Shown one piece after another: positions 1 through 64,000 of a stretch of DNA of 64,000 bases. The notes below the pieces were generated by a model, which made no database searches, was not told the origin of the DNA, and worked only from the letters and a program-made list of their open reading frames with translations. The DNA lies in NCBI RefSeq assembly GCF_016613535.2, contig NZ_CP071518.1:1364001-1428000 (forward strand). Direction: 5' to 3'. The translations under genes and the position numbers were made by a program. The DNA comes from Lysobacter solisilvae (GTDB taxonomy: Bacteria; Pseudomonadota; Gammaproteobacteria; Xanthomonadales; Xanthomonadaceae). Within the stretch, counting starts at the first letter, position 1. Every line of letters begins with the position of its first letter.

Positions 1-159
1 CTCGGCCCGGCGTATGGCCTCAGCGTGGTAGTTCGCGATTTCGCCGGGAGCTACCATGTCGCGGACCGGAATGTCGGACTCACCATCATGGCCGCGCTTT
101 TCCTGGTGGCCTGTCTCCCACTGGTGGCGTACCGGTTTCAGCGCACGATCTGCGGCTGA
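1..159 (+). CDS. C-terminal end of a membrane protein (partial)
   Basis: An open frame enters from the left edge of the window and ends at TGA 157-159. The 52 visible residues end with one strongly hydrophobic helix (around residues 28-45, GLTIMAALFLVACLPLVAY) followed by a short basic tail, as in the last transmembrane segment of an integral membrane protein. The start lies outside the window. The family cannot be named from this fragment. The next gene begins 16 bases downstream on the same strand, so the two may be co-transcribed. Confidence 0.55.
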   Translation, partial: LGPAYGLSVVVRDFAGSYHVADRNVGLTIMAALFLVACLPLVAYRFQRTICG

Positions 160-175
160 CCGGCCCGAGGTCCCC

Positions 176-457
176 ATGGCAACAGCTCGATCGTTCGCAG
201 TGCCCAGCGCGCTCATCTTTGGCGCCATTGCCACGTCGGTGGGGGCTGCTGCCGTGCTCATTGCGTTCCCGGGCAACCTGGCCGTCTGGCGGTGGGGCTC
301 ATGGACGCTCGCATCGGCGCTGCTGGCCCTTCTGGTGCTGGTTCCGGCTTCCGCCTACTCACTGGCTACGAATCCAGCGGCCCGGACCTGGCCGCGGATC
401 CTTACATTCGTCCTTGGCCTGGCCTGCCTGTCCGTCATCGCCTTCGGGGCGTCCTAG
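176..457 (+). CDS. small membrane protein, unknown function
   Basis: This is a 93-residue protein from ATG 176. The same frame is open further upstream (from 56), but that stretch overlaps the preceding gene and is Trp/Arg-rich, so the internal ATG is preferred. Three hydrophobic segments are visible (about residues 8-28, 42-60 and 74-91), which suggests a three-helix inner-membrane protein. No motif links it to a known family. It sits in a run of small accessory genes on the + strand. The function is unknown. Confidence 0.5.
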   Translation: MATARSFAVPSALIFGAIATSVGAAAVLIAFPGNLAVWRWGSWTLASALLALLVLVPASAYSLATNPAARTWPRILTFVLGLACLSVIAFGAS

Positions 458-568
458 CCGCCTGCCTGGGTATCATCTGCAGGGGCCAAGGCCGTCTGCA
501 GCGCGATCGTTCGGGCCGAAGCTGCAGTACGGTTTCGCACACGGTCCTCCCGGGCACTCATCCAGACC

Positions 569-1072
569 ATGAAACTCATCGCCGAGAAGCTCGGAAAGAG
601 CGACAAGAACGACCGCCTGCGGTTTGTCCGCGCGGACGGAACGCAGACGCAGACCGTCATGCCCCGCCAAGGCACCTTGCCCCATGATCTCGTGCACTTT
701 GTCATCGAGTCCGCCGTGCCTCTGGAGCATGGCTTCCTGAGCCAGATCGCGTCGGGATCGGACGCCGGCTTTGTCATGCAGGCCGTCCATGACCGCGCAG
801 ATGCCACGGTGGATGCAGAAGCGATCCAGGTGGAGGCCATGGTGGAGGCCCTGCAGACGCAACTGTGGGCAGGCTCGTTCGAGGTCGACGCCTTCCTGGA
901 TGGCGTTCGTTCGGCCAGTGCGGCCCGCGGCAAGGCCGCGTTCGATCTGTCGGACATGGATCCACAGGCGATGTTGTATGAGCCGGCGCTTGCACTGCTC
1001 GAGCGCTGGAACCGCGTGCCGTATTACCAGGGCATGGAACTCAGCTTTTGTCCCGGCAAGCCGTCACCTTGA
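569..1072 (+). CDS. conserved hypothetical protein
   Basis: This soluble protein of 167 residues has a basic N terminus (MKLIAEKLGKSDKNDRL), no signal peptide and no membrane segment. The middle is acidic and probably helical. I recognise no catalytic motif. Codon use and third-position GC look typical of a real gene, and overlapping frames on the other strand look like shadows. It stands alone, with about 110 bases before it and 87 after. The function is unknown; it could be a small stand-alone regulatory or stress protein, but nothing in the sequence shows that. Confidence 0.55.
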   Translation: MKLIAEKLGKSDKNDRLRFVRADGTQTQTVMPRQGTLPHDLVHFVIESAVPLEHGFLSQIASGSDAGFVMQAVHDRADATVDAEAIQVEAMVEALQTQLWAGSFEVDAFLDGVRSASAARGKAAFDLSDMDPQAMLYEPALALLERWNRVPYYQGMELSFCPGKPSP

Positions 1073-1159
1073 TGCGCGGCAGGGCGATTCGCGGCCCGGC
1101 TTGATTCCAGCGTCCGTGGGCGTGACGATTCTCCAGCGGATCGGCCAGGAGGAACCGCC

Positions 1160-1750
1160 ATGCCTGTCACGCGTCAGGTCCTGTTCGTCCAGGGCGGCGG
1201 CGAGGGCGTTCACGACGACTGGGACGCCGCACTCGTGGCGAGCCTGAAGTCCGAGCTGGGACCGGGCTACGAGATCCGTTACCCACGCATGCCCCACGAA
1301 GGTGATCCCGGCTACGCCTCCTGGAAGGTGGCGCTCGACAAGGAGTTCGCCGCCCTGGACGACGGTGCGATCCTGGTCGGTCACTCCATTGGCGGCACCC
1401 TGCTGATCCATGCGCTCGCCGAGCGGCCCCGCAAGCAGGGGTTCGGTGCGATATTCCTGGTCGCGGCGCCCTTCGTGGGCGAGGGCGGCTGGAAGAGCGA
1501 TGGGTGGACGCCACAGGAGGCGCTGGGCGACAAGCTTCCGGGGGGTGTCCCGATTCATCTCTACCACGGCCTGGACGACGACACCGTGCCACCGTCGCAC
1601 GCGGTACTGTTCGCGGACGCCATTCCGCAGGCCCGGCTGTGTCGGTTGCCAGGTCGCGATCATCAGCTCAACAATGACCTGCGCGAGCTTGCCGCGGTGA
1701 TCAGATCGCTGGGGGCCGCCGCGGTCCCCCGGCGCGAGGGTGGTGCGTAG
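1160..1750 (+). CDS. alpha/beta hydrolase (RBBP9/YdeN-like)
   Basis: This 196-residue protein has the compact alpha/beta hydrolase layout of the RBBP9/YdeN-type serine hydrolases. The nucleophile elbow GHSIGG puts the catalytic serine at residue 76. The acid is probably in HGLDDD (residues 136-141) and the histidine in GRDHQL (H168). There is no signal peptide, so it should be cytoplasmic. The substrate is unknown; such proteins are usually small esterases. The stop codon overlaps a GTG at 1750 in the next frame, but that gene more likely starts at 1813. Confidence 0.75.
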   Translation: MPVTRQVLFVQGGGEGVHDDWDAALVASLKSELGPGYEIRYPRMPHEGDPGYASWKVALDKEFAALDDGAILVGHSIGGTLLIHALAERPRKQGFGAIFLVAAPFVGEGGWKSDGWTPQEALGDKLPGGVPIHLYHGLDDDTVPPSHAVLFADAIPQARLCRLPGRDHQLNNDLRELAAVIRSLGAAAVPRREGGA

Positions 1751-1812
1751 TGTCGAAGCACCTGCATTGCAGGTCGGCGACATCCAGATGGCAGGCCGTT
1801 CGGGAGATCACC

Positions 1813-2166
1813 ATGGGCTGGCTGTTCACCAAGTACCTGCTCACCGCCGCCGTTGTCGTGCTGGTGTCGGAAGCGGCCAAGCGCAGTGACCGGCTCGGCG
1901 GCTTCATTGCCGCGCTGCCGCTGGTCACCTTCCTCGCGCTGATCTGGCTCTATGTAGAGAAGCAGCCCCAGTCGAAGATTTCCAACCATGCCTGGTACAC
2001 CTTCTGGTACGTACTGCCGACACTGCCCATGTTCCTCGCGTTTCCGATGTTGTTGCCCCGCCTCGGGTTCTGGCTGACGCTGCTGGCCAGCATCGGCATC
2101 ACGGTGGTGTGCTTTGGCCTGTTTGCCCTGGCCGTTCGTCCATTCGGCATCCAGTTGCTGCCGTAG
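1813..2166 (+). CDS. DUF3147 family membrane protein
   Basis: The protein has 117 residues from ATG 1813. An upstream in-frame GTG at 1750 would add 21 unlikely residues overlapping the preceding gene. Four hydrophobic segments are visible, starting with GWLFTKYLLTAAVVVLVSEA, then a conserved-looking RSDRLGGFIAALPLVT stretch. Length and pattern fit the DUF3147 family of small integral membrane proteins, whose function is unknown. It follows the alpha/beta hydrolase on the same strand and may share its transcript. Confidence 0.7.
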   Translation: MGWLFTKYLLTAAVVVLVSEAAKRSDRLGGFIAALPLVTFLALIWLYVEKQPQSKISNHAWYTFWYVLPTLPMFLAFPMLLPRLGFWLTLLASIGITVVCFGLFALAVRPFGIQLLP

Positions 2167-2334
2167 GCGGGTCCGGGCATTTCCCGCACGCACGTGCAGC
2201 CCATCGCTGTCCTGGCCTGGCACCAGGCCGGCGATGACGTGGACGCGGCTGGACAGGTGGCGCGTGCCACCTGACAATCGGACGCGAACCGCTTCGCGGC
2301 CCGCCTTGATGCGGTTCGCCACCCTCCTTTCGCC

Positions 2335-2718
2335 ATGAAGAGCGCTGCCATGACAGGCACTTCCGTCGGTTGGTTCGAGATCTACGTGCAGGACATGGAG
2401 CGCGCCAGGAAGTTCTATGAGGCGGTGTTTGCCGTCCGCCTGGAACGACTGGACAGCCCCAGCATCGAGATGTGGGCGTTTCCGATGCAGCCCGAGCGCG
2501 GCGCTTCCGGGGCCCTGGTCAGGATGGAGGGCTTCCCGTCCGGCGGGAACAGCACGATCGTCTACTTCACCTGCGTGGATTGTGCGACCGAGGGCAAGCG
2601 CGCCGCCGAGAAGGGCGGCAGGATCTTCAAGGACAAGTTCTCCATCGGGCAGTACGGATTCATCGTCCTGGTGATCGACACCGAGGGCAACATGATCGGG
2701 CTGCATTCGCTGCAATGA
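2335..2718 (+). CDS. VOC (glyoxalase/bleomycin-resistance fold) protein
   Basis: A 127-residue protein with a single vicinal-oxygen-chelate module pair. It opens with VGWFEIYVQDMERARKFYEAVF, the usual first beta-alpha unit of VOC proteins, and ends with the second half (YGFIVLVIDTEGNMIGLHS). The family includes glyoxalases, dioxygenases and resistance proteins, and the substrate cannot be told from sequence. An ATG five codons downstream (2350) is an alternative start. A second, different VOC gene lies about 600 bases further on. Confidence 0.75.
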   Translation: MKSAAMTGTSVGWFEIYVQDMERARKFYEAVFAVRLERLDSPSIEMWAFPMQPERGASGALVRMEGFPSGGNSTIVYFTCVDCATEGKRAAEKGGRIFKDKFSIGQYGFIVLVIDTEGNMIGLHSLQ

Positions 2719-2812
2719 CGGCGCGAACTGCACGTCCCGGCCCGGCCTCGTCCCTGCGGTGCTGGTTCCAGGCCATGCGCGGTGACGGCATCGAGATTGC
2801 AGGGGGCAACGG

Positions 2813-3208
2813 GTGAATCCGCTCGTAGTTCCCATGGCAGGCCACGTCGCCCTGACGGCTCTGCTCTATGTGGTGCTCACGGTGGCCCGCGCGCCGCGGG
2901 TGTGGGGTATCGGTCGAAGGCCGGACGGGACCAGCCCGTGGGCCGGGATCGAGCCGCGCATCAGCGCAAACCTGTCCAACCAGTTCGAGTGGCCGTTGTT
3001 CTTCTACGCGGCCTGTCTGCTGCTCATCCACGGCCAGGCGCAGAGCCGCGCGGCGCTGCTGCTGGCCTGGATATTCGTCGCGGGGCGGATCGTCCACGGG
3101 GGCGTGCAGATCCTTACCGCGAACGTTCGCCTGCGCGGACTGGTCTTCACCATCAACTTCCTGGCCGTGCTGGGCTTGTGGGTGCTGGTCGTGCGGGCGT
3201 TGGCTTGA
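2813..3208 (+). CDS. MAPEG family membrane protein
   Basis: The protein has 131 residues starting at GTG 2813, preceded by a purine-rich ribosome-binding stretch (AGGGGGC). It has four hydrophobic segments (around residues 8-24, 58-77, 80-97 and 108-129) and the sequence ISANLSNQFEWPLFFYAAC, typical of MAPEG proteins (membrane-associated eicosanoid and glutathione metabolism). The bacterial members' substrates are mostly undefined; many are thought to be glutathione-linked. It lies between two VOC genes, and VOC enzymes can also be glutathione-dependent, but a shared pathway is only a guess. Confidence 0.75.
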   Translation: MNPLVVPMAGHVALTALLYVVLTVARAPRVWGIGRRPDGTSPWAGIEPRISANLSNQFEWPLFFYAACLLLIHGQAQSRAALLLAWIFVAGRIVHGGVQILTANVRLRGLVFTINFLAVLGLWVLVVRALA

Positions 3209-3342
3209 ACGATTCCCCGCGCCCGGAGCCGGGTAGTCCACTCTGGCCATGCCACGCAGGACGCTCATCCAGTTGCCGTACTGCGGCCAAGGCGTCTGCG
3301 GCCGCCGGGATCTGTCGCTTCGGAAACCAATGAGGAACGAAC

Positions 3343-3714
3343 ATGCAGCTCGGCAACTTTTCCGTCAGCCTGGCGGTACGGGATATCGCGGCGTCACGTG
3401 CCTTCTACGAAAAGCTCGGCTTTGCCGTGTGGGGAGGCGACCAGGCGCAGAACTGGCTGATCCTGAAGAATGGCGGTACGGTCATCGGCCTGTTCCAGGG
3501 GATGTTCGAGCGCAACCTGCTGACCTTCAATCCGGGATGGGACAGCGACGCGAACAAGCTGCCCGCGTTCACCGACATCCGCGACCTGCAGCGCCAGCTC
3601 CGGGCGCAGGGCGTTGAACTGCTCAGCGAAGCCGATGAGTCCACCTCCGGTCCGGCCAGCCTGATGGTGGTGGATCCGGACGGCAATCCGATCCTGCTGG
3701 ATCAGCACGTCTGA
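3343..3714 (+). CDS. VOC family protein
   Basis: This protein of 123 residues begins [20 protein letters not shown], the standard first module of vicinal-oxygen-chelate proteins. It ends with a conserved strand, [17 protein letters not shown]. The spacing between the two halves is normal for a complete VOC domain, and there is no signal peptide. It resembles extradiol-dioxygenase-like or lactoylglutathione-lyase-like proteins of unknown substrate. It is not a close copy of the VOC protein at 2335-2718. Confidence 0.8.
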
Positions 3715-3772
3715 ACTCCCCGCGGTCCCTGTCGTCCCGCCCCGCCGTTCTCTGCCACCGACCAGGTACATC

Positions 3773-4036
3773 ATGCTCAGAGCCAGTGCGGGACTGCTCG
3801 TCATCGGATGGCTGGTGGTGTGCGTGCTGTACCTCGCCGGCACGCTGGCCTGGGACAACCGGCTGCTGTGGATCTGCGTCGTCGCATTTCCGTCGGCCTG
3901 CATGATGGGCCTGGCCGCCGCCGCCGAAGAAGGCAGCCATCGCCTGGCGGCGGTGGGCGTGGCGCTGGCGGCATTGGCCAGTTGCCTGCTGTTTGGCGTC
4001 TTCTACTTTTTCCTGTTCGGACTGGTTGGTAGCTGA
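3773..4036 (+). CDS. small membrane protein, unknown function
   Basis: An 87-residue protein made almost entirely of three hydrophobic segments (about residues 5-23, 31-49 and 58-83) joined by short loops. It has no recognisable motif. It starts at ATG 3773, 58 bases after the VOC gene, and is probably part of the same + strand run. The function is unknown. Confidence 0.55.
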   Translation: MLRASAGLLVIGWLVVCVLYLAGTLAWDNRLLWICVVAFPSACMMGLAAAAEEGSHRLAAVGVALAALASCLLFGVFYFFLFGLVGS

Positions 4037-4107
4037 CGTCCGAAGCACTGACAATCCAGTCGACCGCCGCGCATCACCGGCGCCCGACTGAAGCACGGAG
4101 GCATACG

Positions 4108-4398
4108 ATGTTCGTGGTCCTGCTGACCTACACCGCCCCGCTGGATGCCGTGGATCGCCACGTGCCCGCGCATCGGCAATTCCTGGAGCGGCAGTACGCC
4201 GCGGGCGTGTTCCTGCTGTCCGGGCGCAAGGAGCCGCGCGACGGCGGGGTGATCCTCGCCACCGCCGCATCGCGCGCGCAACTCGACGCCGTGCTCGCGC
4301 AGGATCCCTTCATGCTCCACGGGATCGCCGATTACCAGGTGCTGGAGTTCCATCCGACCATGGGAGCACCGGCGGTCAATGGATGGCTGGAAGGTTGA
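4108..4398 (+). CDS. YciI family protein
   Basis: A 96-residue protein with the YciI-type ferredoxin-like fold signature: an N-terminal MFVVLLTYTAPLDAVD strand, a conserved histidine-containing helix (DRHVPAHRQFLERQYAAG), the FLLSGRKEPRDGGVILA strand, and LAQDPFMLHGIADYQVLEF near the end. The proposed active-site His and Asp of the family are present. The biochemical role is uncertain; members are suggested to be small dehydrochlorinase-like or accessory enzymes. It is preceded by a fair ribosome-binding site (ACGGAGG). Confidence 0.8.
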   Translation: MFVVLLTYTAPLDAVDRHVPAHRQFLERQYAAGVFLLSGRKEPRDGGVILATAASRAQLDAVLAQDPFMLHGIADYQVLEFHPTMGAPAVNGWLEG

Positions 4399-4479
4399 AG
4401 GGGCCGCACTTCGCAGTCGGCCCGGCACACGCCTCCGCGTGGCGGCCGTAAACTGACCTCCCTCCATCCGGACGCCCCC

Positions 4480-5631
4480 ATGCTGTCGATCGCCAGAGGT
4501 TGCCTGCTGTCGTTGCTGTTCGCCGCCTGCGCCGGTGTGTTCGCACCCGCCTTCGCCGCCGATTGCCCGGTCACCACCGACTATGCCCGCGCGCGCGCCA
4601 TCGTGGCCGACCTCAACCGGATCGTGGCGCCCCAGGGTGTGCAGGAGTCCTACACCACGCGCATCGGCGGCATCGACCAGTGGATCAACGTGCGCGGGCA
4701 GGATCGCGACAACCCGATCATCCTGTTCGTGCATGGCGGGCCGGCCTCCCCGCTGATGCCGACGCTGTGGCAGTTCCAGCGGCCGATCGAGGAATACTTC
4801 ACCGTCGTCAACTGGGACCAGCGTGGCGCCGGCAAGACGCTGGGCGAAGTCGACCCGGAGTCCATCAGCGACACCATCCACATCCCGCGCTACGTCGATG
4901 ACGCCATCGAGGTCGCCGAGCACATCCGCCGGAAGTTCGGCCAGCGCAAGCTGATCCTGATGGGGCACAGCTGGGGCACCATCGTGGGAATGGGCGCGGC
5001 GCTGAAGCGGCCGGACCTGTTCCACGCCTACGTCGGCATCGGCCAGGTGATCAACGTGCGCGAGAACGAGCGGATCAGCTTCGACTACGCGGTCGCGCAG
5101 GCCCGCGCCCACGGCAACACGGCGGCACTGAAGGAACTGGAGGCCATCGCGCCTTATCCCGGCGACCAGCCGATCACCCGCGAGCGCATCGTGACCGCGC
5201 GCAACTGGGCGCAGCACTACGGTGGGCTGAGCGCATACCGGGCGACGTCGGATTATTTCTACGACGCACCGCGACTGTCGCCGGAATATGCCCCGCAGGA
5301 CGTGTGCTCGGTGGACGAGGGCAACCGGTTCACGCTTGGCCGCATCCTGCCCGAATTCCTGGCGGTGGATTACACCGTCGTGCAGGCGTTCCCGATCCCG
5401 GTGGTGATGTTCATGGGCCGGCACGACTACACCACGCCGTCGGAACCCACGCAGCGCTGGCTTGACGCGCTGCAGGCACCGTACAAGCGGGGCGTGTGGT
5501 TCGAGAACGCCTCGCACATGATTCCCTAGGAAGAGCCCGGCAAGCTGCTGCTGAGCCTGGTGGAGCACGTGCGGCCGCTGGCGGTGCCGTCCGCACCGGC
5601 ACCCGCCGCCACCACAGGACAGGCCCGATGA
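4480..5631 (+). pseudogene. secreted alpha/beta hydrolase, proline-iminopeptidase type, with in-frame amber stop
   Basis: The first 349 codons encode an alpha/beta hydrolase with a Sec signal peptide (cleavage near AFA-AD, residue 27), the oxyanion motif HGGPAS (85-90), nucleophile elbow GHSWGT (Ser164), Asp316 in GRHDYTTP and His346 in ENASHM. TAG at 5527-5529 then interrupts the frame. Reading on gives EEPGKLLLSLVEHVRPLA, the expected C-terminal helix of this family, ending at TGA 5629-5631, which overlaps the next gene's ATG. The amber codon sits where relatives usually carry Trp (TGG to TAG). A 349-residue product with its catalytic triad could still be made. The cause may be a true mutation or a sequencing error. 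Confidence 0.75.
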
Positions 5632-6011
5632 ACCAGCCGCGGCCATTGACGCGTGGGTGGTTCCGGATCGCGGACATCGCCGCCCGCCTGCTCGCGCTGG
5701 GCTGCGTGCTGTTCGCGGTCGCCTATCCGTTCCTGGCGTCCGAAGTGGCGGCCCGCCACGGCCAGGCGCCGGCGTGGGGCGCGTGGTTCTTTGCCTCGCT
5801 GGTGTTCGTGGCCGCGGCCGTGGGCGCACATGGCTTCCTGCGCCGCCGGCCGACGGCGCTGCTGCTGATCGCGCTGCCCGCCGTGCTGTTCCTGACGGAT
5901 GCACACGTGATGGCGGCGGTCTGCTGGTTGCTGGCCGTGGTGCTGCTGTTCGCCGCGCCATTCGCGCTGGCCCTGCGCGAAGCGCGCGCCGCGCCCCGGC
6001 GCGTGGACTGA
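5628..6011 (+). CDS. membrane protein, unknown function
   Basis: The protein has 127 residues starting at ATG 5628. Its start overlaps the original stop codon of the preceding hydrolase gene (ATGA), which indicates translational coupling when that gene is intact. Four hydrophobic segments are visible (about residues 18-40, 50-69, 74-88 and 92-115). I recognise no family motif. The 4-base overlap supports this start over the upstream in-frame codon at 5496. Confidence 0.6.
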   Translation: MNQPRPLTRGWFRIADIAARLLALGCVLFAVAYPFLASEVAARHGQAPAWGAWFFASLVFVAAAVGAHGFLRRRPTALLLIALPAVLFLTDAHVMAAVCWLLAVVLLFAAPFALALREARAAPRRVD

Positions 6012-6047
6012 ATTTCGGAGCGGCGCGGTATCCGCCGCCGTCGGGCG

Positions 6048-6731
6048 TCAACCGTCCGCGAGTGCCTCGCCGGTGCGGGGCAGCGCGACGCGGCGCCGCT
6101 TCCAGTACACGCGCACCAGCCAGAAGAGCAGCATCCCGGTGACCAGCAGCACGGGCAGGGCGAGCAGCCCGGATTTGCGGATCGGCATCGGGAAGAATTT
6201 CGCCTCGCCGAGGAAGGCGGACGTCGTGGCGATCCACATCGCGTAGGTCATCCGCCACAGGTGGCGGGCCAGCCGGTGGGCGCCTTCGATGCGACCGGCC
6301 CACAGCAGGCGCGCGTCCATCGCCGCGGCCAGCAGCGCCGCGGCGCCGAACAGGAAAAGCGGGGGTGCCGGAATGCCGTCGACGCGTCCGTTGGCGCTCT
6401 GGGTCGCCTCGATGCCGTAGGCGAAGCCGAAGGCCGCCAGCCCCATCGCCAGCAGCATCAGCGCGGCGGTCACGCCGCGCGTGCGGTCCACCGGCCGTTT
6501 GACGGTCAACCAGGCGGTGCTGACCAGATAGAAGGTGAGCAGGCCCGCGACGACCGAACCGCGGTCGGGCTTGAGCCAAGCCAGCACCGCGCCGGTACTC
6601 GACATCACCAGCATCACCGCGAAGAAGACCGTCCCGCTGCGCCGGTGCAGGGGCGAGCCCTTGGTCGCGAACAGGGCGGTGAATCCGGCGGCGAGGGCGA
6701 GGATGCCGCAGGCGATGTGGATCCATTTCAT
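6048..6731 (-). CDS. DUF2306-like integral membrane protein
   Basis: A 227-residue protein starting at ATG 6731 (MKWIHIACGILALAAG). It has about seven hydrophobic segments. The early HRRSGTVF motif after the first helix and the spaced histidines resemble membrane proteins grouped under DUF2306. The frame is open for 64 codons upstream, but that part is Arg/Pro-rich and not convincing. The C terminus is basic (VYWKRRRVAL). It is transcribed divergently from a second DUF2306-type gene at 7154. The function is unknown. Confidence 0.65.
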   Translation of the reverse strand: MKWIHIACGILALAAGFTALFATKGSPLHRRSGTVFFAVMLVMSSTGAVLAWLKPDRGSVVAGLLTFYLVSTAWLTVKRPVDRTRGVTAALMLLAMGLAAFGFAYGIEATQSANGRVDGIPAPPLFLFGAAALLAAAMDARLLWAGRIEGAHRLARHLWRMTYAMWIATTSAFLGEAKFFPMPIRKSGLLALPVLLVTGMLLFWLVRVYWKRRRVALPRTGEALADG

Positions 6732-7153
6732 GTCGGTGACCCCGGTAAGACGCAACGTGCGCGCCGTCGGAGCTGAATCTGGACGCGCGCGGACGGCCTG
6801 CACAGGGGGCGTGCGACGGGCGACGGCTCCCGGGGCGCGGACGACGGCGCGACGCGACGGGTGGCGCCGCGGACCGGCGGGTGGTGTCCGAGTGCGATGC
6901 GAGGCGGACGCGACATGCGGCAATCGGTGCGCCGGTGCCGGTGCCGGTCACAGGCGGACGTGCGGCGGCTGGACATGCCCGCACCGGCGCCACGGCTCCG
7001 TTGGTCCACAACGGCCTGCGTCGCTCGTCGCCCCGATCCGTGGCTGGCGGCCTCCACGCCGTCGCCCGTCGCCTGGCGGCTTCCGCTGAGCTGCCGGCGC
7101 CCGAACACTCCGACGCCAACGCCGCATCCACCGCGAGCGAGCCGGAGAACGCC
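6732..7153. other. intergenic region between divergent DUF2306-type genes
   Basis: This stretch of 422 bases separates two divergent membrane-protein genes. It is very GC-rich and open in several frames, but the possible translations are Arg/Pro-rich and lack any motif, so I see no gene here. Promoters for both flanking genes should lie within it. I see no clear palindrome, terminator or repeat. Confidence 0.4.
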
Positions 7154-8032
7154 ATGCAGCCGTCCAGCCCCACCGCCGATGCCACCCCGGGGCTCCTGTC
7201 AGCCACGCCCGCTCGCGCGGGCCGCGTCGTCGACGCCGAAGCAGGCAACCGTGCGGCGCGAACCCTGCGCCTGGTGGCCGCCGTCTGGTTCGGCGTCGCC
7301 GCCACGGGCCAGTTGATCTTCGTCGCCTACATCCTGGGCCTGTATGGCCTGTCGGCCCTGCGCGGCGACCTGGCGGCGTGGAATGCGGTGATGCCCCGGG
7401 CGTACGTGCCCGGCGCGACGTTCGCCAACACCGTGATCGGCGTGCACCTGGCGTTCGCCGCCATCGTGGTGACCGGCGGAATCTTCCAGCTGGTGCCGGC
7501 GGTGCGCCGGCGCTGGCCGGTCTTCCATCGCTGGAACGGACGCGTGTATCTGTCGGCGATCTTCCTGGTGTGCACCGCTGGACTGATCATGTTCGCCACG
7601 CGCGAAATCGTCGGCGACCCCGAGCAGCGCGTGGCCAGCGTGATCAATGTGGCGCTGATCCTGGTGTTCGCGGTGCAGGCGCTGCGCCACGCGCGCGCGC
7701 GGCGCATCGACATCCACCGGCGCTGGGCGCTACGCCTGTTCCTGGCCGCCAGCGCCGCCTGGGTGTTCCGCGTCGCGCTGATGTTCTGGATCGTGGTCAA
7801 CCAGGGGCCGGTCGGCTTCGATCCGAAGACGTTCCAGGGGCCGTTCCTGATCTTCCTCGCCTTCGCCCAGTACCTGCTGCCACTGGGCGTCCTGGAGCTG
7901 TATTTCCTTGCGCGGGACCGCGGTGGCGCGCGCGTCCGGTACGCGATGAGCGCCGGACTGGGCTTGGCGACGCTGGCCACGGCGACGGGCATCGGTGCAG
8001 CGACCATGATCCTGTGGTGGCCCAAGCTGTAG
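7154..8032 (+). CDS. DUF2306 domain-containing membrane protein
   Basis: This protein of 292 residues begins at ATG 7154; an upstream in-frame ATG at 6881 adds 91 Arg/Pro-rich residues that look non-coding. It has about seven membrane helices. The central block (VIGVHLAFAAIVVTGG, then RRWPVFHRWNGRVYL, then RRIDIHRRWALRLFL) carries the paired histidines in HRWNGR and HRRWALR typical of DUF2306 proteins. Those histidines may bind heme or metal, but no function is established. It is followed 41 bases later by a sensor kinase gene on the same strand, so it could be controlled with, or by, that system. Confidence 0.75.
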   Translation: MQPSSPTADATPGLLSATPARAGRVVDAEAGNRAARTLRLVAAVWFGVAATGQLIFVAYILGLYGLSALRGDLAAWNAVMPRAYVPGATFANTVIGVHLAFAAIVVTGGIFQLVPAVRRRWPVFHRWNGRVYLSAIFLVCTAGLIMFATREIVGDPEQRVASVINVALILVFAVQALRHARARRIDIHRRWALRLFLAASAAWVFRVALMFWIVVNQGPVGFDPKTFQGPFLIFLAFAQYLLPLGVLELYFLARDRGGARVRYAMSAGLGLATLATATGIGAATMILWWPKL

Positions 8033-8073
8033 GCCCGCTACTCGTTCCGGCCTTCTGCGCTATCGTCCCGCCC

Positions 8074-9150
8074 ATGCACTCTCCCGACGCATCCGCGGCT
8101 GCTCCGCGCCTGTTCACCTGGCAACGCGTGCGGCCAGTGGCGATCGCCTGCTTCCTCGTCAGTCTGATGATGTCGCTGACCTGGCAGGCCTCGTATGCGG
8201 TGCTGATCACGCGGCTGCTGATGGTCGGGATGACCGCATTGCTGGTGTTCGGCGTGCTGGAGCGCTGGCCGCGAAGGCTGCCGCGTTTCGTGGAACGCTG
8301 GGCGTTGCAGGTGATCGGCGTGGCCGTGGTCATCCCCTTCGCGACTGCGATCGCCTATGCGCTGACGGTGTGGGGCGAGCCGAAGCCGTGGTTCATGGAC
8401 AAGGACCGGATGGGTGGCTTCAGCGCGATCTGCATGCTGGGCCTGCTGATCGCACCGTGGATGGCAATCGCCGCGCTGCTGCGGCAGATCCGCGGCGAGG
8501 CGCAGCGGCAGGCGCTGGCCTTCGAGCTGGAGCGCAGCCAGTACGAACGCAATGCGCTGGACGCGCGCCTGCACCTGCTGCAGGCCCAGGTCGAACCGCA
8601 CTTCCTGTTCAATACGCTGGCCAATGTGCGCGAGCTGGTGGACTCCGGCTCCGCGCAGGCATCGGCGGTGCTGGGCAGCCTGATCGCCTACCTGCGCGCG
8701 GCCGTGCCGCGCCTGCACGAGCCGATGTCGACGCTGAGCCAGGAACTGGACCTGTCGCGCGCCTACCTCGAGGTGATGCACATGCGCATGCCCGACCGCC
8801 TGCAGTTCTCCCTGCACGCCGACGACGCGGCGCTGGCGCTGACCTGCCCGCCAACCACCCTGCTCACGCTGGTGGAGAACGCAGTGCGCCACGGCATCGA
8901 TCCGGCGGAGGAGGGCGGCCGCATCGACGTACGCGTGCGGTTGCGCCACGGCCGCTGCCACGCCGAGGTGAGCGATACCGGCGTGGGCATCGCCACGCAC
9001 GGTGAACACGGGCTGGGCACCGGGCTGGAGAACCTGCGCGAACGCCTGCAGCTGGCCTTCGAAGGCGACGCGCAACTTCGGCTGACGCCGCTGGCGCCGC
9101 ACGGCACCAGCGCGGAAGTGGAATTCCCCGCCCGGAGCGCACCGGCATGA
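8074..9150 (+). CDS. LytS/YehU-type sensor histidine kinase
   Basis: A 358-residue protein with four hydrophobic segments in the first 135 residues. A helical linker leads to the His_kinase (PF06580) block with AQVEPHFLFN, whose phospho-acceptor is His176. A GHKL ATPase domain follows, with LVENAVRHGI as the N box and DTGVGI and GLGTGLENLRERL as the G boxes. It should sit in the inner membrane and phosphorylate the LytTR regulator encoded next. Its stop overlaps that gene's start by 4 bases (ATGA). No extracytoplasmic sensor domain is visible, so the signal may be sensed within the membrane. Confidence 0.9.
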   Translation: MHSPDASAAAPRLFTWQRVRPVAIACFLVSLMMSLTWQASYAVLITRLLMVGMTALLVFGVLERWPRRLPRFVERWALQVIGVAVVIPFATAIAYALTVWGEPKPWFMDKDRMGGFSAICMLGLLIAPWMAIAALLRQIRGEAQRQALAFELERSQYERNALDARLHLLQAQVEPHFLFNTLANVRELVDSGSAQASAVLGSLIAYLRAAVPRLHEPMSTLSQELDLSRAYLEVMHMRMPDRLQFSLHADDAALALTCPPTTLLTLVENAVRHGIDPAEEGGRIDVRVRLRHGRCHAEVSDTGVGIATHGEHGLGTGLENLRERLQLAFEGDAQLRLTPLAPHGTSAEVEFPARSAPA

Positions 9151-9935
9151 GCGCGAGCCGGCCGACGGCACTGATCGCAGACGACGAACCCCTCCTGCGG
9201 CGCTCGCTGGTGCGCCTGCTCGCACAGGCCTGGCCGGAGCTGGAGATCGTGGCGCAGGCGCGCAACGGGCGCGAGGCGGTGGAGCGTTTCGAGGCGCTGC
9301 AGCCCGACATCTGCCTGCTGGACGTGCACATGCCGGGCCTGTCCGGCGTGGAGGCGGCGCGGCTGATCGGTCGGCGCGCGCACCTGGTATTCGTGACGGC
9401 CTACGACCAGTACGCGTTGCAGGCCTTCGAGCACGGCGTGCTCGACTACCTGGTCAAGCCGGTGGAATTGACCCGCCTGGCCGACACCGTGGCGCGGCTG
9501 CGCGAGCGGCTGGGCGCATCGCAACCGGCGCCGGATACCGATGCGCTGCTGGAGCAGCTCGCCGCGCGCCTGCAGAAGAAGGTGGCGGCGCCCGAGCCAC
9601 TGCGGTGGATCCGGGCGTCGGTCGGCCCGTCGCTGCGCATGATCGCGGTCGAGGACATCGACTACCTGCGCTCCGACGAGAAGTACACGCTGATCGCGTG
9701 GCGAGGCGATGGCGGCAAGCCGGGCCAAGCCCTGATCCGCACGCCGCTGAAGGAACTCGTCGCCCAGCTCGACCCGGCGCACTTCGTGCAGGTGCACCGC
9801 AGCGCGGTGGTCAACCTGCGGGCCATCAGCCATGTCACCCGAGGCGCCAACGAGACCGCCCACGTGCACCTGCGCTCGCGCGAGGAAGTGCTGCCGGTGA
9901 GCCGCAGCTACCTGCACCATTTCAGGCAGATGTAA
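9147..9935 (+). CDS. LytTR-family response regulator
   Basis: A 262-residue protein with an N-terminal receiver domain and a C-terminal LytTR DNA-binding domain. The receiver has acidic residues in IADDEP (Asp12-Asp13), phospho-acceptor Asp59 in LLDVHMPG, and the conserved lysine in YLVKPVE. The LytTR domain (about residues 160-262) shows IDYLRSDEKYTLI and FVQVHRSAVVNLRAI. It is translationally coupled to the upstream sensor kinase gene. Its targets are unknown; the DUF2306 gene just upstream is a candidate by position only. Confidence 0.92.
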   Translation: MSASRPTALIADDEPLLRRSLVRLLAQAWPELEIVAQARNGREAVERFEALQPDICLLDVHMPGLSGVEAARLIGRRAHLVFVTAYDQYALQAFEHGVLDYLVKPVELTRLADTVARLRERLGASQPAPDTDALLEQLAARLQKKVAAPEPLRWIRASVGPSLRMIAVEDIDYLRSDEKYTLIAWRGDGGKPGQALIRTPLKELVAQLDPAHFVQVHRSAVVNLRAISHVTRGANETAHVHLRSREEVLPVSRSYLHHFRQM

Positions 9936-10039
9936 GCAGATCGAGATGGGCGAACGGGGGTGGCCGTCAGCCGTGGCCGATCAGGCGCGCAGCCCCGGTG
10001 GCGCGATGCACTTCGGCGCGTCCGGCGCCCAGGACATGC

Positions 10040-10471
10040 TCAGTCTTCGGCGCCCGCAGAACCACCGTCATCGCCACCCAGGGCGCCGGCGCGGTCGTCG
10101 AAGGCAGCAAAGCCCTCGGCCGGATCGGTGCTGGCGTCGTCTTCCACGGGCTCACGCGGGGCGGTGATGGTGGTGCGCACCGGGCCCGCCGCGGGGCGGT
10201 TGCGTGGTGGCGGCAGCTGCGCGGTGGCGGCGTCGGCGGCCAGGATCAGTTCCTGGCGGCGTTCCTCGGGGACTTCCTGCCAGTGGCAGTCCAGCAGTGC
10301 GCCTTCGATCGCGTAGAGCAGGTTCAGGCCTGGCTTGAAACCGGCGCGCTTGACGCGCATGAAGGCCTCGACGGTGCCGACCGCGGCCAGGTCGTCCAGC
10401 GTGCGCAGGCCCACCTGGCGCAACCACGCCGCGCTCTTGGGGCCGATGTTCCGCATCTTCACCGCGCTCAT
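10040..10471 (-). CDS. TfoX/Sxy C-terminal-domain protein
   Basis: This 143-residue protein starts MSAVKMRNIGPKSAAWLRQVG, the helix-hairpin-like opening of the TfoX C-terminal domain. The domain covers about residues 1-85 (through GALLDCHWQEVPEERRQEL), followed by a Pro/Asp-rich low-complexity tail. Full-length TfoX/Sxy also has an N-terminal domain, which is absent, as in many stand-alone members. TfoX acts in competence regulation in some gammaproteobacteria, but a role for this short form is not shown. Its start overlaps the stop of the upstream methionine-sulfoxide reductase gene by 4 bases. Confidence 0.8.
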   Translation of the reverse strand: MSAVKMRNIGPKSAAWLRQVGLRTLDDLAAVGTVEAFMRVKRAGFKPGLNLLYAIEGALLDCHWQEVPEERRQELILAADAATAQLPPPRNRPAAGPVRTTITAPREPVEDDASTDPAEGFAAFDDRAGALGGDDGGSAGAED

Positions 10472-10953
10472 GCCAGCGATTCCACAAAAACCTGCGCCAG
10501 GGCTTCCAGCCCGCGCTGATCGTGTTCATCGAACCGGTCGAGTTCGGGGCTGTCCAGGTCGAACACGCCGATCAGTTCTTCTCCCCGCAGCAGCGGCACA
10601 ACCACTTCCGAACGCGAGGCCGCATCGCAGGCGATGTGGCCGGGGAAAGCGTGCACGTCGGCCACGCGCTGGGTCTGGCGGGTGCTCGCGGCCGCGCCGC
10701 ACACGCCCTTGTCCAGCGGGATGCGGACGCAGGCGGGTTGCCCCTGGAACGGGCCGACCACCAGTTCGCGACCATCGAAGAAGTAAAAGCCGGCCCAGTT
10801 GAGCGCGGGCAGCGCGTGGGCCACCAGCGACGACAGGTTGGCGGCATTGGCGACGCGGTCGCGTTCGCCGGCCAGCAGGCCACGCGCCTGGTCGACCAGC
10901 TGTGCGTACTGCTCGGGCTTGTCGCCCGACAACGGAGAGGCCTGGAACGTCAT
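10468..10953 (-). CDS. msrC: GAF-domain free methionine-(R)-sulfoxide reductase
   Basis: A 161-residue single GAF domain with the features of fRMsr: WAGFYFFDGRELVVGPFQG, then three cysteines in PACVRIP, GVCGAA and HIACDAASRSE, and SEVVVPLL...IGVFDLDSP. Those three cysteines correspond to the catalytic and resolving set of the E. coli enzyme. The enzyme reduces free L-methionine-(R)-sulfoxide, using thioredoxin. It is cytoplasmic. It is the first gene of a two-gene unit, with the TfoX-domain gene overlapping its end. Confidence 0.88.
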   Translation of the reverse strand: MTFQASPLSGDKPEQYAQLVDQARGLLAGERDRVANAANLSSLVAHALPALNWAGFYFFDGRELVVGPFQGQPACVRIPLDKGVCGAAASTRQTQRVADVHAFPGHIACDAASRSEVVVPLLRGEELIGVFDLDSPELDRFDEHDQRGLEALAQVFVESLA

Positions 10954-11030
10954 GGCGGCAGTGTAACAGTGGTCGCCGACGCCGCCCTCCCGGTCCCGGC
11001 TACCATGGGCGAGGCCGCCGGAGGACGCGC

Positions 11031-11150
11031 ATGGAGCTGATCAGACTGCCGATCGACCACATGCCGCCCCAGTGCGGCTGCCAGGCCGCGCGTCGGCCGG
11101 CCAGCGTCGGCGGCGCGTGTCCCCGCACGGCGACGGGTGGGCGCGCATGA
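11031..11150 (+). CDS. possible 39-residue leader ORF coupled to bioD
   Basis: A short frame starts at ATG 11031, with a strong Shine-Dalgarno sequence (GGAGGA at 11020-11025) five bases upstream. It ends at TGA 11148-11150, overlapping the bioD start in an ATGA arrangement. The peptide has three cysteines, including a PPQCGCQ motif, and an Arg/Ala-rich C-terminal half. I recognise no family. It could be a real small protein or a leader that couples ribosomes into bioD. The evidence is only the ribosome-binding site and the overlap. Confidence 0.35.
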   Translation: MELIRLPIDHMPPQCGCQAARRPASVGGACPRTATGGRA

Positions 11151-11833
11151 GTGCGGCCGTCACGCACCGCGCGCTGTTCGTTACCGGCACCGACACGGGC
11201 ATCGGCAAGTCGGTGGCCAGCGCCGCCCTCCTGCACGCCTTCCGCGCGCGCGGACTTCGTGCGGTGGGCATGAAGCCGGTGGCCAGCGGCTGCGAGTGGC
11301 TGCAGGGCGGCTGGCGCAACGAGGATGCGCTCGCGCTGCAGGCGGCGAGTGACCCCACGCCCGACTACGACGACATCAATCCCTACGCGCTCGAGCATCC
11401 GCTCGCACCGGAACTGGCCGCTGCGGACGCCGGCATCTCCATCGCCCTGCCGCCGATCGTCGCCGCGTATGCGCGGCTGCGCGCGCAGGCCGACGTGGTC
11501 GTGGTCGAAGGCGTGGGCGGCTGGATGGCGCCGCTGACCGCGCAACTGGACCAGGCCACGCTGGTGAACGAGCTCGGGCTGTCCGTCGTGCTGGTGGTGG
11601 GCCTGCGGCTGGGCTGCATCAACCATGCGCGGCTGACGGCGCGCGCGATCCAGGCCGATGGCCTGCACCTGGCCGGCTGGATCGCCAACGAGGTGGATCC
11701 ATCGATGGCGCGGCGCGACGACAACGTCGAGATCCTGCGGCGCGTGCTGCCGGCGCCGTGCTGGGGCCGGCTGCCGCACGCCGCGCAGATCGATCCGGCG
11801 AGGATGGCCGCCGGGCTCTCGCCCGGGCCCTGA
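11147..11833 (+). CDS. bioD: dethiobiotin synthetase
   Basis: A 229-residue ATP-dependent enzyme of biotin synthesis that forms the ureido ring of dethiobiotin from 7,8-diaminopelargonate and CO2. The P-loop is GTDTGIGKS (residues 14-22), the substrate lysine region is GMKPVASG, and the second nucleotide motif is VVVEGVGGWMAPL. Its length matches the family. The start was chosen at ATG 11147, because an upstream in-frame start would add an Arg-rich stretch. No other bio genes are in the window, so bioD is separated from any bioFHC cluster. Confidence 0.93.
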   Translation: MSAAVTHRALFVTGTDTGIGKSVASAALLHAFRARGLRAVGMKPVASGCEWLQGGWRNEDALALQAASDPTPDYDDINPYALEHPLAPELAAADAGISIALPPIVAAYARLRAQADVVVVEGVGGWMAPLTAQLDQATLVNELGLSVVLVVGLRLGCINHARLTARAIQADGLHLAGWIANEVDPSMARRDDNVEILRRVLPAPCWGRLPHAAQIDPARMAAGLSPGP

Positions 11834-11986
11834 ACGGCATGAGACGCCTGCCGAACAGGGAGCGACGCCGCTCCGGCGGCATGTGCAGAAGATGGCTTTA
11901 ATCCCGGCCTGACTTCCGGCAGGGTTATCGGACGACAGCGGCAACGCTAAACTGCCCAGTTCAAGAAATGGACCGACGAGGCTGGC

Positions 11987-13201
11987 ATGGCCCGATTGCA
12001 GTGGAATCACGGACTCCCGCTCGTCCTGGCCCTGGGCCTGACGGTGGCGCTGAGCGCGTGCGGCAATGGTGACGCGGCCGGTGCCGGCGCGGCCGCGGGT
12101 GGCGGCGGCCCTCCGGGCGGCATGCCGCCGCTGCCGGTCGAAGCCATCACGCTCAAGCCGCAGAAGCTCGAGGCCGGCCTGCAGACGGTCGGCAGCCTGC
12201 GGGCGGACGAATCGGTGGTGGTGCGCCCCGAAGTGGGCGGTCGCATCGTCCGCATCAACTTCACCGAAGGCGCATCGGTCAACGCCGGCCAGCCCCTGTT
12301 CGTGCTGGACGGCAGCGTGCAGCAGGCGGCGCTCAACGAGCAGCTGGCGAACGTGGAAAACAGCCGCCGCGCCGCCGAACGCACGCACCAGTTGCTGGGC
12401 GACAAGCTCATCGCGCAGTCGGACTACGACCGCGCGCGCGCCGCCTACGGCGTCGACCAGGCGCGCGTGGCTTCGGCCCGAACCGCGCTGGCGAAGATGA
12501 CGATGCGCGCGCCGTTCTCGGGCCGGATCGGCCTGCGCCAGGTGAGCGTGGGCGACTTCGTCACCGTCGGCCAGGACCTGGTCACGCTGGTGCGCCTGGA
12601 TCCCATCGAAGTGGATTTCAGCGTCCCCGAAGGCGCGCTGCCGCAACTGGAAAACGGCCAGCGCATCGCCATCACGGTCGACGCCTTCCCCGCCGACGAG
12701 TTCGTCGGCAAGGTGACCGCGATCGATCCGGTGGTCGACCCCAACAGCCGCAGCGCCAAACTGCGCGCGCAGATCCCCAACCCGGACGGCCGCCTGCGCC
12801 CGGGGCAGTTCGCGCAGCTGCAACTGGACACCGGCGCCAACTCGGTCGACGCGGTGATGGTCCCCGAGCAGGCGCTGATGCAGGAAGGCAGCCAGCGTTT
12901 CGTGTGGACCGTCGTCGCCGGCAAGGCGAAGAAGGTGATCGTCAAGACCGGCGTGCGGGTCCCCGGGGCGTTCCAGGTCATCGACGGCGTCAAGGCCGGC
13001 GACCAGGTGATCACCGCGGGCCAGAACAAGCCGATGATGAGTGATGGATTGCCGGTGCAGGTGTTGCCGGGCGAGGGTGCGGCTGAAGCCAGCCCTGCCG
13101 CTGCAAACCCGGCAGCCGCCAAGCCTGCGTCGGCCAAGGCCGCCGAACCCAAGCCCGCCGACCCGAAGTCGGCCGAACCGGCGCCGGCCGAAGCGAAATA
13201 G
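11987..13201 (+). CDS. RND efflux periplasmic adaptor (membrane fusion protein), lipoprotein
   Basis: A 404-residue adaptor with a lipoprotein signal (lipobox LSAC, Cys25) and a Gly-rich linker. The barrel-sandwich halves follow (VVVRPEVGGRIVRINF and MRAPFSGRIGLRQVSVGDFV), flanking a short helical hairpin. Then come the beta-barrel (LDPIEVDFSVPEGAL) and membrane-proximal domains. The last 50 residues are a Lys/Pro/Ala-rich tail not needed for the fold. It links an inner-membrane RND pump to an outer-membrane channel. The pump gene follows after 211 bases. No outer-membrane factor gene is in the window, so a shared TolC-like channel is likely. Confidence 0.92.
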   Translation: MARLQWNHGLPLVLALGLTVALSACGNGDAAGAGAAAGGGGPPGGMPPLPVEAITLKPQKLEAGLQTVGSLRADESVVVRPEVGGRIVRINFTEGASVNAGQPLFVLDGSVQQAALNEQLANVENSRRAAERTHQLLGDKLIAQSDYDRARAAYGVDQARVASARTALAKMTMRAPFSGRIGLRQVSVGDFVTVGQDLVTLVRLDPIEVDFSVPEGALPQLENGQRIAITVDAFPADEFVGKVTAIDPVVDPNSRSAKLRAQIPNPDGRLRPGQFAQLQLDTGANSVDAVMVPEQALMQEGSQRFVWTVVAGKAKKVIVKTGVRVPGAFQVIDGVKAGDQVITAGQNKPMMSDGLPVQVLPGEGAAEASPAAANPAAAKPASAKAAEPKPADPKSAEPAPAEAK

Positions 13202-13208
13202 TCAGCCC

Positions 13209-13232
13209 GCGCTGCGCGGCAACGCGCAGCGC
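13209..13232 (+). promoter_or_regulatory. intercistronic hairpin with GNRA tetraloop
   Basis: Eight bases after the adaptor stop codon there is a perfect 10-bp stem, GCGCTGCGCG (13209-13218) with CGCGCAGCGC (13223-13232), closed by the loop GCAA (13219-13222), a GNRA tetraloop. No T run follows, so it is not a classical intrinsic terminator. It lies within the adaptor-pump operon. It may protect the upstream message end or lower pump expression relative to the adaptor; both are inference. Confidence 0.6.
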
Positions 13233-13412
13233 CGTCCCACGCCGGGGTTGACCGCCACGGCGCGCAGGTTCCCGGAACGGGCGGCCTGGCCACCCTGGCC
13301 ACCTGTTCCACCGCGGCGCGATGCGCCGCCTCCATGCGTGGCCCCTGCCCGCACGGAGTCCGCCAGATAGGGCGCTTCCCACGGGACGCGCCGCGACCCA
13401 AGCGAGGCGTCC

Positions 13413-16400
13413 ATGGTTCTGTCCGACATCTCCATCCGCCGTCCCGTCTTCGCGATGGTGATCAACCTGGTGGTGCTGCTGGTCGGCATCATCGCGTACG
13501 ACCGCCTGGCGGTACGGCTGATCCCGAACGTCGACGTCCCGGTGGTCACCGTCAACACGGGCTATCCCGGCGCCAGTGCGCAGGTGATCGAGTCGCAGGT
13601 GACCCAGCCGATCGAGGACGCGTTGTCCGGCGTGGAAGGCGTGGAGTACATGCAGTCGGTCAGCCGCGAGCAGTCCAGCCAGGTGACCATCCGCTTCCGA
13701 CTCAACCGCGATCCGGACGGCGCGGCGTCCGACGTGCGCGACCGCGTCGCGCAGGCGCGGCAGTTCCTGCCCGAGGAAGTCGACGAGCCGGTCGTCCAGA
13801 AACAGGAAGCCGACGCGCAGCCGATCATCTACCTGGCCTTCTCCTCCGACCGGCACTCGCAGGTGGAGATCGCCGACTACGCCGAGACGCTGGTCAAGGA
13901 CCGCGTGCAGACCATCCCGGGCGTGGCCCAGGCGCAGGTCTACTCGAGCACCTACGCGATGCGCGTGTGGATCCAGCCGCAACGGCTGGCCGGCTTCGGC
14001 CTGACGCCGGCGGACGTGGAAGCCGCGCTGCGCGAGCAGAACGTGGAGATTCCGGCCGGGCGCGTGGAAGGCAGCGACCGCGAGTTCACCGTCCTGTCGG
14101 AAACCGACCTGAAGACGCCCGAGCAGTTCGGCAACATCGTGCTGGGCGACGTCAAGGGCACGCTGGTGCGCCTGCGCGACGTGGCCAAGGTCGAACTGGG
14201 CCAGGAGGAGGACCGCTTCCGCGCGCGCTACAACGGCAAGAACGCGGTGCCGCTGGGCATCGTCAAGCAGGCGGTGGCCAACCCGCTGGACATCTCGCAG
14301 GCGCTGCAGGAGATGCTGCCGAAGATCACCCAGTCGCTGCCGCAGGGCATGAAGGTCGAGATCGCCTATGACTCGACGATCTTCATCGACAAGTCGATCG
14401 AGGAGGTGCAGCACACGGTGCTGATCGCGATCGGCCTGGTGATCGTGGTGATCTTCCTGTTCCTGCGCAGCTGGCGGGCCACGCTGATCCCGCTGGTGAC
14501 CATCCCGGTTTCGATGATCGGCGCGTTCGCGCTGATGTACGCCTTCGGGTTCACCATCAACACGCTGACGTTGCTGGCGATGGTGCTGGCGATCGGCCTG
14601 GTGGTCGATGACGCGATCGTGATGCTCGAGAACATCGTGCGCCACATCGAGGAAGGCATGCCGCCGATGGAGGCGGCGTTCAAGGGCAGCAAGGAGATCG
14701 GCTTCGCCATCGTCGCCATGACCCTGACCCTGGCCGCCGTGTACATCCCGCTGGCCTTCTCCACCGGGCGCACCGGCAAGCTGTTCGTGGAATTCGCACT
14801 GACGCTGGCCGGTTCGGTGCTGGTGTCCGGTTTCACCGCGCTGTCGCTGTCGCCGATGATGTGCTCACGGCTGCTGCGCGGCGACAACCACCACGGACGC
14901 TTCTACCAGGCCGGCGAACGCGTGCTGCAGTGGATGGATTCGCATTACCGCAGCGCCTTGTCGGCGATGATGCGCTGGCGCTGGATGGTCGTGGGCTTTG
15001 CCGCGCTGGTGTTCGCCGGCGCCGTCGGCTTGTTCCTGTGGCTGCCCAAGGAAACCGCGCCGCAGGAGGACCAGGGCTTCATCATCGCCATCGGCGTGGC
15101 GCCGGAAGGCTCCACGGTGGAGTACACCGACCGCTACGCCAAGCAGATGGAAGGCATGCTGATGGGCCTGCCGGACCAGCAGCGGGTGTTCGAGATCGTC
15201 GGCTTCCCGGACGTCACCCAGGCCATCGGTTTCACCATGCTCACCGACTGGTCCAAGCGTGAAAAGTCGGCCAAGGAAATCTCCGATGCGCTGGGCGGCC
15301 AGATGTTCTTCGCCGTGCCGGGCGTGCTGGCCTTCACGATGACGCCGCCGCCGCTGGGCAGCGACGACTTCCTGGGCAAGCCGGTCAACTTCGTCGTCCA
15401 GAGCACGGGCACGTGGGATGAGCTCAACGCCACCGTGCAGAAGCTCATGGCCAAGATGCAGACCAATCCGAAGCTGATCGCGCCGGAAACCGACCTGAAG
15501 CTCAATAAGCCGCAGCTGCGCGTGGAAGTCGACCGCGACAAGGTGGCTGCGGTGGGCAGCAGCGTGGACACGGTCGGCCACACGCTGGAGACGTTCCTGG
15601 GCGGGCGCAATGTGACGCGCTTCAAGCGGGGATCGGAGCAGTACGACGTCGTCGTGCAGATCGAGGATGCCGCCCGGCGCACGCCGGGGGCGCTGTCCAA
15701 CGTGTTCGTCCGCGGTGGCGACGGGCAGATGGTGCAGCTGTCCAACCTGGTCAGCGTCAATGAGACGATCGCGGCCAAGGAGCTCAACCACTTCAACAAG
15801 CTGCGCGCCGCCACCGTGAGCGCCGGCCTCGCGCCGGGCTACTCCATCGGGGACGCGCTGACCTGGATGGAAGATGCGCTGCAGGAAGTCGCGCCGGCCT
15901 CGCCGTACGATCTGTCCGGCCAGAGTCGCGAATTCCGCGAGTCCTCCAGCGACTTCGCGATGATCTTCCTGCTGGCGCTGGCCTTCATCTTCCTGGTGCT
16001 GGCCGCGCAGTTCGAAAGCTGGGTGGATCCTTTCGTGATCCTGCTGGGGTCCGTGCCGCTGGCGTTCTTCGGCGCGCTGCTGCTGCTCAAGCTCACCGGC
16101 GGCTCGTTCAACATCTACACCCAGATCGGCCTGGTCACGCTGGTCGGCCTGATCGCCAAGCACGGCATCCTGATCGTGGAGTTCGCCAACCAGCTGCAGG
16201 AGGACGGACGCGACAAGTTCAACGCCGTGCTCGAAGCCGCCGCCCTGCGCCTGCGCCCGATCCTGATGACGACCGGCGCCATGGTCCTGGGATCGTTGCC
16301 GCTGGCCATTGCCACCGGCGCCGGCGCGGAGGCGCGCAACCAGATCGGCTGGGTCATCGTGGGCGGCATGTCGATCGGCACGCTGTTCACCCTGTTCGTG

Positions 16401-16493
16401 GTGCCGGTGGTGTACCTGCTGATCGGCCGCGACCACCACAAGGCGCAGACGCGCAAGGCGGCCAAGCTGCAGGCGGCGACGCAGTCGACCTGA
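13413..16493 (+). CDS. RND multidrug efflux permease (HAE1 family)
   Basis: A 1026-residue inner-membrane proton-driven pump. The N terminus (SDISIRRPVFAMVINLVVLL) is the first helix. A large porter domain follows, then TM2-6 including the conserved GLVVDDAIVMLENI with the Asp pair used in proton transfer. A second porter domain and TM8-12 (LAAQFESWVDPFVILL, GLVTLVGLIAKHGILIVEF) complete it. The full length fits MexB/MexF-like pumps. Together with the adaptor upstream it should export hydrophobic drugs or metabolites; the substrate cannot be read from the sequence. A terminator follows at 16516-16547. Confidence 0.95.
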   Translation: MVLSDISIRRPVFAMVINLVVLLVGIIAYDRLAVRLIPNVDVPVVTVNTGYPGASAQVIESQVTQPIEDALSGVEGVEYMQSVSREQSSQVTIRFRLNRDPDGAASDVRDRVAQARQFLPEEVDEPVVQKQEADAQPIIYLAFSSDRHSQVEIADYAETLVKDRVQTIPGVAQAQVYSSTYAMRVWIQPQRLAGFGLTPADVEAALREQNVEIPAGRVEGSDREFTVLSETDLKTPEQFGNIVLGDVKGTLVRLRDVAKVELGQEEDRFRARYNGKNAVPLGIVKQAVANPLDISQALQEMLPKITQSLPQGMKVEIAYDSTIFIDKSIEEVQHTVLIAIGLVIVVIFLFLRSWRATLIPLVTIPVSMIGAFALMYAFGFTINTLTLLAMVLAIGLVVDDAIVMLENIVRHIEEGMPPMEAAFKGSKEIGFAIVAMTLTLAAVYIPLAFSTGRTGKLFVEFALTLAGSVLVSGFTALSLSPMMCSRLLRGDNHHGRFYQAGERVLQWMDSHYRSALSAMMRWRWMVVGFAALVFAGAVGLFLWLPKETAPQEDQGFIIAIGVAPEGSTVEYTDRYAKQMEGMLMGLPDQQRVFEIVGFPDVTQAIGFTMLTDWSKREKSAKEISDALGGQMFFAVPGVLAFTMTPPPLGSDDFLGKPVNFVVQSTGTWDELNATVQKLMAKMQTNPKLIAPETDLKLNKPQLRVEVDRDKVAAVGSSVDTVGHTLETFLGGRNVTRFKRGSEQYDVVVQIEDAARRTPGALSNVFVRGGDGQMVQLSNLVSVNETIAAKELNHFNKLRAATVSAGLAPGYSIGDALTWMEDALQEVAPASPYDLSGQSREFRESSSDFAMIFLLALAFIFLVLAAQFESWVDPFVILLGSVPLAFFGALLLLKLTGGSFNIYTQIGLVTLVGLIAKHGILIVEFANQLQEDGRDKFNAVLEAAALRLRPILMTTGAMVLGSLPLAIATGAGAEARNQIGWVIVGGMSIGTLFTLFVVPVVYLLIGRDHHKAQTRKAAKLQAATQST

Positions 16494-16515
16494 CGCACCG
16501 CACTGGCCGAAGGCG

Positions 16516-16547
16516 GGGCGCGCGGGAAACCGGGCGCCCTTCTTTTT
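16516..16547 (+). terminator. terminator of the RND efflux operon
   Basis: GGGCGC (16516-16521) pairs with GCGCCC (16534-16539), and CGG with CCG inside it. One G-G mismatch and a GAAA loop separate the arms, and TTCTTTTT follows. It lies 22 bases after the pump stop codon. Confidence 0.8.
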
Positions 16548-16635
16548 GCCGGGCTGCGGACCTCAGGGCATGCGGCGCGGCTGTCCCGGCTTGGCCACGA
16601 CCGACCGCGCGTCCGCGTCAGGTAAAGCGCCGGCC

Positions 16636-16668
16636 AACAAAAAACCCGGTCGCCTTCGCGACCGGGTT
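16636..16668 (-). terminator. terminator of the phasin gene
   Basis: An 11-bp perfect stem, AACCCGGTCGC (16643-16653) with its complement (16658-16668), encloses the loop CTTC. On the - strand it is followed by a T-rich tract (TTTTGTT). It lies 31 bases beyond the phasin stop. Confidence 0.88.
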
Positions 16669-16699
16669 CGTTGTTCCACCGGGGTGGAGAGAGAGACGG

Positions 16700-17101
16700 T
16701 TACTTGACCTTGGACGCGTTGGCGACCTTGTTCGCAGCCTCTTCAACCGTGGCCTGCGTCTTGGCGGCGACGGTCTCGATCTGGGTCTTGGTGATCTGGC
16801 CGATGGCCTCGTTGGCCTTCAGCGTGCGGCCGAAGACGTCCTGGCCGACGGCCACGGCGCGCTCGACGTTCTCGCGGGCCACCTGGACGCCCTTCGGGAA
16901 GAGGGTCTTGAGGGCTTCGAGGTCACGGGCCTGCGCGGCTTCACCGAAGAAGGCGAAGGTGGCGTTGGCGCGCTCGTTCAGGACGCCCATCTGCAGGCCG
17001 AAGACGGCCTCGACGTTGTCCAGGGCGATGCGGTTGATCTGGGCGGCCGTGTCCGCGAACTGGCGCGAGGCGGCGGCAAACTGTTCGTTGAACTGGTACA
17101 T
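16700..17101 (-). CDS. phasin family protein
   Basis: A 133-residue, almost wholly helical protein starting MYQFNEQFAAASRQFADTAA. The phasin_2-type pattern covers about residues 5-105 (NRIALDNVEAVFGLQMG, FGEAAQARDLEALKTLFPKG). The C-terminal tail is Ala/Lys/Thr-rich. Phasins coat polyhydroxyalkanoate granules, although in PHA-negative species related proteins have other roles. No PHA synthase is in the window. ATG 17101 was chosen because upstream in-frame codons run through a non-coding-looking region. A perfect palindrome at 17176-17190 lies in its promoter region. Confidence 0.88.
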   Translation of the reverse strand: MYQFNEQFAAASRQFADTAAQINRIALDNVEAVFGLQMGVLNERANATFAFFGEAAQARDLEALKTLFPKGVQVARENVERAVAVGQDVFGRTLKANEAIGQITKTQIETVAAKTQATVEEAANKVANASKVK

Positions 17102-17175
17102 GGCGGCTCCGTTAGTCTTTGACCAATCCGGTCGGGGGATCCGGCGGATTGTGCGACGCAGCATAACGGGCGGAT

Positions 17176-17190
17176 TGTTGCATTGCAACA
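17176..17190 (-). promoter_or_regulatory. palindromic candidate operator upstream of phasin
   Basis: TGTTGCATTGCAACA is a perfect 7-1-7 dyad located 75-89 bases upstream of the phasin start. Its core TGC-N3-GCA resembles the sites known for the PHA-responsive repressor PhaR in other bacteria. Assignment to PhaR is inferred. Confidence 0.45.
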
Positions 17191-17269
17191 TTTGGCGCTC
17201 CGGCGCCGACGAGCGGTTCAGATACCTTTCAAATCAATGGCTTGGCCCGGACGGGGCCGGTCCCGGGGG

Positions 17270-17629
17270 TTACGCCTCGCCGCGGTAGCGGCAGCCTGAG
17301 GTGCAGGTCTCATGGACCACGACCTCGCTCAACAGGGGCAGGACCGGCTTGAGGCGCTCCCAGATCCACACCGCCAGACGCTCGCTGGTCGGGTTGTCCA
17401 GGCCCTCGATCTCGTTGAGGTAGTGGTGGTCCAGGCGGTCGTACAGCGGCTGGAAGGCCTTCTTCACGTCGGCGAAATCCATCACCCAGCCCGTCTGCGC
17501 GCCGATGTCCCCGCGCAGGTGGATCTCCACCCGGAACGAGTGGCCATGCAGGCGCGCGCACTTGTGGCCGTCGGGCACGTTGGGCAGGCGGTGCGCCGCC
17601 TCGAGGGTGAAGACCTTGAAGATATCCAT
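17270..17629 (-). CDS. queD: 6-carboxytetrahydropterin synthase (QueD/PTPS family)
   Basis: A 119-residue enzyme that converts dihydroneopterin triphosphate to 6-carboxy-tetrahydropterin, an early step to queuosine. Zinc ligands are His13, His28 and His30 ([21 protein letters not shown]), and the catalytic cysteine is Cys24. The Asp/His pair in [10 protein letters not shown] and the late Glu in [12 protein letters not shown] are also present. The start was chosen at ATG 17629 because the upstream extension is Arg/Pro-rich. It is divergent from tex. Other queuosine genes are not in this window. Confidence 0.93.
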
Positions 17630-17904
17630 GGGGTGGATTGTACGGGTCGGCCCCCCGGCTTCCCCAATTCGAGCGGCCACGGCCGGCCTGATCCAGTCTT
17701 CGATCCTGCCCGGCGGCTGGAAGCGGGGCAGCGGCTCGGGAGCCCGGCCTGTGCTGCGTCGGCGCTCGCGCACAGCCTCGCGCCGCAGCCCCGTTGTATG
17801 CGGCAACCGGCCGCATCCGCTCCCGCGGTTTGTCAATCCTTACGCTGCGGCGGACGCGTTGCCACAATCGGGGCAGCATTCCCGCCGTAACGCCGAAAGA
17901 CGCA

Positions 17905-20268
17905 ATGCCCGAGATTTCCCCGCAGCTCGCCCAGCACATCGCCCGCACCATTGCCGCCGAGATCGGCGCGCAACCCGCCCAAGCCCTGTCGGCCATCGCC
18001 CTGCTCGACGAGGGCGCCACCGTTCCGTTCATCGCGCGCTACCGCAAGGAAGTCACCGGCGGGCTCGACGACACCCAGCTGCGCAACCTGGAAGTGCGCC
18101 TGACCTACCTGCGCGAACTGGAAGACCGTCGCGCCGCGGTGCTGTCCAGCATCGAGGAGCAGGGCAAGATGACCGACGCGCTGCGCGCGGACATCCTTGG
18201 TGCCGACAGCAAGTCGCGCCTGGAAGACCTGTATCTGCCGTACAAGATCAAGCGCCGCACCAAGGCGCAGATCGCCCGCGAAGCCGGCCTGGAACCGCTG
18301 GCCGACAGCCTGCTGGCCGATCCGTCGCAAACGCCGGAGACCGTCGCCGCGACGTTCGTCGATGCCGACAAGGGCGTGGCCGACCCCAAGGCCGCGCTCG
18401 ACGGCGCGCGCGCCATCCTGATGGAGCGCTGGGGCGAGGACGCTGCGCTGGTCGGGCAATTGCGCCAGTGGCTCACCGAAGTCGGTGTCATCCGCGCACG
18501 CGTGGCCGAAGGCAAGGAGACCGAAGGCGCGAAGTACCGGGACTATTTCGACCACGCCGAATCGCTGGCGAAGATTCCCTCGCACCGCCTGCTCGCCCTG
18601 TTCCGCGCACGCCGCGAGGAGATCCTGTTCCTGGACCTCGACCCGGGCCAGGAAGCCGACGCGGGCCACCTCCAGGCCGAAGGCCGCGTCGCGCACCACG
18701 TCGGGGTCCGCGTGCAGGGGCGTCCCGCCGACAAGTGGCTGGGCGACACCTGCCGCCTGACCTGGAAGGCCAAGCTGCACCTGCACCTGATGCTCGACCT
18801 GTTCGGCCAGGCCCGCGAGAAGGCCGAGGCGGAGGCCATCGACGTGTTCGGGCACAACCTCAAGGACCTGCTGCTGGCCGCGCCGGCGGGCCCGAAGGCG
18901 GTGCTGGGTCTGGACCCCGGCCTGCGCACCGGCGTCAAGGTCGCGGTGGTCGATGCCACCGGCAAGCTGGTCGCGACGGACACCATCTATCCCCACGAGC
19001 CGCGCCGCCAGTGGGACCAGTCGCTGCACACGCTGCGCGCGCTGTGCACGAAGCACGGCGTCGACCTGATCTCGATCGGCAACGGCACCGCCTCGCGCGA
19101 GACCGACAAGCTGGCCGGCGACCTGATCAAACTGGCGCCCGAACTGAAGATGCAGAAGATCGTGGTCAGCGAGGCGGGCGCGTCGGTGTACTCGGCGTCG
19201 GAGTTCGCGGCGAAGGAATTCCCGGACCTGGACGTGTCCATCCGTGGCGCCGTGTCGATCGCCCGCCGCCTGCAGGACCCATTGGCCGAGCTGGTCAAGA
19301 TCGAACCCAAGGCGATCGGCGTCGGCCAGTACCAGCACGACGTCGACCAGTACCGGCTGGCGCGTGCGCTCGATGCCAGGGTCGAGGACTGCGTGAATGC
19401 GGTGGGCGTGGACGTCAACACCGCTTCGGCCGCGCTGCTCACGCGCGTGTCGGGCCTGTCGTCGACCGTGGCGGAGAACATCGTCGTCTACCGCGACCAG
19501 AACGGCGCTTTCCGCAGCCGCAAGGAACTGCTGAAGGTGCCACGCCTGGGCGAGAAGACCTTCGAGCAGTGCGCCGGCTTCCTGCGCATCGCAGGCGGCG
19601 AGCAGCCGCTGGATGCCTCGTCCGTGCATCCGGAGGCCTACCCCGTGGTCGAGCGCATCCTCAAGCAGTGCGGCCGCGAAGTGTCCGCCGCCGAGGTCAA
19701 GCGTGTCATCGGTGATGCGCCGCTGCTGCGCGGGCTCAAGCCCGAGCAGTTCACCGACGAGAAGTTCGGTGTGCCCACCGTGCGCGACATCCTCAAGGAG
19801 CTGGAAAAGCCGGGCCGCGACCCGCGCCCCGAATTCAAGGCCGCGCGCTTCGCCGACGGCGTCGAGGACATCAAGGACCTGACGCCGGGCATGATCCTGG
19901 AGGGCGTGATCAGCAACGTCGCCGCCTTCGGCGCGTTCGTCGACATCGGCGTGCACCAGGACGGGCTGATCCATATCTCCGCGCTGTCGGACAAGTACGT
20001 CAAGGACCCGCGCGACGTGGTCAAGGCCGGCGACATCGTCAAGGTGCGGGTGCTGGAAGTCGACATCCCGCGCAAGCGCATCGCGCTCACGCGCCGCCTC
20101 GACGATGCGGTGCCTGCGCCGCGCCCGGCCGGGGAACGTGATGCCCGCGCCGCGGCGCCCCGTGGCCGCGACGCGCAGGGCGGCAGGCCGCCGCAGCGCA
20201 CCAGTGCACCTCCGCCGGCGAACAACGCGCTGGCGGCGGCTTTCGCGAAGGCCAAGCAGGGCGGGTGA
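17905..20268 (+). CDS. tex: transcription accessory protein Tex
   Basis: A 787-residue RNA-binding protein. The N-terminal Tex domain ([37 protein letters not shown]) is followed by a YqgF-like RNase H fold ([18 protein letters not shown], around residue 332). Helix-hairpin-helix motifs follow (LNT-like [14 protein letters not shown]). An S1 domain ([22 protein letters not shown], around 660-730) precedes an Arg/Pro-rich tail. Tex affects transcription and RNA fate and is widely conserved. The start at ATG 17905 fits the family N terminus ([20 protein letters not shown]). It is convergent with the GntR gene downstream. Confidence 0.96.
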
Positions 20269-20280
20269 CGTGACTGGAGA

Positions 20281-20311
20281 TGGGGTCGGCGGCGAGCGGT
20301 TGCCGACCCCA
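20281..20311. terminator. hairpin between convergent tex and GntR genes
   Basis: TGGGGTCGGC (20281-20290) pairs perfectly with GCCGACCCCA (20302-20311) across an 11-base loop. It lies 13 bases after the tex stop, in the convergent gap. There is no T run on either side, so it may act as a transcript-end barrier and not as a classical terminator. Confidence 0.5.
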
Positions 20312-20427
20312 GTCCCGGCGCTGCGACGCAACCCGATGCAATGCGGGGTGGTCGGTGGTCGGCCTGGCAGGTCCGAGGCCTCGCGCTCGCGCTGGACCCA
20401 CCCGGGCACGGAGTGCCGTGCGCGAAC

Positions 20428-21120
20428 TTACTCCTGCACCGAGCGCCGCGCCTTGGCCGGCGCAGTGGCGGTGGCGGTTCCCCGCAGCTGCTTGCGCAGA
20501 TCGTCCAGGGTGACGGTGATGTGGTCGGCGAGCAGGGTCGTGACGCGCTGCGGGTCGCGCGCCATCCAGGCCTTGAGCAGTGCGCGGTGCTCGCGGTGCG
20601 CGCGGGCATGGCGGCCGGCCGGTTCCAAGTGCTTGTGCACGTAGCGCTCGGCCAGCACGTGCAGGCGTTCGATCAGCTGGGAGGTGACATGCCGGCCGCC
20701 CGGACGCACCAGCGCCAGGTGGAAGGCGCGATTGAGCAGCACCATCGCGCGGCCATCGCCGCCGGTGGCGTTCTCCAGCGCGGTCAGTGCGGCGGTCGCG
20801 GTGGCGCGTTCGGCCTCGTCGGCTTCCAGGCTGGCGTGGGCGGCTGCCTCGGGTTCGATCTTCAGCCGCAGGGCGAACACTTCCTCGGCCTCGGTCGTGG
20901 TCAGCGCCGGCACCACGAAACCGCGGTTGGGATGCGACTGCAGCAGTCCGTGCTGCTCCAGCCGCGCCAGCGCCTCGCGCAGGGGGATCTTGCTGATCCC
21001 CAATTCCTCGGCGAGGGCGTCCTGCCGGATCGGCGACAGCGGGGGGATCCGCGCCGACAGGATCCGCTCGCGGATCACTTCGAAGGCCTGGTCGGCCAGA
21101 GTCCGGGTGACGATGCTCAT
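20428..21120 (-). CDS. GntR/FadR-family transcription regulator of hydroxyproline genes
   Basis: A 230-residue regulator with an N-terminal winged HTH (about residues 7-72: QAFEVIRERILSARI, LAEELGISKIPLREALARLE) and a C-terminal FCD all-helical ligand domain. The FCD domain has metal-site histidines (FHLAL near residue 133, HREHRALL near 184-188). It is the last gene of the - strand operon deaminase - epimerase - dehydrogenase - regulator and starts 9 bases after the dehydrogenase stop. The GTATAC-centred palindrome in the divergent promoter at 24549-24560 fits FadR-subfamily operators, so autoregulation and control of the pathway are likely. The inducer is probably hydroxyproline or a pathway intermediate. 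Confidence 0.88.
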   Translation of the reverse strand: MSIVTRTLADQAFEVIRERILSARIPPLSPIRQDALAEELGISKIPLREALARLEQHGLLQSHPNRGFVVPALTTTEAEEVFALRLKIEPEAAAHASLEADEAERATATAALTALENATGGDGRAMVLLNRAFHLALVRPGGRHVTSQLIERLHVLAERYVHKHLEPAGRHARAHREHRALLKAWMARDPQRVTTLLADHITVTLDDLRKQLRGTATATAPAKARRSVQE

Positions 21121-21129
21121 GCCCCCAGT

Positions 21130-22581
21130 CTAGCCTGCGGCCAGATACGTCGTGCGCACCGTGGTGTAAAACGCCCGCGCAGCTCGTCCTTGTTCACGCG
21201 GGCCAAAACTGGAGGCGCCCATGCCGCCGAAGGGCGCGTGGTGATCGACCCCGGCCGTGGGCAGGTTGATCATCAGCATGCCCGCGCGCGCATGGTGCTT
21301 GAATGCCTCGGCGTGCCGGAGCGAGCGCGTGCACAGGCCGGCCGACAGGCCGTGGCGCGAATCGTTGAGCAGCGCCAGCGCCTCATCGAAGCCGTCGACG
21401 CGGAACACGCCCGCGACCGGTCCGAAGATCTCCTCGCGCGCCAGCGGGCCGGCGTGGTCGGCGTGGTCGAACAATGTCGGCGGGAAGAAGCAGTCCTGAG
21501 GGTCGGGCACGGCACCGAAGGCGGTGATGGCGCCGCTGCGACGCACTGCATCCACCTGCGCACTGACCCGTTCCTTCTGCCGAGGCGAGGCGAGTGGGCC
21601 CACGTCGGTGGCTGCCTGGCGCGGGTCGCCAATCGCCAGGCGGTCCACGCGTTGCGCCAGGGCCACGACGAAGCGGTCGGCGATCGCGTGGTCGACAATG
21701 ATCCGCGAGGTCGCCGTGCATCGCTGGCCCGCGGCGAAGAACGCGCCATTCGCTGCGCATTCCACTGCCACGTCGAGATCAGCGTCGGCCAGCACGATCA
21801 GGCCGTTGACGCCGCCCATCTCCAGCTGCACGCGCGCGCCGCGGGCCGTCACGGCCTGCCGCACCGCACTGCCGGCACTCTCCGAGCCGGTGAACGACAC
21901 CGCATCGATGCCAACGTGCGCGCACAGGGCGGCGCCGCTGGCGCCGGCGCCGAGCAGCATGTTGACGCTGCCCGAGGGCAGGCCGGAGTGCGCGACGATG
22001 CCCATCAGCTTCGCGGCGATGGCCGAGGACACTTCGGAAGGCTTCCACACCACGGTATTGCCGAACGCCAGGGCCGGGGCGATCTTCCAGGCGGGAATCG
22101 CGATCGGGAAATTCCAGGGCGTGATCACGCCCACCACGCCGACGGGGTGCTGCATCACCTCGACCATGGCGCCCAGGCGAGTGGAGTCGAAGCGCTCGCC
22201 GACGTTGCGCAGGGTCTCGCCGGCGAAGAAGTCGAAGATGCGCGCGGCGCGGATCGTCTCGCCGCGTGCGTCGCGCAGGGTCTTGCCGGTCTCGCGTGCG
22301 ATCAGCAGGGCGAAGTCGTCGGCCTCCGCGGCGATCTGCCGGCCGATGCGCGCCAGTGCGTCGCTGCGGGCTTCGATGCCCCCCAGCGACAACGGCGCCA
22401 GCGCCCGCCGGGCCGCATCGACGGCATGCGCCACGAGGTCGGCGCCGGCCTGCGGCAGCCGCACGCACAGATCGTCCGGCACCGCCGGGTTGCGCTGTTC
22501 CAGCTCGGCTGGCCCGGGCATGTCCTGCCCCGCGATGTGATGGGCCAGGGTCAGGGAAGTTGCGTGCATTTCGTCGTTCAC
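21130..22581 (-). CDS. aldehyde dehydrogenase, probable 2-oxoglutarate semialdehyde dehydrogenase
   Basis: A 483-residue NAD(P)-dependent aldehyde dehydrogenase. The cofactor motif is TPWNFPIAIPAWKIAPAL, the general base is Glu254 in LEMGGVN, and the nucleophile is Cys288 in GQRCTATSR. The C terminus has EEIFGPVAGV and PFGGMGASSFG. Lys in the usual GGKN is replaced by Val. It begins at GTG 22581, one base after the epimerase stop; ATG 22569 is an alternative start. Its place in a hydroxyproline operon suggests it oxidises 2-oxoglutarate semialdehyde to 2-oxoglutarate, the last step. The family assignment is secure, the substrate inferred. Confidence 0.9.
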   Translation of the reverse strand: MNDEMHATSLTLAHHIAGQDMPGPAELEQRNPAVPDDLCVRLPQAGADLVAHAVDAARRALAPLSLGGIEARSDALARIGRQIAAEADDFALLIARETGKTLRDARGETIRAARIFDFFAGETLRNVGERFDSTRLGAMVEVMQHPVGVVGVITPWNFPIAIPAWKIAPALAFGNTVVWKPSEVSSAIAAKLMGIVAHSGLPSGSVNMLLGAGASGAALCAHVGIDAVSFTGSESAGSAVRQAVTARGARVQLEMGGVNGLIVLADADLDVAVECAANGAFFAAGQRCTATSRIIVDHAIADRFVVALAQRVDRLAIGDPRQAATDVGPLASPRQKERVSAQVDAVRRSGAITAFGAVPDPQDCFFPPTLFDHADHAGPLAREEIFGPVAGVFRVDGFDEALALLNDSRHGLSAGLCTRSLRHAEAFKHHARAGMLMINLPTAGVDHHAPFGGMGASSFGPREQGRAARAFYTTVRTTYLAAG

Positions 22582-22582
22582 G

Positions 22583-23581
22583 TCAGGTCACCACGAAGCC
22601 GTGGGCAAAGGTGTCGGCATCGTCGATCCAGATCTGGCTGAAGCCGGTGGCGATCGCCGCGCCTTCGATGGAGGGCACGATCGCCGCGTGGGGGCCCACG
22701 GTCGTCTCGTCTTCGACGCGGCCGATGAAGCGGCTGCCGATGTAGCTCTCGTGCACGAAGCGGTCGCCCCTGCGCAGCCGGCCGGTCGCGGCCAGCTGCG
22801 CCATCCGCGCCGACGTGCCCGTGCCGCAGGGGCTGCGATCGATCGCGCGCTCGCCGTAGAACACCGCATTGCGGCCGTCGGCGCCGTCGCCGCGCGGCGC
22901 GTCCGCCCACAGCACGTGGCTGACGCCCCGGATCGAGGGGTCCAGCGGGTGCACCGGCTCGAACTGCTCGCGGACCAGGGCACGGACGGTGCGGCTGAGT
23001 TCGATGATGCGTGCCGCGCCGAGCGCATCCAGGCTGGTGTACGCCCCCTGGGGTTCGACGATCGCGTAGTAGTTGCCGCCATAGCAGACATCGATGGCCA
23101 GCTCCCCGAAGCCGGGCACCTGCACGCGCAGGCCACGCGCGGCCAGGTAGCTGGGCACGTTGCGCAGGCGGATGCTGGCCACGCGTTCGCCCTCGCTGCG
23201 GTATTCCACGTCGATGACTCCCGCCGGCACTTCCACGCGCAAGCGGCCGGATTCGCGCGGCCGGATCAGGCCGTGCTCCAGACCGAAGGTGAGGATGCCG
23301 ATCGTGCCGTGACCGCACATCGGCAGGCAGCCGCTGGTTTCGATGAAAAGAATGCCCAGGTCGGCATCGTCACGCGTGGGCGGATAGAGAAACCCGCCCG
23401 ACATCATGTCGTGACCGCGGGGCTCGAACATCAGGCCGGTGCGGATCCAGTCGAAACGGGCCAGGAAATCCTGGCGCCGTTCGCTCATCGAAGCCCCCGT
23501 GAGCAGGGGCGCGCCACCGCTCACCAGCCGGACCGGATTGCCCGCGGTGTGGCCGTCGATGCAGAAGAACGTATGGCGCAT
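22583..23581 (-). CDS. 4-hydroxyproline 2-epimerase
   Basis: A 332-residue member of the proline racemase family. It opens MRHTFFCIDGHTAGNPVRLV. Both active-site cysteines are present: Cys89 in PMCGHGT and Cys252 in SPCGTGTSA. Two cysteines mark an epimerase or racemase; trans-3-hydroxyproline dehydratases have Thr at the second site. It should interconvert trans-4-hydroxy-L-proline and cis-4-hydroxy-D-proline. It lies 11 bases after the deaminase gene and 1 base before the dehydrogenase gene in the same operon. It has no signal peptide, so the reaction is cytoplasmic. Proline racemase activity is possible but less likely here. Confidence 0.92.
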   Translation of the reverse strand: MRHTFFCIDGHTAGNPVRLVSGGAPLLTGASMSERRQDFLARFDWIRTGLMFEPRGHDMMSGGFLYPPTRDDADLGILFIETSGCLPMCGHGTIGILTFGLEHGLIRPRESGRLRVEVPAGVIDVEYRSEGERVASIRLRNVPSYLAARGLRVQVPGFGELAIDVCYGGNYYAIVEPQGAYTSLDALGAARIIELSRTVRALVREQFEPVHPLDPSIRGVSHVLWADAPRGDGADGRNAVFYGERAIDRSPCGTGTSARMAQLAATGRLRRGDRFVHESYIGSRFIGRVEDETTVGPHAAIVPSIEGAAIATGFSQIWIDDADTFAHGFVVT

Positions 23582-23592
23582 CGACGGTGTCC

Positions 23593-24516
23593 TCAGGCGG
23601 CCGCGGCGGCGACGAGGGTGGGTCGCGTGGCGGCCGCGCGTTCGACCATGCGCCGCACTTCCTCGTAGCGCGTGCCCGTGAGCGGCATGCGTGGCATGCG
23701 CACGCGCTCGGTGCCGCGTCCCATCACCGCTTCGGCCAGCTTGATCGCCTGCACCAGGTCGTGCCCGGCGTCCAGGTGCAGCAGCGGCATGAACCAGCGG
23801 TAGATCTGCAGCGCCCGCGCCAGGTCGCCGCGCTGCACCGCGTCCCACAGCGCCAGTGATTCCTGCGGGAAGGCGTTGGTCAGGCCCGACACCCAGCCGC
23901 GGGCGCCGAGCAGCAGGCCCTCGAGCGCGACGTCGTCGAGGCCCGCGAACAGGGCGAAGCGGTCGCCGAAGGCATTGATCAGGTCGGTGAAGCGACGCGG
24001 GTCGGGCGCGCTTTCCTTCACCGCCACCACGTTGGGCACTTCCACCAGCCCGGCGAGGGCCTGCGTGCTGATGCTGACCCGGTAGGCCGGCGGGTTGTTG
24101 TAGAGCATCACCGGCAGCGCGGTGCTGGCCGCGACCATGCGGAAGTGCGCGAGCAGTTCGGCTTCGGTGGGCACGTACACCATCGCCGGCAGCACCATCA
24201 GGCCGGTGGCGCCGATGTTTTCCGCGGAGCGGGCGAAGGCCATCGCGCGTGGCGTGGTGAGTTCGGAAACGCCGGCGATGACGGGCACGCGCCCGGCGGC
24301 CACTTCCACGGCCGCGGCCAGCACCGCCTGCTTTTCGTCGGGCTCCAGCGAATTGTTCTCGCCCACCGTGCCGATGATGATCAGGCCGTGCACGCCGTCG
24401 CGTATCAGCGCGTCCTGCACTCTCTGTGTGGCATCGATATCCAGCGCGAAGTCGGGCTTGAACTGGGTGGTGGCGGCGGGGATCACTCCCTGCCAGCGGC
24501 AGGCACTCGTGGGCAT
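23593..24516 (-). CDS. DHDPS-family lyase, probable 1-pyrroline-4-hydroxy-2-carboxylate deaminase
   Basis: A 307-residue TIM-barrel protein of the dihydrodipicolinate synthase/N-acetylneuraminate lyase family. The Schiff-base lysine is Lys167 in VVAVKESA, the catalytic Tyr is Tyr139 in LYNNPPAY, and the substrate motif is GTVGENNSL (residues 49-57). The GENNS form differs from the GTTGE of true DapA. Its position next to a hydroxyproline epimerase and an FAD amino-acid oxidase indicates the deaminase that converts pyrroline-4-hydroxy-2-carboxylate to 2-oxoglutarate semialdehyde. It is the first gene of the operon, and its promoter faces the GTATAC palindrome at 24549. Confidence 0.9.
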   Translation of the reverse strand: MPTSACRWQGVIPAATTQFKPDFALDIDATQRVQDALIRDGVHGLIIIGTVGENNSLEPDEKQAVLAAAVEVAAGRVPVIAGVSELTTPRAMAFARSAENIGATGLMVLPAMVYVPTEAELLAHFRMVAASTALPVMLYNNPPAYRVSISTQALAGLVEVPNVVAVKESAPDPRRFTDLINAFGDRFALFAGLDDVALEGLLLGARGWVSGLTNAFPQESLALWDAVQRGDLARALQIYRWFMPLLHLDAGHDLVQAIKLAEAVMGRGTERVRMPRMPLTGTRYEEVRRMVERAAATRPTLVAAAAA

Positions 24517-24540
24517 GCGGTTTTTTCTCCGGGGGTTGAA

Positions 24541-24561
24541 TATCGTAGATCGTATACGATA
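24541..24561. promoter_or_regulatory. palindromic operator in the divergent hydroxyproline promoter
   Basis: ATCGTATACGAT (24549-24560) is a perfect 12-bp palindrome with the GTATAC centre typical of FadR/VanR-type GntR regulators. A second half-site, ATCGTA, sits at 24542-24547, so TATCGTA (24541) and TACGATA (24555) also form an inverted pair. The AT-rich stretch lies 25-67 bases from both divergent starts and could cover both promoters. Binding by the regulator at 20428-21120 is inferred. Confidence 0.65.
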
Positions 24562-24607
24562 TATATGCCGCCACCAAGGGGGCAGCCGGCCCCCGGAGCC
24601 GACCCGC

Positions 24608-25918
24608 GTGCACGCCAGCAGCACTCCTTCCACTGCCGTGGTGATCGGCGCCGGCATCGTCGGCCTGGCCTGTGCGTTGCGCCTGCAGCAGTGCGGGCTG
24701 ACCACGACGCTGGTAGATGCCCAGACCCGCCCGCAGGGGGCCTCGTACGGCAATGCCGGGCACATCGCGATCGAGCAGGTCGAACCCCTGGCCTCCTGGT
24801 CCACGTTGCGTTCGGCGCCCCGCCGGCTTTTCGCCATGGGCGGCGCGCTGGACGTCCGCGATCCGCTGTGGGTGGCGCCGTGGGCACTGCAGATGGCGTG
24901 CGCGGCGTCCCCGCGTCGCTTCGAAGCCGGGCGCGCGGCACTGGGCGGCTTGCTGCGGCAGGCGCTGCCCGCCTGGCGCAACCTGGTGGACACCCTGGGG
25001 CGACGCGACCTGCTGCGCGCCGATGGCCATGTCGTGGTGTGGGAATCTGCCGCCAGCGCCGCCCGTGGCCGCGCGACATGGGCGCGCGCGGACATCGGCG
25101 GTGCCCGCGTGCGCGATCTGGTCCAGGCCGAACTCGACGAGCTGGCGGCCGTGCTGCGCAGCCGGCCGGCGGGCGGCGTGCATTTCGAAGGCACCGCGCA
25201 GGTCGCCGACCCCGGCCTGGCGCTCGAAGTCATGCGCGACGCGTTTGAAGCCTGCGGCGGCACGCTTCGCCAGGCGCCAGTGCGCGCGTTGTCGGTGCAG
25301 GACGGCCGTACGGGCGCGGTGCTCACCGACGGCAGCGTGCTGCAGGGCGACTGCGTCCTCGTGGCCGCGGGTGTGGGTTCGCGCGCACTGCTGGCAACTC
25401 TGGGGATACACGCTCCACTGATCGCCGAGCGCGGTTATCACCTGCAGTGGAGCGAACACAACTGGCCGCTGCGCATGCCGCCGGTGGTGTTCGAGGACCG
25501 GTCGCTGATCCTTACCCGCTTCCGCAGCGGACTGCGCGCGGCCAGCTTCGTCGAATTCGCGCGGCAGGAGACCCCGCCGGACCCGCGCAAGTGGCGGGCA
25601 TTGGGTCGCCATGCGAGTGATCTGGGGCTGCCGGTCGGCGGTGAACCGCAGCCCTGGATGGGTGCGCGGCCGACCCTTCCCGACTATCTGCCCGCGATCG
25701 GTCGCAGCGCGACGGCACCGGGCCTGCTGTACGCCTGCGGCCACCAGCACCTGGGACTCACCCTGGCGCCGCTGACCGCGCACCTGGTCGCGGCGCTGGC
25801 CACAGGACGCCCGCCGCCGGTGTCGGTGCAGCCCTTCGATCTCGCCCGCTTCTCCTCGGCCCGATCCTCCTCTGCCCACTTTCCGTCACGCGCTTCTTCA
25901 GCGAGCACACGTCCATGA
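24608..25918 (+). CDS. FAD-dependent amino-acid oxidoreductase, probable D-hydroxyproline dehydrogenase
   Basis: A 436-residue DAO-family flavoprotein (DadA-like). The N-terminal Rossmann motif is VVIGAGIVGLACALRLQQCG. The flavin-covering C-terminal part includes RPTLPDYLPAIGRS and YACGHQHLGLTLAP, typical of the family. The start is GTG 24608 with GGAG nine bases before it; the nearby ATG is out of frame. It should oxidise cis-4-hydroxy-D-proline to the pyrroline, step two of the pathway, passing electrons to the respiratory chain or oxygen. It is the first gene of the + strand arm, and the next gene overlaps its stop by 4 bases. The substrate is inferred from context. Confidence 0.9.
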   Translation: MHASSTPSTAVVIGAGIVGLACALRLQQCGLTTTLVDAQTRPQGASYGNAGHIAIEQVEPLASWSTLRSAPRRLFAMGGALDVRDPLWVAPWALQMACAASPRRFEAGRAALGGLLRQALPAWRNLVDTLGRRDLLRADGHVVVWESAASAARGRATWARADIGGARVRDLVQAELDELAAVLRSRPAGGVHFEGTAQVADPGLALEVMRDAFEACGGTLRQAPVRALSVQDGRTGAVLTDGSVLQGDCVLVAAGVGSRALLATLGIHAPLIAERGYHLQWSEHNWPLRMPPVVFEDRSLILTRFRSGLRAASFVEFARQETPPDPRKWRALGRHASDLGLPVGGEPQPWMGARPTLPDYLPAIGRSATAPGLLYACGHQHLGLTLAPLTAHLVAALATGRPPPVSVQPFDLARFSSARSSSAHFPSRASSASTRP

Positions 25919-27117
25919 GTCAAGGTATCGGCGGTTCCACGGCGGAACACGAACTGGCGGCGCTGCGGCGCTGGCCGCAGCAGGCCGCGCGCATCGGCGC
26001 CGAAGAACGTGCGCATCGCCTCAAGCGCGCCCGCGCGCTGATGGCCGATGCCGGCGTGGACGCCCTGGTCATCAACGCGGGCGCCAGCCTGCGGTATTTC
26101 TCCGGCCTGCCGTGGGCGCCGACCGAGCGGCTGATCGTGCTGCTGGTCCGCCCGTCGGGTCCCCCGGTGCTGGTGTGTCCACAGTTCGAGCTGGGCTCGG
26201 TCGAAGCGGGGCTGGGCGTGCTGGCCGACGTACGCACCTGGGAGGAGCACGACAGCCCACACGCGCTGCTCGCCGACTCCCTGCGGGAAGTGGGCGCCCG
26301 CCGGATCGCGGTCGATCCGCAGATGCCCTTCTGCCATATCCAGGCGCTGCGACAGGCGGCGCCCGGCGTCGAGCTGATCGACGCCGCCCCCGTCATCGAC
26401 GGCTGCCGCATGCACAAGTCACAGGCCGAACTCGCCCTGATCCGCCAGGCGATGGCGATGACGCTGGAAGTGCACCGCCGCGCCGCAGCCATCCTGCGTC
26501 CGGGCGTCAGCACCGCGAACGTGCGGCGCTTCATCGACGAGGCACACCGCGCGCTGGGCGCCGACAACGGCAGCACCTTCTGCGCGGTCCAGTTCGGCCA
26601 GGCGACCTGCTACCCGCACGGCGTCCCCGGCGAACAGCTGCTTGCACGGGGCGACCTGGTGCTGATCGATACCGGCTGCACCGTCGACGGTTACCACTCC
26701 GACATCACCCGGACCTACGTGTTCGGTGCGCCCACCGTCGAGCAGTCGGCGGTGTGGCAGCTGGAGCGCGAAGCGCAGCAGGCGGCTTTCGACGCAGTCC
26801 GCCCGGGATATCCGTGCGAAACCGTCGATGCGGCGGCGCGCACGGTACTGACACGCGCCGGCTTCGGGCCCGACTACCGCCTGCCCGGGCTGCCGCACCG
26901 CACCGGGCACGGCATCGGGCTGGCGATCCACGAGGCGGCCTACCTGGTGCGCGGTGACCGCACGCCGCTGGCGCCGGGCATGTGCTTCAGCAACGAACCG
27001 ATGATCGTCGTGCCGGGCCGCTTCGGAATACGACTCGAAGACCACTTCCACGTGACCGAACGCGGCGCGCAGTGGTTCACGCCGCCATCGCCCTCGCTGG
27101 CGGCGCCGTTCGGATGA
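25915..27117 (+). CDS. M24 family Xaa-Pro peptidase
   Basis: A 400-residue pita-bread metallopeptidase. A creatinase-like N-terminal domain (residues 30-165) precedes the catalytic domain with the dinuclear metal ligands Asp252 (LIDTGC), Asp263 (HSDITRT), His332 (GHGIGL), Glu361 (SNEPM) and Glu375 (RLEDH). It has no signal peptide, so it acts in the cytoplasm on imported peptides. It is coupled to the hydroxyproline oxidoreductase gene by an ATGA overlap, which suggests it releases proline or hydroxyproline from Xaa-Pro/Xaa-Hyp peptides for the pathway. Aminopeptidase versus dipeptidase activity cannot be settled from sequence. Confidence 0.9.
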   Translation: MSQGIGGSTAEHELAALRRWPQQAARIGAEERAHRLKRARALMADAGVDALVINAGASLRYFSGLPWAPTERLIVLLVRPSGPPVLVCPQFELGSVEAGLGVLADVRTWEEHDSPHALLADSLREVGARRIAVDPQMPFCHIQALRQAAPGVELIDAAPVIDGCRMHKSQAELALIRQAMAMTLEVHRRAAAILRPGVSTANVRRFIDEAHRALGADNGSTFCAVQFGQATCYPHGVPGEQLLARGDLVLIDTGCTVDGYHSDITRTYVFGAPTVEQSAVWQLEREAQQAAFDAVRPGYPCETVDAAARTVLTRAGFGPDYRLPGLPHRTGHGIGLAIHEAAYLVRGDRTPLAPGMCFSNEPMIVVPGRFGIRLEDHFHVTERGAQWFTPPSPSLAAPFG

Positions 27118-27244
27118 CCCCATACCGCGCGGGGAGCCGCCACTGGGCCGGCACGCTCCTCAACACGATGCTCCCGGCGACATCACGCGCACATCGCCGC
27201 CAGCCATGGGCAGCACGAGCTGCCCACGCCACAGGAGAGGTGTC

Positions 27245-29911
27245 ATGACACCGCGTTTTTCCAGGTCCAGACGTTCCAGAGGGTTCACCGCCGCCGTCGG
27301 CATTGCCGCCATGTGCGTCGCCATGCTCGGCTACGCCGCCGCCACCAGTCCCGGCGGCATGCTGCGTCCCGTCACCCAGCCCGAATCGCGTGCGCCGCAC
27401 GTGGTCGCGCGTCCCGCCAGCGTCAACGCACCGGTCAACGCCCCGGTCAGCGCATCGAGGCACACGGCCTCCGCGCCCGCGTCGCCGGCCCGCGCCCGTA
27501 TCGGCCGGCGTCCCAGCACCGAGAAGGAGGTGTTCGGCGCCCACTTGCAGTACCGGCCGCTCGACCCCGCCCATCGCGCACCCCTGCAGAGCCCGCTGGC
27601 GCGCAAGGTCGACAGTGGCTACGACTACGCCGCGCTCCACCGCAACGTGCTGCGCCGTCCCAGCCAGCTGAAGCGCACCAAGGCCCAGGCCATGGCGGCC
27701 TGCGACAGCAACCAGTTCGGCAGTCTCAGTGGCGCGGCGCTGGTCACGGCCGTCAAGGCGGCGGAGACATCGTGCATCAACACGCTGTTCGGCCTCACCG
27801 GCACGGCGGCGTACAACACTTTCCGCGAAGCGCAGATGGTGACGATCGCCAACGCGATGACCTCCGCGACGACCAGCTACAACGGCACCAACGCCGGCAA
27901 CCTCGCCCAGCTGGTGCTGTTCCTGCGCGCGGGCTACTACGTGCAGTTCTACGACACCAGCGTGGGCAGCTACGGCACCGCGCTGCGCAACGCCATCCGT
28001 CCCGCGCTGGACGCCTTCGCGGCCAACTCGTCTTTCGGCCTGGTGAACGACACCCACGGCGAGATCCTGTCGGAGTACGTCATCCTGCTGGACAGCGCCG
28101 GCGAGAACGCGCGCTACCTGTACCTGGTCAAGCGGCTGCTCAATGCCTACAACAGCAGCTACAACACGTACTACTGGATGAAGTCGGCGGTCAACAACGC
28201 CTACACCATCCTGTGGCGCGGTCACCAGATGGACGATTTCCGCGCGGCGGTACAGGCCGACACTTCGATCGTCGATACGCTGCATACCTTCGTCAACAAC
28301 AACTTCGCCCAGCTGGGCGGCGCCAACGACTATCTGGTGGCCAACGCCGGCCGTGAGATGGCGCGCTTCCTGCAATACACCGGGCCCCTGAAGAGCCTGG
28401 CGCAGCTGCGTTCGAAGAACCTGATCGATCGTTCCACGATCCCCGGTGCCACCGCCAAGCTGTGGCTGGGCGTGGGCGAGATGATCGACTACCACGACAA
28501 GGCCAACTGCGCGTACTACAACCTGTGCGACTTCGTCGCCCGCGTCGATGCGGCCGCGCTGCCGATCCGCCACACCTGCAGCCCGACGCTGAAGATCCGT
28601 GCCCAATCGATGACGAGCACCGAGCTGGCCAACACCTGCTCGATCGTCGCCGGCCAGGAGAATTACTTCCACCAGCAGGCCGCGACCAACCGCACGCCGG
28701 TGGCCCAGGACAACAACGCCGCGCTGGAGATGGTGGTCTTCGACAGCAGCAGTGACTACGGCACGTATGCCGGCACGCTCTACGGCATCGACACCAACAA
28801 CGGCGGCATGTACCTCGAGGGTGACCCGGCGGTCGTCGGCAACCAGGCGCGCTTCATCGCCTACGAGGCCGAGTGGCTGCGCCCGACCTTCGAGATCTGG
28901 AACCTCACCCACGAGTACATCCATTACCTGGACGGGCGGTTCAACATGTTCGGCGACTTCCAGGCCGCGATGACCCAGAAGACCGTGTGGTGGGTCGAGG
29001 GCTTTGCCGAGTACATGTCCTACTCGTACCGCAACGTGATCTACACCGCCGCGCAGAACGAGGCCGCGGCCGGTACCTACAACCTGAGCCAGGTGTTCCA
29101 GAACGATTACAACAGCGGCACGACCCGGGTCTACCGCTGGGGCTACCTGGCCGTGCGCTACATGTTCGAAAAGCGCCGCAGCGATGTCAGCAACATCCTC
29201 GCCTACTTCCGTCCGGGCAACTACACCGGCTACGCGAGCTTCATGACCAGTATCGCCACGCGCGACGACGCGGCGTTCAAGGCCTGGCTGCCCTGCGTGG
29301 TGAACCCGTCCAATCCGGGCTGCAGCGCGGCCAACCAGGCGCCCAAGGCCGTGTTCGGGTACGCGGTCAGCGGGCTGAAGGCGAACTTCACCGACGGCTC
29401 CAGCGATCCGGACGGCGCCATCGTGGCGCGCAGCTGGAACTTCGGCGACGGCACCACGTCGACGGCGACCAATCCAAGCAAGACCTGGAGCACGGCAGGC
29501 AGCTACACCGTCTCGTTGACCGTGACCGACGACAAGGGCGCACGCACCACGGCCAGCAAGGTGGTGACCGTAGCCTTCCCCGAGTGCACCGCCACCGATA
29601 CGCGCGTGCTCGACCGCAACTGCAGTCGTAGCAACCTGACCGCAGCGCAGGGCAGCCTGAAGTACTTCTACATCTACGTGCCCGCCGGCACGCCCAGCCT
29701 GCGAATCACCAGCACAGGCGGCACCGGCAATGCGGACCTGTACGTCAACACGCTGGGCAACTGGGCCTCGCCGACGTCGCACAACTACCGTTCGACCACG
29801 TCGACCAACAGCGAGACCCTGGTCGTCAACAACCCGCCGGCTGGCTACGTGTACGTGAGCCTGTACGCGACGACGGCCTTCAGCGGCGTGCGCCTGTCGG
29901 TCCAGTACTGA
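27245..29911 (+). CDS. secreted M9 collagenase (Vibrio type) with PKD and PPC domains
   Basis: An 888-residue secreted zinc metallopeptidase. It has an Arg-rich signal sequence with hydrophobic core at residues 14-33, then a Pro/Ala-rich propeptide-like stretch. The collagenase activator/peptidase unit has HEYIH (556-560) and the downstream zinc-ligand Glu585 in WWVEGFAEYM. A PKD domain (about 697-777, RSWNFGDGTTST) and a C-terminal PPC domain (about 795-885) follow. PKD and PPC domains help substrate binding or are trimmed after export. It begins 127 bases after the M24 peptidase gene on the same strand with a good AGGAGAGG site. It should degrade native collagen outside the cell, feeding the hydroxyproline genes next door. 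Confidence 0.93.
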   Translation: MTPRFSRSRRSRGFTAAVGIAAMCVAMLGYAAATSPGGMLRPVTQPESRAPHVVARPASVNAPVNAPVSASRHTASAPASPARARIGRRPSTEKEVFGAHLQYRPLDPAHRAPLQSPLARKVDSGYDYAALHRNVLRRPSQLKRTKAQAMAACDSNQFGSLSGAALVTAVKAAETSCINTLFGLTGTAAYNTFREAQMVTIANAMTSATTSYNGTNAGNLAQLVLFLRAGYYVQFYDTSVGSYGTALRNAIRPALDAFAANSSFGLVNDTHGEILSEYVILLDSAGENARYLYLVKRLLNAYNSSYNTYYWMKSAVNNAYTILWRGHQMDDFRAAVQADTSIVDTLHTFVNNNFAQLGGANDYLVANAGREMARFLQYTGPLKSLAQLRSKNLIDRSTIPGATAKLWLGVGEMIDYHDKANCAYYNLCDFVARVDAAALPIRHTCSPTLKIRAQSMTSTELANTCSIVAGQENYFHQQAATNRTPVAQDNNAALEMVVFDSSSDYGTYAGTLYGIDTNNGGMYLEGDPAVVGNQARFIAYEAEWLRPTFEIWNLTHEYIHYLDGRFNMFGDFQAAMTQKTVWWVEGFAEYMSYSYRNVIYTAAQNEAAAGTYNLSQVFQNDYNSGTTRVYRWGYLAVRYMFEKRRSDVSNILAYFRPGNYTGYASFMTSIATRDDAAFKAWLPCVVNPSNPGCSAANQAPKAVFGYAVSGLKANFTDGSSDPDGAIVARSWNFGDGTTSTATNPSKTWSTAGSYTVSLTVTDDKGARTTASKVVTVAFPECTATDTRVLDRNCSRSNLTAAQGSLKYFYIYVPAGTPSLRITSTGGTGNADLYVNTLGNWASPTSHNYRSTTSTNSETLVVNNPPAGYVYVSLYATTAFSGVRLSVQY

Positions 29912-29922
29912 TTTCCTCGCTT

Positions 29923-29955
29923 CGGGGCGGGCTTCGTCTGCCGCCCCGTCTTTTT
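29923..29955 (+). terminator. terminator of the collagenase gene
   Basis: CGGGGCGG (29923-29930) pairs with CCGCCCCG (29941-29948), followed by TCTTTTT. It lies 11 bases after the collagenase stop and separates the collagen/hydroxyproline locus from the next gene. Confidence 0.85.
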
Positions 29956-30008
29956 CCACCGGCCCGTCCGCCCCCGAAACCGGCGGCGGGCCCCCGGGAA
30001 GCGCCCGA

Positions 30009-30899
30009 ATGATCGTGACGGTGATCCTGATCCTGCTGTGCGTGCTGGGAAGCGCGTTCCTGGCCACGCTGCTGCATGCCGCGCGCAGGCGCGGGCAGCT
30101 GCGACCGTCGCTGGAGGCCATCGGCCTGGGCGCGGTCACCAATTTCTTCGACACGCTGGGCATCGGCTCGTTCGCGCCGACCACGGCGTGGCTCAAGCTG
30201 CGCCGCTGCGTGCCGGACAGTTTCCTGCCGGCCACGCTCAACAGTGGTCATGCGTTGCCCACGGTCGTGCAGGCCGTGGTGTTCATCCATCTGGTGCGCG
30301 TGGACCCGTGGCTGCTGTGCGGCTGCATCGCCGCCGCGGTGTGCGGTGCCGCGCTGGGCGCACGCTGGGTGGTGCGCGTGCCGGTGCGCGTGGTGCAAGG
30401 AGTCGTCGGCGTGGCGATGCTGCTGGCGGCGGCGCTGTACGCGCTGGCCAACCTGAAGCTGATGCCGGCCGGCGGCCAGGCGCTGGGCCTGGACGGCGCC
30501 GGCTTCGCGGTGGCTGTGTCAGCACACCTGATGTTGGGCGCGCTGATGAGCTTCGGCATCGGTCTGTACGCGCCCTCGCTGATCCTGCTCAGCCTGCTGG
30601 GCCTGGAGCCGACCGCGGCGTTTCCGGTCATGATGGGCGCCTGTGCGTTCCTGATGCCGGTCAGCGGAATGCGCTTCGTGCGGTCCGCCCGCATCGACCT
30701 GCGCGTCGTGCTTGGCCTGGCGCTGGGCGGCATCCCGGCCGTGGTGCTCGCGGCGTTCGTCGTGCGCAGCCTCACCCTGGAGAACCTGCGCTGGGGCGTG
30801 GTGGTGGTGGTCCTGTATGCCGCGATCGCGTTGCTGCGGTCGGCCCTGCGGGCGCCTTCGCCGGTGCCCGCGCCGGACCTGATCCGACCCTCGACCTAG
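30009..30899 (+). CDS. TSUP (TauE/SafE) family permease
   Basis: A 296-residue integral membrane protein with about eight helices. The two-fold repeat of the sulfite exporter TauE/SafE family is seen in ATNFFDTLGIGSFAPTTAWLK (first half) and AHLMLGALMSFGIGLYAP (second half). Such permeases move sulfite, sulfonates or other organic anions; the substrate is unknown here. It begins after a strong terminator, so it is probably not part of the upstream collagen operon, although proximity leaves a transport link possible. Confidence 0.8.
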   Translation: MIVTVILILLCVLGSAFLATLLHAARRRGQLRPSLEAIGLGAVTNFFDTLGIGSFAPTTAWLKLRRCVPDSFLPATLNSGHALPTVVQAVVFIHLVRVDPWLLCGCIAAAVCGAALGARWVVRVPVRVVQGVVGVAMLLAAALYALANLKLMPAGGQALGLDGAGFAVAVSAHLMLGALMSFGIGLYAPSLILLSLLGLEPTAAFPVMMGACAFLMPVSGMRFVRSARIDLRVVLGLALGGIPAVVLAAFVVRSLTLENLRWGVVVVVLYAAIALLRSALRAPSPVPAPDLIRPST

Positions 30900-30926
30900 C
30901 GGTCCCAAGTCCCTGCGGAGATTGCG

Positions 30927-32762
30927 ATGTCCCGACTGGTCCTGATCGTACTGGCCGCCTGCATGGCGCTTCCCTCCTGGGCGCAGACGCCTTCGCAGGA
31001 TCTGCAGACGCTGTTCGACGAAGAGCGCGCGTTCCTCTGGCGGGCCGATCCGCTGGTGGCCACTGCCGATGGTGAGCACCGGTTCGACGACCGCCTGCCG
31101 TCGGTGACGCCGGAAGCCCAGCGCGCGCGCCTGGAGGCCGACCGCGGCTTCCTGCGGCGCCTGCAGGCGCTCGACCGCTCTCGGCTGGGGCCGGGAGAGC
31201 AGGTGAGCCATGATCTGTTCGCCTTCATGGTCGGCCAGCGCATCGAAATGGCCGAACACCGCGAGTGGCGCATTCCGCTCAACAGCGATAGCGGCTTCCA
31301 CGCCGACGTGCTCTTCATGCATGAGCTCGCCGCGCCGCGCACCGTCGCCGATTACGAGCGCTACATTGCCCGCCTGCGCGAGGTGCCGCGTTACTTCGAC
31401 GAGAACCTCGCCAACATGCGGCAGGGCATGCGGGAGGGCTTCACCCTGCCGGCCGCCGTGATCGACGGCGTCTCCCGCGCGATCGCCGCCGAACAGTTCA
31501 CGCGGGTGGAGGACTGCCCGTTGTTCCGCCCGTTCGCCACGTTTCCGACCACGGTCCCGGCCAGCGAGCGGGCCCGGCTGGCATCCGCCGGCCGTGAGGC
31601 GATCGAGGAGGGTGTGCTTCCGGCGTACGCGAAGTTCCAGTCCTTCTTCGAGCGCGAGTACCGCGCCCGGGCACGCGCGAGCATTGCCGCGACGCAACTG
31701 CCGGGCGGCGAGGAGTACTACGCCGACCTGGTGCGTTACTACACGACACTGCCCGAAGCGACCGCCGACCAGGTGCACGCTACCGGCCTGGCCGAAGTGA
31801 AGCGGATCCGCGCGGCGATGGAGGCGATCATCGCCGAGGTCGGCTTCAAGGGCAGCTTTGCCCAGTTCCTGGACTTCCTGCGTACCGACCCGCAGTTCTA
31901 CGCCCGCACCCCGGAGCAGCTGCTGCATGCGGCCGCGTGGCTGGCCAAGCAGGCTGATGCGCGGCTGCCCGAATACTTCGGACGGCTGCCGCGCACCCCC
32001 TATGGCGTGCGCGCCGTCCCCGACGCACTGGCGCCCAACTACACCGGCGGCCGCTACAACCCGGGTCCGCTGGGCGGCGCGGGCGAGTACTGGGTCAATA
32101 CGTACCAGCTCCAATCGCGCCCGCTGTACGTGTTGCCAGCATTGACGCTGCACGAGGCGGTGCCGGGCCACCACCTGCAGGGCGCGCTGGCGCGCGAGCA
32201 GACGGGCGTGCCCGCGTTTCGCGTCAACTTCTACCCGCACGCCTTCGGCGAAGGCTGGGGCCTGTATTCGGAGAAGCTCGGCGAGGAATTCGGCCTCTAT
32301 CGCACCCCGTACGAGCGTTTTGGTCGGCTGACCTACGAGATGTGGCGCGCGAGCCGGCTGGTCGTGGACACCGGCATGCACGCCAAGGGGTGGACCCGGC
32401 AGCAGGCGCTGGACTTTCTCGCCGCCAACACGGCCTTGTCCGAGCATGAGGTACGGACCGAGGTCGACCGCTACATCGCCTGGCCCGGGCAGGCCCTCGC
32501 CTACAAGACCGGCGAACTGAAGATCCTCGCGCTGCGTCGCAAGGCCGAATCGGCCCTGGGTGCGCACTTCGACATCCGCGCCTTTCACGACACCGTGCTG
32601 TGCAACGGCGGAGTGACCCTGCCGGTGCTGGAAGCCCAGGTCGAGGACTGGCTGAAGCACGAGATGGCGTGCCTGGACCCGGCGCATCGCGGTTGCGTCC
32701 CGCCTCGCCAGTCCGGATGTCCGGTGGCGGACAGCCCCGGCGCGCCCGGACCGGGGCGCTGA
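30927..32762 (+). CDS. secreted DUF885 family putative metallopeptidase
   Basis: A 611-residue protein with a Sec signal peptide (MSRLVLIVLAACMALPSWA, cleavage near residue 19). Family hallmarks are HEAVPGHHLQG (His409-His416), the GEGWGLYSEKLG block about 35 residues later, and ALAYKTGELKI near the end. The HExxxGHH pattern suggests a zinc site, and DUF885 proteins are generally taken as peptidases of unknown specificity. The C-terminal 35 residues are Pro/Gly-rich with extra cysteines. It follows the TSUP gene by 27 bases and may be co-transcribed. Confidence 0.85.
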   Translation: MSRLVLIVLAACMALPSWAQTPSQDLQTLFDEERAFLWRADPLVATADGEHRFDDRLPSVTPEAQRARLEADRGFLRRLQALDRSRLGPGEQVSHDLFAFMVGQRIEMAEHREWRIPLNSDSGFHADVLFMHELAAPRTVADYERYIARLREVPRYFDENLANMRQGMREGFTLPAAVIDGVSRAIAAEQFTRVEDCPLFRPFATFPTTVPASERARLASAGREAIEEGVLPAYAKFQSFFEREYRARARASIAATQLPGGEEYYADLVRYYTTLPEATADQVHATGLAEVKRIRAAMEAIIAEVGFKGSFAQFLDFLRTDPQFYARTPEQLLHAAAWLAKQADARLPEYFGRLPRTPYGVRAVPDALAPNYTGGRYNPGPLGGAGEYWVNTYQLQSRPLYVLPALTLHEAVPGHHLQGALAREQTGVPAFRVNFYPHAFGEGWGLYSEKLGEEFGLYRTPYERFGRLTYEMWRASRLVVDTGMHAKGWTRQQALDFLAANTALSEHEVRTEVDRYIAWPGQALAYKTGELKILALRRKAESALGAHFDIRAFHDTVLCNGGVTLPVLEAQVEDWLKHEMACLDPAHRGCVPPRQSGCPVADSPGAPGPGR

Positions 32763-32875
32763 GGACGTCCCGCCAGGCGTGGCCGGCCAGAGGCGCCCCG
32801 CCCACGCCGTTGCCTCGCCGCGGCCCAGCCGCCCGGCGTCCCATCCCCGGGCCGGCGACACCGCACCGGGGCCCG

Positions 32876-32908
32876 AAAAAGCAAGAGGCCCGCTTGCGGC
32901 GGGCCTCT
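32876..32908 (-). terminator. terminator downstream of tRNA-Met
   Basis: AGAGGCCCGC (32884-32893) pairs with GCGGGCCTCT (32899-32908). On the - strand the hairpin is followed within three bases by TTTTT (32876-32880). It starts 12 bases beyond the CCA end of the tRNA. Confidence 0.85.
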
Positions 32909-32919
32909 GTCTTGAAGCG

Positions 32920-32996
32920 TGGTGGCTATGGGTGGACTCGAACCACCGACCCCAGCATTATGAGTGCTGTGCTCTAACCGGCTGAGCTACATAGCC
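32920..32996 (-). tRNA. tRNA-Met (CAU), elongator type
   Basis: A 77-nucleotide cloverleaf. The acceptor stem is GGCTATG with its partner ending in encoded CCA, the D-arm is AGCTCAGCCGGTTAGAGC, the anticodon loop is CTCATAA, and the T-loop is GGTTCGAGTCC. The first acceptor pair (G-C) and the D-loop match elongator tRNA-Met of gammaproteobacteria, not initiator tRNA. A CAU anticodon can also belong to tRNA-Ile2 (lysidine-modified), but the close likeness to E. coli elongator Met argues against that. Confidence 0.95.
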
Positions 32997-33115
32997 ACGC
33001 GGGTGAACCGCGAATTATTCCGACATCAAGGGGCTCCGTCAACCGTCCTCGCCTTGCTTGTCGAGCGGCGGAGGCCGTGGCAGAGTCGGGCATAGTGCAT
33101 TTTGGAGTCCGCATC

Positions 33116-33733
33116 GTGATCGATCCGGACGGTTACCGGCCCAATGTCGGCATCGTGCTGATGCATCCCGACGGTCGCCTGTTCTGGGCGCGCCGCGTGC
33201 ATCGCGACGGGTGGCAATTCCCGCAGGGCGGGATGAACACCGACGAGACCCCGCTCGAGGCCATGTACCGCGAGTTGCGGGAAGAGACAGGCCTGCTGCC
33301 TGAACACGTCGAAGTCCTCGGCGCCACCCCCGGCTGGCTGCGTTACCGGCTGCCGCAGCGGGCGATCCGCCGCAACGACCGGCTGGTCTGCATCGGCCAG
33401 AAGCAGGTCTGGTTCCTGTTGCGGCTGACCGGCCAGGAAAGCGACCTGCGCCTGGACCTGACGGACAAGCCCGAGTTCGACCACTGGCGATGGGTCGACT
33501 TCTGGTACCCGGTGGAGCACGTGGTGACCTTCAAACGCGGGGTGTACAACAGCGCCCTGCGGCACCTGGCCCCGATGGCCCGGGGGATTGCCGGCGTCCT
33601 GGCGGTCCCCGTGCCCGGCCCCGATCCCCGTGACCTGCGCGACCCGCGGCGGACCAGCAGCCGCAACCGCCAGCGCCCGCGCTACCGGGGGGAATCGGCC
33701 GCCCGCGGGGGTGGTTCCGAGCCCGCCAGCTGA
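33116..33733 (+). CDS. rppH: RNA pyrophosphohydrolase (Nudix)
   Basis: A 205-residue Nudix hydrolase that removes pyrophosphate from the 5' end of mRNA and starts decay. It begins at GTG 33116 with the family opening [15 protein letters not shown]. The Nudix box runs from Gly38 to Leu60 ([20 protein letters not shown]), followed by WLRYRLP and [11 protein letters not shown], all typical of RppH. The last 35 residues are Arg-rich and longer than in E. coli. Earlier in-frame starts are possible but would add residues not seen in the family. It is divergent from the tRNA gene. Confidence 0.95.
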
Positions 33734-33791
33734 ACCGGCCGCGGGTGCCGGCCGAGCTGACCGGGTCAGCCGAGGGCCGCCCCGGCCAATT

Positions 33792-33810
33792 GACAATAAT
33801 TCTCATTCGT
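33792..33810 (+). promoter_or_regulatory. candidate Fur box upstream of bfd
   Basis: The 19 bases match 12 positions of the classical Fur consensus, including the AATnATnnTCATT core (GACAATAATTCTCATTCGT). The site lies about 50-65 bases before the bfd start in an AT-rich patch that stands out from the GC-rich surroundings. bfd is iron-repressed by Fur in other gammaproteobacteria. Fur binding here is inferred. Confidence 0.5.
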
Positions 33811-33858
33811 GGCGAAATTGTCCTGCAGTCGAGCCGGCTGCCAGCCCGCCGTCACCCC

Positions 33859-34059
33859 ATGTACGTGTGCATCTGCAATGGCGTCACCGAGCGCGATATC
33901 CGTCAGGCCGCCGAGGCCGGATGCCGGACCGTGCCCGAGCTGACCATGCGCACCGGCGCGGGCGCCAACTGCGGCAGCTGCCTGGACATGGCCGCTGAAC
34001 TGCTGGCCAAGCACGCCACGGTCGACCTGCCCCTGCCGGTGCTGCGCCAAGCCGCCTGA
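33859..34059 (+). CDS. bfd: bacterioferritin-associated ferredoxin
   Basis: A 66-residue [2Fe-2S] protein that reduces bacterioferritin so that stored iron is released. Cluster ligands are Cys4 and Cys6 (YVCICNGVT) and Cys38 and Cys41 (ANCGSC), the family pattern. ATG 33859 gives the normal length; an upstream in-frame codon adds an unlikely extension. It precedes bfr by 138 bases on the same strand. A candidate Fur box lies upstream, which fits induction under low iron. Confidence 0.95.
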   Translation: MYVCICNGVTERDIRQAAEAGCRTVPELTMRTGAGANCGSCLDMAAELLAKHATVDLPLPVLRQAA

Positions 34060-34197
34060 GCTGCGTCGCGACGCGCGCGGCTGCGCGCGACTTGCCGGGG
34101 TTTTCCTGCGAACCGTTCTCGAATGCAGTCGATTCGCGTTCCGTCAGCCTGCGGACGATCGGACTAGGATGCCGGGATCGCAAGCACGGAGCACGCC

Positions 34198-34668
34198 ATG
34201 AAGGGCGACCCCAAGGTCATCGAATTCCTCAACCGCGCGCTCTACAACGAGCTGACCGCGATCAACCAGTACTTCCTGCACGCCAAGATGCTGAAGAACT
34301 GGGGTCTGAAGGAACTGGCCGAACACGAATATCACGAGTCCATCGATGAAATGAAGCATGCGGACAAGCTGTCCGAACGCATCCTTTTCCTCGAAGGGCT
34401 GCCGAACTTCCAGGCGCTGGGCAAGCTGCGCATCGGCGAAGGGCCGCGCGAAGTGCTCACCTGCGACCTGGCGCTCGAGCTGGAAGCCCTGCCCATGCTG
34501 CGCGAGGGCATCATCTACTGCGAAAGCATCAAGGACATCGTGAGCCGCCAGTTGCTGGCCGACATCCTCGAGTCGGAGGAAGAGCACATCGACTGGATCG
34601 AGACCCAGCTGGCCCTGATCGACCGCATCGGCGAACAGAACTACCTTGCGATGAAGATGGAAAGCTGA
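34198..34668 (+). CDS. bfr: bacterioferritin
   Basis: A 156-residue four-helix iron-storage subunit that forms a 24-mer shell. Ferroxidase ligands Glu18, Glu51 and His54 and Tyr25 are present, with Glu94 and the ESEEEHIDW motif (Glu127/His130 region) in helices C and D. The heme axial ligand Met52 is present, so it is a heme-binding type. It follows bfd but has its own upstream gap of 138 bases, so iron-replete expression from a separate promoter is possible. A bidirectional terminator follows. Confidence 0.97.
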
Positions 34669-34684
34669 TTTCGCGGATGAACGA

Positions 34685-34710
34685 AAAACGCCACCGGAAG
34701 GTGGCGTTTT
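34685..34710. terminator. bidirectional terminator between bfr and DUF4126 gene
   Basis: An 11-bp stem, AAAACGCCACC (34685-34695) with its exact complement (34700-34710), has the loop GGAA and an A tract on one side and a T tract on the other. It sits in the convergent gap and can serve both genes. Confidence 0.9.
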
Positions 34711-34745
34711 CTTGCCTGCCAGGAAACGCGGCTCGACGCCGGACG

Positions 34746-35324
34746 TCAGGGCGTCGGCTTGGGCGCCCGGCCGAACAGCTTGCGCCACAACAGCCACAGC
34801 GCCAGTGCGATGCCGCCGGTAACGGTGACCAGCAAGCCCAGGGCCAGCCATGGGTGGGTGAACACCAGTGCCAGCCCGGTGACCGTGGCGACGTCCTCGG
34901 CCACCGAGGCCGTCCAGTTCGTCACGGGTTCGGGTGAGGTGTTGATCAGCGCGCGCGAGCCGGTCTTGAGCACGTGGCTGGTCAGGGCCACCCCGGCGCC
35001 CGTGGCCAGTGCGCCCATGCCCAGCTGGCCATCGGGTGAAAGAGTGGCGGCGGCCAGGAACGCGCCCGCGGGCACGCGCATGAGGGTGTGGAGCAGGTCC
35101 CAGCCTGAATCGACCCCGGGAATCTTGTCGGCGAAAAACTCGGCAGCCGCCAAGGCCCCGGAGACGCCGATCACCCAGGGGGACTGGGTGGCCTGCAGGG
35201 CGGTCGGCAGGTCCAGCCAGCCCAGGGCGCCGGCCAGGCCGACGCCGAAAACGGTCAGATAGACGCGGATCCCGGCCAGCCAGGCGAGAACTACGCCAAT
35301 TGCGAACAGGTGCGCATCCGACAC
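34746..35324 (-). CDS. DUF4126 family membrane protein
   Basis: A 192-residue protein with about five hydrophobic segments. It opens AIGVVLAWLAGIRVYLTVFGVGLAGALGW. A loop carries AAEFFADKIPGVDSGWDLLHTLMRVPAG, and FFADKIPGVDS is the recognisable DUF4126 signature. The C terminus is a helix followed by a basic end (LWRKLFGRAPKPTP). It is probably an inner-membrane protein of unknown function. It is divergent from the bactofilin gene. Confidence 0.85.
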   Translation of the reverse strand: MSDAHLFAIGVVLAWLAGIRVYLTVFGVGLAGALGWLDLPTALQATQSPWVIGVSGALAAAEFFADKIPGVDSGWDLLHTLMRVPAGAFLAAATLSPDGQLGMGALATGAGVALTSHVLKTGSRALINTSPEPVTNWTASVAEDVATVTGLALVFTHPWLALGLLVTVTGGIALALWLLWRKLFGRAPKPTP

Positions 35325-35465
35325 GGCGGTCCTCCCAGTAGACTTGCGCCCGGCGCGGGGACTACGCGCCGAGTATAGGGGATCGGGCCGGGACGACCGT
35401 CAGGCCCGCCGGGCCGACAGCCGGGGTTCACCGGCCGGCGCCATCGCCACTTGGGGAAGTCAAAG

Positions 35466-35885
35466 ATGTTCAAGAACAACAAGAAGTCGACGGTCCAGCC
35501 GGGCCAGGTCGATACCCTGATCGGGCGCCATTCGGTGGTACGCGGCGACCTGCATTTCGCCGGCGGCCTGTACATCGAAGGCCGGGTGATCGGCAAGGTG
35601 ATCGCAATCGACGGCGAAGCGGCGGTGGTCACCGTCGCCGAATCGGGCATCGTCGAAGGCGAACTGCGCGCGCCGACCGTGGTGATCGACGGCACGCTCG
35701 CCGGTGACGCCCACGGCGAACGCGTCGAACTGCAGCCACACGCGCGCGTGCAGGGCAACGTGCATTACGACGTCGTGGAAATGGCCGCTGGTGCCACGTT
35801 GACCGGCCGCCTCATCCACGCCGGCTCGGTGACCGTCGCCCAGGCGATGAGCGACAACGTCGTCGAACTCGTCGCCGCCGGCTGA
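35466..35885 (+). CDS. bactofilin (polymer-forming cytoskeletal protein)
   Basis: A 139-residue protein with a short basic N terminus (MFKNNKKSTVQPG). A right-handed beta-helix bactofilin domain (about residues 20-125) follows, with repeating hydrophobic steps such as TLIGRHSVVRGDLHFAGGLY and GRVIGKVIAI. Bactofilins polymerise without nucleotide and scaffold wall synthesis or polar structures. A TTG at 35451 would add five residues, but ATG 35466 is preferred. It is followed by a DUF6776 gene and erpA on the same strand, an arrangement common in related bacteria. Confidence 0.92.
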   Translation: MFKNNKKSTVQPGQVDTLIGRHSVVRGDLHFAGGLYIEGRVIGKVIAIDGEAAVVTVAESGIVEGELRAPTVVIDGTLAGDAHGERVELQPHARVQGNVHYDVVEMAAGATLTGRLIHAGSVTVAQAMSDNVVELVAAG

Positions 35886-35946
35886 GTCACCGCGGCGTTC
35901 ACGGCCGGCACAGGCTGCCGGCCACGGATGCCGCTACTCTTGACGG

Positions 35947-36663
35947 ATGCATAGACCACAGCCTTCCTGGTTCGCGCAGCACAAGGGTGCGCTGGCATTG
36001 ACCGCGCTCGTCCTGGCTGCGCTCGCCTTCGGCGCCTGGGGTGCGTGGCAGGTGTTTTCGCCGGTCTCCGGCGATCCCCGCGCGCAACTGGCCACCAGCG
36101 GTCGTGAACTCACGCGCGCCCAAGGCGAACTCGAACAGCTGCGCCAGCGCGTGGCCACGCTCACGCGCTCGGACCAGATCAGCCGCGACGCCAACCGCGA
36201 CCTGCAGGGCGCGATTGCCGACCGCGATGAGGAAATCGCCGGCCTGCGCGCCGACGTCGCCTTCTACGAGCGACTGGTCGGCGCCACCTCCCAACGCCGC
36301 GGCCTGAGCGTGCATGCATTGCGCGTGCTGCCGCAGGACGGGCCGGCGTGGCATTTCTCGACCACGCTCACCCAGAACCTCAACCGCGGCGCGGTCAGCG
36401 ACGGCACCCTCACGATGTCGGTCGAGGGCACGAAGGCCGGCCGCCTGCAGAAGCTGGCCTGGGGCGACCTGCGCCAGCAGCCCAATGCGCCCGGCGTGCC
36501 GTACTCGTTCAAGTATTTCCAGCAGGTCGACGGCGACCTCTTCCTGCCCGAGGGGCTGACGCCGGTGAAGATCACCGTTCGCCTGCAGCCGCGCGCAGGC
36601 GCGCCCATCGAACAGTCCTTCACCTGGGCCGAAGCGGCCCGCACGGCCGTCGCGGCCCCCTGA
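35947..36663 (+). CDS. DUF6776 family membrane-anchored protein
   Basis: A 238-residue protein with one N-terminal membrane helix (about residues 14-38). A charged coiled-coil region follows (about 50-100, with repeated Gln/Glu/Leu/Arg heptads). The C-terminal beta-rich domain ends [16 protein letters not shown]. Topology suggests a periplasmic body. It lies between bactofilin and erpA and may help bactofilin work at the membrane, although this is only context. The family has no settled function. Confidence 0.75.
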
Positions 36664-36721
36664 ACCGAGCTTTCCGGAGCGCGGGCTTGATTGCCACCCC
36701 CGCGCGCCCCATTGTCCCCGC

Positions 36722-37105
36722 ATGACCGAACTCGTTTCCCTGCCCACGCCCGCCGCGCCCGATTACCAGGGCCTCGACCGCCCGCTGCAGTTCACCTCGG
36801 CCGCGGCGGCGAAAGTGCGCGAGCTGATTGCCGAGGAAGGCAACGCGGAACTGAAGCTGCGCGTGTACATCCAGGGCGGCGGCTGCTCCGGCTTCCAGTA
36901 CGGGTTCGAGTTCGACGAATCGCAGGGCGAGGACGACCTGGCCGTGCTTACCGACGGCGTCACGCTGCTCGTCGACCCGCTCAGCCTGCAATACCTGATG
37001 GGTGCGGAAGTCGACTACACCGAGAGCCTGCACGGCGCGCAGTTCGTCATCCGCAATCCGAATGCGAAGACGACCTGCGGCTGCGGCTCCTCGTTCTCGG
37101 CCTGA
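36722..37105 (+). CDS. erpA: iron-sulfur cluster insertion protein ErpA
   Basis: A 127-residue A-type carrier that delivers [4Fe-4S] clusters to apo-enzymes. The three ligand cysteines are Cys55 in [11 protein letters not shown] and Cys119/Cys121 in TTCGCGSSF. The length and the N-terminal [18 protein letters not shown] fit ErpA. Its start is 58 bases after the DUF6776 stop. It is probably needed for isoprenoid synthesis and respiration, as in E. coli. Confidence 0.96.
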
Positions 37106-37216
37106 GGACGGCCGGAGCGGCGCGCGAGGACGCCGCGTCCCGGAGCGCGCCCCTTACACCCGCACCCCGCGGGCCGGATAATTCCTGCGGCATCTGCCGC
37201 CGCCACAGGAAGGTCC

Positions 37217-38149
37217 ATGGCCCCCGCTCCCTACGCCTTCGTCGAACACGATGCGATCCGCGCGCAGCTTGACCGCGCCGACCACCTGCGCGACGACCCC
37301 GCGGCGTTGTCGGCGCTCTGGCCGGAAGCGGGCGTCATCCTGCTGGACCACGACGGCCTGGCGCTGGCAGACGAGCAGCGCCGCCTGTGCGCACCGCGTG
37401 GCACCGATCTCACCGGCGGCCCCGGTGGCGTGGGGGCTGCCGTCTTCCTCGGCCTCGACGCGCAGGGGCGGGCGTGGTTCTGCCTGGATGCGGAGCTCAC
37501 CGCCTTCCAGGCTCCCGGCCGCAGCGACCTGCGTGGCGCGGCGACACACTGGCCGCGATTCGAGGCGGCGCTGTTCGCCCAGGCCCGCGCCGTCCAGCAC
37601 TGGCGGCAGCGCCACCGCCACTGTGGCGCTTGCGGCGGTGCCCTGCAGTTCCACAAGGCTGGCTGGCTGGCGCGCTGCACGCAATGCGCGCTCGAGCACT
37701 ACCCGCGCACCGACCCGGCGGTGATCGTCGCCGTCAGCGATGGCGAACGCCTGCTGCTCGGTCGCCAGAGCAGCTGGCCAGCGCGGCGGTACTCCACGGT
37801 GGCCGGTTTCGTCGAGCCGGGCGAGACGCTCGAACAGGCCGTGGCGCGTGAAGTGCTGGAGGAGACCGGCGTGCGCGTACGCCACTGCCAGTACCTGGGT
37901 TCACAACCGTGGCCCTTCCCGGGTTCGCTGATGCTGGGCTTCATCGCGCACGCCCATCCCGACGAAGTGCGTACCAGCGACGAACTCGAGGACGCTCGCT
38001 GGTTCACGCGCGAGGAGGTACGGGCCGCGCAGGCGCGCGAGGCCGATCCCTCGCTCGACGACGGCGAGGGCCTGCTGGTCTCGCCGCGACTGTCGATCGC
38101 GCGCTGGCTGATCGACCGGTGGGCCGCTGGCGATGCCGGCGGCGCATGA
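37217..38149 (+). CDS. nudC: NAD(H) pyrophosphatase / RNA decapping enzyme NudC
   Basis: A 310-residue Nudix enzyme that cleaves NAD(H) and removes NAD caps from RNA. Zinc is bound by Cys136, Cys139, Cys154 and Cys157 (HCGACGG, RCTQCALEHYPRTDP). The Nudix box is at about 197-219 (GFVEPGETLEQAVAREVLEE), and the NADH-specific motif SQPWPFPGS lies at 229-237. It has an extra N-terminal domain, as usual. It is followed on the same strand by ampE. Confidence 0.96.
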   Translation: MAPAPYAFVEHDAIRAQLDRADHLRDDPAALSALWPEAGVILLDHDGLALADEQRRLCAPRGTDLTGGPGGVGAAVFLGLDAQGRAWFCLDAELTAFQAPGRSDLRGAATHWPRFEAALFAQARAVQHWRQRHRHCGACGGALQFHKAGWLARCTQCALEHYPRTDPAVIVAVSDGERLLLGRQSSWPARRYSTVAGFVEPGETLEQAVAREVLEETGVRVRHCQYLGSQPWPFPGSLMLGFIAHAHPDEVRTSDELEDARWFTREEVRAAQAREADPSLDDGEGLLVSPRLSIARWLIDRWAAGDAGGA

Positions 38150-38281
38150 GCGCCTGGTGCGTGCGCCGCGCATTGTGCGACGCGGTACGCGGTGGCGCAG
38201 GCGGCGCCATCACCCGCAGCAGATAGAATCGGCCAGGACGGACGCTGTCCGGACATCCACGCACGACCTGCCGGGAGCCCC

Positions 38282-39229
38282 ATGGCCGTTACGCTGATCG
38301 CCGTCGTCACAGCACTGGTCGTCGGCCACATGGCCCAGGGGCTGGCCGCGTCGGTGCGTCATTACGACTGGTACGGGCAGTTCCTGGACTGGCTCAACGC
38401 CCAGTTCCCCGCACCGGGACCCTGGCGCGAACGCTGGGGCATCGCGTTCGCGCTGGTGCCGGCGCTGTTGGCGGTGGGTCTGTTCCAGGTCGCGTTGCAT
38501 ACGCCGCTCTACGGGCTGGCGGGCCTGCTCTTCGCGGTCGTCGTGCTGTTCTACGCGTGGGGACCGCGTGATCTCGACCTCGACGTCGATGCCATCGGCC
38601 AGGCGGGCGACCCCGTCGAGCGCCGCATTGCGATGGCACGGCTGTTCCCCGAGGGCACGAGCTTCGACGGCGTGAGCGGCGACGAGGCGAACTTCGCTCC
38701 CGACGGCGGCCAGCTGGTTGCGGCCGTCTTCCACAACGCGCTGCGCCGCTGGTTCGGCGTGCTCTTCTGGTTCCTGGTGCTGGGCCCGACGGGCGCGCTG
38801 CTGTATCGCCTGGCCGCGATTTCCTGCGAGGGCCCGTACGCTCTACGCCTGCCGTCGGAAAACGCCGCCGGGGCGCGCGTGCTGCTGCGCGTGCTCGACT
38901 GGCCCGTCGCGCAGCTGATGACCCTCGCGCTGGCGCTGGTGGGCAATTTCGACACCGTGCTGGGCGCGTGGCGCGACCACGGCGGCGCATCGGCACAACT
39001 GGATCATCGCTACCTGTACGCCGCCGCGCGTGCCAGCGTGCGCACCGAGCTGGCCGAAGACGCCGCCGACGACCTCGACCAGGCCACCGAAGCCAGCGCG
39101 GAAGCGCCGCGCGCGATCGGACTGCCGGGTCTTCCGGCCCTGCGTGATGCGATGAGCCTGGTCTGGCGCATCCTGCTGGTGTGGCTGGCGGTGCTCGCGC
39201 TGTTCGTGATCGCGGGCTTCGTGTCCTGA
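38282..39229 (+). CDS. ampE: regulatory signalling modulator AmpE
   Basis: A 315-residue inner-membrane protein with about four helices and a long cytoplasmic or periplasmic loop. AmpE features include MAVTLIAVVTALVVGHMAQG at the start, FVFWFLVLGPTGALLYRL-like and NFDTVLGAWRDH motifs, and a final helix (WLAVLALFVIAGFVS). AmpE is linked to beta-lactamase induction beside AmpD in enterobacteria; here ampD is not adjacent. ATG 38282 removes a non-membrane extension. It follows nudC. Confidence 0.85.
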   Translation: MAVTLIAVVTALVVGHMAQGLAASVRHYDWYGQFLDWLNAQFPAPGPWRERWGIAFALVPALLAVGLFQVALHTPLYGLAGLLFAVVVLFYAWGPRDLDLDVDAIGQAGDPVERRIAMARLFPEGTSFDGVSGDEANFAPDGGQLVAAVFHNALRRWFGVLFWFLVLGPTGALLYRLAAISCEGPYALRLPSENAAGARVLLRVLDWPVAQLMTLALALVGNFDTVLGAWRDHGGASAQLDHRYLYAAARASVRTELAEDAADDLDQATEASAEAPRAIGLPGLPALRDAMSLVWRILLVWLAVLALFVIAGFVS

Positions 39230-39280
39230 GCCGCAACCGCGCGCAATCATTCCGCGGCGGGTGACGCGGCGATCGTGCCT

Positions 39281-39688
39281 TCAGCCCGGTGCGAGCCAGG
39301 AGAACGGCCACCACGGCAGGTTGCGCAGCACCCAGAACGCGATCAGCGCGCCCACCCACAGGTAGCCGTTGTACAGCCATCTGGCGACGCCCGCCGGCAA
39401 TGACTCCGGGCTGTCGGCGAACCAGACCATCAAGCCCAGCAAGGGCATGGCCACGACCGCGAAGACATTCATCTGCACGGCCCGCAACAGGTCGCCGTGG
39501 GCCAGGGCGTGCAGGGCGCGGGTGATCCCGCAACCGGCGCAATACAGGTCCGTCACGGCCAGGAACACGCAGGCGGGGAACGGGTTGCCCGCCAGGTTGG
39601 GATCGAACAGCTGGAACGTCGCGATGCCGGCAACGGCCGCCATCGCGGCGGCCGCCAGCATCACGCGCTTGCGCAGGAAGCCGGTCAC
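39281..39688 (-). CDS. DUF2752 family membrane protein
   Basis: A 135-residue protein beginning at GTG 39688. Three hydrophobic segments are present. The family signature FPACVFLAVTDLYCAGCGITRALHALAHGD lies in the middle, with the paired CAGCG cysteines and a following histidine. The function of DUF2752 proteins is unknown. It starts 7 bases after the stop of the upstream CD225-like gene, so they are co-transcribed. Confidence 0.88.
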   Translation of the reverse strand: MTGFLRKRVMLAAAAMAAVAGIATFQLFDPNLAGNPFPACVFLAVTDLYCAGCGITRALHALAHGDLLRAVQMNVFAVVAMPLLGLMVWFADSPESLPAGVARWLYNGYLWVGALIAFWVLRNLPWWPFSWLAPG

Positions 39689-39695
39689 GGCACGA

Positions 39696-40067
39696 TCAGT
39701 GCTGCTGCTGGCGCACCTGTTCCATCACTTGCTCGAAGCGCTGGAACTGCTCCTGGAAGCGACCGGTGGACCACATGTAGGTGAACGTCACCAGCGCCAG
39801 GAGGATGAATGCCGTGGTGACCCAGCACCAGATCATGGCGGTCTTCGAGGCGCGCAGCGCGCCCTCCATGTCGCCGGCGGCGAGGCTGGAGTTCACCTTG
39901 CTGGCGAACACGATGGCCACGATGCCCGTGGCCAGGCCCGGCAGGCTGACGCAACTCAGGCAGCAGATCAGCGTCGCGCCGAGCGTGGCGAGAATCGCCC
40001 AGACCAGATGGTTGGGGACGCGACCGGCAGCCGGCGGCGCGGGCGGGTAGGGCGGCGGTACGTTCAT
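39696..40067 (-). CDS. CD225/dispanin-like membrane protein
   Basis: A 123-residue protein from ATG 40067. It has a Pro-rich N terminus (MNVPPPYPPAPPAAG), a first membrane region with CCLSC cysteines, the characteristic PGLATGIVAIVFASKVNSSLAAGD loop, and a second helix ending in a Gln-rich tail. This matches the CD225/dispanin fold, known for interferon-induced membrane proteins in animals and found widely in bacteria with unknown role. It is paired with a DUF2752 gene. Confidence 0.85.
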   Translation of the reverse strand: MNVPPPYPPAPPAAGRVPNHLVWAILATLGATLICCLSCVSLPGLATGIVAIVFASKVNSSLAAGDMEGALRASKTAMIWCWVTTAFILLALVTFTYMWSTGRFQEQFQRFEQVMEQVRQQQH

Positions 40068-40236
40068 GGATTCCCCGGTGCGGTGGGTCACGGGCCTGCT
40101 TGGCCTCGCGGCATCCTAGCAAGCGCACCCGCCGCCGTCAGCGCGCCGACCGCAGCGTGTCCGCTTTGAGCCTTGGCCGGCGTTAACCTCATCCCGTGGG
40201 GACCACGAGGGTCCCTCCCACCGAGGACGTTCGCCG

Positions 40237-41577
40237 ATGACACGGATCTGCCCCACTTCCCCACGCCTTCGCCTGCAGGCGATCGCGCTGGCGGCCGCCG
40301 CCCTGTTCGCAGGCGCGGCCAACGCCGCCTACGTATTCACCACCGTCGAATATCCCGGCGCGTCGATGACCGACGTGCGCGGCATCAACAACAGCGGCCA
40401 GATCGTCGGCTATGCGCGCGACGGAGCGGGCAATGTCTTTTCCTTCCGCTACGCCGGCGGCGTGTTCACCGCGCTGCCCCCGGCGCCGGGCGGCCTGACC
40501 GTCACCGCGCACGGCATCAACGACAGCGGCGTCATCGTCGGCTCGGCGCAACCGGCCGATGGGTCCTACACCGTGGGCTTCGTCCTCAACGGCAGCACCT
40601 ACAGCTACTTCTCGTATCCGGGCCGCATCCACACCTATGCCCGCGCAGTCGACAACGCGGGCCGGGTAACCGGTTATGCGGAAGACGCCAGCGGCGTCAA
40701 CAACCTGGGCTTCCTGCACAACCCGGCCGTCGGCTCATTCACCGCGATCAGCGTGCCCGGCTCGATGTTCCTGATCGCGCAGGGCATCAACACCGCCGGC
40801 CAGGTCGTCGGCAGCGAGATTGGCGCCACCCCGGGCGGTGCGCGCGCGTTCCTGCGCGAGCCTTCGGGCGCGATGAACTTCTTCCGCATCGGCGGCGGCC
40901 CCACGCGTGCGCGAGGCATCAGCAACTCGGGCCTGATCACCGGCTTCCACCAGGACGGCACCGGCCGCGAGGCCGCCTTCGTCGGCACGTCGGCGGGCTT
41001 CCAGTCGCTGTACGTCAACCCGACCGACGACACGATTGGCGAAGCCATCAACGACGCCGGCCAGGTGAGCGGGCTGTTCATCGATTCCACCGACACCTGG
41101 CGCGGCTTCATCGCCACACCCGCCGCCATGCCGACCGGCACCACGTCGTCGGGGGCCTATACCTTCAGCGTCGACGTCGTCGCCAACGTCCCGATCTTCA
41201 TCGACCCCGAGGTAGCCCTGGGCTACCAGTACGACACCGGCGCCGGCGACCCGGCCATCACCACCGTGCGCCTGCCGATCGGCATCGGCGACAACCGCTA
41301 CACGGTGCAGGTGGGTGGGCACCGGTTCCCGGTTGCCGCGGGTGAGCTGTTCGACTTCCGCGCGAACGGTTACGGGCGCGGCGTGCACCGGTTCCGCGTC
41401 ACCGGGATCGAAGGCCAGGCCGGACTGGACCCCGACAACCCCTACGCCTTCCCGACCCAGCTGAGCTTCATCGCGGACGGCCGTTTCACCGGCACGATGC
41501 TGCCGCTCTGCCAGCCGCCGGGACAGGCCAAGCACAGCCCGGCGCAGTCGCGCGCGCTGAAGCGCTGCATCAAGTAA
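40237..41577 (+). CDS. secreted HAF-repeat protein, unknown function
   Basis: A 446-residue protein with a Sec signal peptide (cleavage near AGAANA-AY, residue 30). Degenerate repeats of about 45-50 residues each carry a GINNSGQIVG-type motif; examples start RGINNSGQIVGYA, HGINDSGVIVGSA, QGINTAGQVVGSE and EAINDAGQVSGLF. This is the pattern of HAF-type extracellular repeats. After about residue 300 a different beta-rich region follows (TSSGAYTFSVDVV). It is probably exported and possibly a beta-propeller-like protein. No enzyme motif is visible. Confidence 0.75.
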   Translation: MTRICPTSPRLRLQAIALAAAALFAGAANAAYVFTTVEYPGASMTDVRGINNSGQIVGYARDGAGNVFSFRYAGGVFTALPPAPGGLTVTAHGINDSGVIVGSAQPADGSYTVGFVLNGSTYSYFSYPGRIHTYARAVDNAGRVTGYAEDASGVNNLGFLHNPAVGSFTAISVPGSMFLIAQGINTAGQVVGSEIGATPGGARAFLREPSGAMNFFRIGGGPTRARGISNSGLITGFHQDGTGREAAFVGTSAGFQSLYVNPTDDTIGEAINDAGQVSGLFIDSTDTWRGFIATPAAMPTGTTSSGAYTFSVDVVANVPIFIDPEVALGYQYDTGAGDPAITTVRLPIGIGDNRYTVQVGGHRFPVAAGELFDFRANGYGRGVHRFRVTGIEGQAGLDPDNPYAFPTQLSFIADGRFTGTMLPLCQPPGQAKHSPAQSRALKRCIK

Positions 41578-41703
41578 GGGCGCGGAGCATCCGGCGGACG
41601 CATTCCGCCGGATGCCTGGGCCCGGGACCCGCGCTCTTTCGCACAAGGGGCGGGAAGCCGATCCTGCCGGTGACGGGCGCGGCCTGCGCCCCGAACGCCT
41701 GGC

Positions 41704-43599
41704 CTAGGCCGCCGCGCCCCGCATCTGCCGGACCTTCGTCTCCAGCAGCGCGGCATCCACCTGTGCGCCATCCAGCGGCGCGTCGGCGATCACCTCCACG
41801 TCCGCGCGGAAGCGCCGTGGCACGCGCATGCGGCCCATCCGGTTGTCGCGATGGCTCCACATGCTGGTCCACATCCCGCGCAACGCCATCGGAATGACCG
41901 GGACCGGGCGCCGGGCCAGGATCTTCTCGACGCCCGACTTGAAGGTCGCGATCTCGCCGTCCCTGGTCAGCGCGCCTTCCGGGAAGATCCCCACGATCTG
42001 GCCGTCGGCCAGCGCCGCGTCGATCTCGTCGAACGCGCGCTGCATCAGGACGGGATCCTCGCGCGCGCCGGCGATCGGGATGGCCTTGGCGGTGCGGAAA
42101 ATCCAGCTCATGACCGGGATGTTGAAGATCCGGTAGTACATGACGAAGCGCACCGGCCGCGGGATGCTGCCGCTCAGGATCAGCGCGTCCATGTAGCTGA
42201 CGTGGTTGCACACGAGCAGCGCGGGCCCCTCGTCGGGCACGAAGCGCTCGATGCCGTGCAGGCGGATGCGGTAGAGCGTACGCACCAGCAGCCAGCTCAG
42301 GAACCGCATCAGGAACTCGGGCACCAGGGTGAAGATCCACACCGCCACCAGGGCGTTGGCGATCGCCAGGGCCAGGAACAGCAGCGGGATCGACCAGCCC
42401 GCGAATCGCTGCAGCACGATGCCCGCCATCGCCGCCATCACGATGAAGAACGCGTTCTGGATGTTCATGCCGGCAATGACGCGCGACATCTCGTCCCGCG
42501 GCGAGCGGCTCTGGATCAGGGCGAACAGCGGAACCACGAAGAAACCGGCGAACAGCCCGATCGCCGTCAGGTCCATGACCAGCCGCCACGCGCCCGGCTG
42601 CTGCAGGAAAGTGGTCACCGTCAGGCCCTGCGCCGGCGCGGCGCCGCTGCGGGCGAAGTACAGATCGACCATGAAGGCCGTCATGCCCGCGGCGCCCAGC
42701 GGCACCAGGCCGATCTCCACCGTGCGCGCCGACAGGCGTTCGCACAGCAGCGAGCCGACACCGGTGCCGATGGAGAACAGCGCCAGCGCGAAGATGTAGA
42801 GCGAGGCATCGTTGCCCGGCGCACCCAGATGGAGTTCGGCGTAGGTCGGCAGGTTCGAGGTGATCACCGTGCCCACGAACCAGAACCACGACACGCCCAG
42901 GCAGGCGTTGCGCACCGCCACCTGCTTGCGGGTCAGCCGCAGCACGGCGAGGGATTCGGGAATCGGGTTCCAGTTGATCTTCAGGTCCGGCGCGCCGGCG
43001 CCCGCCGGCGGGATGGCGCGGCTGACCAGGTTGCCCAGGATGGCAAGCGCGACCACCGCGCCCCCGGCGAACCAGCCACCATTGGCGCCCGTCAACTGGA
43101 AGATCAGGCCGCCGAAGATCATGCCCACCAGGATCGAGATGGACGTGCCCATCTCGACCAGGCCGTTGCCGCCGGTGAGTTCCTCGGGCTTGAGCACGCT
43201 GGGCAGGATGGAATACTTCACCGGCCCGAACAGCGTCGACTGCATGCCGGTGCAGAACAGCGCGACCAGCAGCACGACCAGGTTGTGGGTGACGAAGCCG
43301 ACCGCCGCCAGCGACATGATGGCGATCTCCATCGCCGTGGTGATGCGGATCAGCCGCGATTTCTCCAGCTTCTCCGCGATCTGTCCCGCCGTCGCCGAGA
43401 ACAGGAAGTAGGGCAGGATGAAGATCGCCGGCGCCAGGTTGGTGTACAGCGACTTCTGCGCCGGATCCACCGCCAGGTAGCCGAGCAGGCCGATGATGGC
43501 CTGGCGGTACACGTTGTCGTTGAACGCGCCCAGCGACTGGGTCAGGAAGAAGGGCAGGAAGCGTCGCTGCCTGAGCAGGTCGAACTGGGAATGCGCCAT
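41704..43599 (-). CDS. MFS transporter fused to 1-acylglycerol-phosphate-type acyltransferase
   Basis: A 631-residue fusion. An MFS transporter domain (about residues 1-415, LplT-like: LTQSLGAFNDNVYRQAIIGLL) is followed by an acyltransferase domain (about 430-631) with NHVSYMD (465-471) and FPEGALTRDG. E. coli Aas has acyltransferase plus acyl-ACP ligase, with LplT as a separate transporter; here transporter and acyltransferase are fused and no ligase domain follows. The protein is probably a flippase-acyltransferase for lysophospholipid salvage in the inner membrane. ATG 43599 (MAHSQFDLL) is preferred. Confidence 0.9.
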   Translation of the reverse strand: MAHSQFDLLRQRRFLPFFLTQSLGAFNDNVYRQAIIGLLGYLAVDPAQKSLYTNLAPAIFILPYFLFSATAGQIAEKLEKSRLIRITTAMEIAIMSLAAVGFVTHNLVVLLVALFCTGMQSTLFGPVKYSILPSVLKPEELTGGNGLVEMGTSISILVGMIFGGLIFQLTGANGGWFAGGAVVALAILGNLVSRAIPPAGAGAPDLKINWNPIPESLAVLRLTRKQVAVRNACLGVSWFWFVGTVITSNLPTYAELHLGAPGNDASLYIFALALFSIGTGVGSLLCERLSARTVEIGLVPLGAAGMTAFMVDLYFARSGAAPAQGLTVTTFLQQPGAWRLVMDLTAIGLFAGFFVVPLFALIQSRSPRDEMSRVIAGMNIQNAFFIVMAAMAGIVLQRFAGWSIPLLFLALAIANALVAVWIFTLVPEFLMRFLSWLLVRTLYRIRLHGIERFVPDEGPALLVCNHVSYMDALILSGSIPRPVRFVMYYRIFNIPVMSWIFRTAKAIPIAGAREDPVLMQRAFDEIDAALADGQIVGIFPEGALTRDGEIATFKSGVEKILARRPVPVIPMALRGMWTSMWSHRDNRMGRMRVPRRFRADVEVIADAPLDGAQVDAALLETKVRQMRGAAA

Positions 43600-43716
43600 G
43601 GAGCCCCCGGGGTCTGGCGCGCAGCCTAGCAAACGCGCGCGTGCCCGGGGTCGGCGCGCGGCGGAATCCGAATGCGCGGTACGCGTGTCCGGCCGCAGTC
43701 GACCGGCTGCGAAACG

Positions 43717-45420
43717 CTACAGCCCCACCCGGTTGCGCCCGTCGCGCTTGGCCCGGTACAGCGCCTGGTCGGCCAGCTGCACCAGCACCAGCGGACGCGT
43801 GCCCGACGCGGCCACGTACACGCCGACGCTGACGGTCAGCACGCCGGTGGGCGCATCCCCGTGCGGAATCCCCAGTGCCGAAACGGCCTGGCGCGCGCGC
43901 TCGGCCACCTGGCAGGCCGTGTGCACATCGGCCTCGTCCAGCATCGCCATGAACTCCTCGCCGCCCATGCGCGCCAGCACGTCCTCGCTGCCACGCAGGC
44001 AACCGCTCACGGCCGACGCCACCCGGCGCAGCGCGCTGTCTCCAGCCAGGTGCCCATAGCGGTCGTTGTAGGCCTTGAAATGGTCGATGTCGAAGGCCAG
44101 CGCCGCCACGGGAACGCGGGTCACGCCGTGCTGGGCGTCCACGCGCTGCGCCAGGTGTTCCTCGAATCCGCGGCGGTTGAGCACGCCGGTGAGCGCGTCG
44201 GTGCGGTTGAGCCGGTCCAGTTCCTGGTTGTTGTAGTGCGCGATGTCCAGCCGGCTGGCCAGTTCATCGATCGACTGCGCCAGCGGCTGCAATTCCAGCG
44301 GCATGTCACGCATCCGCAGCAGCGCGACCGGTTGCCGTGTCGTCATGCCCTGCAGCACCGCCAGGAACGTGTCGAGGATCTCCGCGAATCGCCGCATCTG
44401 CAGCTGCACGACGACCCAGGTGCCCAGCGCCGCCACCAGCAGCATGCCCAGGAACACCGCCAGCCGCCGGGCCAGCGACTGGTACAGCACCGATTCGGGC
44501 GCGAAGAGCACCACGGTCCATCCACTGCGCGTGCCGGCACGTGCGAAGAACGCGTCGCCGCCGTCACCGAGCACCCGTTTCGCGCGCCCGGTGACGACCC
44601 CGGCCGCGGGCTGCGCGCCGCGCAGGAACATGGGGTCGCGCAGGTTCTGTTCAAAGCGGTAGGGCAGGCCGGCGCTGGCATGCACGACCCGGCGCTGGCG
44701 GTCGAGGACCATCATTTCGAAACCCCGCAACCGCAAGGCCGCCGATCGCAGCCGGGTGAAGGCGTCCACGCGAATCGAGCCCTGCAGCACGCCCGCGAAG
44801 CGACCGTCGACGAACAGCGGCGCGGACACCGCGATCAGGGGATCGGTGCCCAGCACGCGGCCGACAAAGCCATCGGACACGTGCGACTGGCCGGTGGCCG
44901 CCGGGATCCGGAAGTACTGCCGGTCGTCCACGCGGCGGAAGCGTCGGGAGGAGGCCGGATCGGACAGCAGTACGTTGCCTCGCGCGTCGGTGACCAGCGC
45001 CGAAGCCATCGCGGGGTACTGTTCGCGCAGGCGGCGAAGTTCCGGCGCCCAGTCCTCGCCCACGCGTGAGGTGGATGCCAGCAGGTTCACCGACGACAGA
45101 TGTGCGCGGACGAAGTCATCGACCGCCGATGCCGACAGCACGGTCGACATGGCCAGCTGCTCAGTCAGCGCGCGGCGCTCGGTGCGGTAACCCGATGCCA
45201 GCTCGCCCACGCCCAGCAGTGCGATCGGTACCAGCGCGGCCAACGCGAGGCGCCGGATCAGCGTCGTGCGAAGCGACGTCGCCGCGGGAAGGGCCAGTGG
45301 CATGGCGGCCGGCTGGACATTGCTGTTCATCGCGGGCCGACGAGTGCCCGTGCCGCCGCCACCGGCGTCGTTGGCCTCACCCGACCGACGGTTCCGGTCC
45401 ACGCTGATCCTCCGAGCCAT
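43717..45420 (-). CDS. diguanylate cyclase with periplasmic dCache-like sensor domain
   Basis: A 567-residue membrane signalling enzyme. The N-terminal helix is at about 52-72. A periplasmic sensor region (about 85-330) looks like a double-Cache domain (LVTDARGNVLLSD, FRIPAATGQSHVSDG). A second helix (about 335-355) and a HAMP-like linker precede the C-terminal GGDEF domain (about 415-567). The active site is GGEEF at 486-490, and DALTGVLNRRGFEEH opens the domain. It should make c-di-GMP in response to an external small molecule. An RxxD inhibitory site was not clearly seen. ATG 45330 is an alternative start. It is divergent from the gene at 45643. Confidence 0.93.
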   Translation of the reverse strand: MARRISVDRNRRSGEANDAGGGGTGTRRPAMNSNVQPAAMPLALPAATSLRTTLIRRLALAALVPIALLGVGELASGYRTERRALTEQLAMSTVLSASAVDDFVRAHLSSVNLLASTSRVGEDWAPELRRLREQYPAMASALVTDARGNVLLSDPASSRRFRRVDDRQYFRIPAATGQSHVSDGFVGRVLGTDPLIAVSAPLFVDGRFAGVLQGSIRVDAFTRLRSAALRLRGFEMMVLDRQRRVVHASAGLPYRFEQNLRDPMFLRGAQPAAGVVTGRAKRVLGDGGDAFFARAGTRSGWTVVLFAPESVLYQSLARRLAVFLGMLLVAALGTWVVVQLQMRRFAEILDTFLAVLQGMTTRQPVALLRMRDMPLELQPLAQSIDELASRLDIAHYNNQELDRLNRTDALTGVLNRRGFEEHLAQRVDAQHGVTRVPVAALAFDIDHFKAYNDRYGHLAGDSALRRVASAVSGCLRGSEDVLARMGGEEFMAMLDEADVHTACQVAERARQAVSALGIPHGDAPTGVLTVSVGVYVAASGTRPLVLVQLADQALYRAKRDGRNRVGL

Positions 45421-45642
45421 TGCGTCGATGCCGCCCCGGCCGCGCGTGGTCGCCCCCGTGCGATCTGCGCCCGACCGTCCCTCGCTCCGCCCGCCACGCC
45501 CGCATGGCCGCCCTATCCACGCCCTGCAAGTGTGAACGCAGCGTCAACACGTCCGCCAGCTTCTCCACATCCCGTAGGCGAACGCGCCGCTACGGTGGGC
45601 TGGACAGCGGCAACCCCGCCGAGCGCCCCCAAGGAGGCCCCC

Positions 45643-45933
45643 ATGTCCGAGGAAACCGCCAAGACCCCGCTCGACCACGTGCACGACACCGTGACCCAGC
45701 TCAAGGAGATGCGCCACTACTCCAAGAACAACGTCGAGTTGCTGACCACCCAGTGGCTGATGTTCGACGGCGAGCTCAAGAAGCTGAAGAAGACCCAGAC
45801 CATCGAAGACCTGATGACAAGGCAGTCGGAGTTCTACGACGCCGTCGAATCGGCGATCAGTGACCTGGAAGAGCTCGAGGTGAGCCTGCAACCGGCGCCC
45901 GAAGACACGGGCGGTGCGGATACGGTCCACTGA
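45643..45933 (+). CDS. small helical hypothetical protein (phasin-like?)
   Basis: This 96-residue soluble protein has a very strong ribosome-binding site (AAGGAGG at 45631-45637). The sequence is helical and charged (LDHVHDTVTQLKEMRHYSK, MFDGELKKLKKTQTIEDLM) and ends in an acidic tail. I recognise no family with confidence; the amphipathic helices recall short phasin-like or chaperone-like proteins. A good terminator follows, so it is a monocistronic, probably well-expressed gene. The function is unknown. Confidence 0.7.
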   Translation: MSEETAKTPLDHVHDTVTQLKEMRHYSKNNVELLTTQWLMFDGELKKLKKTQTIEDLMTRQSEFYDAVESAISDLEELEVSLQPAPEDTGGADTVH

Positions 45934-45957
45934 CTGCGCGCAGCGTATTGGTAAAAG

Positions 45958-45983
45958 GCCCCGCGCATGCGGGGCTCTTCTTT
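45958..45983 (+). terminator. terminator after the 96-residue protein gene
   Basis: GCCCCGC (45958-45964) pairs with GCGGGGC (45969-45975) over the loop GCAT, followed by TCTTCTTT. It lies 25 bases after the stop codon. Confidence 0.85.
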
Positions 45984-46178
45984 CGATGACAGAAAGCAGC
46001 CGGCCACCATGTCGCTGCAGGTGATGGGAGCGTCACACCGGCTGTCCGCGGCTGATTCGCCCCGCATCATCGCTGCATCACTGTGTTCCGTCGATACTGC
46101 GCGTGGCTGCGAAGTCGCGTCTCCATCGCGGCCCGCCCTCCCATGGCGAGCTTCAGCGACGCGCTGCCGGGGCAATCG

Positions 46179-47396
46179 ATGACCACCCGAGATCACGAAC
46201 CGATGGACGCCACCGAATACCGGCGCCTGGTGGCGACCATTGCCGCGTTCCTGGTCGCAATCCTGGTGGGGGCGGGATTTGCGGTGCAGACCTTGCGAGG
46301 CGTCCGGGCCGAGTCCCACGCCGGTGGCCTGAGTCCGGCCATGATCGCGCAGGGGCAGCGCATCTTCCGTTTCGACACCTTCGGCGACGAGAAGCTGTGG
46401 ACCGACCAGCTGCAGCTGCACACCGTGGTGGAGCACAGCGTGGACCCGACCACGGCACTGAGCGTCGGCCTGAAAGTCGATGCCGATGCGTTGCCGCCGG
46501 GGATTCTCGACACTGCCGACCTCACCAGCCCGGCCACCACCGTCGCAATGCTGAAGTTGAAGGCGGTCGTCGGCCTGCAGGCCACCGTCGATGCGGACAA
46601 CCACATCACCAAACTCGGCGTCACCTGCGCGCTGTGCCATTCCACCGTCGACGACTCGGTCATGCCCGGCATCGGACATCGCAAGGACGGCTGGCCCAAC
46701 CGCGACCTCGATGTCGGCCGCATCATCGCGCTGTCGCCGGCGTTGCCGCGGGCCAAGAAGGCGGTCTACAACGGCTGGGGCCCGGGCAAGTACGACCCGC
46801 GCTACAACATCGATGGCCTCAACACGCCGCTGGTGCTGCCACCCGCCCACGGGCTGAAACACATCAGGAACGAGACTTACACCGGCGACGCGCCGATCTC
46901 CTACTGGAACGCGTATGTCGCGGTGACCCAGATGGGCGGCCAGGGCAACTTCGCCGACCCGCGGCTGGGCATCAACGTCACCCATACCCCCGACCTGGTC
47001 ACGCCGAAGCTGCCCGCGCTGCGCGCCTACCAGCTCAGCCTGCGCGCGCCGGCGCCGCCGGCCGGCAGCTTCGACAAGATCGCGGCGACCCGCGGCCGCG
47101 CGGTGTTCGGCCAGCACTGCATCAGCTGCCACGTCGGCGCCAGCGGCTCGGACAACAACGGCGGCAAGCTGCACGCGCCGGCCGAGACCGGCATGGATGG
47201 CGCCTATGCCGCGCGCACCGTCAACAAGGCCTACCGCACCACGCCGCTGCGCGGGCTATGGCAGCACCCGCCGTATTTCCACGACGGCAGCGCGGCGACG
47301 CTGGAGGACGTGGTGGCGCATTACGACCAGGTTCGCGCGCTCGGCCTGAGCCAGGCGCAGCGACGGGACGTGGTGGAGTACCTGAAGACGCTGTAG
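46179..47396 (+). CDS. diheme c-type cytochrome
   Basis: A 405-residue protein (ATG 46179; ATG 46203 is also plausible) with an N-terminal membrane anchor or signal (about residues 18-40). It has two heme-binding motifs, CALCH (150-154) and CISCH (314-318). The C-terminal stretch RTTPLRGLWQHPPYFHDGSAATLEDVV contains the histidine/phenylalanine pattern of the C-terminal heme domain of diheme peroxidase-like cytochromes. It should act in the periplasm in electron transfer or peroxide/oxygen chemistry. No partner gene is adjacent. A 65-bp repeat array follows immediately. Confidence 0.85.
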   Translation: MTTRDHEPMDATEYRRLVATIAAFLVAILVGAGFAVQTLRGVRAESHAGGLSPAMIAQGQRIFRFDTFGDEKLWTDQLQLHTVVEHSVDPTTALSVGLKVDADALPPGILDTADLTSPATTVAMLKLKAVVGLQATVDADNHITKLGVTCALCHSTVDDSVMPGIGHRKDGWPNRDLDVGRIIALSPALPRAKKAVYNGWGPGKYDPRYNIDGLNTPLVLPPAHGLKHIRNETYTGDAPISYWNAYVAVTQMGGQGNFADPRLGINVTHTPDLVTPKLPALRAYQLSLRAPAPPAGSFDKIAATRGRAVFGQHCISCHVGASGSDNNGGKLHAPAETGMDGAYAARTVNKAYRTTPLRGLWQHPPYFHDGSAATLEDVVAHYDQVRALGLSQAQRRDVVEYLKTL

Positions 47397-47418
47397 GACA
47401 AGGCCGTTCCTCGCGTTG

Positions 47419-47775
47419 CCATATGTCCGGACATATCGCGGCATATCTCCGAAGCGATTCTGGAACCCTCCGAAGCGATGGGTCCATATGCCCGGACATA
47501 TCGCGGCATATCTCCGAAGCGATTCCGGAACCCTCCGCAGCGATGGGTCCATATGCCCGGACATATCGCGGCATATCTCCGAAGCGATTCCGGAACCCTC
47601 CGAAGCGATGGGTCCATATGCCCGGACATATCGCGGCATATCTCCGAAGGGTTTCCGGAACCCTCCGAAGCGATGGGTCCATATGGCCGGACATATCGCG
47701 GCATATCTCCGAAGCGATTCCGGAACCCTCGGAAGCGATGGGTCCATATGCCCGGGCATATCGCGCCATATCCTC
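47419..47775 (+). repeat. 65-bp tandem repeat array (five full units plus a partial sixth)
   Basis: Units begin at about 47419, 47484, 47549, 47614, 47679 and 47744, with an exact 65-base period. Each unit has a dyad of the form ATATGNCCGGNCATAT, then GCGGCATATC, a TTCCGGAA palindrome, and two copies of CTCCGAAGCGAT. The last unit breaks off at about 47775. No unit contains a stop codon in any of the six frames. The array fills the gap between the cytochrome stop and the pseudouridine synthase gene. Units are contiguous without unique spacers, so it is not CRISPR. The function is unknown. Confidence 0.92.
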
Positions 47776-47833
47776 CGGCGCGGAATGGAGCGACTGTCGA
47801 CAACCGCTTCTGGTTCAATGGACCGACCCGCAG

Positions 47834-48718
47834 ATGCCGAATCCATCGCCAGGCACCATGCAAGCGCCCAGCCACCTCCAGCTTCCCCCGGGCCCGTGGC
47901 TCACCGTGCTCGACTGCCTGTGCGACCGCTTCCCGGCGATCAGCCGCGACGTCTGGCTCGACCGTTTCGCGCGCGGCCGGGTGCAGGACGCGCAGGGCGC
48001 CCCGCTGGCGGCCAGCGCGCCCTACCGCCTGGGCGCCGGCATCCGCTACTTCCGCGAGGTCATCGACGAGCCGGTGATTCCGTTCCAGGAGACCGTGCTC
48101 CACGTCGACGCGCACCTGGTGGTCGCCGACAAGCCGCACTTCCTGCCGGTGACGCCGGCCGGGGGTTTCGTGCGGGAAACTCTGCTGGCGCGCCTGGTGC
48201 GGCGCCTGGACAATCCGGACCTGGTACCGCTGCATCGCATTGACCGGGACACCGCCGGGCTGGTGCTGTTTTCGGCCAACCCGGCCACGCGCGGCGCGTA
48301 CCAGTCGATGTTCCGCGAGCGGAGCATCCGCAAGGGATATGAGGCCATTGCCCCCGCGCTGCCGGACCTCGTGTTTCCGCGCGTGCATGAGTCGCGGCTG
48401 GAAACGGGCGTGCCGTTCTTCCGCATGCGCGAGGTCGAAGGCGTCGCCAACAGCGCCACGCGCATGGACGTGCTCGAACGCGCGGGCGCGTGGTGGCGCT
48501 ACGCGCTGGAGCCCGTCACCGGGCGCAAGCACCAGTTGCGCGTGCACATGGCCGCGCTCGGGGCGCCGATTGCGAACGATCGCCTCTATCCGCAGCTGGA
48601 GGACCCCTCGGGGGCCGATGACGCGTCGCGGCCCTTGAAGCTGCTGGCGCGGTCGCTGTCCTTTGCCGATCCGCTCACGGGGCAATCGCGGTCGTTCGAG
48701 AGCGCCAGATCGCTTTAG
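47834..48718 (+). CDS. RluA-family pseudouridine synthase
   Basis: A 294-residue enzyme that isomerises uridine in RNA. The catalytic block is LVPLHRIDRDTAGLVLFS, with the catalytic Asp in HRID. The upstream DKPHFLPVTPAG strand and VTGRKHQLRVHMAALG are family motifs. An N-terminal S4-like region (DVWLDRFARGRVQ) is present. ATG 47834 was chosen; ATG 47858 is possible. The frame is also open upstream through the 65-bp array to an ATG at 47423. The target RNA site cannot be assigned from sequence. Confidence 0.88.
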   Translation: MPNPSPGTMQAPSHLQLPPGPWLTVLDCLCDRFPAISRDVWLDRFARGRVQDAQGAPLAASAPYRLGAGIRYFREVIDEPVIPFQETVLHVDAHLVVADKPHFLPVTPAGGFVRETLLARLVRRLDNPDLVPLHRIDRDTAGLVLFSANPATRGAYQSMFRERSIRKGYEAIAPALPDLVFPRVHESRLETGVPFFRMREVEGVANSATRMDVLERAGAWWRYALEPVTGRKHQLRVHMAALGAPIANDRLYPQLEDPSGADDASRPLKLLARSLSFADPLTGQSRSFESARSL

Positions 48719-48855
48719 GCGTCCAGCGCGTGGACCTCGGGCTCCGATGCGAAACCCGCAGTGCGTCATCGGGCCGGGCGCCGCTCGACGGCAGCCCCAG
48801 GAATCGCGGGAAAACCACCTTCGCCCGGCAATAACGCCAAAGGCGTAGCCTGCTA

Positions 48856-49092
48856 ATGCGCGGTCCCGAACACAAGAATTGGCGGCAGTACGTGACGCTT
48901 TCCAACGCCGATCTGATGCTCATGACCTACCTCGATGCGGTCGAGCGGGGTCAGGGACTCCCCGACGGCTGCGATTGGAGGGCGCTGCTGGCTGAAGAGC
49001 TGCTGTGGGGAGACAAGGCCCACTGGGCACTGACCCGGCAGGGACGCCTGCGTCTCACGGACCTGCGTTCGGTCGCGTCCGAAAGCGCCTAG
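48856..49092 (+). CDS. small hypothetical protein
   Basis: A 78-residue soluble protein (MRGPEHKNWRQYVTLSNADL, then LPDGCDWRALLAEELLWGDK). The sequence looks helical, with several Trp residues and no motif that I recognise. It ends at TAG 49090-49092, overlapping the ancestral stop of the convergent Crp-like gene (49089-49091). The function is unknown. Confidence 0.55.
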   Translation: MRGPEHKNWRQYVTLSNADLMLMTYLDAVERGQGLPDGCDWRALLAEELLWGDKAHWALTRQGRLRLTDLRSVASESA

Positions 49093-49801
49093 CCGCTGCC
49101 CAGCAGTCGCTGGTACTCGCTGCTGACCACGCCGTAGCACTCGCAGGTTCGGGCGAGCAGTTCGTCGCGGTGATAACCCGGATCGTGCCCCGGCTGTAGT
49201 CGATCACGCCATCGGTCTGCAGTTTCTTCGCCGCCTCGGTAATGCCTCCGCGACGCACGCCCAGCAGGTGGGCGATCTGCTCCTGGGTCATCTTCAGGTC
49301 CACCGGGCCCAGCCGGTCAAGGCTCATCAGCAGCCAACGGCAGAGTTGACGTTCGACGGTGTGGTGCCGGTTGCAGACGCCGGTCTGCGCCATCTGCGCG
49401 AGCAGGGCCTGGCCATAGCGGAGCACGGCGAAATGGAACCTGCCGTTGCGCCCGAACTCGCGTTCGACCGCTTCGCCGGGCAGCATCAGGGCTTCGCCGG
49501 CCACCTGCACGACGGCGCGGCTGGGTGTGCTCTGGCTGTCGACGATCAGCGACATGCCGACCACGCCTTCCCGGCCCACCATCGCGATCTCGCTGGTGTC
49601 GCCGTTCTGCAGCACGAACAGCAGCGACACGATCCCGCTGCGTGGGAAGAACATGCTGTGCTGCCTGGCATAGGACTCGTACAACACCTTGCCGACCGGC
49701 AGCTCGACCTCCTGCAGGTCATGACGCAGGCGCGCGCAGACATCCGCCGGGAGGCGCTCCAGCAGCTCGTTGCCCAGTGCCAGTGACGAAGTTCTGTTCA
49801 T
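49089..49801 (-). pseudogene. Crp/Fnr-family regulator with C-terminal frameshift
   Basis: The N-terminal cyclic-nucleotide-binding-like fold (VGKVLYESYARQHSMFFPRSG, AMVGREGVVGM) and the winged HTH (MTQEQIAHLLGVRRGGITEA) are intact. After VIDYSRGTIRV the annotated frame turns into unrelated Ala/Thr/Ser-rich sequence. A one-base change of frame near 49170-49176 restores HRDELLARTCECYGVV and a normal end at 49089-49091. CECY is a conserved feature of these regulators. One base is therefore missing. The frameshifted product would be 248 residues ending at 49055. A sequencing error or a true mutation is possible. The DNA-binding domain survives either way. Confidence 0.8.
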
Positions 49802-50076
49802 GGATGCAGCCGCCCCCGATCAGCCGTGCATTCTCACGGCCAGTGCAAGGGGGCGTATGTACGGGAGCGCACTTGGCGATCGATGCGTCCGCACCATCGT
49901 GCGGCAATCAGAGGGTCGCCGCAGTCCGCATGGCCACCAACGGGCCAAAGGCGAGGATGCCTAAAACCACGGTGCGCGCTATGCGCGACGAATGCAAGGA
50001 ACACGCGGCCCGCATGAAGCAGATGCGCGCGTTGGCGCCGGCAGGGCGGACGCGGCCCGCGCTGCGGGCCGGCGCT

Positions 50077-51370
50077 TCAGGCTGTCGCGGTCTCGCGTTC
50101 GATGGCACGCCAGCCGATGTCATGGCGGTGGAACTCGCCATGCCAGGAGATGCCGGCCACTGCTTCATAGGCCTTGCGTTGCGCCTGCGCGACGGTGTCG
50201 CCCAGCGCGCACACGCACAGCACGCGGCCGCCGCTGGTGATGGCGTGCTCGCCCTCCAGCGTCGTGCCGGCGTGGAAGACCTTCGTGTCTTCCAGTTCCG
50301 GTGCATCGATGGTGTTGATGACGTCGCCCGTCCGTGGCGTACCGGGATAGTTCTCGGCAGCCATGACGACACCCAGGCTGGCCTGGCGCGTCCATTGCGC
50401 GGTGGTCTCGTGCAGGCGCGCGTCCAGCGCGGCTTCGACCAGGTCGAGCAGGTCCGACTCCCAGGCGCAGCATCACCGGCTGGGTTTCCGGATCGCCGAA
50501 GCGGACGTTGAACTCGATGACCTTGGGCGCGCCCGACTTGTCGATCATCAGGCCCGCGTACAGGAAGCCGGTGAAGGGGATGCCGTCCTTCGCCATGCCC
50601 TGCACGGTGGGGTTGACGACCTCCCGCATGACGCGGTCGTGCACGGCCGCGGTCACGACCGGCGCCGGCGAGTAGGCGCCCATGCCGCCGGTGTTCGGGC
50701 CGGTGTCGCCGTCGCCGACACGCTTGTGGTCCTGCGAGGTGGCCATCGGCAGCGCGGTGGCGCCATCGACCATGGAAATGAAGCTGGCTTCCTCGCCGTC
50801 GAGGAATTCCTCGATCACCACGCGCGCGCCGGCGGCGCCGAAGGCGTATTCGCCGAGCATATCGGTGATGGCGGCTTCGGCCTCGGCCAGGGTCATCGCC
50901 ACGATGACGCCCTTGCCGGCGGCCAGGCCGTCGGCCTTGATCACGATCGGCGCGCCGACGGAACGGACGTATTCCAGCGCCTCGTCCATGTGCGTGTGCA
51001 CGGCGTAATGCGCGGTGGGAATGCCATGGCGGGCGAGGAAGTCCTTGGCGTAGGCCTTGCTGCCTTCCAGCTGCGCGGCGCGCGCGGTCGGGCCGAAGAT
51101 GCGCAGGCCGGCCTCGCGGAAGCGGTCGACGACGCCGGCCACCAGCGGGCCCTCCGGGCCGACGACGGTGACGGCAACGCCTTCCTTCCTGGCCAGTTCG
51201 AGCAGGCCATCGATATCGGACGCGTTCACCGCGACGTTGCGGCAGCGGCCCTCGAAGGCGGTGCCGGCGTTACCCGGGGCGATCAGCACTTCGCTCACGC
51301 GTGGGGATTGCGCGAGCTTCCACGCCAATGCGTGTTCGCGACCGCCGGAACCGATGACGAGGACTTTCAT
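50077..51370 (-). pseudogene. purD: phosphoribosylamine-glycine ligase with +1 frameshift
   Basis: This is the second step of purine synthesis, ATP-dependent joining of phosphoribosylamine and glycine. The frame from ATG 51370 gives a normal PurD N domain and ATP-grasp domain (MKVLVIGSGGREHALAWKL, GLAAGKGVIVA, NTGGMGAYSP, EFNVRFGDPETQPVMLRL). It then shifts at a CCC run (50460-50462, GGG on the coding strand). Removing one base restores LESDLLDLVEAALDARLHE and the normal C domain (MAAENYPGTPRTGDVI, ending at 50077). The corrected length is about 430 residues, as expected. Because the enzyme is normally needed for purine synthesis, a sequencing insertion is at least as likely as a real mutation. 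Confidence 0.9.
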
Positions 51371-51714
51371 GCTGCGCGCTCCTTACGTTACGTGTGTCGC
51401 TCCGGGGAGCGCGTTGAACGGAGCCGGGCCATCCGGCCATCCGTATTTTAAGGCCCCGTATCCCAAGGCCTCCGATCCGGGAGGGGGCGGGCTCGACCCT
51501 CGCACGCAGCGGTCGCGGTCATCCATCGCGAAGGCCGGGTCGCACCCCGAGGCCGCACCCTGAACCCGCATCCTGAAAACCCGACACCCTGAAAATCCGC
51601 ACCCTCGCCTGATTCAACGGCAAAGGTGGAGGGTGCGGGCCGCCAGAACCTCATCGGCTGCCTGGCGCCACCTTCTGCCGGGGAAGCAGGCAGGCGCCGC
51701 TTCCGGGTACAAGC
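51371..51714 (-). other. purH-purD intergenic region
   Basis: This 344-base gap between purH and the downstream purD holds a hairpin at 51597-51638. On the - strand, three to four degenerate copies of a 13-16 base unit containing GGGTGCGG and TTTTCA follow (51552-51605). A short palindrome, CGCTCCGGGGAGCG, lies near 51399. A promoter for purD is expected close to its start, but no consensus box is clear. I see no gene in it. Confidence 0.5.
51597..51638 (-). terminator. terminator-like hairpin after purH
   Basis: CCGCACCCTC (51597-51606) pairs with GAGGGTGCGG (51629-51638) around a 22-base loop. On the - strand it is followed by ATTTTC. It lies about 76 bases after the purH stop. The loop is long for an intrinsic terminator. 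Confidence 0.5.
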
Positions 51715-53286
<1,572 letters not shown>

Positions 53287-53352
53287 GGGGAGGGACGGCG
53301 GGGGGAGGAGCGGAATTATAGCCGCCGCGGCCCGGCTGGCCTTGGGGCCAGG

Positions 53353-53592
53353 AAAGGCAGGAGTGAGTGATCAGGAGTGAGAAATGAGTGCTGGGCGGGC
53401 CCGGAGGGGGCCCGCGGCGACGGCTGGTGCGCAATGTCTGCGAAGTCGTCGCCGGCGCCCCACCACGGGGCCGGTCACTCCACACGGAAGGCCTCGCTCC
53501 GGCCTCATGACGAACGGCAGGAGGAGGAGAAATCCAGAGGGCCCGCAGACGCCGCCCTCGTTTCTCACTCCTGATCACTCACTCCTGCTTTT
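53353..53592. repeat. long inverted repeat with structured interior between fis and purH
   Basis: The 28-base arms at 53357-53384 and 53561-53588 are exact reverse complements. Allowing G-T pairs they extend to 36 bases (53353-53388 / 53557-53592). Each arm itself contains two GGAGTGAG repeats 14 bases apart. The roughly 170-base interior has further hairpins, such as GCGGGCCC with GGGCCCGC near 53396-53416. The right arm touches the fis stop codon. The element may be a terminator, an RNA regulator of purH or a small mobile repeat; I see no transposase or target duplication. Confidence 0.85.
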
Positions 53593-53864
53593 CAGCCATC
53601 CAGACCGTACTCGCGCAGCTTCTTGCGCAGCGTCGCGCGGTGGATGCCGAGCATCGCCGCGGCGCGGCTCTGGTTGCCTTCGCAGTGGCGCAGCACTTCC
53701 ACGAACAGCGGGATTTCCAGTTCGCGCAGCGCGATCTCGTAGAGATTCTCGGTGCCGCTGCCGTTGAGGTCGCCCAGATAGCGGCGGACCGAAGTGGCGA
53801 CGTGGTCGCGCAGCGGCGGACGCGCGCGGCTGCGTGGATCGTTGCGGTCGGCTGCGGCGTTCAA
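53592..53864 (-). CDS. fis: DNA-binding protein Fis
   Basis: A 90-residue nucleoid and growth-phase regulator. The C-terminal helix-turn-helix [33 protein letters not shown] is typical of Fis. The preceding four-helix dimer region is shorter and more divergent than in enterobacteria, as in other Xanthomonadaceae. It sits between a DUF3426 gene (upstream) and purH (downstream), the usual order in this family. Confidence 0.93.
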
Positions 53865-54021
53865 GCGGACTCCCCCGTTAAAACATCCGTCGAAGCGGGC
53901 GGGCCATCCTTGCCAGTCGCCGCCGACGGGACGGGGAGTCTAGCGCGGGCAGGTCGCAATCAACAACGCGACCAAGGTCGGGGTTGCGCGCCCGCCCGGC
54001 GTGTGGCCGGCGGGCCCGGGC

Positions 54022-54762
54022 TTACCGGAAATCGAAGGTGAAGGCGACCACCGGGCGCGCGGGTTCGACCACCTCGAGCTGGATCGTCGCGCTCTGCCCG
54101 GGGGCGATGGGGCTGTCGGTCGCGCCGCGCCGGTAATCGGCAGGTTCAAAGGCGCGCAGGCCGACCTGGCGGCCTTCCATGTCCGACAGCGTGAGCAGCA
54201 GAGTCGGCCACGGCTGCGGCCAGCGCGCGTCGTTGCGGAAGCTGGCCGAGACGCTGAGCACGCCGCGCGCGTCGCGGCGCGGCTGCACGCTGCGCTGGAG
54301 CATCGTGAAGGCGGCCGGCTCGCGCCAGGCCGGCACCTCGCACTGCAGCACGCCGCACAGGCCGCTGACGAGCGGGCGCCAGCGTGCGTCGGCGGCCAGC
54401 TGGTCTCGCTGGGACAACACGCTCTGCAGCAGCAGCAACAGCAGCAGCGCGGCGATCGCCGCCCACATGCGCCAGTCGCGCAGTTGCAGTGGCGAAGGCG
54501 CGCGTCGTGGCACGAAGCTGGGTGCACGACGTGCGCGCGCCGAGTGCAGCGCGGCAGGCGCCGGGGGTGCGGTCGGTGCGGGCGTGGTTTCGCCGGCGTC
54601 CGGCGCGTCCGCCCGCACGGGCACGGGCGCCACTGCGTCGGCCGGTGCCTCGAAAGGCTTGGCCGTCCGCGGGTCGATCAGGGCACCGCAGCGCGGGCAG
54701 CGCAGGCTGCCACCGTTTTGCGAGGCGACGAGGAAACCGCAATGCGGGCAGGTGACGAACAT
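54022..54762 (-). CDS. zinc-ribbon and DUF3426 domain protein
   Basis: A 246-residue protein. An N-terminal MJ0042-type zinc ribbon (CPHCGFLVASQNGGSLRCPRCG, four Cys) precedes a Pro/Ala-rich linker. One membrane helix (about residues 97-113, MWAAIAALLLLLLLQSVL) leads to a periplasmic DUF3426 domain (LLLTLSDMEGRQVGLRAFEP). The zinc ribbon would be cytoplasmic. The function is unknown, but the gene is regularly found between prmA and fis in this group, as here. Confidence 0.88.
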   Translation of the reverse strand: MFVTCPHCGFLVASQNGGSLRCPRCGALIDPRTAKPFEAPADAVAPVPVRADAPDAGETTPAPTAPPAPAALHSARARRAPSFVPRRAPSPLQLRDWRMWAAIAALLLLLLLQSVLSQRDQLAADARWRPLVSGLCGVLQCEVPAWREPAAFTMLQRSVQPRRDARGVLSVSASFRNDARWPQPWPTLLLTLSDMEGRQVGLRAFEPADYRRGATDSPIAPGQSATIQLEVVEPARPVVAFTFDFR

Positions 54763-54793
54763 GGCCTATTCAACCATGCCCGGTGTGCGGCGG

Positions 54794-55720
54794 TCAGCCG
54801 GCCCGGCGCCGGCCCGTCACCCGCATCCAGTCGTCGAACGAATCTGCGCGCAGGTCCTCGAACTGGCCGGCATAGCGCGCCATCACATCGTCCTGCTGGC
54901 CGGCCAGGATGCCCGACATCGCCAGCAGGCCGCCGGGGGCCACGCGCGCGGCCAGCGTGTCGGCCAGTGCGATCAGCGCCGTAGCCAGGATGTTGGCCAC
55001 GACGACGGGATAGGCGGCCACCGGCTCGTCGGCGGGCAGGTACACCGACAGGCGTTCTTCGACGCCATTGCGCTGGGCGTTGTCCCGGGTGGCGATGATG
55101 GCCTGCGGATCGTTGTCGACGCCGACCGCGTGCGCGGCGCCCAGCTTCAGTGCGGCCAACGCGAGGATGCCGCTGCCGCAACCGAAATCGAGCACGCGCG
55201 CGCCCGCCAGGCGGCCATCGCGGGCCAGGCCGTCGAGCCACTGCAGGCACAATGCGGTGGTGGGATGCGTCCCCGAGCCGAACGCCAGGCCGGGGTCGAG
55301 CCGGACGACGGCCGCTTGTGGCGTGTCGGCGTCCGCGGGCAGTTCGTGGCTCCAGGGCACGATCCAGGTGTGCTCGCCGAAGCGCAGCGGCTCGTACTGG
55401 TCCATCCATGCGCGCTCCCAGTCCTGGTCCTCGACTTTGCGGAATCCGGCGCGAGTCCAGTCCAGGTCCGCGTCGAAGGCCTCCAGTGCGGCCAGCAGGA
55501 CCAGCGCATCGGTGTCGTGGGGGAACAGGGCGGTGAGCGACAGTTCGTCCCATAGCGGTGTTTCGCCCACGCCTGGTTCGAAGATGGCCTGTTCATCGGC
55601 GGCGTCGGCATGCGCATCGGCCAGGGTCACGGCCAGGGCGCCGACATCCTCGAGCGCGCGCTCGAAGCGCGGCTGCTGGGCGAGGGTGCAGGGCAGAGTC
55701 AATTCCAAGAAGGGCATCAC
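54794..55720 (-). CDS. prmA: ribosomal protein L11 methyltransferase
   Basis: A 308-residue S-adenosylmethionine-dependent enzyme that trimethylates L11. The N-terminal substrate-recognition domain (about 1-100) is followed by the Rossmann methyltransferase with [20 protein letters not shown], the acidic end of strand 2 ([11 protein letters not shown]), and the catalytic loop [13 protein letters not shown]. The length is normal. It is followed by the DUF3426 gene with a 31-base gap. Confidence 0.96.
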
Positions 55721-55797
55721 GGCTACCGCGGGGAAAGGCGGTCATTATCCCATCCCGCTTCCAGTGGCGTTTCGCTGGATATCCCGGGGGGGATCCG

Positions 55798-56457
55798 ATG
55801 ATCGACCGATTCACCGCAGCACGCAGGCGGCCGCACAGTCGGCGGCTGCGGGCGCGGATCCTGCTGTGCCTGGTGGCCGGCCTGCTGGCGCTGCCGGCGT
55901 CTGCACAGGTCGATCGCCGGCCGTTCGCGCCCCAGGCCATGGGCCAGCAGTTGTTCGGCGCGCAGAAGACCGGCGTGGAACAGACGCCCAGGGGGCCGCT
56001 GGTGAAGGGGCGCCACTGCGAGGGCGCGCATTCGCTGGTCGGGTCGATGCTGACCTGGCGCCTGGGACTGGCGGCGCAGGATGATCTGCTGGCGCTGTTC
56101 GACCGCGTGCTGTGCGCGCGCACCGGCGACGCCGGCGAGGTGGCCGTCGCCAGCCTCGGCGACGACGCGGCCGAGCCGTTCGGCAGCGGCCACATGCGAT
56201 ACACGGGCAAGCCCGAACTGGGCGACTGGGAACCGGGCCTGCAGTATCGCGACCCACGCACGAACGCCACCGTCTCCTACGTGGGCCTGATGCTGGGCCA
56301 GCCGGGCGTGTCCCTGTGGGAGGTGCTGGCCGACGACCGCGTGCGCGTGTGGTATGCGCCGTTCCGGACCGCGCCGGCCGAAGCGATCGTCTTCTTCTTC
56401 GAATTCCGCGCAGGTCGCTGGGTGTGGACCGCGGTGTCGACGGCCAGGCGCGCGTAG
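55798..56457 (+). CDS. secreted hypothetical protein
   Basis: A 219-residue protein from ATG 55798. It has a basic start and a signal peptide (hydrophobic core about residues 22-34, cleavage near ASA-QV). The mature part is beta-rich with no recognised motif (YTGKPELGDWEPGLQYRDP, VSYVGLMLGQPGVSLWEVL, EAIVFFFEFRAGRWVW). It is probably periplasmic. Cys74 and Cys106 could form a disulfide. It is divergent from prmA. The function is unknown. Confidence 0.65.
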   Translation: MIDRFTAARRRPHSRRLRARILLCLVAGLLALPASAQVDRRPFAPQAMGQQLFGAQKTGVEQTPRGPLVKGRHCEGAHSLVGSMLTWRLGLAAQDDLLALFDRVLCARTGDAGEVAVASLGDDAAEPFGSGHMRYTGKPELGDWEPGLQYRDPRTNATVSYVGLMLGQPGVSLWEVLADDRVRVWYAPFRTAPAEAIVFFFEFRAGRWVWTAVSTARRA

Positions 56458-56492
56458 CTCGCCACGCAGGTCCCAGGCCGCGCAATCCCTGA

Positions 56493-57194
56493 CTAGTCCT
56501 CGCCGCGTTCCTGTGCGTGGCGTTCGACGATCCACGCCTGCCGGCGGCGCAACAGGCGCACGCCGTCGTGGAGGTAGTTGAGGCTGAAGGCGAGCGTCAG
56601 TGCGATCAGCAACAGGTGCCAGCGGCCGGCCAGGAACACGTCCGGATGCGCGTGCACGCACCACCAGGCCAGACCCTGGAACGCCACGGCCAGCGGCATC
56701 ATCCAGACGATGTTGAGGCGCTGGTCCCGCAGGATGTCGTCCAGCAGCGCGCGTTCGGCGGGCGTGGCGAAGTCGGCCGCCTGGCGCCGCACCACGCGCA
56801 GGTCCCAGGCGTACAGGCCCCAGACGGCGGCGGCATAAAGCGCGTTGAGGCCGAACCACGCGCGCGGGTCGCCGACCTGGGTCAGCGCGGCGGCTTCGAT
56901 CAGGGTCGCGCCGAAGTAGAGGAAGGTGTGGCCGAACTCGAGCGGCCAGCCGATGAACGACAGCGTGTGGATCAGCGAACGCGACCAGAAGATCAGGATC
57001 ACCAGCAGGCCGGTGAGCACGTAAGGCCACGCGTCCCACTGCAGCTGCACGATCGGCTTGACGGCGCTCGCGGCCAGCACGCCCAGCGCCAGGCCCTGGA
57101 TGATGCTGATCAGGGTGAGTTCGATGCCCACCACGGTGGTGTCCAGCTGCGTTTTGGCGGCGCGGCGCAGGCGCGCGGGCGAGGCGTCGGACAT
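56493..57194 (-). CDS. integral membrane protein, unknown function
   Basis: A 233-residue protein from ATG 57194 (MSDASPARLRRAAKTQLDTT). About six membrane helices are present. Notable loops carry SRSLIHTLSFIGWPLEFGHTFLYFGATLIEA and a C-terminal basic, Arg-rich end. The upstream extension of the frame looks non-coding. It lies after the accC terminator on the same strand and likely has its own promoter. The family was not recognised with confidence. Confidence 0.65.
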   Translation of the reverse strand: MSDASPARLRRAAKTQLDTTVVGIELTLISIIQGLALGVLAASAVKPIVQLQWDAWPYVLTGLLVILIFWSRSLIHTLSFIGWPLEFGHTFLYFGATLIEAAALTQVGDPRAWFGLNALYAAAVWGLYAWDLRVVRRQAADFATPAERALLDDILRDQRLNIVWMMPLAVAFQGLAWWCVHAHPDVFLAGRWHLLLIALTLAFSLNYLHDGVRLLRRRQAWIVERHAQERGED

Positions 57195-57412
57195 GGAATC
57201 CCCTGCGGTCGGTGACCGTGGCGCAAAGGTAGCGCACGGCTTCGCGGCCTGCACACCAGGCGTACGCCGGCGGACAAGCCCGCGGGACCTCGCGTCCACC
57301 TGGGCTCTGCAAGGCGGCGGCGACTGGCGGGTATCGGCCTCGATCGCGGCACGAGAGGTGGCGGCGCTCCAGTCCGCGCTTGCGGATTCCGGTAGCTCGC
57401 CCCCCACAAACG

Positions 57413-57438
57413 ACTTGCCCCGCATCCGCGGGGCAAGT
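57413..57438 (-). terminator. terminator of the accB-accC unit
   Basis: A perfect 11-bp stem, ACTTGCCCCGC (57413-57423) with GCGGGGCAAGT (57428-57438), has the loop ATCC. It lies 22 bases after the accC stop. Only a short TTT follows on the - strand. Confidence 0.7.
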
Positions 57439-57459
57439 GGCAACGCATCCCGACGTGGC

Positions 57460-58827
57460 TTACGCCATCGAGATCGACTTTTCCTTCTGTTCCTTCAACC
57501 GCTTTTCCAGGTAATGGATGTTCTGCCCACCCTGCTGGAAACCGATGTCGGCCAGGATCCGCTGCTGCAGCGGGATGTTGGTCTTGATGCCGTCCACCAC
57601 CATCTCGCTGAGCGCCACGCGCATGCGCGCGATCGCGGTCTCGCGGTCGGGGCCATGCACGATCAGCTTGCCGATCATCGAATCGTAGTTCGGCGGCACG
57701 CGGTAGCCTTCGTAGATGTGGCTGTCCACGCGCACGCCCGGGCCGCCCGGGGCGTGGAAGTGCTGGATCAGGCCCGGACACGGCATGAAGGTGTCGGGGT
57801 CCTCGGCATTGATGCGGCATTCGATCGCGTGGCCTTCCAGCACGATGTCGCTCTGCTTGATCGACAGCTTGTGGCCCGCGGCGATGTTGAGCTGCTCGCG
57901 CACCAGGTCGATGCCGGTGACCAGTTCGGTGACCGGGTGCTCCACCTGGATGCGGGTGTTCATCTCGATGAAATAGAAGCGGCCGTCCTCGTAGAGGAAC
58001 TCGAACGTGCCGGCGCCGCGGTAGCCGATGCGGATGCATGCTTCCACGCACACGCGGCCAATCTCCGCGCGCTGCTCAAGGGTGATGCCCGGCGCCGGCG
58101 CTTCCTCGACGACCTTCTGGTGGCGGCGCTGCATGGAGCAGTCACGCTCGCCCAGGTGGATCGCGCCGCCCTGGCCGTCGGCGAGCACCTGGATCTCCAC
58201 GTGGCGCGGATTCTCCAGGAACTTCTCCATGTAGACCATGTCGTTGCCGAAGGCCGCCTTGGCTTCGGTCTTGGTGGTCTGGACCGCGGCGTTGAGGTGC
58301 GCTTCGGTATGCACCACGCGCATGCCGCGGCCGCCGCCGCCGCCGGCGGCCTTGACGATGACCGGGTAGCCGATCTCGCGCGCGATCTTGATGTTGGTCG
58401 CCGCGTCGTCGCCCAGCGGGCCGCCGCTGCCGGGCACGCAGGGCACGCCCGCGGCCTGCATGGCCTTGATCGCCTCGACCTTGTCGCCCATCAGGCGGAT
58501 GGTGTCGGCCTTGGGGCCGATGAAGATGAAGCCGGACTGCTCCACGCGCTCGGCGAAGTCCGCGTTTTCGGACAGGAAGCCGTAGCCCGGGTGGATGGCC
58601 TGCGCGTCGGTGACCTCGGCGGCGGCGATGATCTGCGCCATGTTGAGGTAGCTGTCGGTGGACGGCGCGGGGCCGATGCACACCGATTCGTCGGCCATGG
58701 CGACGTGCTTGAGGTTGCGGTCGACGGTGGAATGCACCGCGACCGTCCGGATGCCCAACGCGTGGCACGCGCGCAGGATGCGCAGCGCGATTTCGCCGCG
58801 GTTGGCGATGACGACTTTATCGAGCAT
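57460..58827 (-). CDS. accC: biotin carboxylase subunit of acetyl-CoA carboxylase
   Basis: A 455-residue ATP-grasp enzyme that carboxylates biotin on AccB using bicarbonate and ATP. Motifs are [16 protein letters not shown] at the N terminus, the Gly-rich ATP loop [50 protein letters not shown] and [16 protein letters not shown]. The length is normal. It follows accB with a 93-base gap. Together with AccB and the AccAD carboxyltransferase (not in the window) it makes malonyl-CoA. Confidence 0.98.
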
Positions 58828-58920
58828 GGGGTGTTCTCAAAGGCGGGAACGGGAAACGGGGATACAGGGAAATGACACGGGGACAGGGTGGTGTGCCCTG
58901 AGCGCCGCTCCCTGCGCCGT

Positions 58921-59394
58921 TCACCCGATGACAAACAGCGGCTGATCGAACTCGATCGGCTGCCCGGTCTCGACCAGGACCTTGACGACCGTGCCGGCGA
59001 CATCGGCCTCGATCGGGTTGAACATCTTCATGGCCTCGATGATGCCCAGGGTCTCGCCGGCCTTGACCGACTGGCCGACGGTGACGAAGGCCGGCTTGTC
59101 CGGTGCCGGGGATGCGTAGAACGTACCGACCATCGGCGCACGCACGACGTGGCCCGGCGGCAGGTCCGAGGCCGCCTTGGGCGAGCCACCGCTGGCCGCC
59201 TCGGTCGGACCGGCCATGGGCATCACCGGCGCCGGTGCGGCCACCGGGGCGGCCTGCATCATCGGCTGGGCGACCATCGTGCCCTTGGGCGTGCGGGCCA
59301 GGCGGACGGACTCTTCGCCTTCCTTGATCTCGATTTCGGCGAGGTTGGACTCTTCCAGCAGGTCGATGAGCTTCTTGATCTTGCGCAGGTCCAT
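58921..59394 (-). CDS. accB: biotin carboxyl carrier protein of acetyl-CoA carboxylase
   Basis: A 157-residue protein. The N-terminal region is [21 protein letters not shown] Pro/Ala/Met-rich linker (about 38-68) precedes the C-terminal biotinyl domain with the thumb ([17 protein letters not shown]) and the biotin attachment site IEAMKMFN, where Lys123 is modified. It lies between aroQ and accC in the common aroQ-accB-accC order. The 81-base gap to aroQ may hold an internal promoter. Confidence 0.98.
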
Positions 59395-59475
59395 GGTGGG
59401 CCTCTGGCTAAAAGGAAAACGGTTGGCGAAAAAAGGCGGGCGGGCAGCCGGGCGGCGCGAGCGCCGCAGCCGGCT

Positions 59476-59952
59476 TCAGGCTGCCGGTGGAGACGCGGAA
59501 GGGAGGGACGGCGCCCTTGCGAGGCGGGCCAGTGCGGCGTCGAGCGCGTAGCGGTAACTGTCGGCGCCGAATCCGGCGATCACGCCGACGGCGAGGTCGC
59601 TGACGAAGCTGGTGTGCCGGAACGGTTCGCGGGCGTGCGGATTGGACAGGTGCACTTCGATGAAAGGCAGCGCGACCGCCGCCAGGGCATCGCGGATGGC
59701 CACGCTGGTGTGCGTGTAGGCCGCCGGATTGATCACGATGAAGGCGGTGCCGTCCTCGCGGGCGGCCTGGATGCGTTCGACCAGCGCGCTCTCGGCGTTG
59801 CTCTGGAACGAGGACAGCGCATGTCCGGCCTGCGTCGCCTGCACCTGCAGCTGGGCATCGATCTGCTCGAGCGTCGCGTGGCCATAGACCCCCGGCTCGC
59901 GTGTGCCGAGCAGGTTGAGGTTCGGGCCATGCAGGACCAGGAGCTGTGCCAT
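59476..59952 (-). CDS. aroQ: type II 3-dehydroquinate dehydratase
   Basis: A 158-residue enzyme (ATG 59952; a GTG six bases earlier is possible) of the shikimate pathway that converts 3-dehydroquinate to 3-dehydroshikimate. Motifs are [21 protein letters not shown] with catalytic Tyr23, the [17 protein letters not shown] loop, and [18 protein letters not shown] with the catalytic His. The C-terminal tail is longer and Ala/Pro-rich. It is the first gene of the aroQ-accB-accC unit. Confidence 0.96.
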
Positions 59953-60089
59953 TGCCACCAGGGCCGAAAGCGCGGAAGGCCGGCAGTGTCGCCCATGGCG
60001 GAACCGGTGTCCAGACGTTCGGCGCCGTATCGGCGAAGTTGGGAGGAATTACACAGTTGTTGGAGCGGCCGCTCTAAATTGCCGGCCGT

Positions 60090-60683
60090 TCAGTCCAGCC
60101 AGGCCTCGACTTCGCCGGCCTCGAACGGGCCAATCTTCTCCTTCACCAGCCGGCCCCGCGCGTCGATCAGCGCGGTGTAGGGAAGCACGCCGCTGGGGTT
60201 GCCCAGGCGGACGCCGGCGTCGCCGGGCCCGGGGGTGTCCAGCAGGATCGGGTAGCCCACGGGCGTGGACTCGAGGAAGCGCAGGACGGCCTCGCGCTCA
60301 TCCAGCGCGATGCCGATCACCTGCACGCCGGTGGCGCCCTGGCGGGTGGCGAAGCGGTCCAGCTCCGGCATCTCCCGGATGCAGGGGCCGCACCAGCTGG
60401 CCCAGAGATTCACCAGCACCGGCCGGCCGGACCATGCGGCGGGCACGCTGACGTTGCGGCCGGCCAGGTCGGGCAGGGAGAAAGACGGCACGAGCCCGCC
60501 GCGTTCGGCCACCGGCACCCCCGCCGGTGGGGCGGGCGCGGAGGCCTCGAGGACTTCGTGGAGCGCCCGCTGGCCGAGTTCGCTGCGCAGCAGGGGCCCG
60601 GGGCCGTTGAACCACAGGCCCGCCGCAGCCCCCAGGACGCCGGCTGCGACCGCGACCAGCAACACCTTCACCGTCGGCTTCAT
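60090..60683 (-). CDS. TlpA-family thiol-disulfide oxidoreductase
   Basis: A 197-residue periplasmic thioredoxin-like protein. The N-terminal signal or anchor helix is at about residues 6-26. The thioredoxin fold has the active site WASWCGPCIREMPEL, followed by VQVIGIALDE and the cis-proline region SGVLPYTALIDARG. It follows dsbD by 10 bases on the same strand, and DsbD is the usual electron donor for TlpA/ResA-type proteins, so the pair probably supports cytochrome c maturation or periplasmic disulfide reduction. Confidence 0.93.
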   Translation of the reverse strand: MKPTVKVLLVAVAAGVLGAAAGLWFNGPGPLLRSELGQRALHEVLEASAPAPPAGVPVAERGGLVPSFSLPDLAGRNVSVPAAWSGRPVLVNLWASWCGPCIREMPELDRFATRQGATGVQVIGIALDEREAVLRFLESTPVGYPILLDTPGPGDAGVRLGNPSGVLPYTALIDARGRLVKEKIGPFEAGEVEAWLD

Positions 60684-60693
60684 CGTGCCGGCG

Positions 60694-63183
60694 TCACGGA
60701 GGTGCTGCTCCGCTGACGCGGCCGGCACGTTCGACGAACTTGTCCGCCGGTTCGAAGCCGAACAGCCGCAGCTCCCGCCGTTCGCGACCCTCGACGAAGT
60801 ACAGCGTCGCGGGCGGGCCGTGGATGCCCAGCCGCTTCATCAAGGCCTGGTCGGTGGCGTCGTTGGCGGTGACATCGGCCTTGAGCAGGCGGAATCCGGC
60901 GAGCGCGTCGCGCACGGCCGGCACCGGGAAGGTGTCGCGCTCCATTTCCTTGCAGGCGACGCACCAGTCGGCATAGAAGTCGAGCAGGACCGGCTGGCCC
61001 ACCGCTGCGGCCTGGGCCAGTTCGCGGTCGAGGTCGGCACTGGACTTGATCGGGGTGAACGCCAGCGCCCGCGGCGGCGCCGAGCCGCGCTTGAGTCCCG
61101 CCAGCGGTTGCAGCGGGTCGTGGCTGCCGGCCAGCGCGCCGGCGAACTGCGCGGTGCCGGCAATGGCGAGCATCGCCACCACCACCCAGCCGACCGTGCG
61201 CGCGCCGTCGCGTGCGCCGGGACGCGCCACCATCAGCCCCAGCATCGCCGCGGCGCCCAGCAGCAGGGCGCCCCACAGGGCGAGCGAAATCGCGCCGGGC
61301 AGGATCCGCGACAGCATCCACACCGCCACACCGAGGAAGACGAAGCCGAACACGCGCTGCACGGCCACCATCCACGGGCCGCTGGTGGGCATGCCCTTGC
61401 CGACGGCGACGCCGAAGAACAGCAGCGGGACGCCCATGCCCAACCCCAGCAGCAGCAGCGCCGCGCCGCCCAGCACCGGGTCCTGGGTCTGGCCGATATA
61501 GAGCACGGCGGCCGCCAGCGGCGGCGCGACGCAGGGGCCGACGATCAGGGCCGACAGCGCGCCCATCGTGGCCACGCCCAGCCAGGAGCCGCCGCGCTGG
61601 CGATCGCTCACCTCGCCCAGGCGTGCCCGCAGGGCGTTGGGCATCTGCAGTTCGTACAGGCCGAAACTGGACATCGCCAAGGCGGCGAACAGCGCCGCGA
61701 ACAGCACGATCACCCAGGGCTTCTGGAAGATCACCTGCAGGTTGGCGCCCAGCAGACCGGCGATGACCCCGGCCGCGGTGAACACCAGCGCATTGGCAAG
61801 CACGTACACGAAGGACATCGCGAGCGCGCGACCGGCGCCGAGCCCGGGGCCGTGGCCGGCGATCAGGCCCGACAGGATCGGGATCATCGGGTACACGCAG
61901 GGCGTGAACGACAGGCCCAGGCCCATCGCGAAGAACACCAGCAGCGTCCATAGCGGATGCTTGCCTGCCAGTTCGGCGGCCAGGCGGCTGTCTTCGGCCA
62001 GGGCGGGCGGGGCCTCGGCCGGTGATGACATTTGACCGCCGGCGTTCGGAGCGGCGCTGGTTGTCGACGCAGACGCGGCCGACGGCGTGGTCGCGGCGAT
62101 CGACGTGCCGCTGCCGGAGGTGCCGTCGACGGGCGTGCCTTCTACAGACGTGCTCTCTACAGACGTGCTCTCGACAGACGCGGTGCCGCCCGGCAGCTCG
62201 GCGGCCGCCGACCCCGCGGCGGCCGTCAGCGTGCCCGCCGGCAGCGACAGTGCCACCGTGCGCGTCATCGGCGGGTAGCAGATCCCGTCGGTCTGGCAAC
62301 CCTCGAAATTCGCGGTCAGCGTGACCCGCGCGGCGCCAGTGCCGGTGCGCACCAGGGGGAGCGGCAGCTCGATCGGCTGGAAGTACACGACCACCTGGCC
62401 GAAATGTTCGTCGCGGTGCGCCGCGCCGCGCGGCCAGGGCGCGCGCCCCGCCGTGATGCCCGCCTTCGCCGCGGCGGCGTCGAGCTTCAGCGAGGTCTTG
62501 TCGCGATACAGGTAGTAGCCGGGCGCGGGACTGAAGCGAAGCAGGAGCGTGTTGCCGTCGCCGACGATGGCTTCGAATCCGAAGGCCTGCTCGGGGGGCA
62601 GGGGCGCGGCGTCCACCGCTCCGGGCCCGGCGGGCGGCAGCAGGCCGCGGCCCACGGGCGGGCCCGACGCGCGGCCGAACAGGTTGGGGAATGCAGGCGA
62701 ATCCGCCGCCGCGGCCGCGCCGGCGAGTGGGACGGTCAGGGTGCGGGTCTGCGGCGGATAGCAGATGCCGGCATCGGCGCAGCCCTGGTAGCGCACGCGC
62801 AGGGTGGCGGTCGCGCCGGTGGCCTTGCCGGGCAGCATCGCGACCAGTTCGTTGCGGTAGGTCTCCACCCGCCCGAAAAACTCGTCCTGGTGCACTTCGC
62901 CGGCCGGCAGCTGCAGCGCCTGTGCGTCGAATCCCTTCTCGGCCTGCACCTTGATCTGGTGGCGATACAGATAGCAGCCGGGCGCGACCTTCCAGGCCAG
63001 CCGGATCGCTCCATCGGACGGAGCGCTGGCCTGCAGGACGAAGGCCTCCTCGACCGCCATCAGGTCCTGGTCATCGGTGCAGCTACCCGCGCGCGCCGGC
63101 GTCGGCAGCAGCAGGCTGCAGGCGCTGAGGACGAAGGCGAAAGCGGCGGACAGGCGCCGGCCGGAGGTGGAGGAAACAGGCAT
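60694..63183 (-). CDS. dsbD: thiol:disulfide interchange protein DsbD with duplicated N-terminal domain
   Basis: An 829-residue membrane protein that carries electrons from cytoplasmic thioredoxin to the periplasm. After the signal peptide there are two copies of the periplasmic N domain: PGCYLYR...CADAGICYPPQTR (Cys135/Cys141) and PGYYLYR...CQTDGICYPPMTR (Cys296/Cys302). A Ser/Val/Thr-rich linker with repeated SVEST units follows (about 350-375). The eight-helix core has FTPCVYPMIPILSG and VGPCVAPPLAAA. The C-terminal thioredoxin domain has WCVACKEM (Cys741/Cys744). E. coli DsbD has one N domain and about 565 residues. Its ATG overlaps the cutA stop by one base. Confidence 0.95.
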   Translation of the reverse strand: MPVSSTSGRRLSAAFAFVLSACSLLLPTPARAGSCTDDQDLMAVEEAFVLQASAPSDGAIRLAWKVAPGCYLYRHQIKVQAEKGFDAQALQLPAGEVHQDEFFGRVETYRNELVAMLPGKATGATATLRVRYQGCADAGICYPPQTRTLTVPLAGAAAAADSPAFPNLFGRASGPPVGRGLLPPAGPGAVDAAPLPPEQAFGFEAIVGDGNTLLLRFSPAPGYYLYRDKTSLKLDAAAAKAGITAGRAPWPRGAAHRDEHFGQVVVYFQPIELPLPLVRTGTGAARVTLTANFEGCQTDGICYPPMTRTVALSLPAGTLTAAAGSAAAELPGGTASVESTSVESTSVEGTPVDGTSGSGTSIAATTPSAASASTTSAAPNAGGQMSSPAEAPPALAEDSRLAAELAGKHPLWTLLVFFAMGLGLSFTPCVYPMIPILSGLIAGHGPGLGAGRALAMSFVYVLANALVFTAAGVIAGLLGANLQVIFQKPWVIVLFAALFAALAMSSFGLYELQMPNALRARLGEVSDRQRGGSWLGVATMGALSALIVGPCVAPPLAAAVLYIGQTQDPVLGGAALLLLGLGMGVPLLFFGVAVGKGMPTSGPWMVAVQRVFGFVFLGVAVWMLSRILPGAISLALWGALLLGAAAMLGLMVARPGARDGARTVGWVVVAMLAIAGTAQFAGALAGSHDPLQPLAGLKRGSAPPRALAFTPIKSSADLDRELAQAAAVGQPVLLDFYADWCVACKEMERDTFPVPAVRDALAGFRLLKADVTANDATDQALMKRLGIHGPPATLYFVEGRERRELRLFGFEPADKFVERAGRVSGAAPP

Positions 63184-63521
63184 CAGGTCAAGGTGTCGTC
63201 GTCGCGGGGGGAGGTCTGCGCCGCCACCCACGCCAGGTAATCGGGCAGGCCGGCGCGCACTTCGACCGCGACCAGCTCCGGCAGTTCATACGGATGCAGC
63301 TGGCGCAGGCGCGCGGTCAGCGCCTCCATACGTTCGCCCGTGGTCTTGATCAGCAGAAGTACTTCGCTGGCGGTTTCGACCGCGCCCTGCCAGCGGTAGG
63401 TGGATGCCACGCCGGGCAGCTGGTTGACGCAGGCCGCCAGGCCTTCCTCGACCAGCGTCCGTGCGATCGCGGCCGCGGTTTCGGCGTCGGGGCAGGTGCT
63501 GCAGGCGAGCAGGACGGTCAT
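63183..63521 (-). CDS. cutA: divalent-cation tolerance protein CutA
   Basis: A 112-residue trimeric protein with a ferredoxin-like fold. Motifs are LLACSTCPDAETAAAIARTLVEE, ACVNQLPGVASTYRWQGAVE, EVLLLIKTT and LHPYELPELVAVEV, the CutA1 signature. In other bacteria it is linked to metal tolerance, though the mechanism is unclear. Its stop codon overlaps the dsbD start (TGATG), and cutA upstream of dsbD is a common arrangement. ATG 63521 is preferred over an upstream in-frame start. Confidence 0.95.
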   Translation of the reverse strand: MTVLLACSTCPDAETAAAIARTLVEEGLAACVNQLPGVASTYRWQGAVETASEVLLLIKTTGERMEALTARLRQLHPYELPELVAVEVRAGLPDYLAWVAAQTSPRDDDTLT

Positions 63522-63726
63522 GGGTTGCAATTGTACGGGGATGGTCCGGGGGCGACCCGACGTGGCCATCGTGACCGCCAGTCGGCCGGAGCCGGCACCC
63601 GGCGGGGGGCGCCGGGGCCGTCATGGACGCAACCCGATCCGGGCCGAGGGTCCGCCGCCTCGCATCGGCGGATGGGGGGCCGCACCGGCGAGGGGCGGTG
63701 GCCCGGCCGGTGCGGTTCGCGTCGCG

Positions 63727-64000
63727 TCAGTTGAGCTGGCAACTGGCTGGTTTGGCCGAATTGAACAGCGCCGCCGTCGCCCACTCCGGGTGGTCGATGA
63801 AGGGGTTGCGGTTGCCCTGGAAGCTGTACACCACCTCGTTGCGTTCGCGCTCGTGCGCATCCGGCGGGTCCGCCTGGTGCCAGGGCCAGCAGGGTCGAGA
63901 GCAGGCCCATGTACGCCGGCGAGGCTGAGGTGATCACGATCCGGCTGCGGTCGTCGGTCAGTTCCAGATCCGGTTCGGACTGGTTGGTGTTGGGATCGCG
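63727..64000 (-). pseudogene. endonuclease I family protein, 3' end, with frameshift
   Basis: The gene enters from the right edge on the - strand; the N terminus is outside the window. The first visible frame gives DPNTNQSEPDLELTDDRSRI and SPAYMGLLSTLLA. It then shifts at a run of three C on the coding strand (GGG at 63883-63885). Removing one base gives WHQADPPDAHERERNEVVYS, then FQGNRNPFIDHPEWA, and a stop at 63727-63729. QGNRNPFIDHP is diagnostic of endonuclease I (EndA/Vvn-type), secreted or periplasmic DNases. Frameshift or sequencing error cannot be told apart here. Confidence 0.8.

Follow-up and report, generated by a model that had tools for sequence, protein, structure and literature searches.

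Gene content and extent of the locus

The window analyzed here is a stretch of 64,000 nucleotides from the Lysobacter solisilvae genome. The initial annotation had placed a secreted M9 collagenase, an M24 peptidase, the four enzymes of hydroxyproline breakdown, and a GntR regulator at 20428-29911. This gene content was borne out, as all seven genes have open reading frames and exceed the Pfam cut-offs for their stated families. The interval does hold these seven genes, but the unit runs on: the nine-gene block spans 12.3 kb (20428-32762) and includes a TSUP (TauE-type) permease and a DUF885 protein (Table 1). The hypO and M24 reading frames share 4 nt, a 127-nt gap separates M24 from M9, and a terminator-like hairpin lies between M9 and the permease and DUF885 genes. 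In folding, the hairpin was not stronger than shuffled sequences (z = -0.6), and it was not among the results of a terminator scan that permits loops of 3-8.

Table 1. Features of the block and its right border (positions in the window).
Feature	Position	Strand	Basis or remark
GntR/FCD (FadR-type) regulator, candidate repressor	20428..21120	-	Pfam GntR + FCD
Aldehyde dehydrogenase, presumed 2-oxoglutarate-semialdehyde dehydrogenase (hypH-like)	21130..22581	-	Pfam Aldedh; NCBIfam below cut-off
trans-4-Hydroxy-L-proline 2-epimerase (hypE)	22583..23581	-	NF010578; Cys89, Cys252
Deaminase (hypD)	23593..24516	-	Pfam DHDPS; Lys167; context
Predicted operator AGATCGTATACGATAT	24547..24562		30 bp from hypD start, 45 bp from hypO start
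FAD oxidase/dehydrogenase, presumed for D-hydroxyproline (hypO), GTG start	24608..25918	+	Pfam DAO; context
M24 Xaa-Pro dipeptidase (prolidase)	25915..27117	+	Pfam M24 + Creatinase_N
M9 collagenase, putatively secreted; N-terminal signal (by eye), M9_N, M9, PKD, PPC	27245..29911	+	Pfam
Intrinsic-terminator-like hairpin, 8-bp GC stem then T-rich run	29923..29956	+	Folding; 3' of collagenase
TSUP (TauE/SafE) permease, candidate transporter of the unit	30009..30899	+	Pfam TauE
DUF885 protein, exported (by eye), HEAVPGHH motif, peptidase-like	30927..32762	+	Pfam DUF885; right edge of block
tRNA-Met bordering the block	32920..32996	-	Adjoins tex in two congeners

In two congeners the interval from tex to tRNA-Met lacks the whole block, and Lysobacter psychrotolerans carries the same nine genes at another place. 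From these comparisons the block probably moved as a whole; loss from both congeners instead of gain would be an alternative history. An island inserted at tRNA-Met with att repeats was considered and rejected, the only tRNA match being one of 10 bp at 20303. The block has no shift in G+C (0.696 vs. 0.690 and 0.692), and none of its nine genes encodes an integrase.

Enzyme identities

The hypE product matched the NCBIfam model for 4-hydroxyproline epimerase (NF010578) with 540 bits against a cut-off of 376. The remaining six genes matched NCBIfam models only below cut-off, so their exact substrates rest on context; for the aldehyde dehydrogenase the best model was alpha-KGSA dehydrogenase (425 bits, under the cut-off of 770). 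Residue checks found both cysteines of the epimerase (89 and 252), Lys167 of the deaminase, five M24 motifs in the M24 protein, and, in the M9 protein, HEYIH at 556-560 with EGFAEY further downstream, all of which we take to have the catalytic roles known for these families. The epimerase has two catalytic cysteines, one of which is Ser/Thr in the dehydratase.

The collagenase is the only M9 protein of the genome. It has the M9_N and M9 domains, the HEXXH motif with a downstream Glu, PKD and PPC domains, and an export signal recognized by eye; the M9_N-M9-PKD-PPC layout matches that of the solved collagenases 7esi and 7wss. Its start is more likely at 27245, where AGGAG stands immediately 5', than at 27206. 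The M24 protein matched two structures described as "Proline dipeptidase" (PDB 5cik and 4r60, which we take to be of Xanthomonas origin) over its full length (E = 1.5e-156). Unlike those prolidases as described, the M24 gene here overlaps hypO and adjoins M9.

A conserved palindrome at hydroxyproline and collagenase loci

A 16-bp palindrome, ATANCGTATACGNTAT, lies in the 91-bp region between hypD and hypO and has no other copy in the genome at ≤2 mismatches. At the same threshold it was present in all six hypD-hypO regions of close hyp clusters, ahead of the gene pair in the three unlinked M24-M9 units (in the g14 genomes), and in all six GntR-M9 intergenic regions of family loci with neither hyp genes nor M24. 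The palindrome also occurs at hyp genes in other Proteobacteria. It is of FadR type (GT..AC core; FadR consensus from PMC4494728) and is conserved at hyp promoters.

We evaluated specificity in the 13 family genomes that carry the GntR ortholog. At ≤1 mismatch, all 10 sites fell at hyp or M9 loci. At ≤2 mismatches there were 27 sites, 16 at hyp, M9, or M24 loci and 11 elsewhere; a reversed control pattern gave 13 in this set, and in four genomes without this GntR there were 5 sites and 5 control sites. Two-mismatch sites thus mean little by themselves. Inspection covered 10 of the 11 off-locus sites (G156:C25 was left out). Six of these (G136:C54, G188:C21, G114:C1, G072:C6, G172:C1, and G115:C130) lie inside roughly predicted open reading frames and were put down to chance, and two (G115:C28 and G115:C44) have other genes nearby. 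The other two (G115:C3 and G156:C4) precede a gene for a HEXXH protein. In the control genomes, where G032 and G099 were left out of the inspection, the G038 site is intergenic and the G074 site intragenic.

A held-out test used 37 GntR loci outside Lysobacteraceae. It identified 36 sites in 25 of these loci and none in the other 12, against a mean of 0.64 and a maximum of 8 sites for 100 permuted palindromes. Loci of weak GntR relatives gave a single site in 26.

Several places in the hyp and M9 loci lacked a site. There was none at the GntR start region of the window, and none in the M24-M9 gap of the window, where the best match had 9 of 16 positions mismatched, or of the two further linked clusters, where it had 6 and 7. 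Direct operator control of M9 in the window was thus dropped, and control of M9 in the linked clusters would rest on read-through. At ≤2 mismatches the L. penaei and L. spongiae genomes lack any site, and at 3 they show only degraded ones.

Distribution in Lysobacteraceae and beyond

We surveyed 198 Lysobacteraceae genomes for GntR orthologs (≥60% identical) and close HypE proteins (≥74%). M9 scored above cut-off in 15 genomes, with weak sub-cut-off matches in 21 more. All 13 genomes with the GntR ortholog and all six with close HypE also had M9 (hypergeometric probabilities of 1e-18 and 6e-8, respectively, which ignore kinship). The conserved adjacency expected for M9 and hyp genes stood in part: the full hyp-M24-M9 arrangement recurs in two further genera, but only three of the 13 GntR-bearing genomes have this linkage. 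The recurrence in further genera, set against the rarity of M9 in the family, speaks for more than a chance arrangement. In all three linked clusters, M9 ends the hypO-M24-M9 run. Luteimonas cucumeris CGMCC 1.10821 and Lysobacter psychrotolerans ZS60 are among the carriers of the cluster, and Lysobacter enzymogenes ATCC 29487 has GntR-M9 at a locus that lacks hyp genes.

In a midpoint-rooted GntR tree, the regulators of Lysobacteraceae cluster together (99/98) amid hyp-linked regulators. M9 is present at 11 of the 15 Lysobacteraceae GntR loci and a GH127 arabinofuranosidase at none, whereas GH127 takes the place of M9 at 10 of the 37 GntR loci outside the family; Sphingobium sp. SYK-6 is a strain with a GH127 gene. 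In a class-wide sample (E ≤ 1e-30), the only M9 among 274 genomes was that of the window itself. Four inspected class genomes with 55-64% identical HypE had no M9; one of these (G397) has a 36% identical GntR beside HypE and HypD.

Candidates for transport

No transporter is visible within 20428-29911, as had been stated, but the TSUP permease gene starts 97 bp beyond. Of the eight family genomes that have it, seven carry it within or next to a hyp locus, and in the eighth it is an orphan; this makes it a linked candidate for uptake. The DUF885 gene is likewise found in hyp loci of other genomes. Among TSUP homologs outside the family, three of the six found (38-53% identical) were inspected, and the 19 kb fetched held no hyp homolog (E ≤ 1e-20). 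These homologs and the family orphan weaken the notion of an exclusive hydroxyproline transporter. An operator-controlled transporter elsewhere in the genome was discounted: at ≤2 mismatches, the hypD-hypO site is the only one. The APC permease of relatives has a 65% identical homolog here (G000:C1:2137040-2138419). Given its miaA- and hflX-like neighbors (by eye) and the lack of a close site (every one ≥5 mismatches within the 16 kb fetched), this homolog is only a general transporter candidate.

Comparison with known systems

The pairing of a collagenase with the hydroxyproline pathway had been singled out as notable, yet similar links are in print: the GntR-hyp-collagenase link has already been reported from Alteromonadales and from Streptomyces, and a physical cluster from Colwellia. 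The HypR regulons described for Proteobacteria (Leyn et al., 2016; PMC5343134) share with the window a GntR regulator and the hypE, hypO, hypD, and hypH core. Secreted collagenases (in Alteromonadales) and prolidases are described there as lineage-specific members, with a TonB receptor and a COG531-family permease among the transporters. The main text of that report does not mention Xanthomonadales, Lysobacter, or arabinofuranosidase, and its section 11 names no TSUP transporter. The window has the FadR-type GntR beside hypE, hypO, hypD, and the dehydrogenase that marks a HypR-type regulon; the likeness to HypR is one of description (PMC5343134). The window GntR matched seven of 72,556 plasmid records (E ≤ 1e-15), none from Sinorhizobium, and S. 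meliloti hypR was not recognized in the stretch fetched. The window HypE matched 78 Sinorhizobium plasmid records (E ≤ 1e-40).

In Streptomyces coelicolor, HypR is described as a GntR/FadR-type regulator that represses both the hyp operon and a collagenase of M9-PKD-PPC layout (PMC6608401). There the collagenase gene (SCO5912) and the hyp operon (SCO6289-6294) lie well apart, the dehydrogenase has subunits, and the operator is CTNTGC(A/C)ATGTCAC; here the genes are linked, and the predicted operator, compared by motif text, differs (CGTATACG/ATANCGTATACGNTAT). The collagen cluster of Colwellia BB5 (~21 kb; PMC7883544), with PutR as the regulator named, unites M9, a hydroxyproline dipeptidase, epimerase, D-Hyp dehydrogenase, deaminase, and dehydrogenase as here. 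It additionally has PPIases, an MFS transporter, a TonB receptor, and a pyrroline reductase, whereas none of the nine genes of our block encodes a secreted PPIase, an MFS transporter, or a TonB receptor.

Proposed regulation and alternatives

The neighborhood, the co-occurrence, and the conserved operator are still best read as initially proposed: a route that leads from collagen to 2-oxoglutarate and has a GntR/FadR-type regulator of its own. From the genes present, the conservation of the operator, the co-occurrence, and the limits of the block against two congeners, we consider it likely that the block is a collagen- and hydroxyproline-utilization unit repressed by GntR from the hypD-hypO palindrome, with M24 and M9 reached by read-through. 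An exported M9 collagenase would cut collagen, and the peptides would enter the cell, perhaps by the TSUP permease. The M24 prolidase would release proline and hydroxyproline from Xaa-Pro/Hyp dipeptides, and HypE, HypO, HypD, and the dehydrogenase would convert trans-4-hydroxy-L-proline to 2-oxoglutarate. We infer GntR binding, repression, ligand, read-through into M9, and transport: GntR/FCD would bind the single palindrome and repress both divergent transcripts until a hydroxyproline-related ligand made it let go, and M24 and M9 would be read from the hypO promoter, across the gap before M9.

In place of hydroxyproline or a peptide, the ligand could be a catabolite from further down the pathway, a view that we regard as unlikely but the strongest of the alternatives. 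Streptomyces HypR was unresponsive to L-/D-Hyp in vitro, with a later metabolite proposed (PMC6608401). Against this, GntR-M24-M9 is retained in L. spongiae and L. penaei, whose genomes have no match to the window epimerase at E ≤ 1e-3, so no product of the epimerase is expected there; the operators of these two are, however, degraded.

It is less probable still that the unit serves other hydroxyproline- or proline-rich peptides, such as those of plant hydroxyproline-rich glycoproteins or invertebrate matrix, with M9 mainly a general gelatinase; the GH127 loci outside the family speak for such a source, but most of the family loci have M9 and none has GH127, and the domain layout is that of solved collagenases. 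Least probable is a collagenase that is an independent neighbor with its own promoter, GntR governing hydroxyproline catabolism only and adjacency being a by-product of clustering: the gap, the lack of an operator before M9, and its last place in all three runs would fit, but the same operator precedes the unlinked M24-M9 pairs and stands between GntR and M9 at loci lacking the hyp genes and M24.

Implications

Seemingly new are the lineage-dependent depolymerase, with M9 in Lysobacteraceae and GH127 in some Sphingomonadales and Steroidobacteraceae, and some Lysobacter loci that retain only regulator and collagenase. A tentative wider reading, to which we give somewhat less than an even chance, is an old hydroxyproline regulon (GntR, the CGTATACG operator, hypE-hypD-hypO, and prolidase) with a swappable depolymerase, GH127 or M9, in which Hyp or a Hyp peptide is perhaps the collagen signal where regulator and collagenase are kept without hyp genes. 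If true, hydroxyproline-rich glycoproteins of plants would be stripped by the GH127 beta-L-arabinofuranosidase, which an APC permease often accompanies, and animal collagen would be opened by M9, and in several Lysobacter loci hydroxyproline or a Hyp peptide may signal collagen beyond being food. The nine-gene unit and its 16-bp predicted operator would predict hydroxyproline-responsive collagenases across the family, and TSUP is a named candidate for the missing uptake step. The comparison suggests that bacteria, by exchanging the secreted enzyme at its head, may redirect a single amino-acid pathway from plant wall proteins to animal collagen or back.

Gene content and limits of the unit

All seven genes of the collagen-to-2-oxoglutarate locus proposed in the initial annotation were recovered in the 64-kb window of the single-contig, 3.93 Mb host genome, and all passed their Pfam cut-offs; the NCBIfam cut-off was reached by the epimerase only. 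They form two divergent groups, one running from the GntR regulator to the deaminase (HypD) and the other comprising the FAD oxidase (HypO), M24 peptidase and M9 collagenase. The M24 protein aligns over its full length with solved proline dipeptidases, and the M9 protein, the only one in the genome, matches solved M9 collagenase units. Active-site residues are kept in M9, epimerase, deaminase and M24.

Features of the unit and of operator-associated loci elsewhere (window positions unless a locus, L, is named)
Feature	Position	Strand	Remarks
GntR/FCD regulator	20428-21120	minus	Pfam over cut-off
Aldehyde dehydrogenase	21130-22581	minus	Pfam over cut-off
4-Hydroxyproline epimerase	22583-23581	minus	Pfam and NCBIfam over cut-off
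DHDPS-family deaminase	23593-24516	minus	Pfam over cut-off
Predicted operator AGATCGTATACGATAT	24547-24562		within 91-bp hypD-hypO gap
FAD oxidase	24608-25918	plus	GTG start; Pfam over cut-off
M24 peptidase	25915-27117	plus	Pfam over cut-off
Perfect 14-bp inverted repeat GGTGTCATGACACC	27239-27252		over likely M9 start codon; weak terminator-like 5-pair stem in scan
M9 collagenase	27245-29911	plus	Pfam over cut-off
TSUP permease	30009-30899
DUF885 protein	30927-32762		exported (by eye); HEAVPGHH motif
~970-1010-aa protein, L. antibioticus	L097 2651-5581	minus	HEXXH and downstream E
~970-1010-aa protein, L. antibioticus	L099 5563-8607	plus	HEXXH and downstream E

The limits first drawn, within which no transporter was visible, were too narrow, and the TSUP (TauE-type) permease and DUF885 protein belong to the unit as well. 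The genes tex, tRNA-Met, RppH-like Nudix, bacterioferritin, DUF4126 and bactofilin (the last four called by eye) are collinear between the window and two congeners (G038 and G074). Because the matched ends of tex and Nudix are just ~350 and ~720 bp apart in these congeners, both lack the 20428-32762 block that runs from GntR to DUF885. Lysobacter psychrotolerans carries all nine genes in unchanged order (identity over best segments 58-85%) at another genomic place, on a different contig from its tex. Absence as a block in the former and presence of all nine genes together in the latter therefore argue for the wider limits. Neither the permease nor the DUF885 gene was found within 20 kb around the Luteimonas cucumeris cluster. 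Gain of the block by transfer is the simpler reading; it may instead have been lost in both congeners. No G+C difference was seen between block and flanks. The 10 bp shared by the tex-GntR gap (20303-20312) and tRNA-Met at the other border (32946-32955) are too few to count as an attachment site.

A predicted operator shared by hydroxyproline and collagenase genes

The predicted GntR site is a 16-bp palindrome. Its consensus, ATANCGTATACGNTAT, occurs with up to two mismatches at the same position in all six hypD-hypO clusters. It also lies upstream of M24 in each of the three units where M24-M9 is unlinked, and in all six family loci without hyp genes or M24 it is found between GntR and M9. 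A genome-wide scan of the window's genome found exactly one site. Across the 13 family genomes with a GntR ortholog the scan gave 27 sites, 16 at hyp, M9 or M24 loci and 11 elsewhere, versus 13 for a reversed control pattern, and four genomes without this GntR gave five versus five. Two-mismatch sites are thus near background. At one mismatch or fewer, all ten sites in the 13 genomes were at hyp or M9 loci.

The consensus was derived from Lysobacteraceae, with loci of other families as a held-out test. We collected 78 GntR loci, the first 52 at 49% identity or more and the other 26 weak relatives at 39% at most; the 15 Lysobacteraceae loci among the 52 partly coincide with those of the family sample. 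In the held-out test, 36 sites were found in 25 of the 37 non-Lysobacteraceae loci (100 permuted palindromes: mean 0.64, maximum 8), and the 26 weak relatives yielded one. Within the 52 loci, a site with up to three mismatches lies at most 700 bp upstream of 29/33 hypD and 25/31 hypO genes. Where M9 is next to GntR, a site precedes it by 229-406 bp in seven of 11 loci, the remaining four being two full clusters and both GntR-M24-M9 loci.

A two-mismatch site also precedes an exported-looking protein without a Pfam match in two Lysobacter antibioticus genomes (see table); this protein may be a metallopeptidase not yet described that belongs to the regulon. In Peristeroidobacter soli (L154), a two-mismatch site at 15219 is located 63 bp ahead of the gene (12168-15155) for a TonB-dependent receptor, a candidate outer-membrane importer.

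Co-occurrence and arrangement in Lysobacteraceae

Among 198 family genomes, M9 exceeded the cut-off in 15, with weaker matches in 21 more. It was present in all six genomes with the window-type epimerase (≥74% identity) and all 13 with a GntR ortholog (≥60%, leaving out two genomes with a 36-38% relative); the chance of these overlaps, ignoring kinship, is ~6e-8 and ~1e-18, respectively. The genes are gained or lost within genera, occurring in one of three sampled genomes of the window's own genus. The full hyp-M24-M9 cluster is found in three of the 13 (the window, L. psychrotolerans and Luteimonas cucumeris). In three others (genus g14), M24-M9 lies on a different contig from the hyp cluster. 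Two (L. penaei and L. spongiae) have GntR-M24-M9 at a locus without hyp genes, and the window's epimerase had no hit in their genomes at E≤1e-3. The remaining five have GntR-M9 alone. Four of these five were inspected, and all carry a second-type hyp locus (HypE 35-38%, M24 60-62%, DUF885 45-50%), in which no site came within two mismatches of the operator. L. psychrotolerans has an additional GntR-M9 locus beside its full cluster. In L. antibioticus HS124, three M9 genes in tandem share one contig (C56; L080, L103) with hypD, the TSUP permease, a second copy of GntR, two TonB receptors and a peptidase of S9/DPPIV type.

Proposed mechanism, transcription and uptake

Collagen would be opened outside the cell by M9, the resulting peptides taken up, hydroxyproline and proline released by M24, and hydroxyproline converted to 2-oxoglutarate by the four enzymes. 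GntR bound at the single palindrome would block both divergent transcripts. hypO and M24 overlap by 4 nt, whereas M24 and M9 are 127 nt apart here and some 300 and 115 nt apart in the remaining two linked clusters; because all three gaps lack an operator, we infer that M9 is transcribed by read-through. A scan for terminator-like stems gave four sites versus 3.7 expected. Downstream of M9 is a hairpin (8-bp GC stem and T-rich run, its fold no stronger than in shuffled sequence), and the genes for the permease and DUF885 may therefore be transcribed separately.

The permease is a candidate uptake protein of the unit. Its ortholog occurs in eight of 198 family genomes, in or adjoining a hyp locus in seven, four of these loci being of a different type without this GntR. 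The interval between permease and hypD contains a two-mismatch operator in L. antibioticus HS124. Against such a role, the three homologs inspected outside the family, of six found, had no nearby hyp homolog. No open-literature paper tied a TauE-type transporter to hydroxyproline epimerase (most subscription journals lie outside this coverage).

Relatives with GH127 and proposed history of the regulon

Neighbours of the 52 loci were searched by tblastn (E≤1e-20, at most 10 kb each side). M9, GH127, APC permease and hyp genes were found at 11, 0, 0 and 6 of the 15 Lysobacteraceae loci versus 0, 10, 18 and 30 of the 37 others; M9 and GH127 never occurred together. Pfam confirmed GH127 in 2/2 and the amino acid permease in 3/3 checked. 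The GH127 loci belong to Sphingomonadales (five), Steroidobacteraceae (three), Acetobacteraceae (one) and a "Bacillus sp. 2B10" record (L166), and six of the ten GH127 genes have an operator (≤3 mismatches) near the start, four having none. The L166 GntR groups with proteobacterial ones in the tree, and this GntR-hyp-GH127 contig is probably mislabelled or contaminated.

Bifidobacterium GH127 and related enzymes are reported to target the sugars that decorate plant hydroxyproline-rich glycoproteins (PMC10850190, PMC7263609). Together with the GH127/M9 split, this suggests that one regulator and its core pathway have been coupled to a plant-wall enzyme in certain lineages and to a collagenase in another; we infer a plant-wall substrate for the GH127 loci and collagen for the M9 loci. 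By title and abstract start, none of the papers listed from the open literature, which excludes most subscription journals, links GH127 or arabinofuranosidase to GntR hydroxyproline regulation, or collagenase to hydroxyproline in Lysobacter.

In published work, proteobacterial HypR regulons include prolidases, a peptide permease, several transporters, one of them from the COG531 family of permeases, and, in Alteromonadales, collagenases (PMC5343134, Leyn et al., 2016), Streptomyces HypR represses the hyp operon and one M9 gene (PMC6608401), and Colwellia has M9 and hyp genes in one cluster (PMC7883544). The GntR-hyp-collagenase linkage is thus already known in kind, and the window's locus is a variant. 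Its operator is unlike that given for Streptomyces HypR (PMC6608401), and its GntR had no match at E≤1e-15 in hypE-bearing Sinorhizobium plasmids. In a midpoint-rooted tree, all 16 Lysobacteraceae regulators form one group (99/98) among hyp-linked regulators, within which M9-only and hyp-linked rows intermingle. Our reading is that M9 was recruited into an older hydroxyproline regulon, and that the hyp genes were then lost or separated in several Lysobacter.
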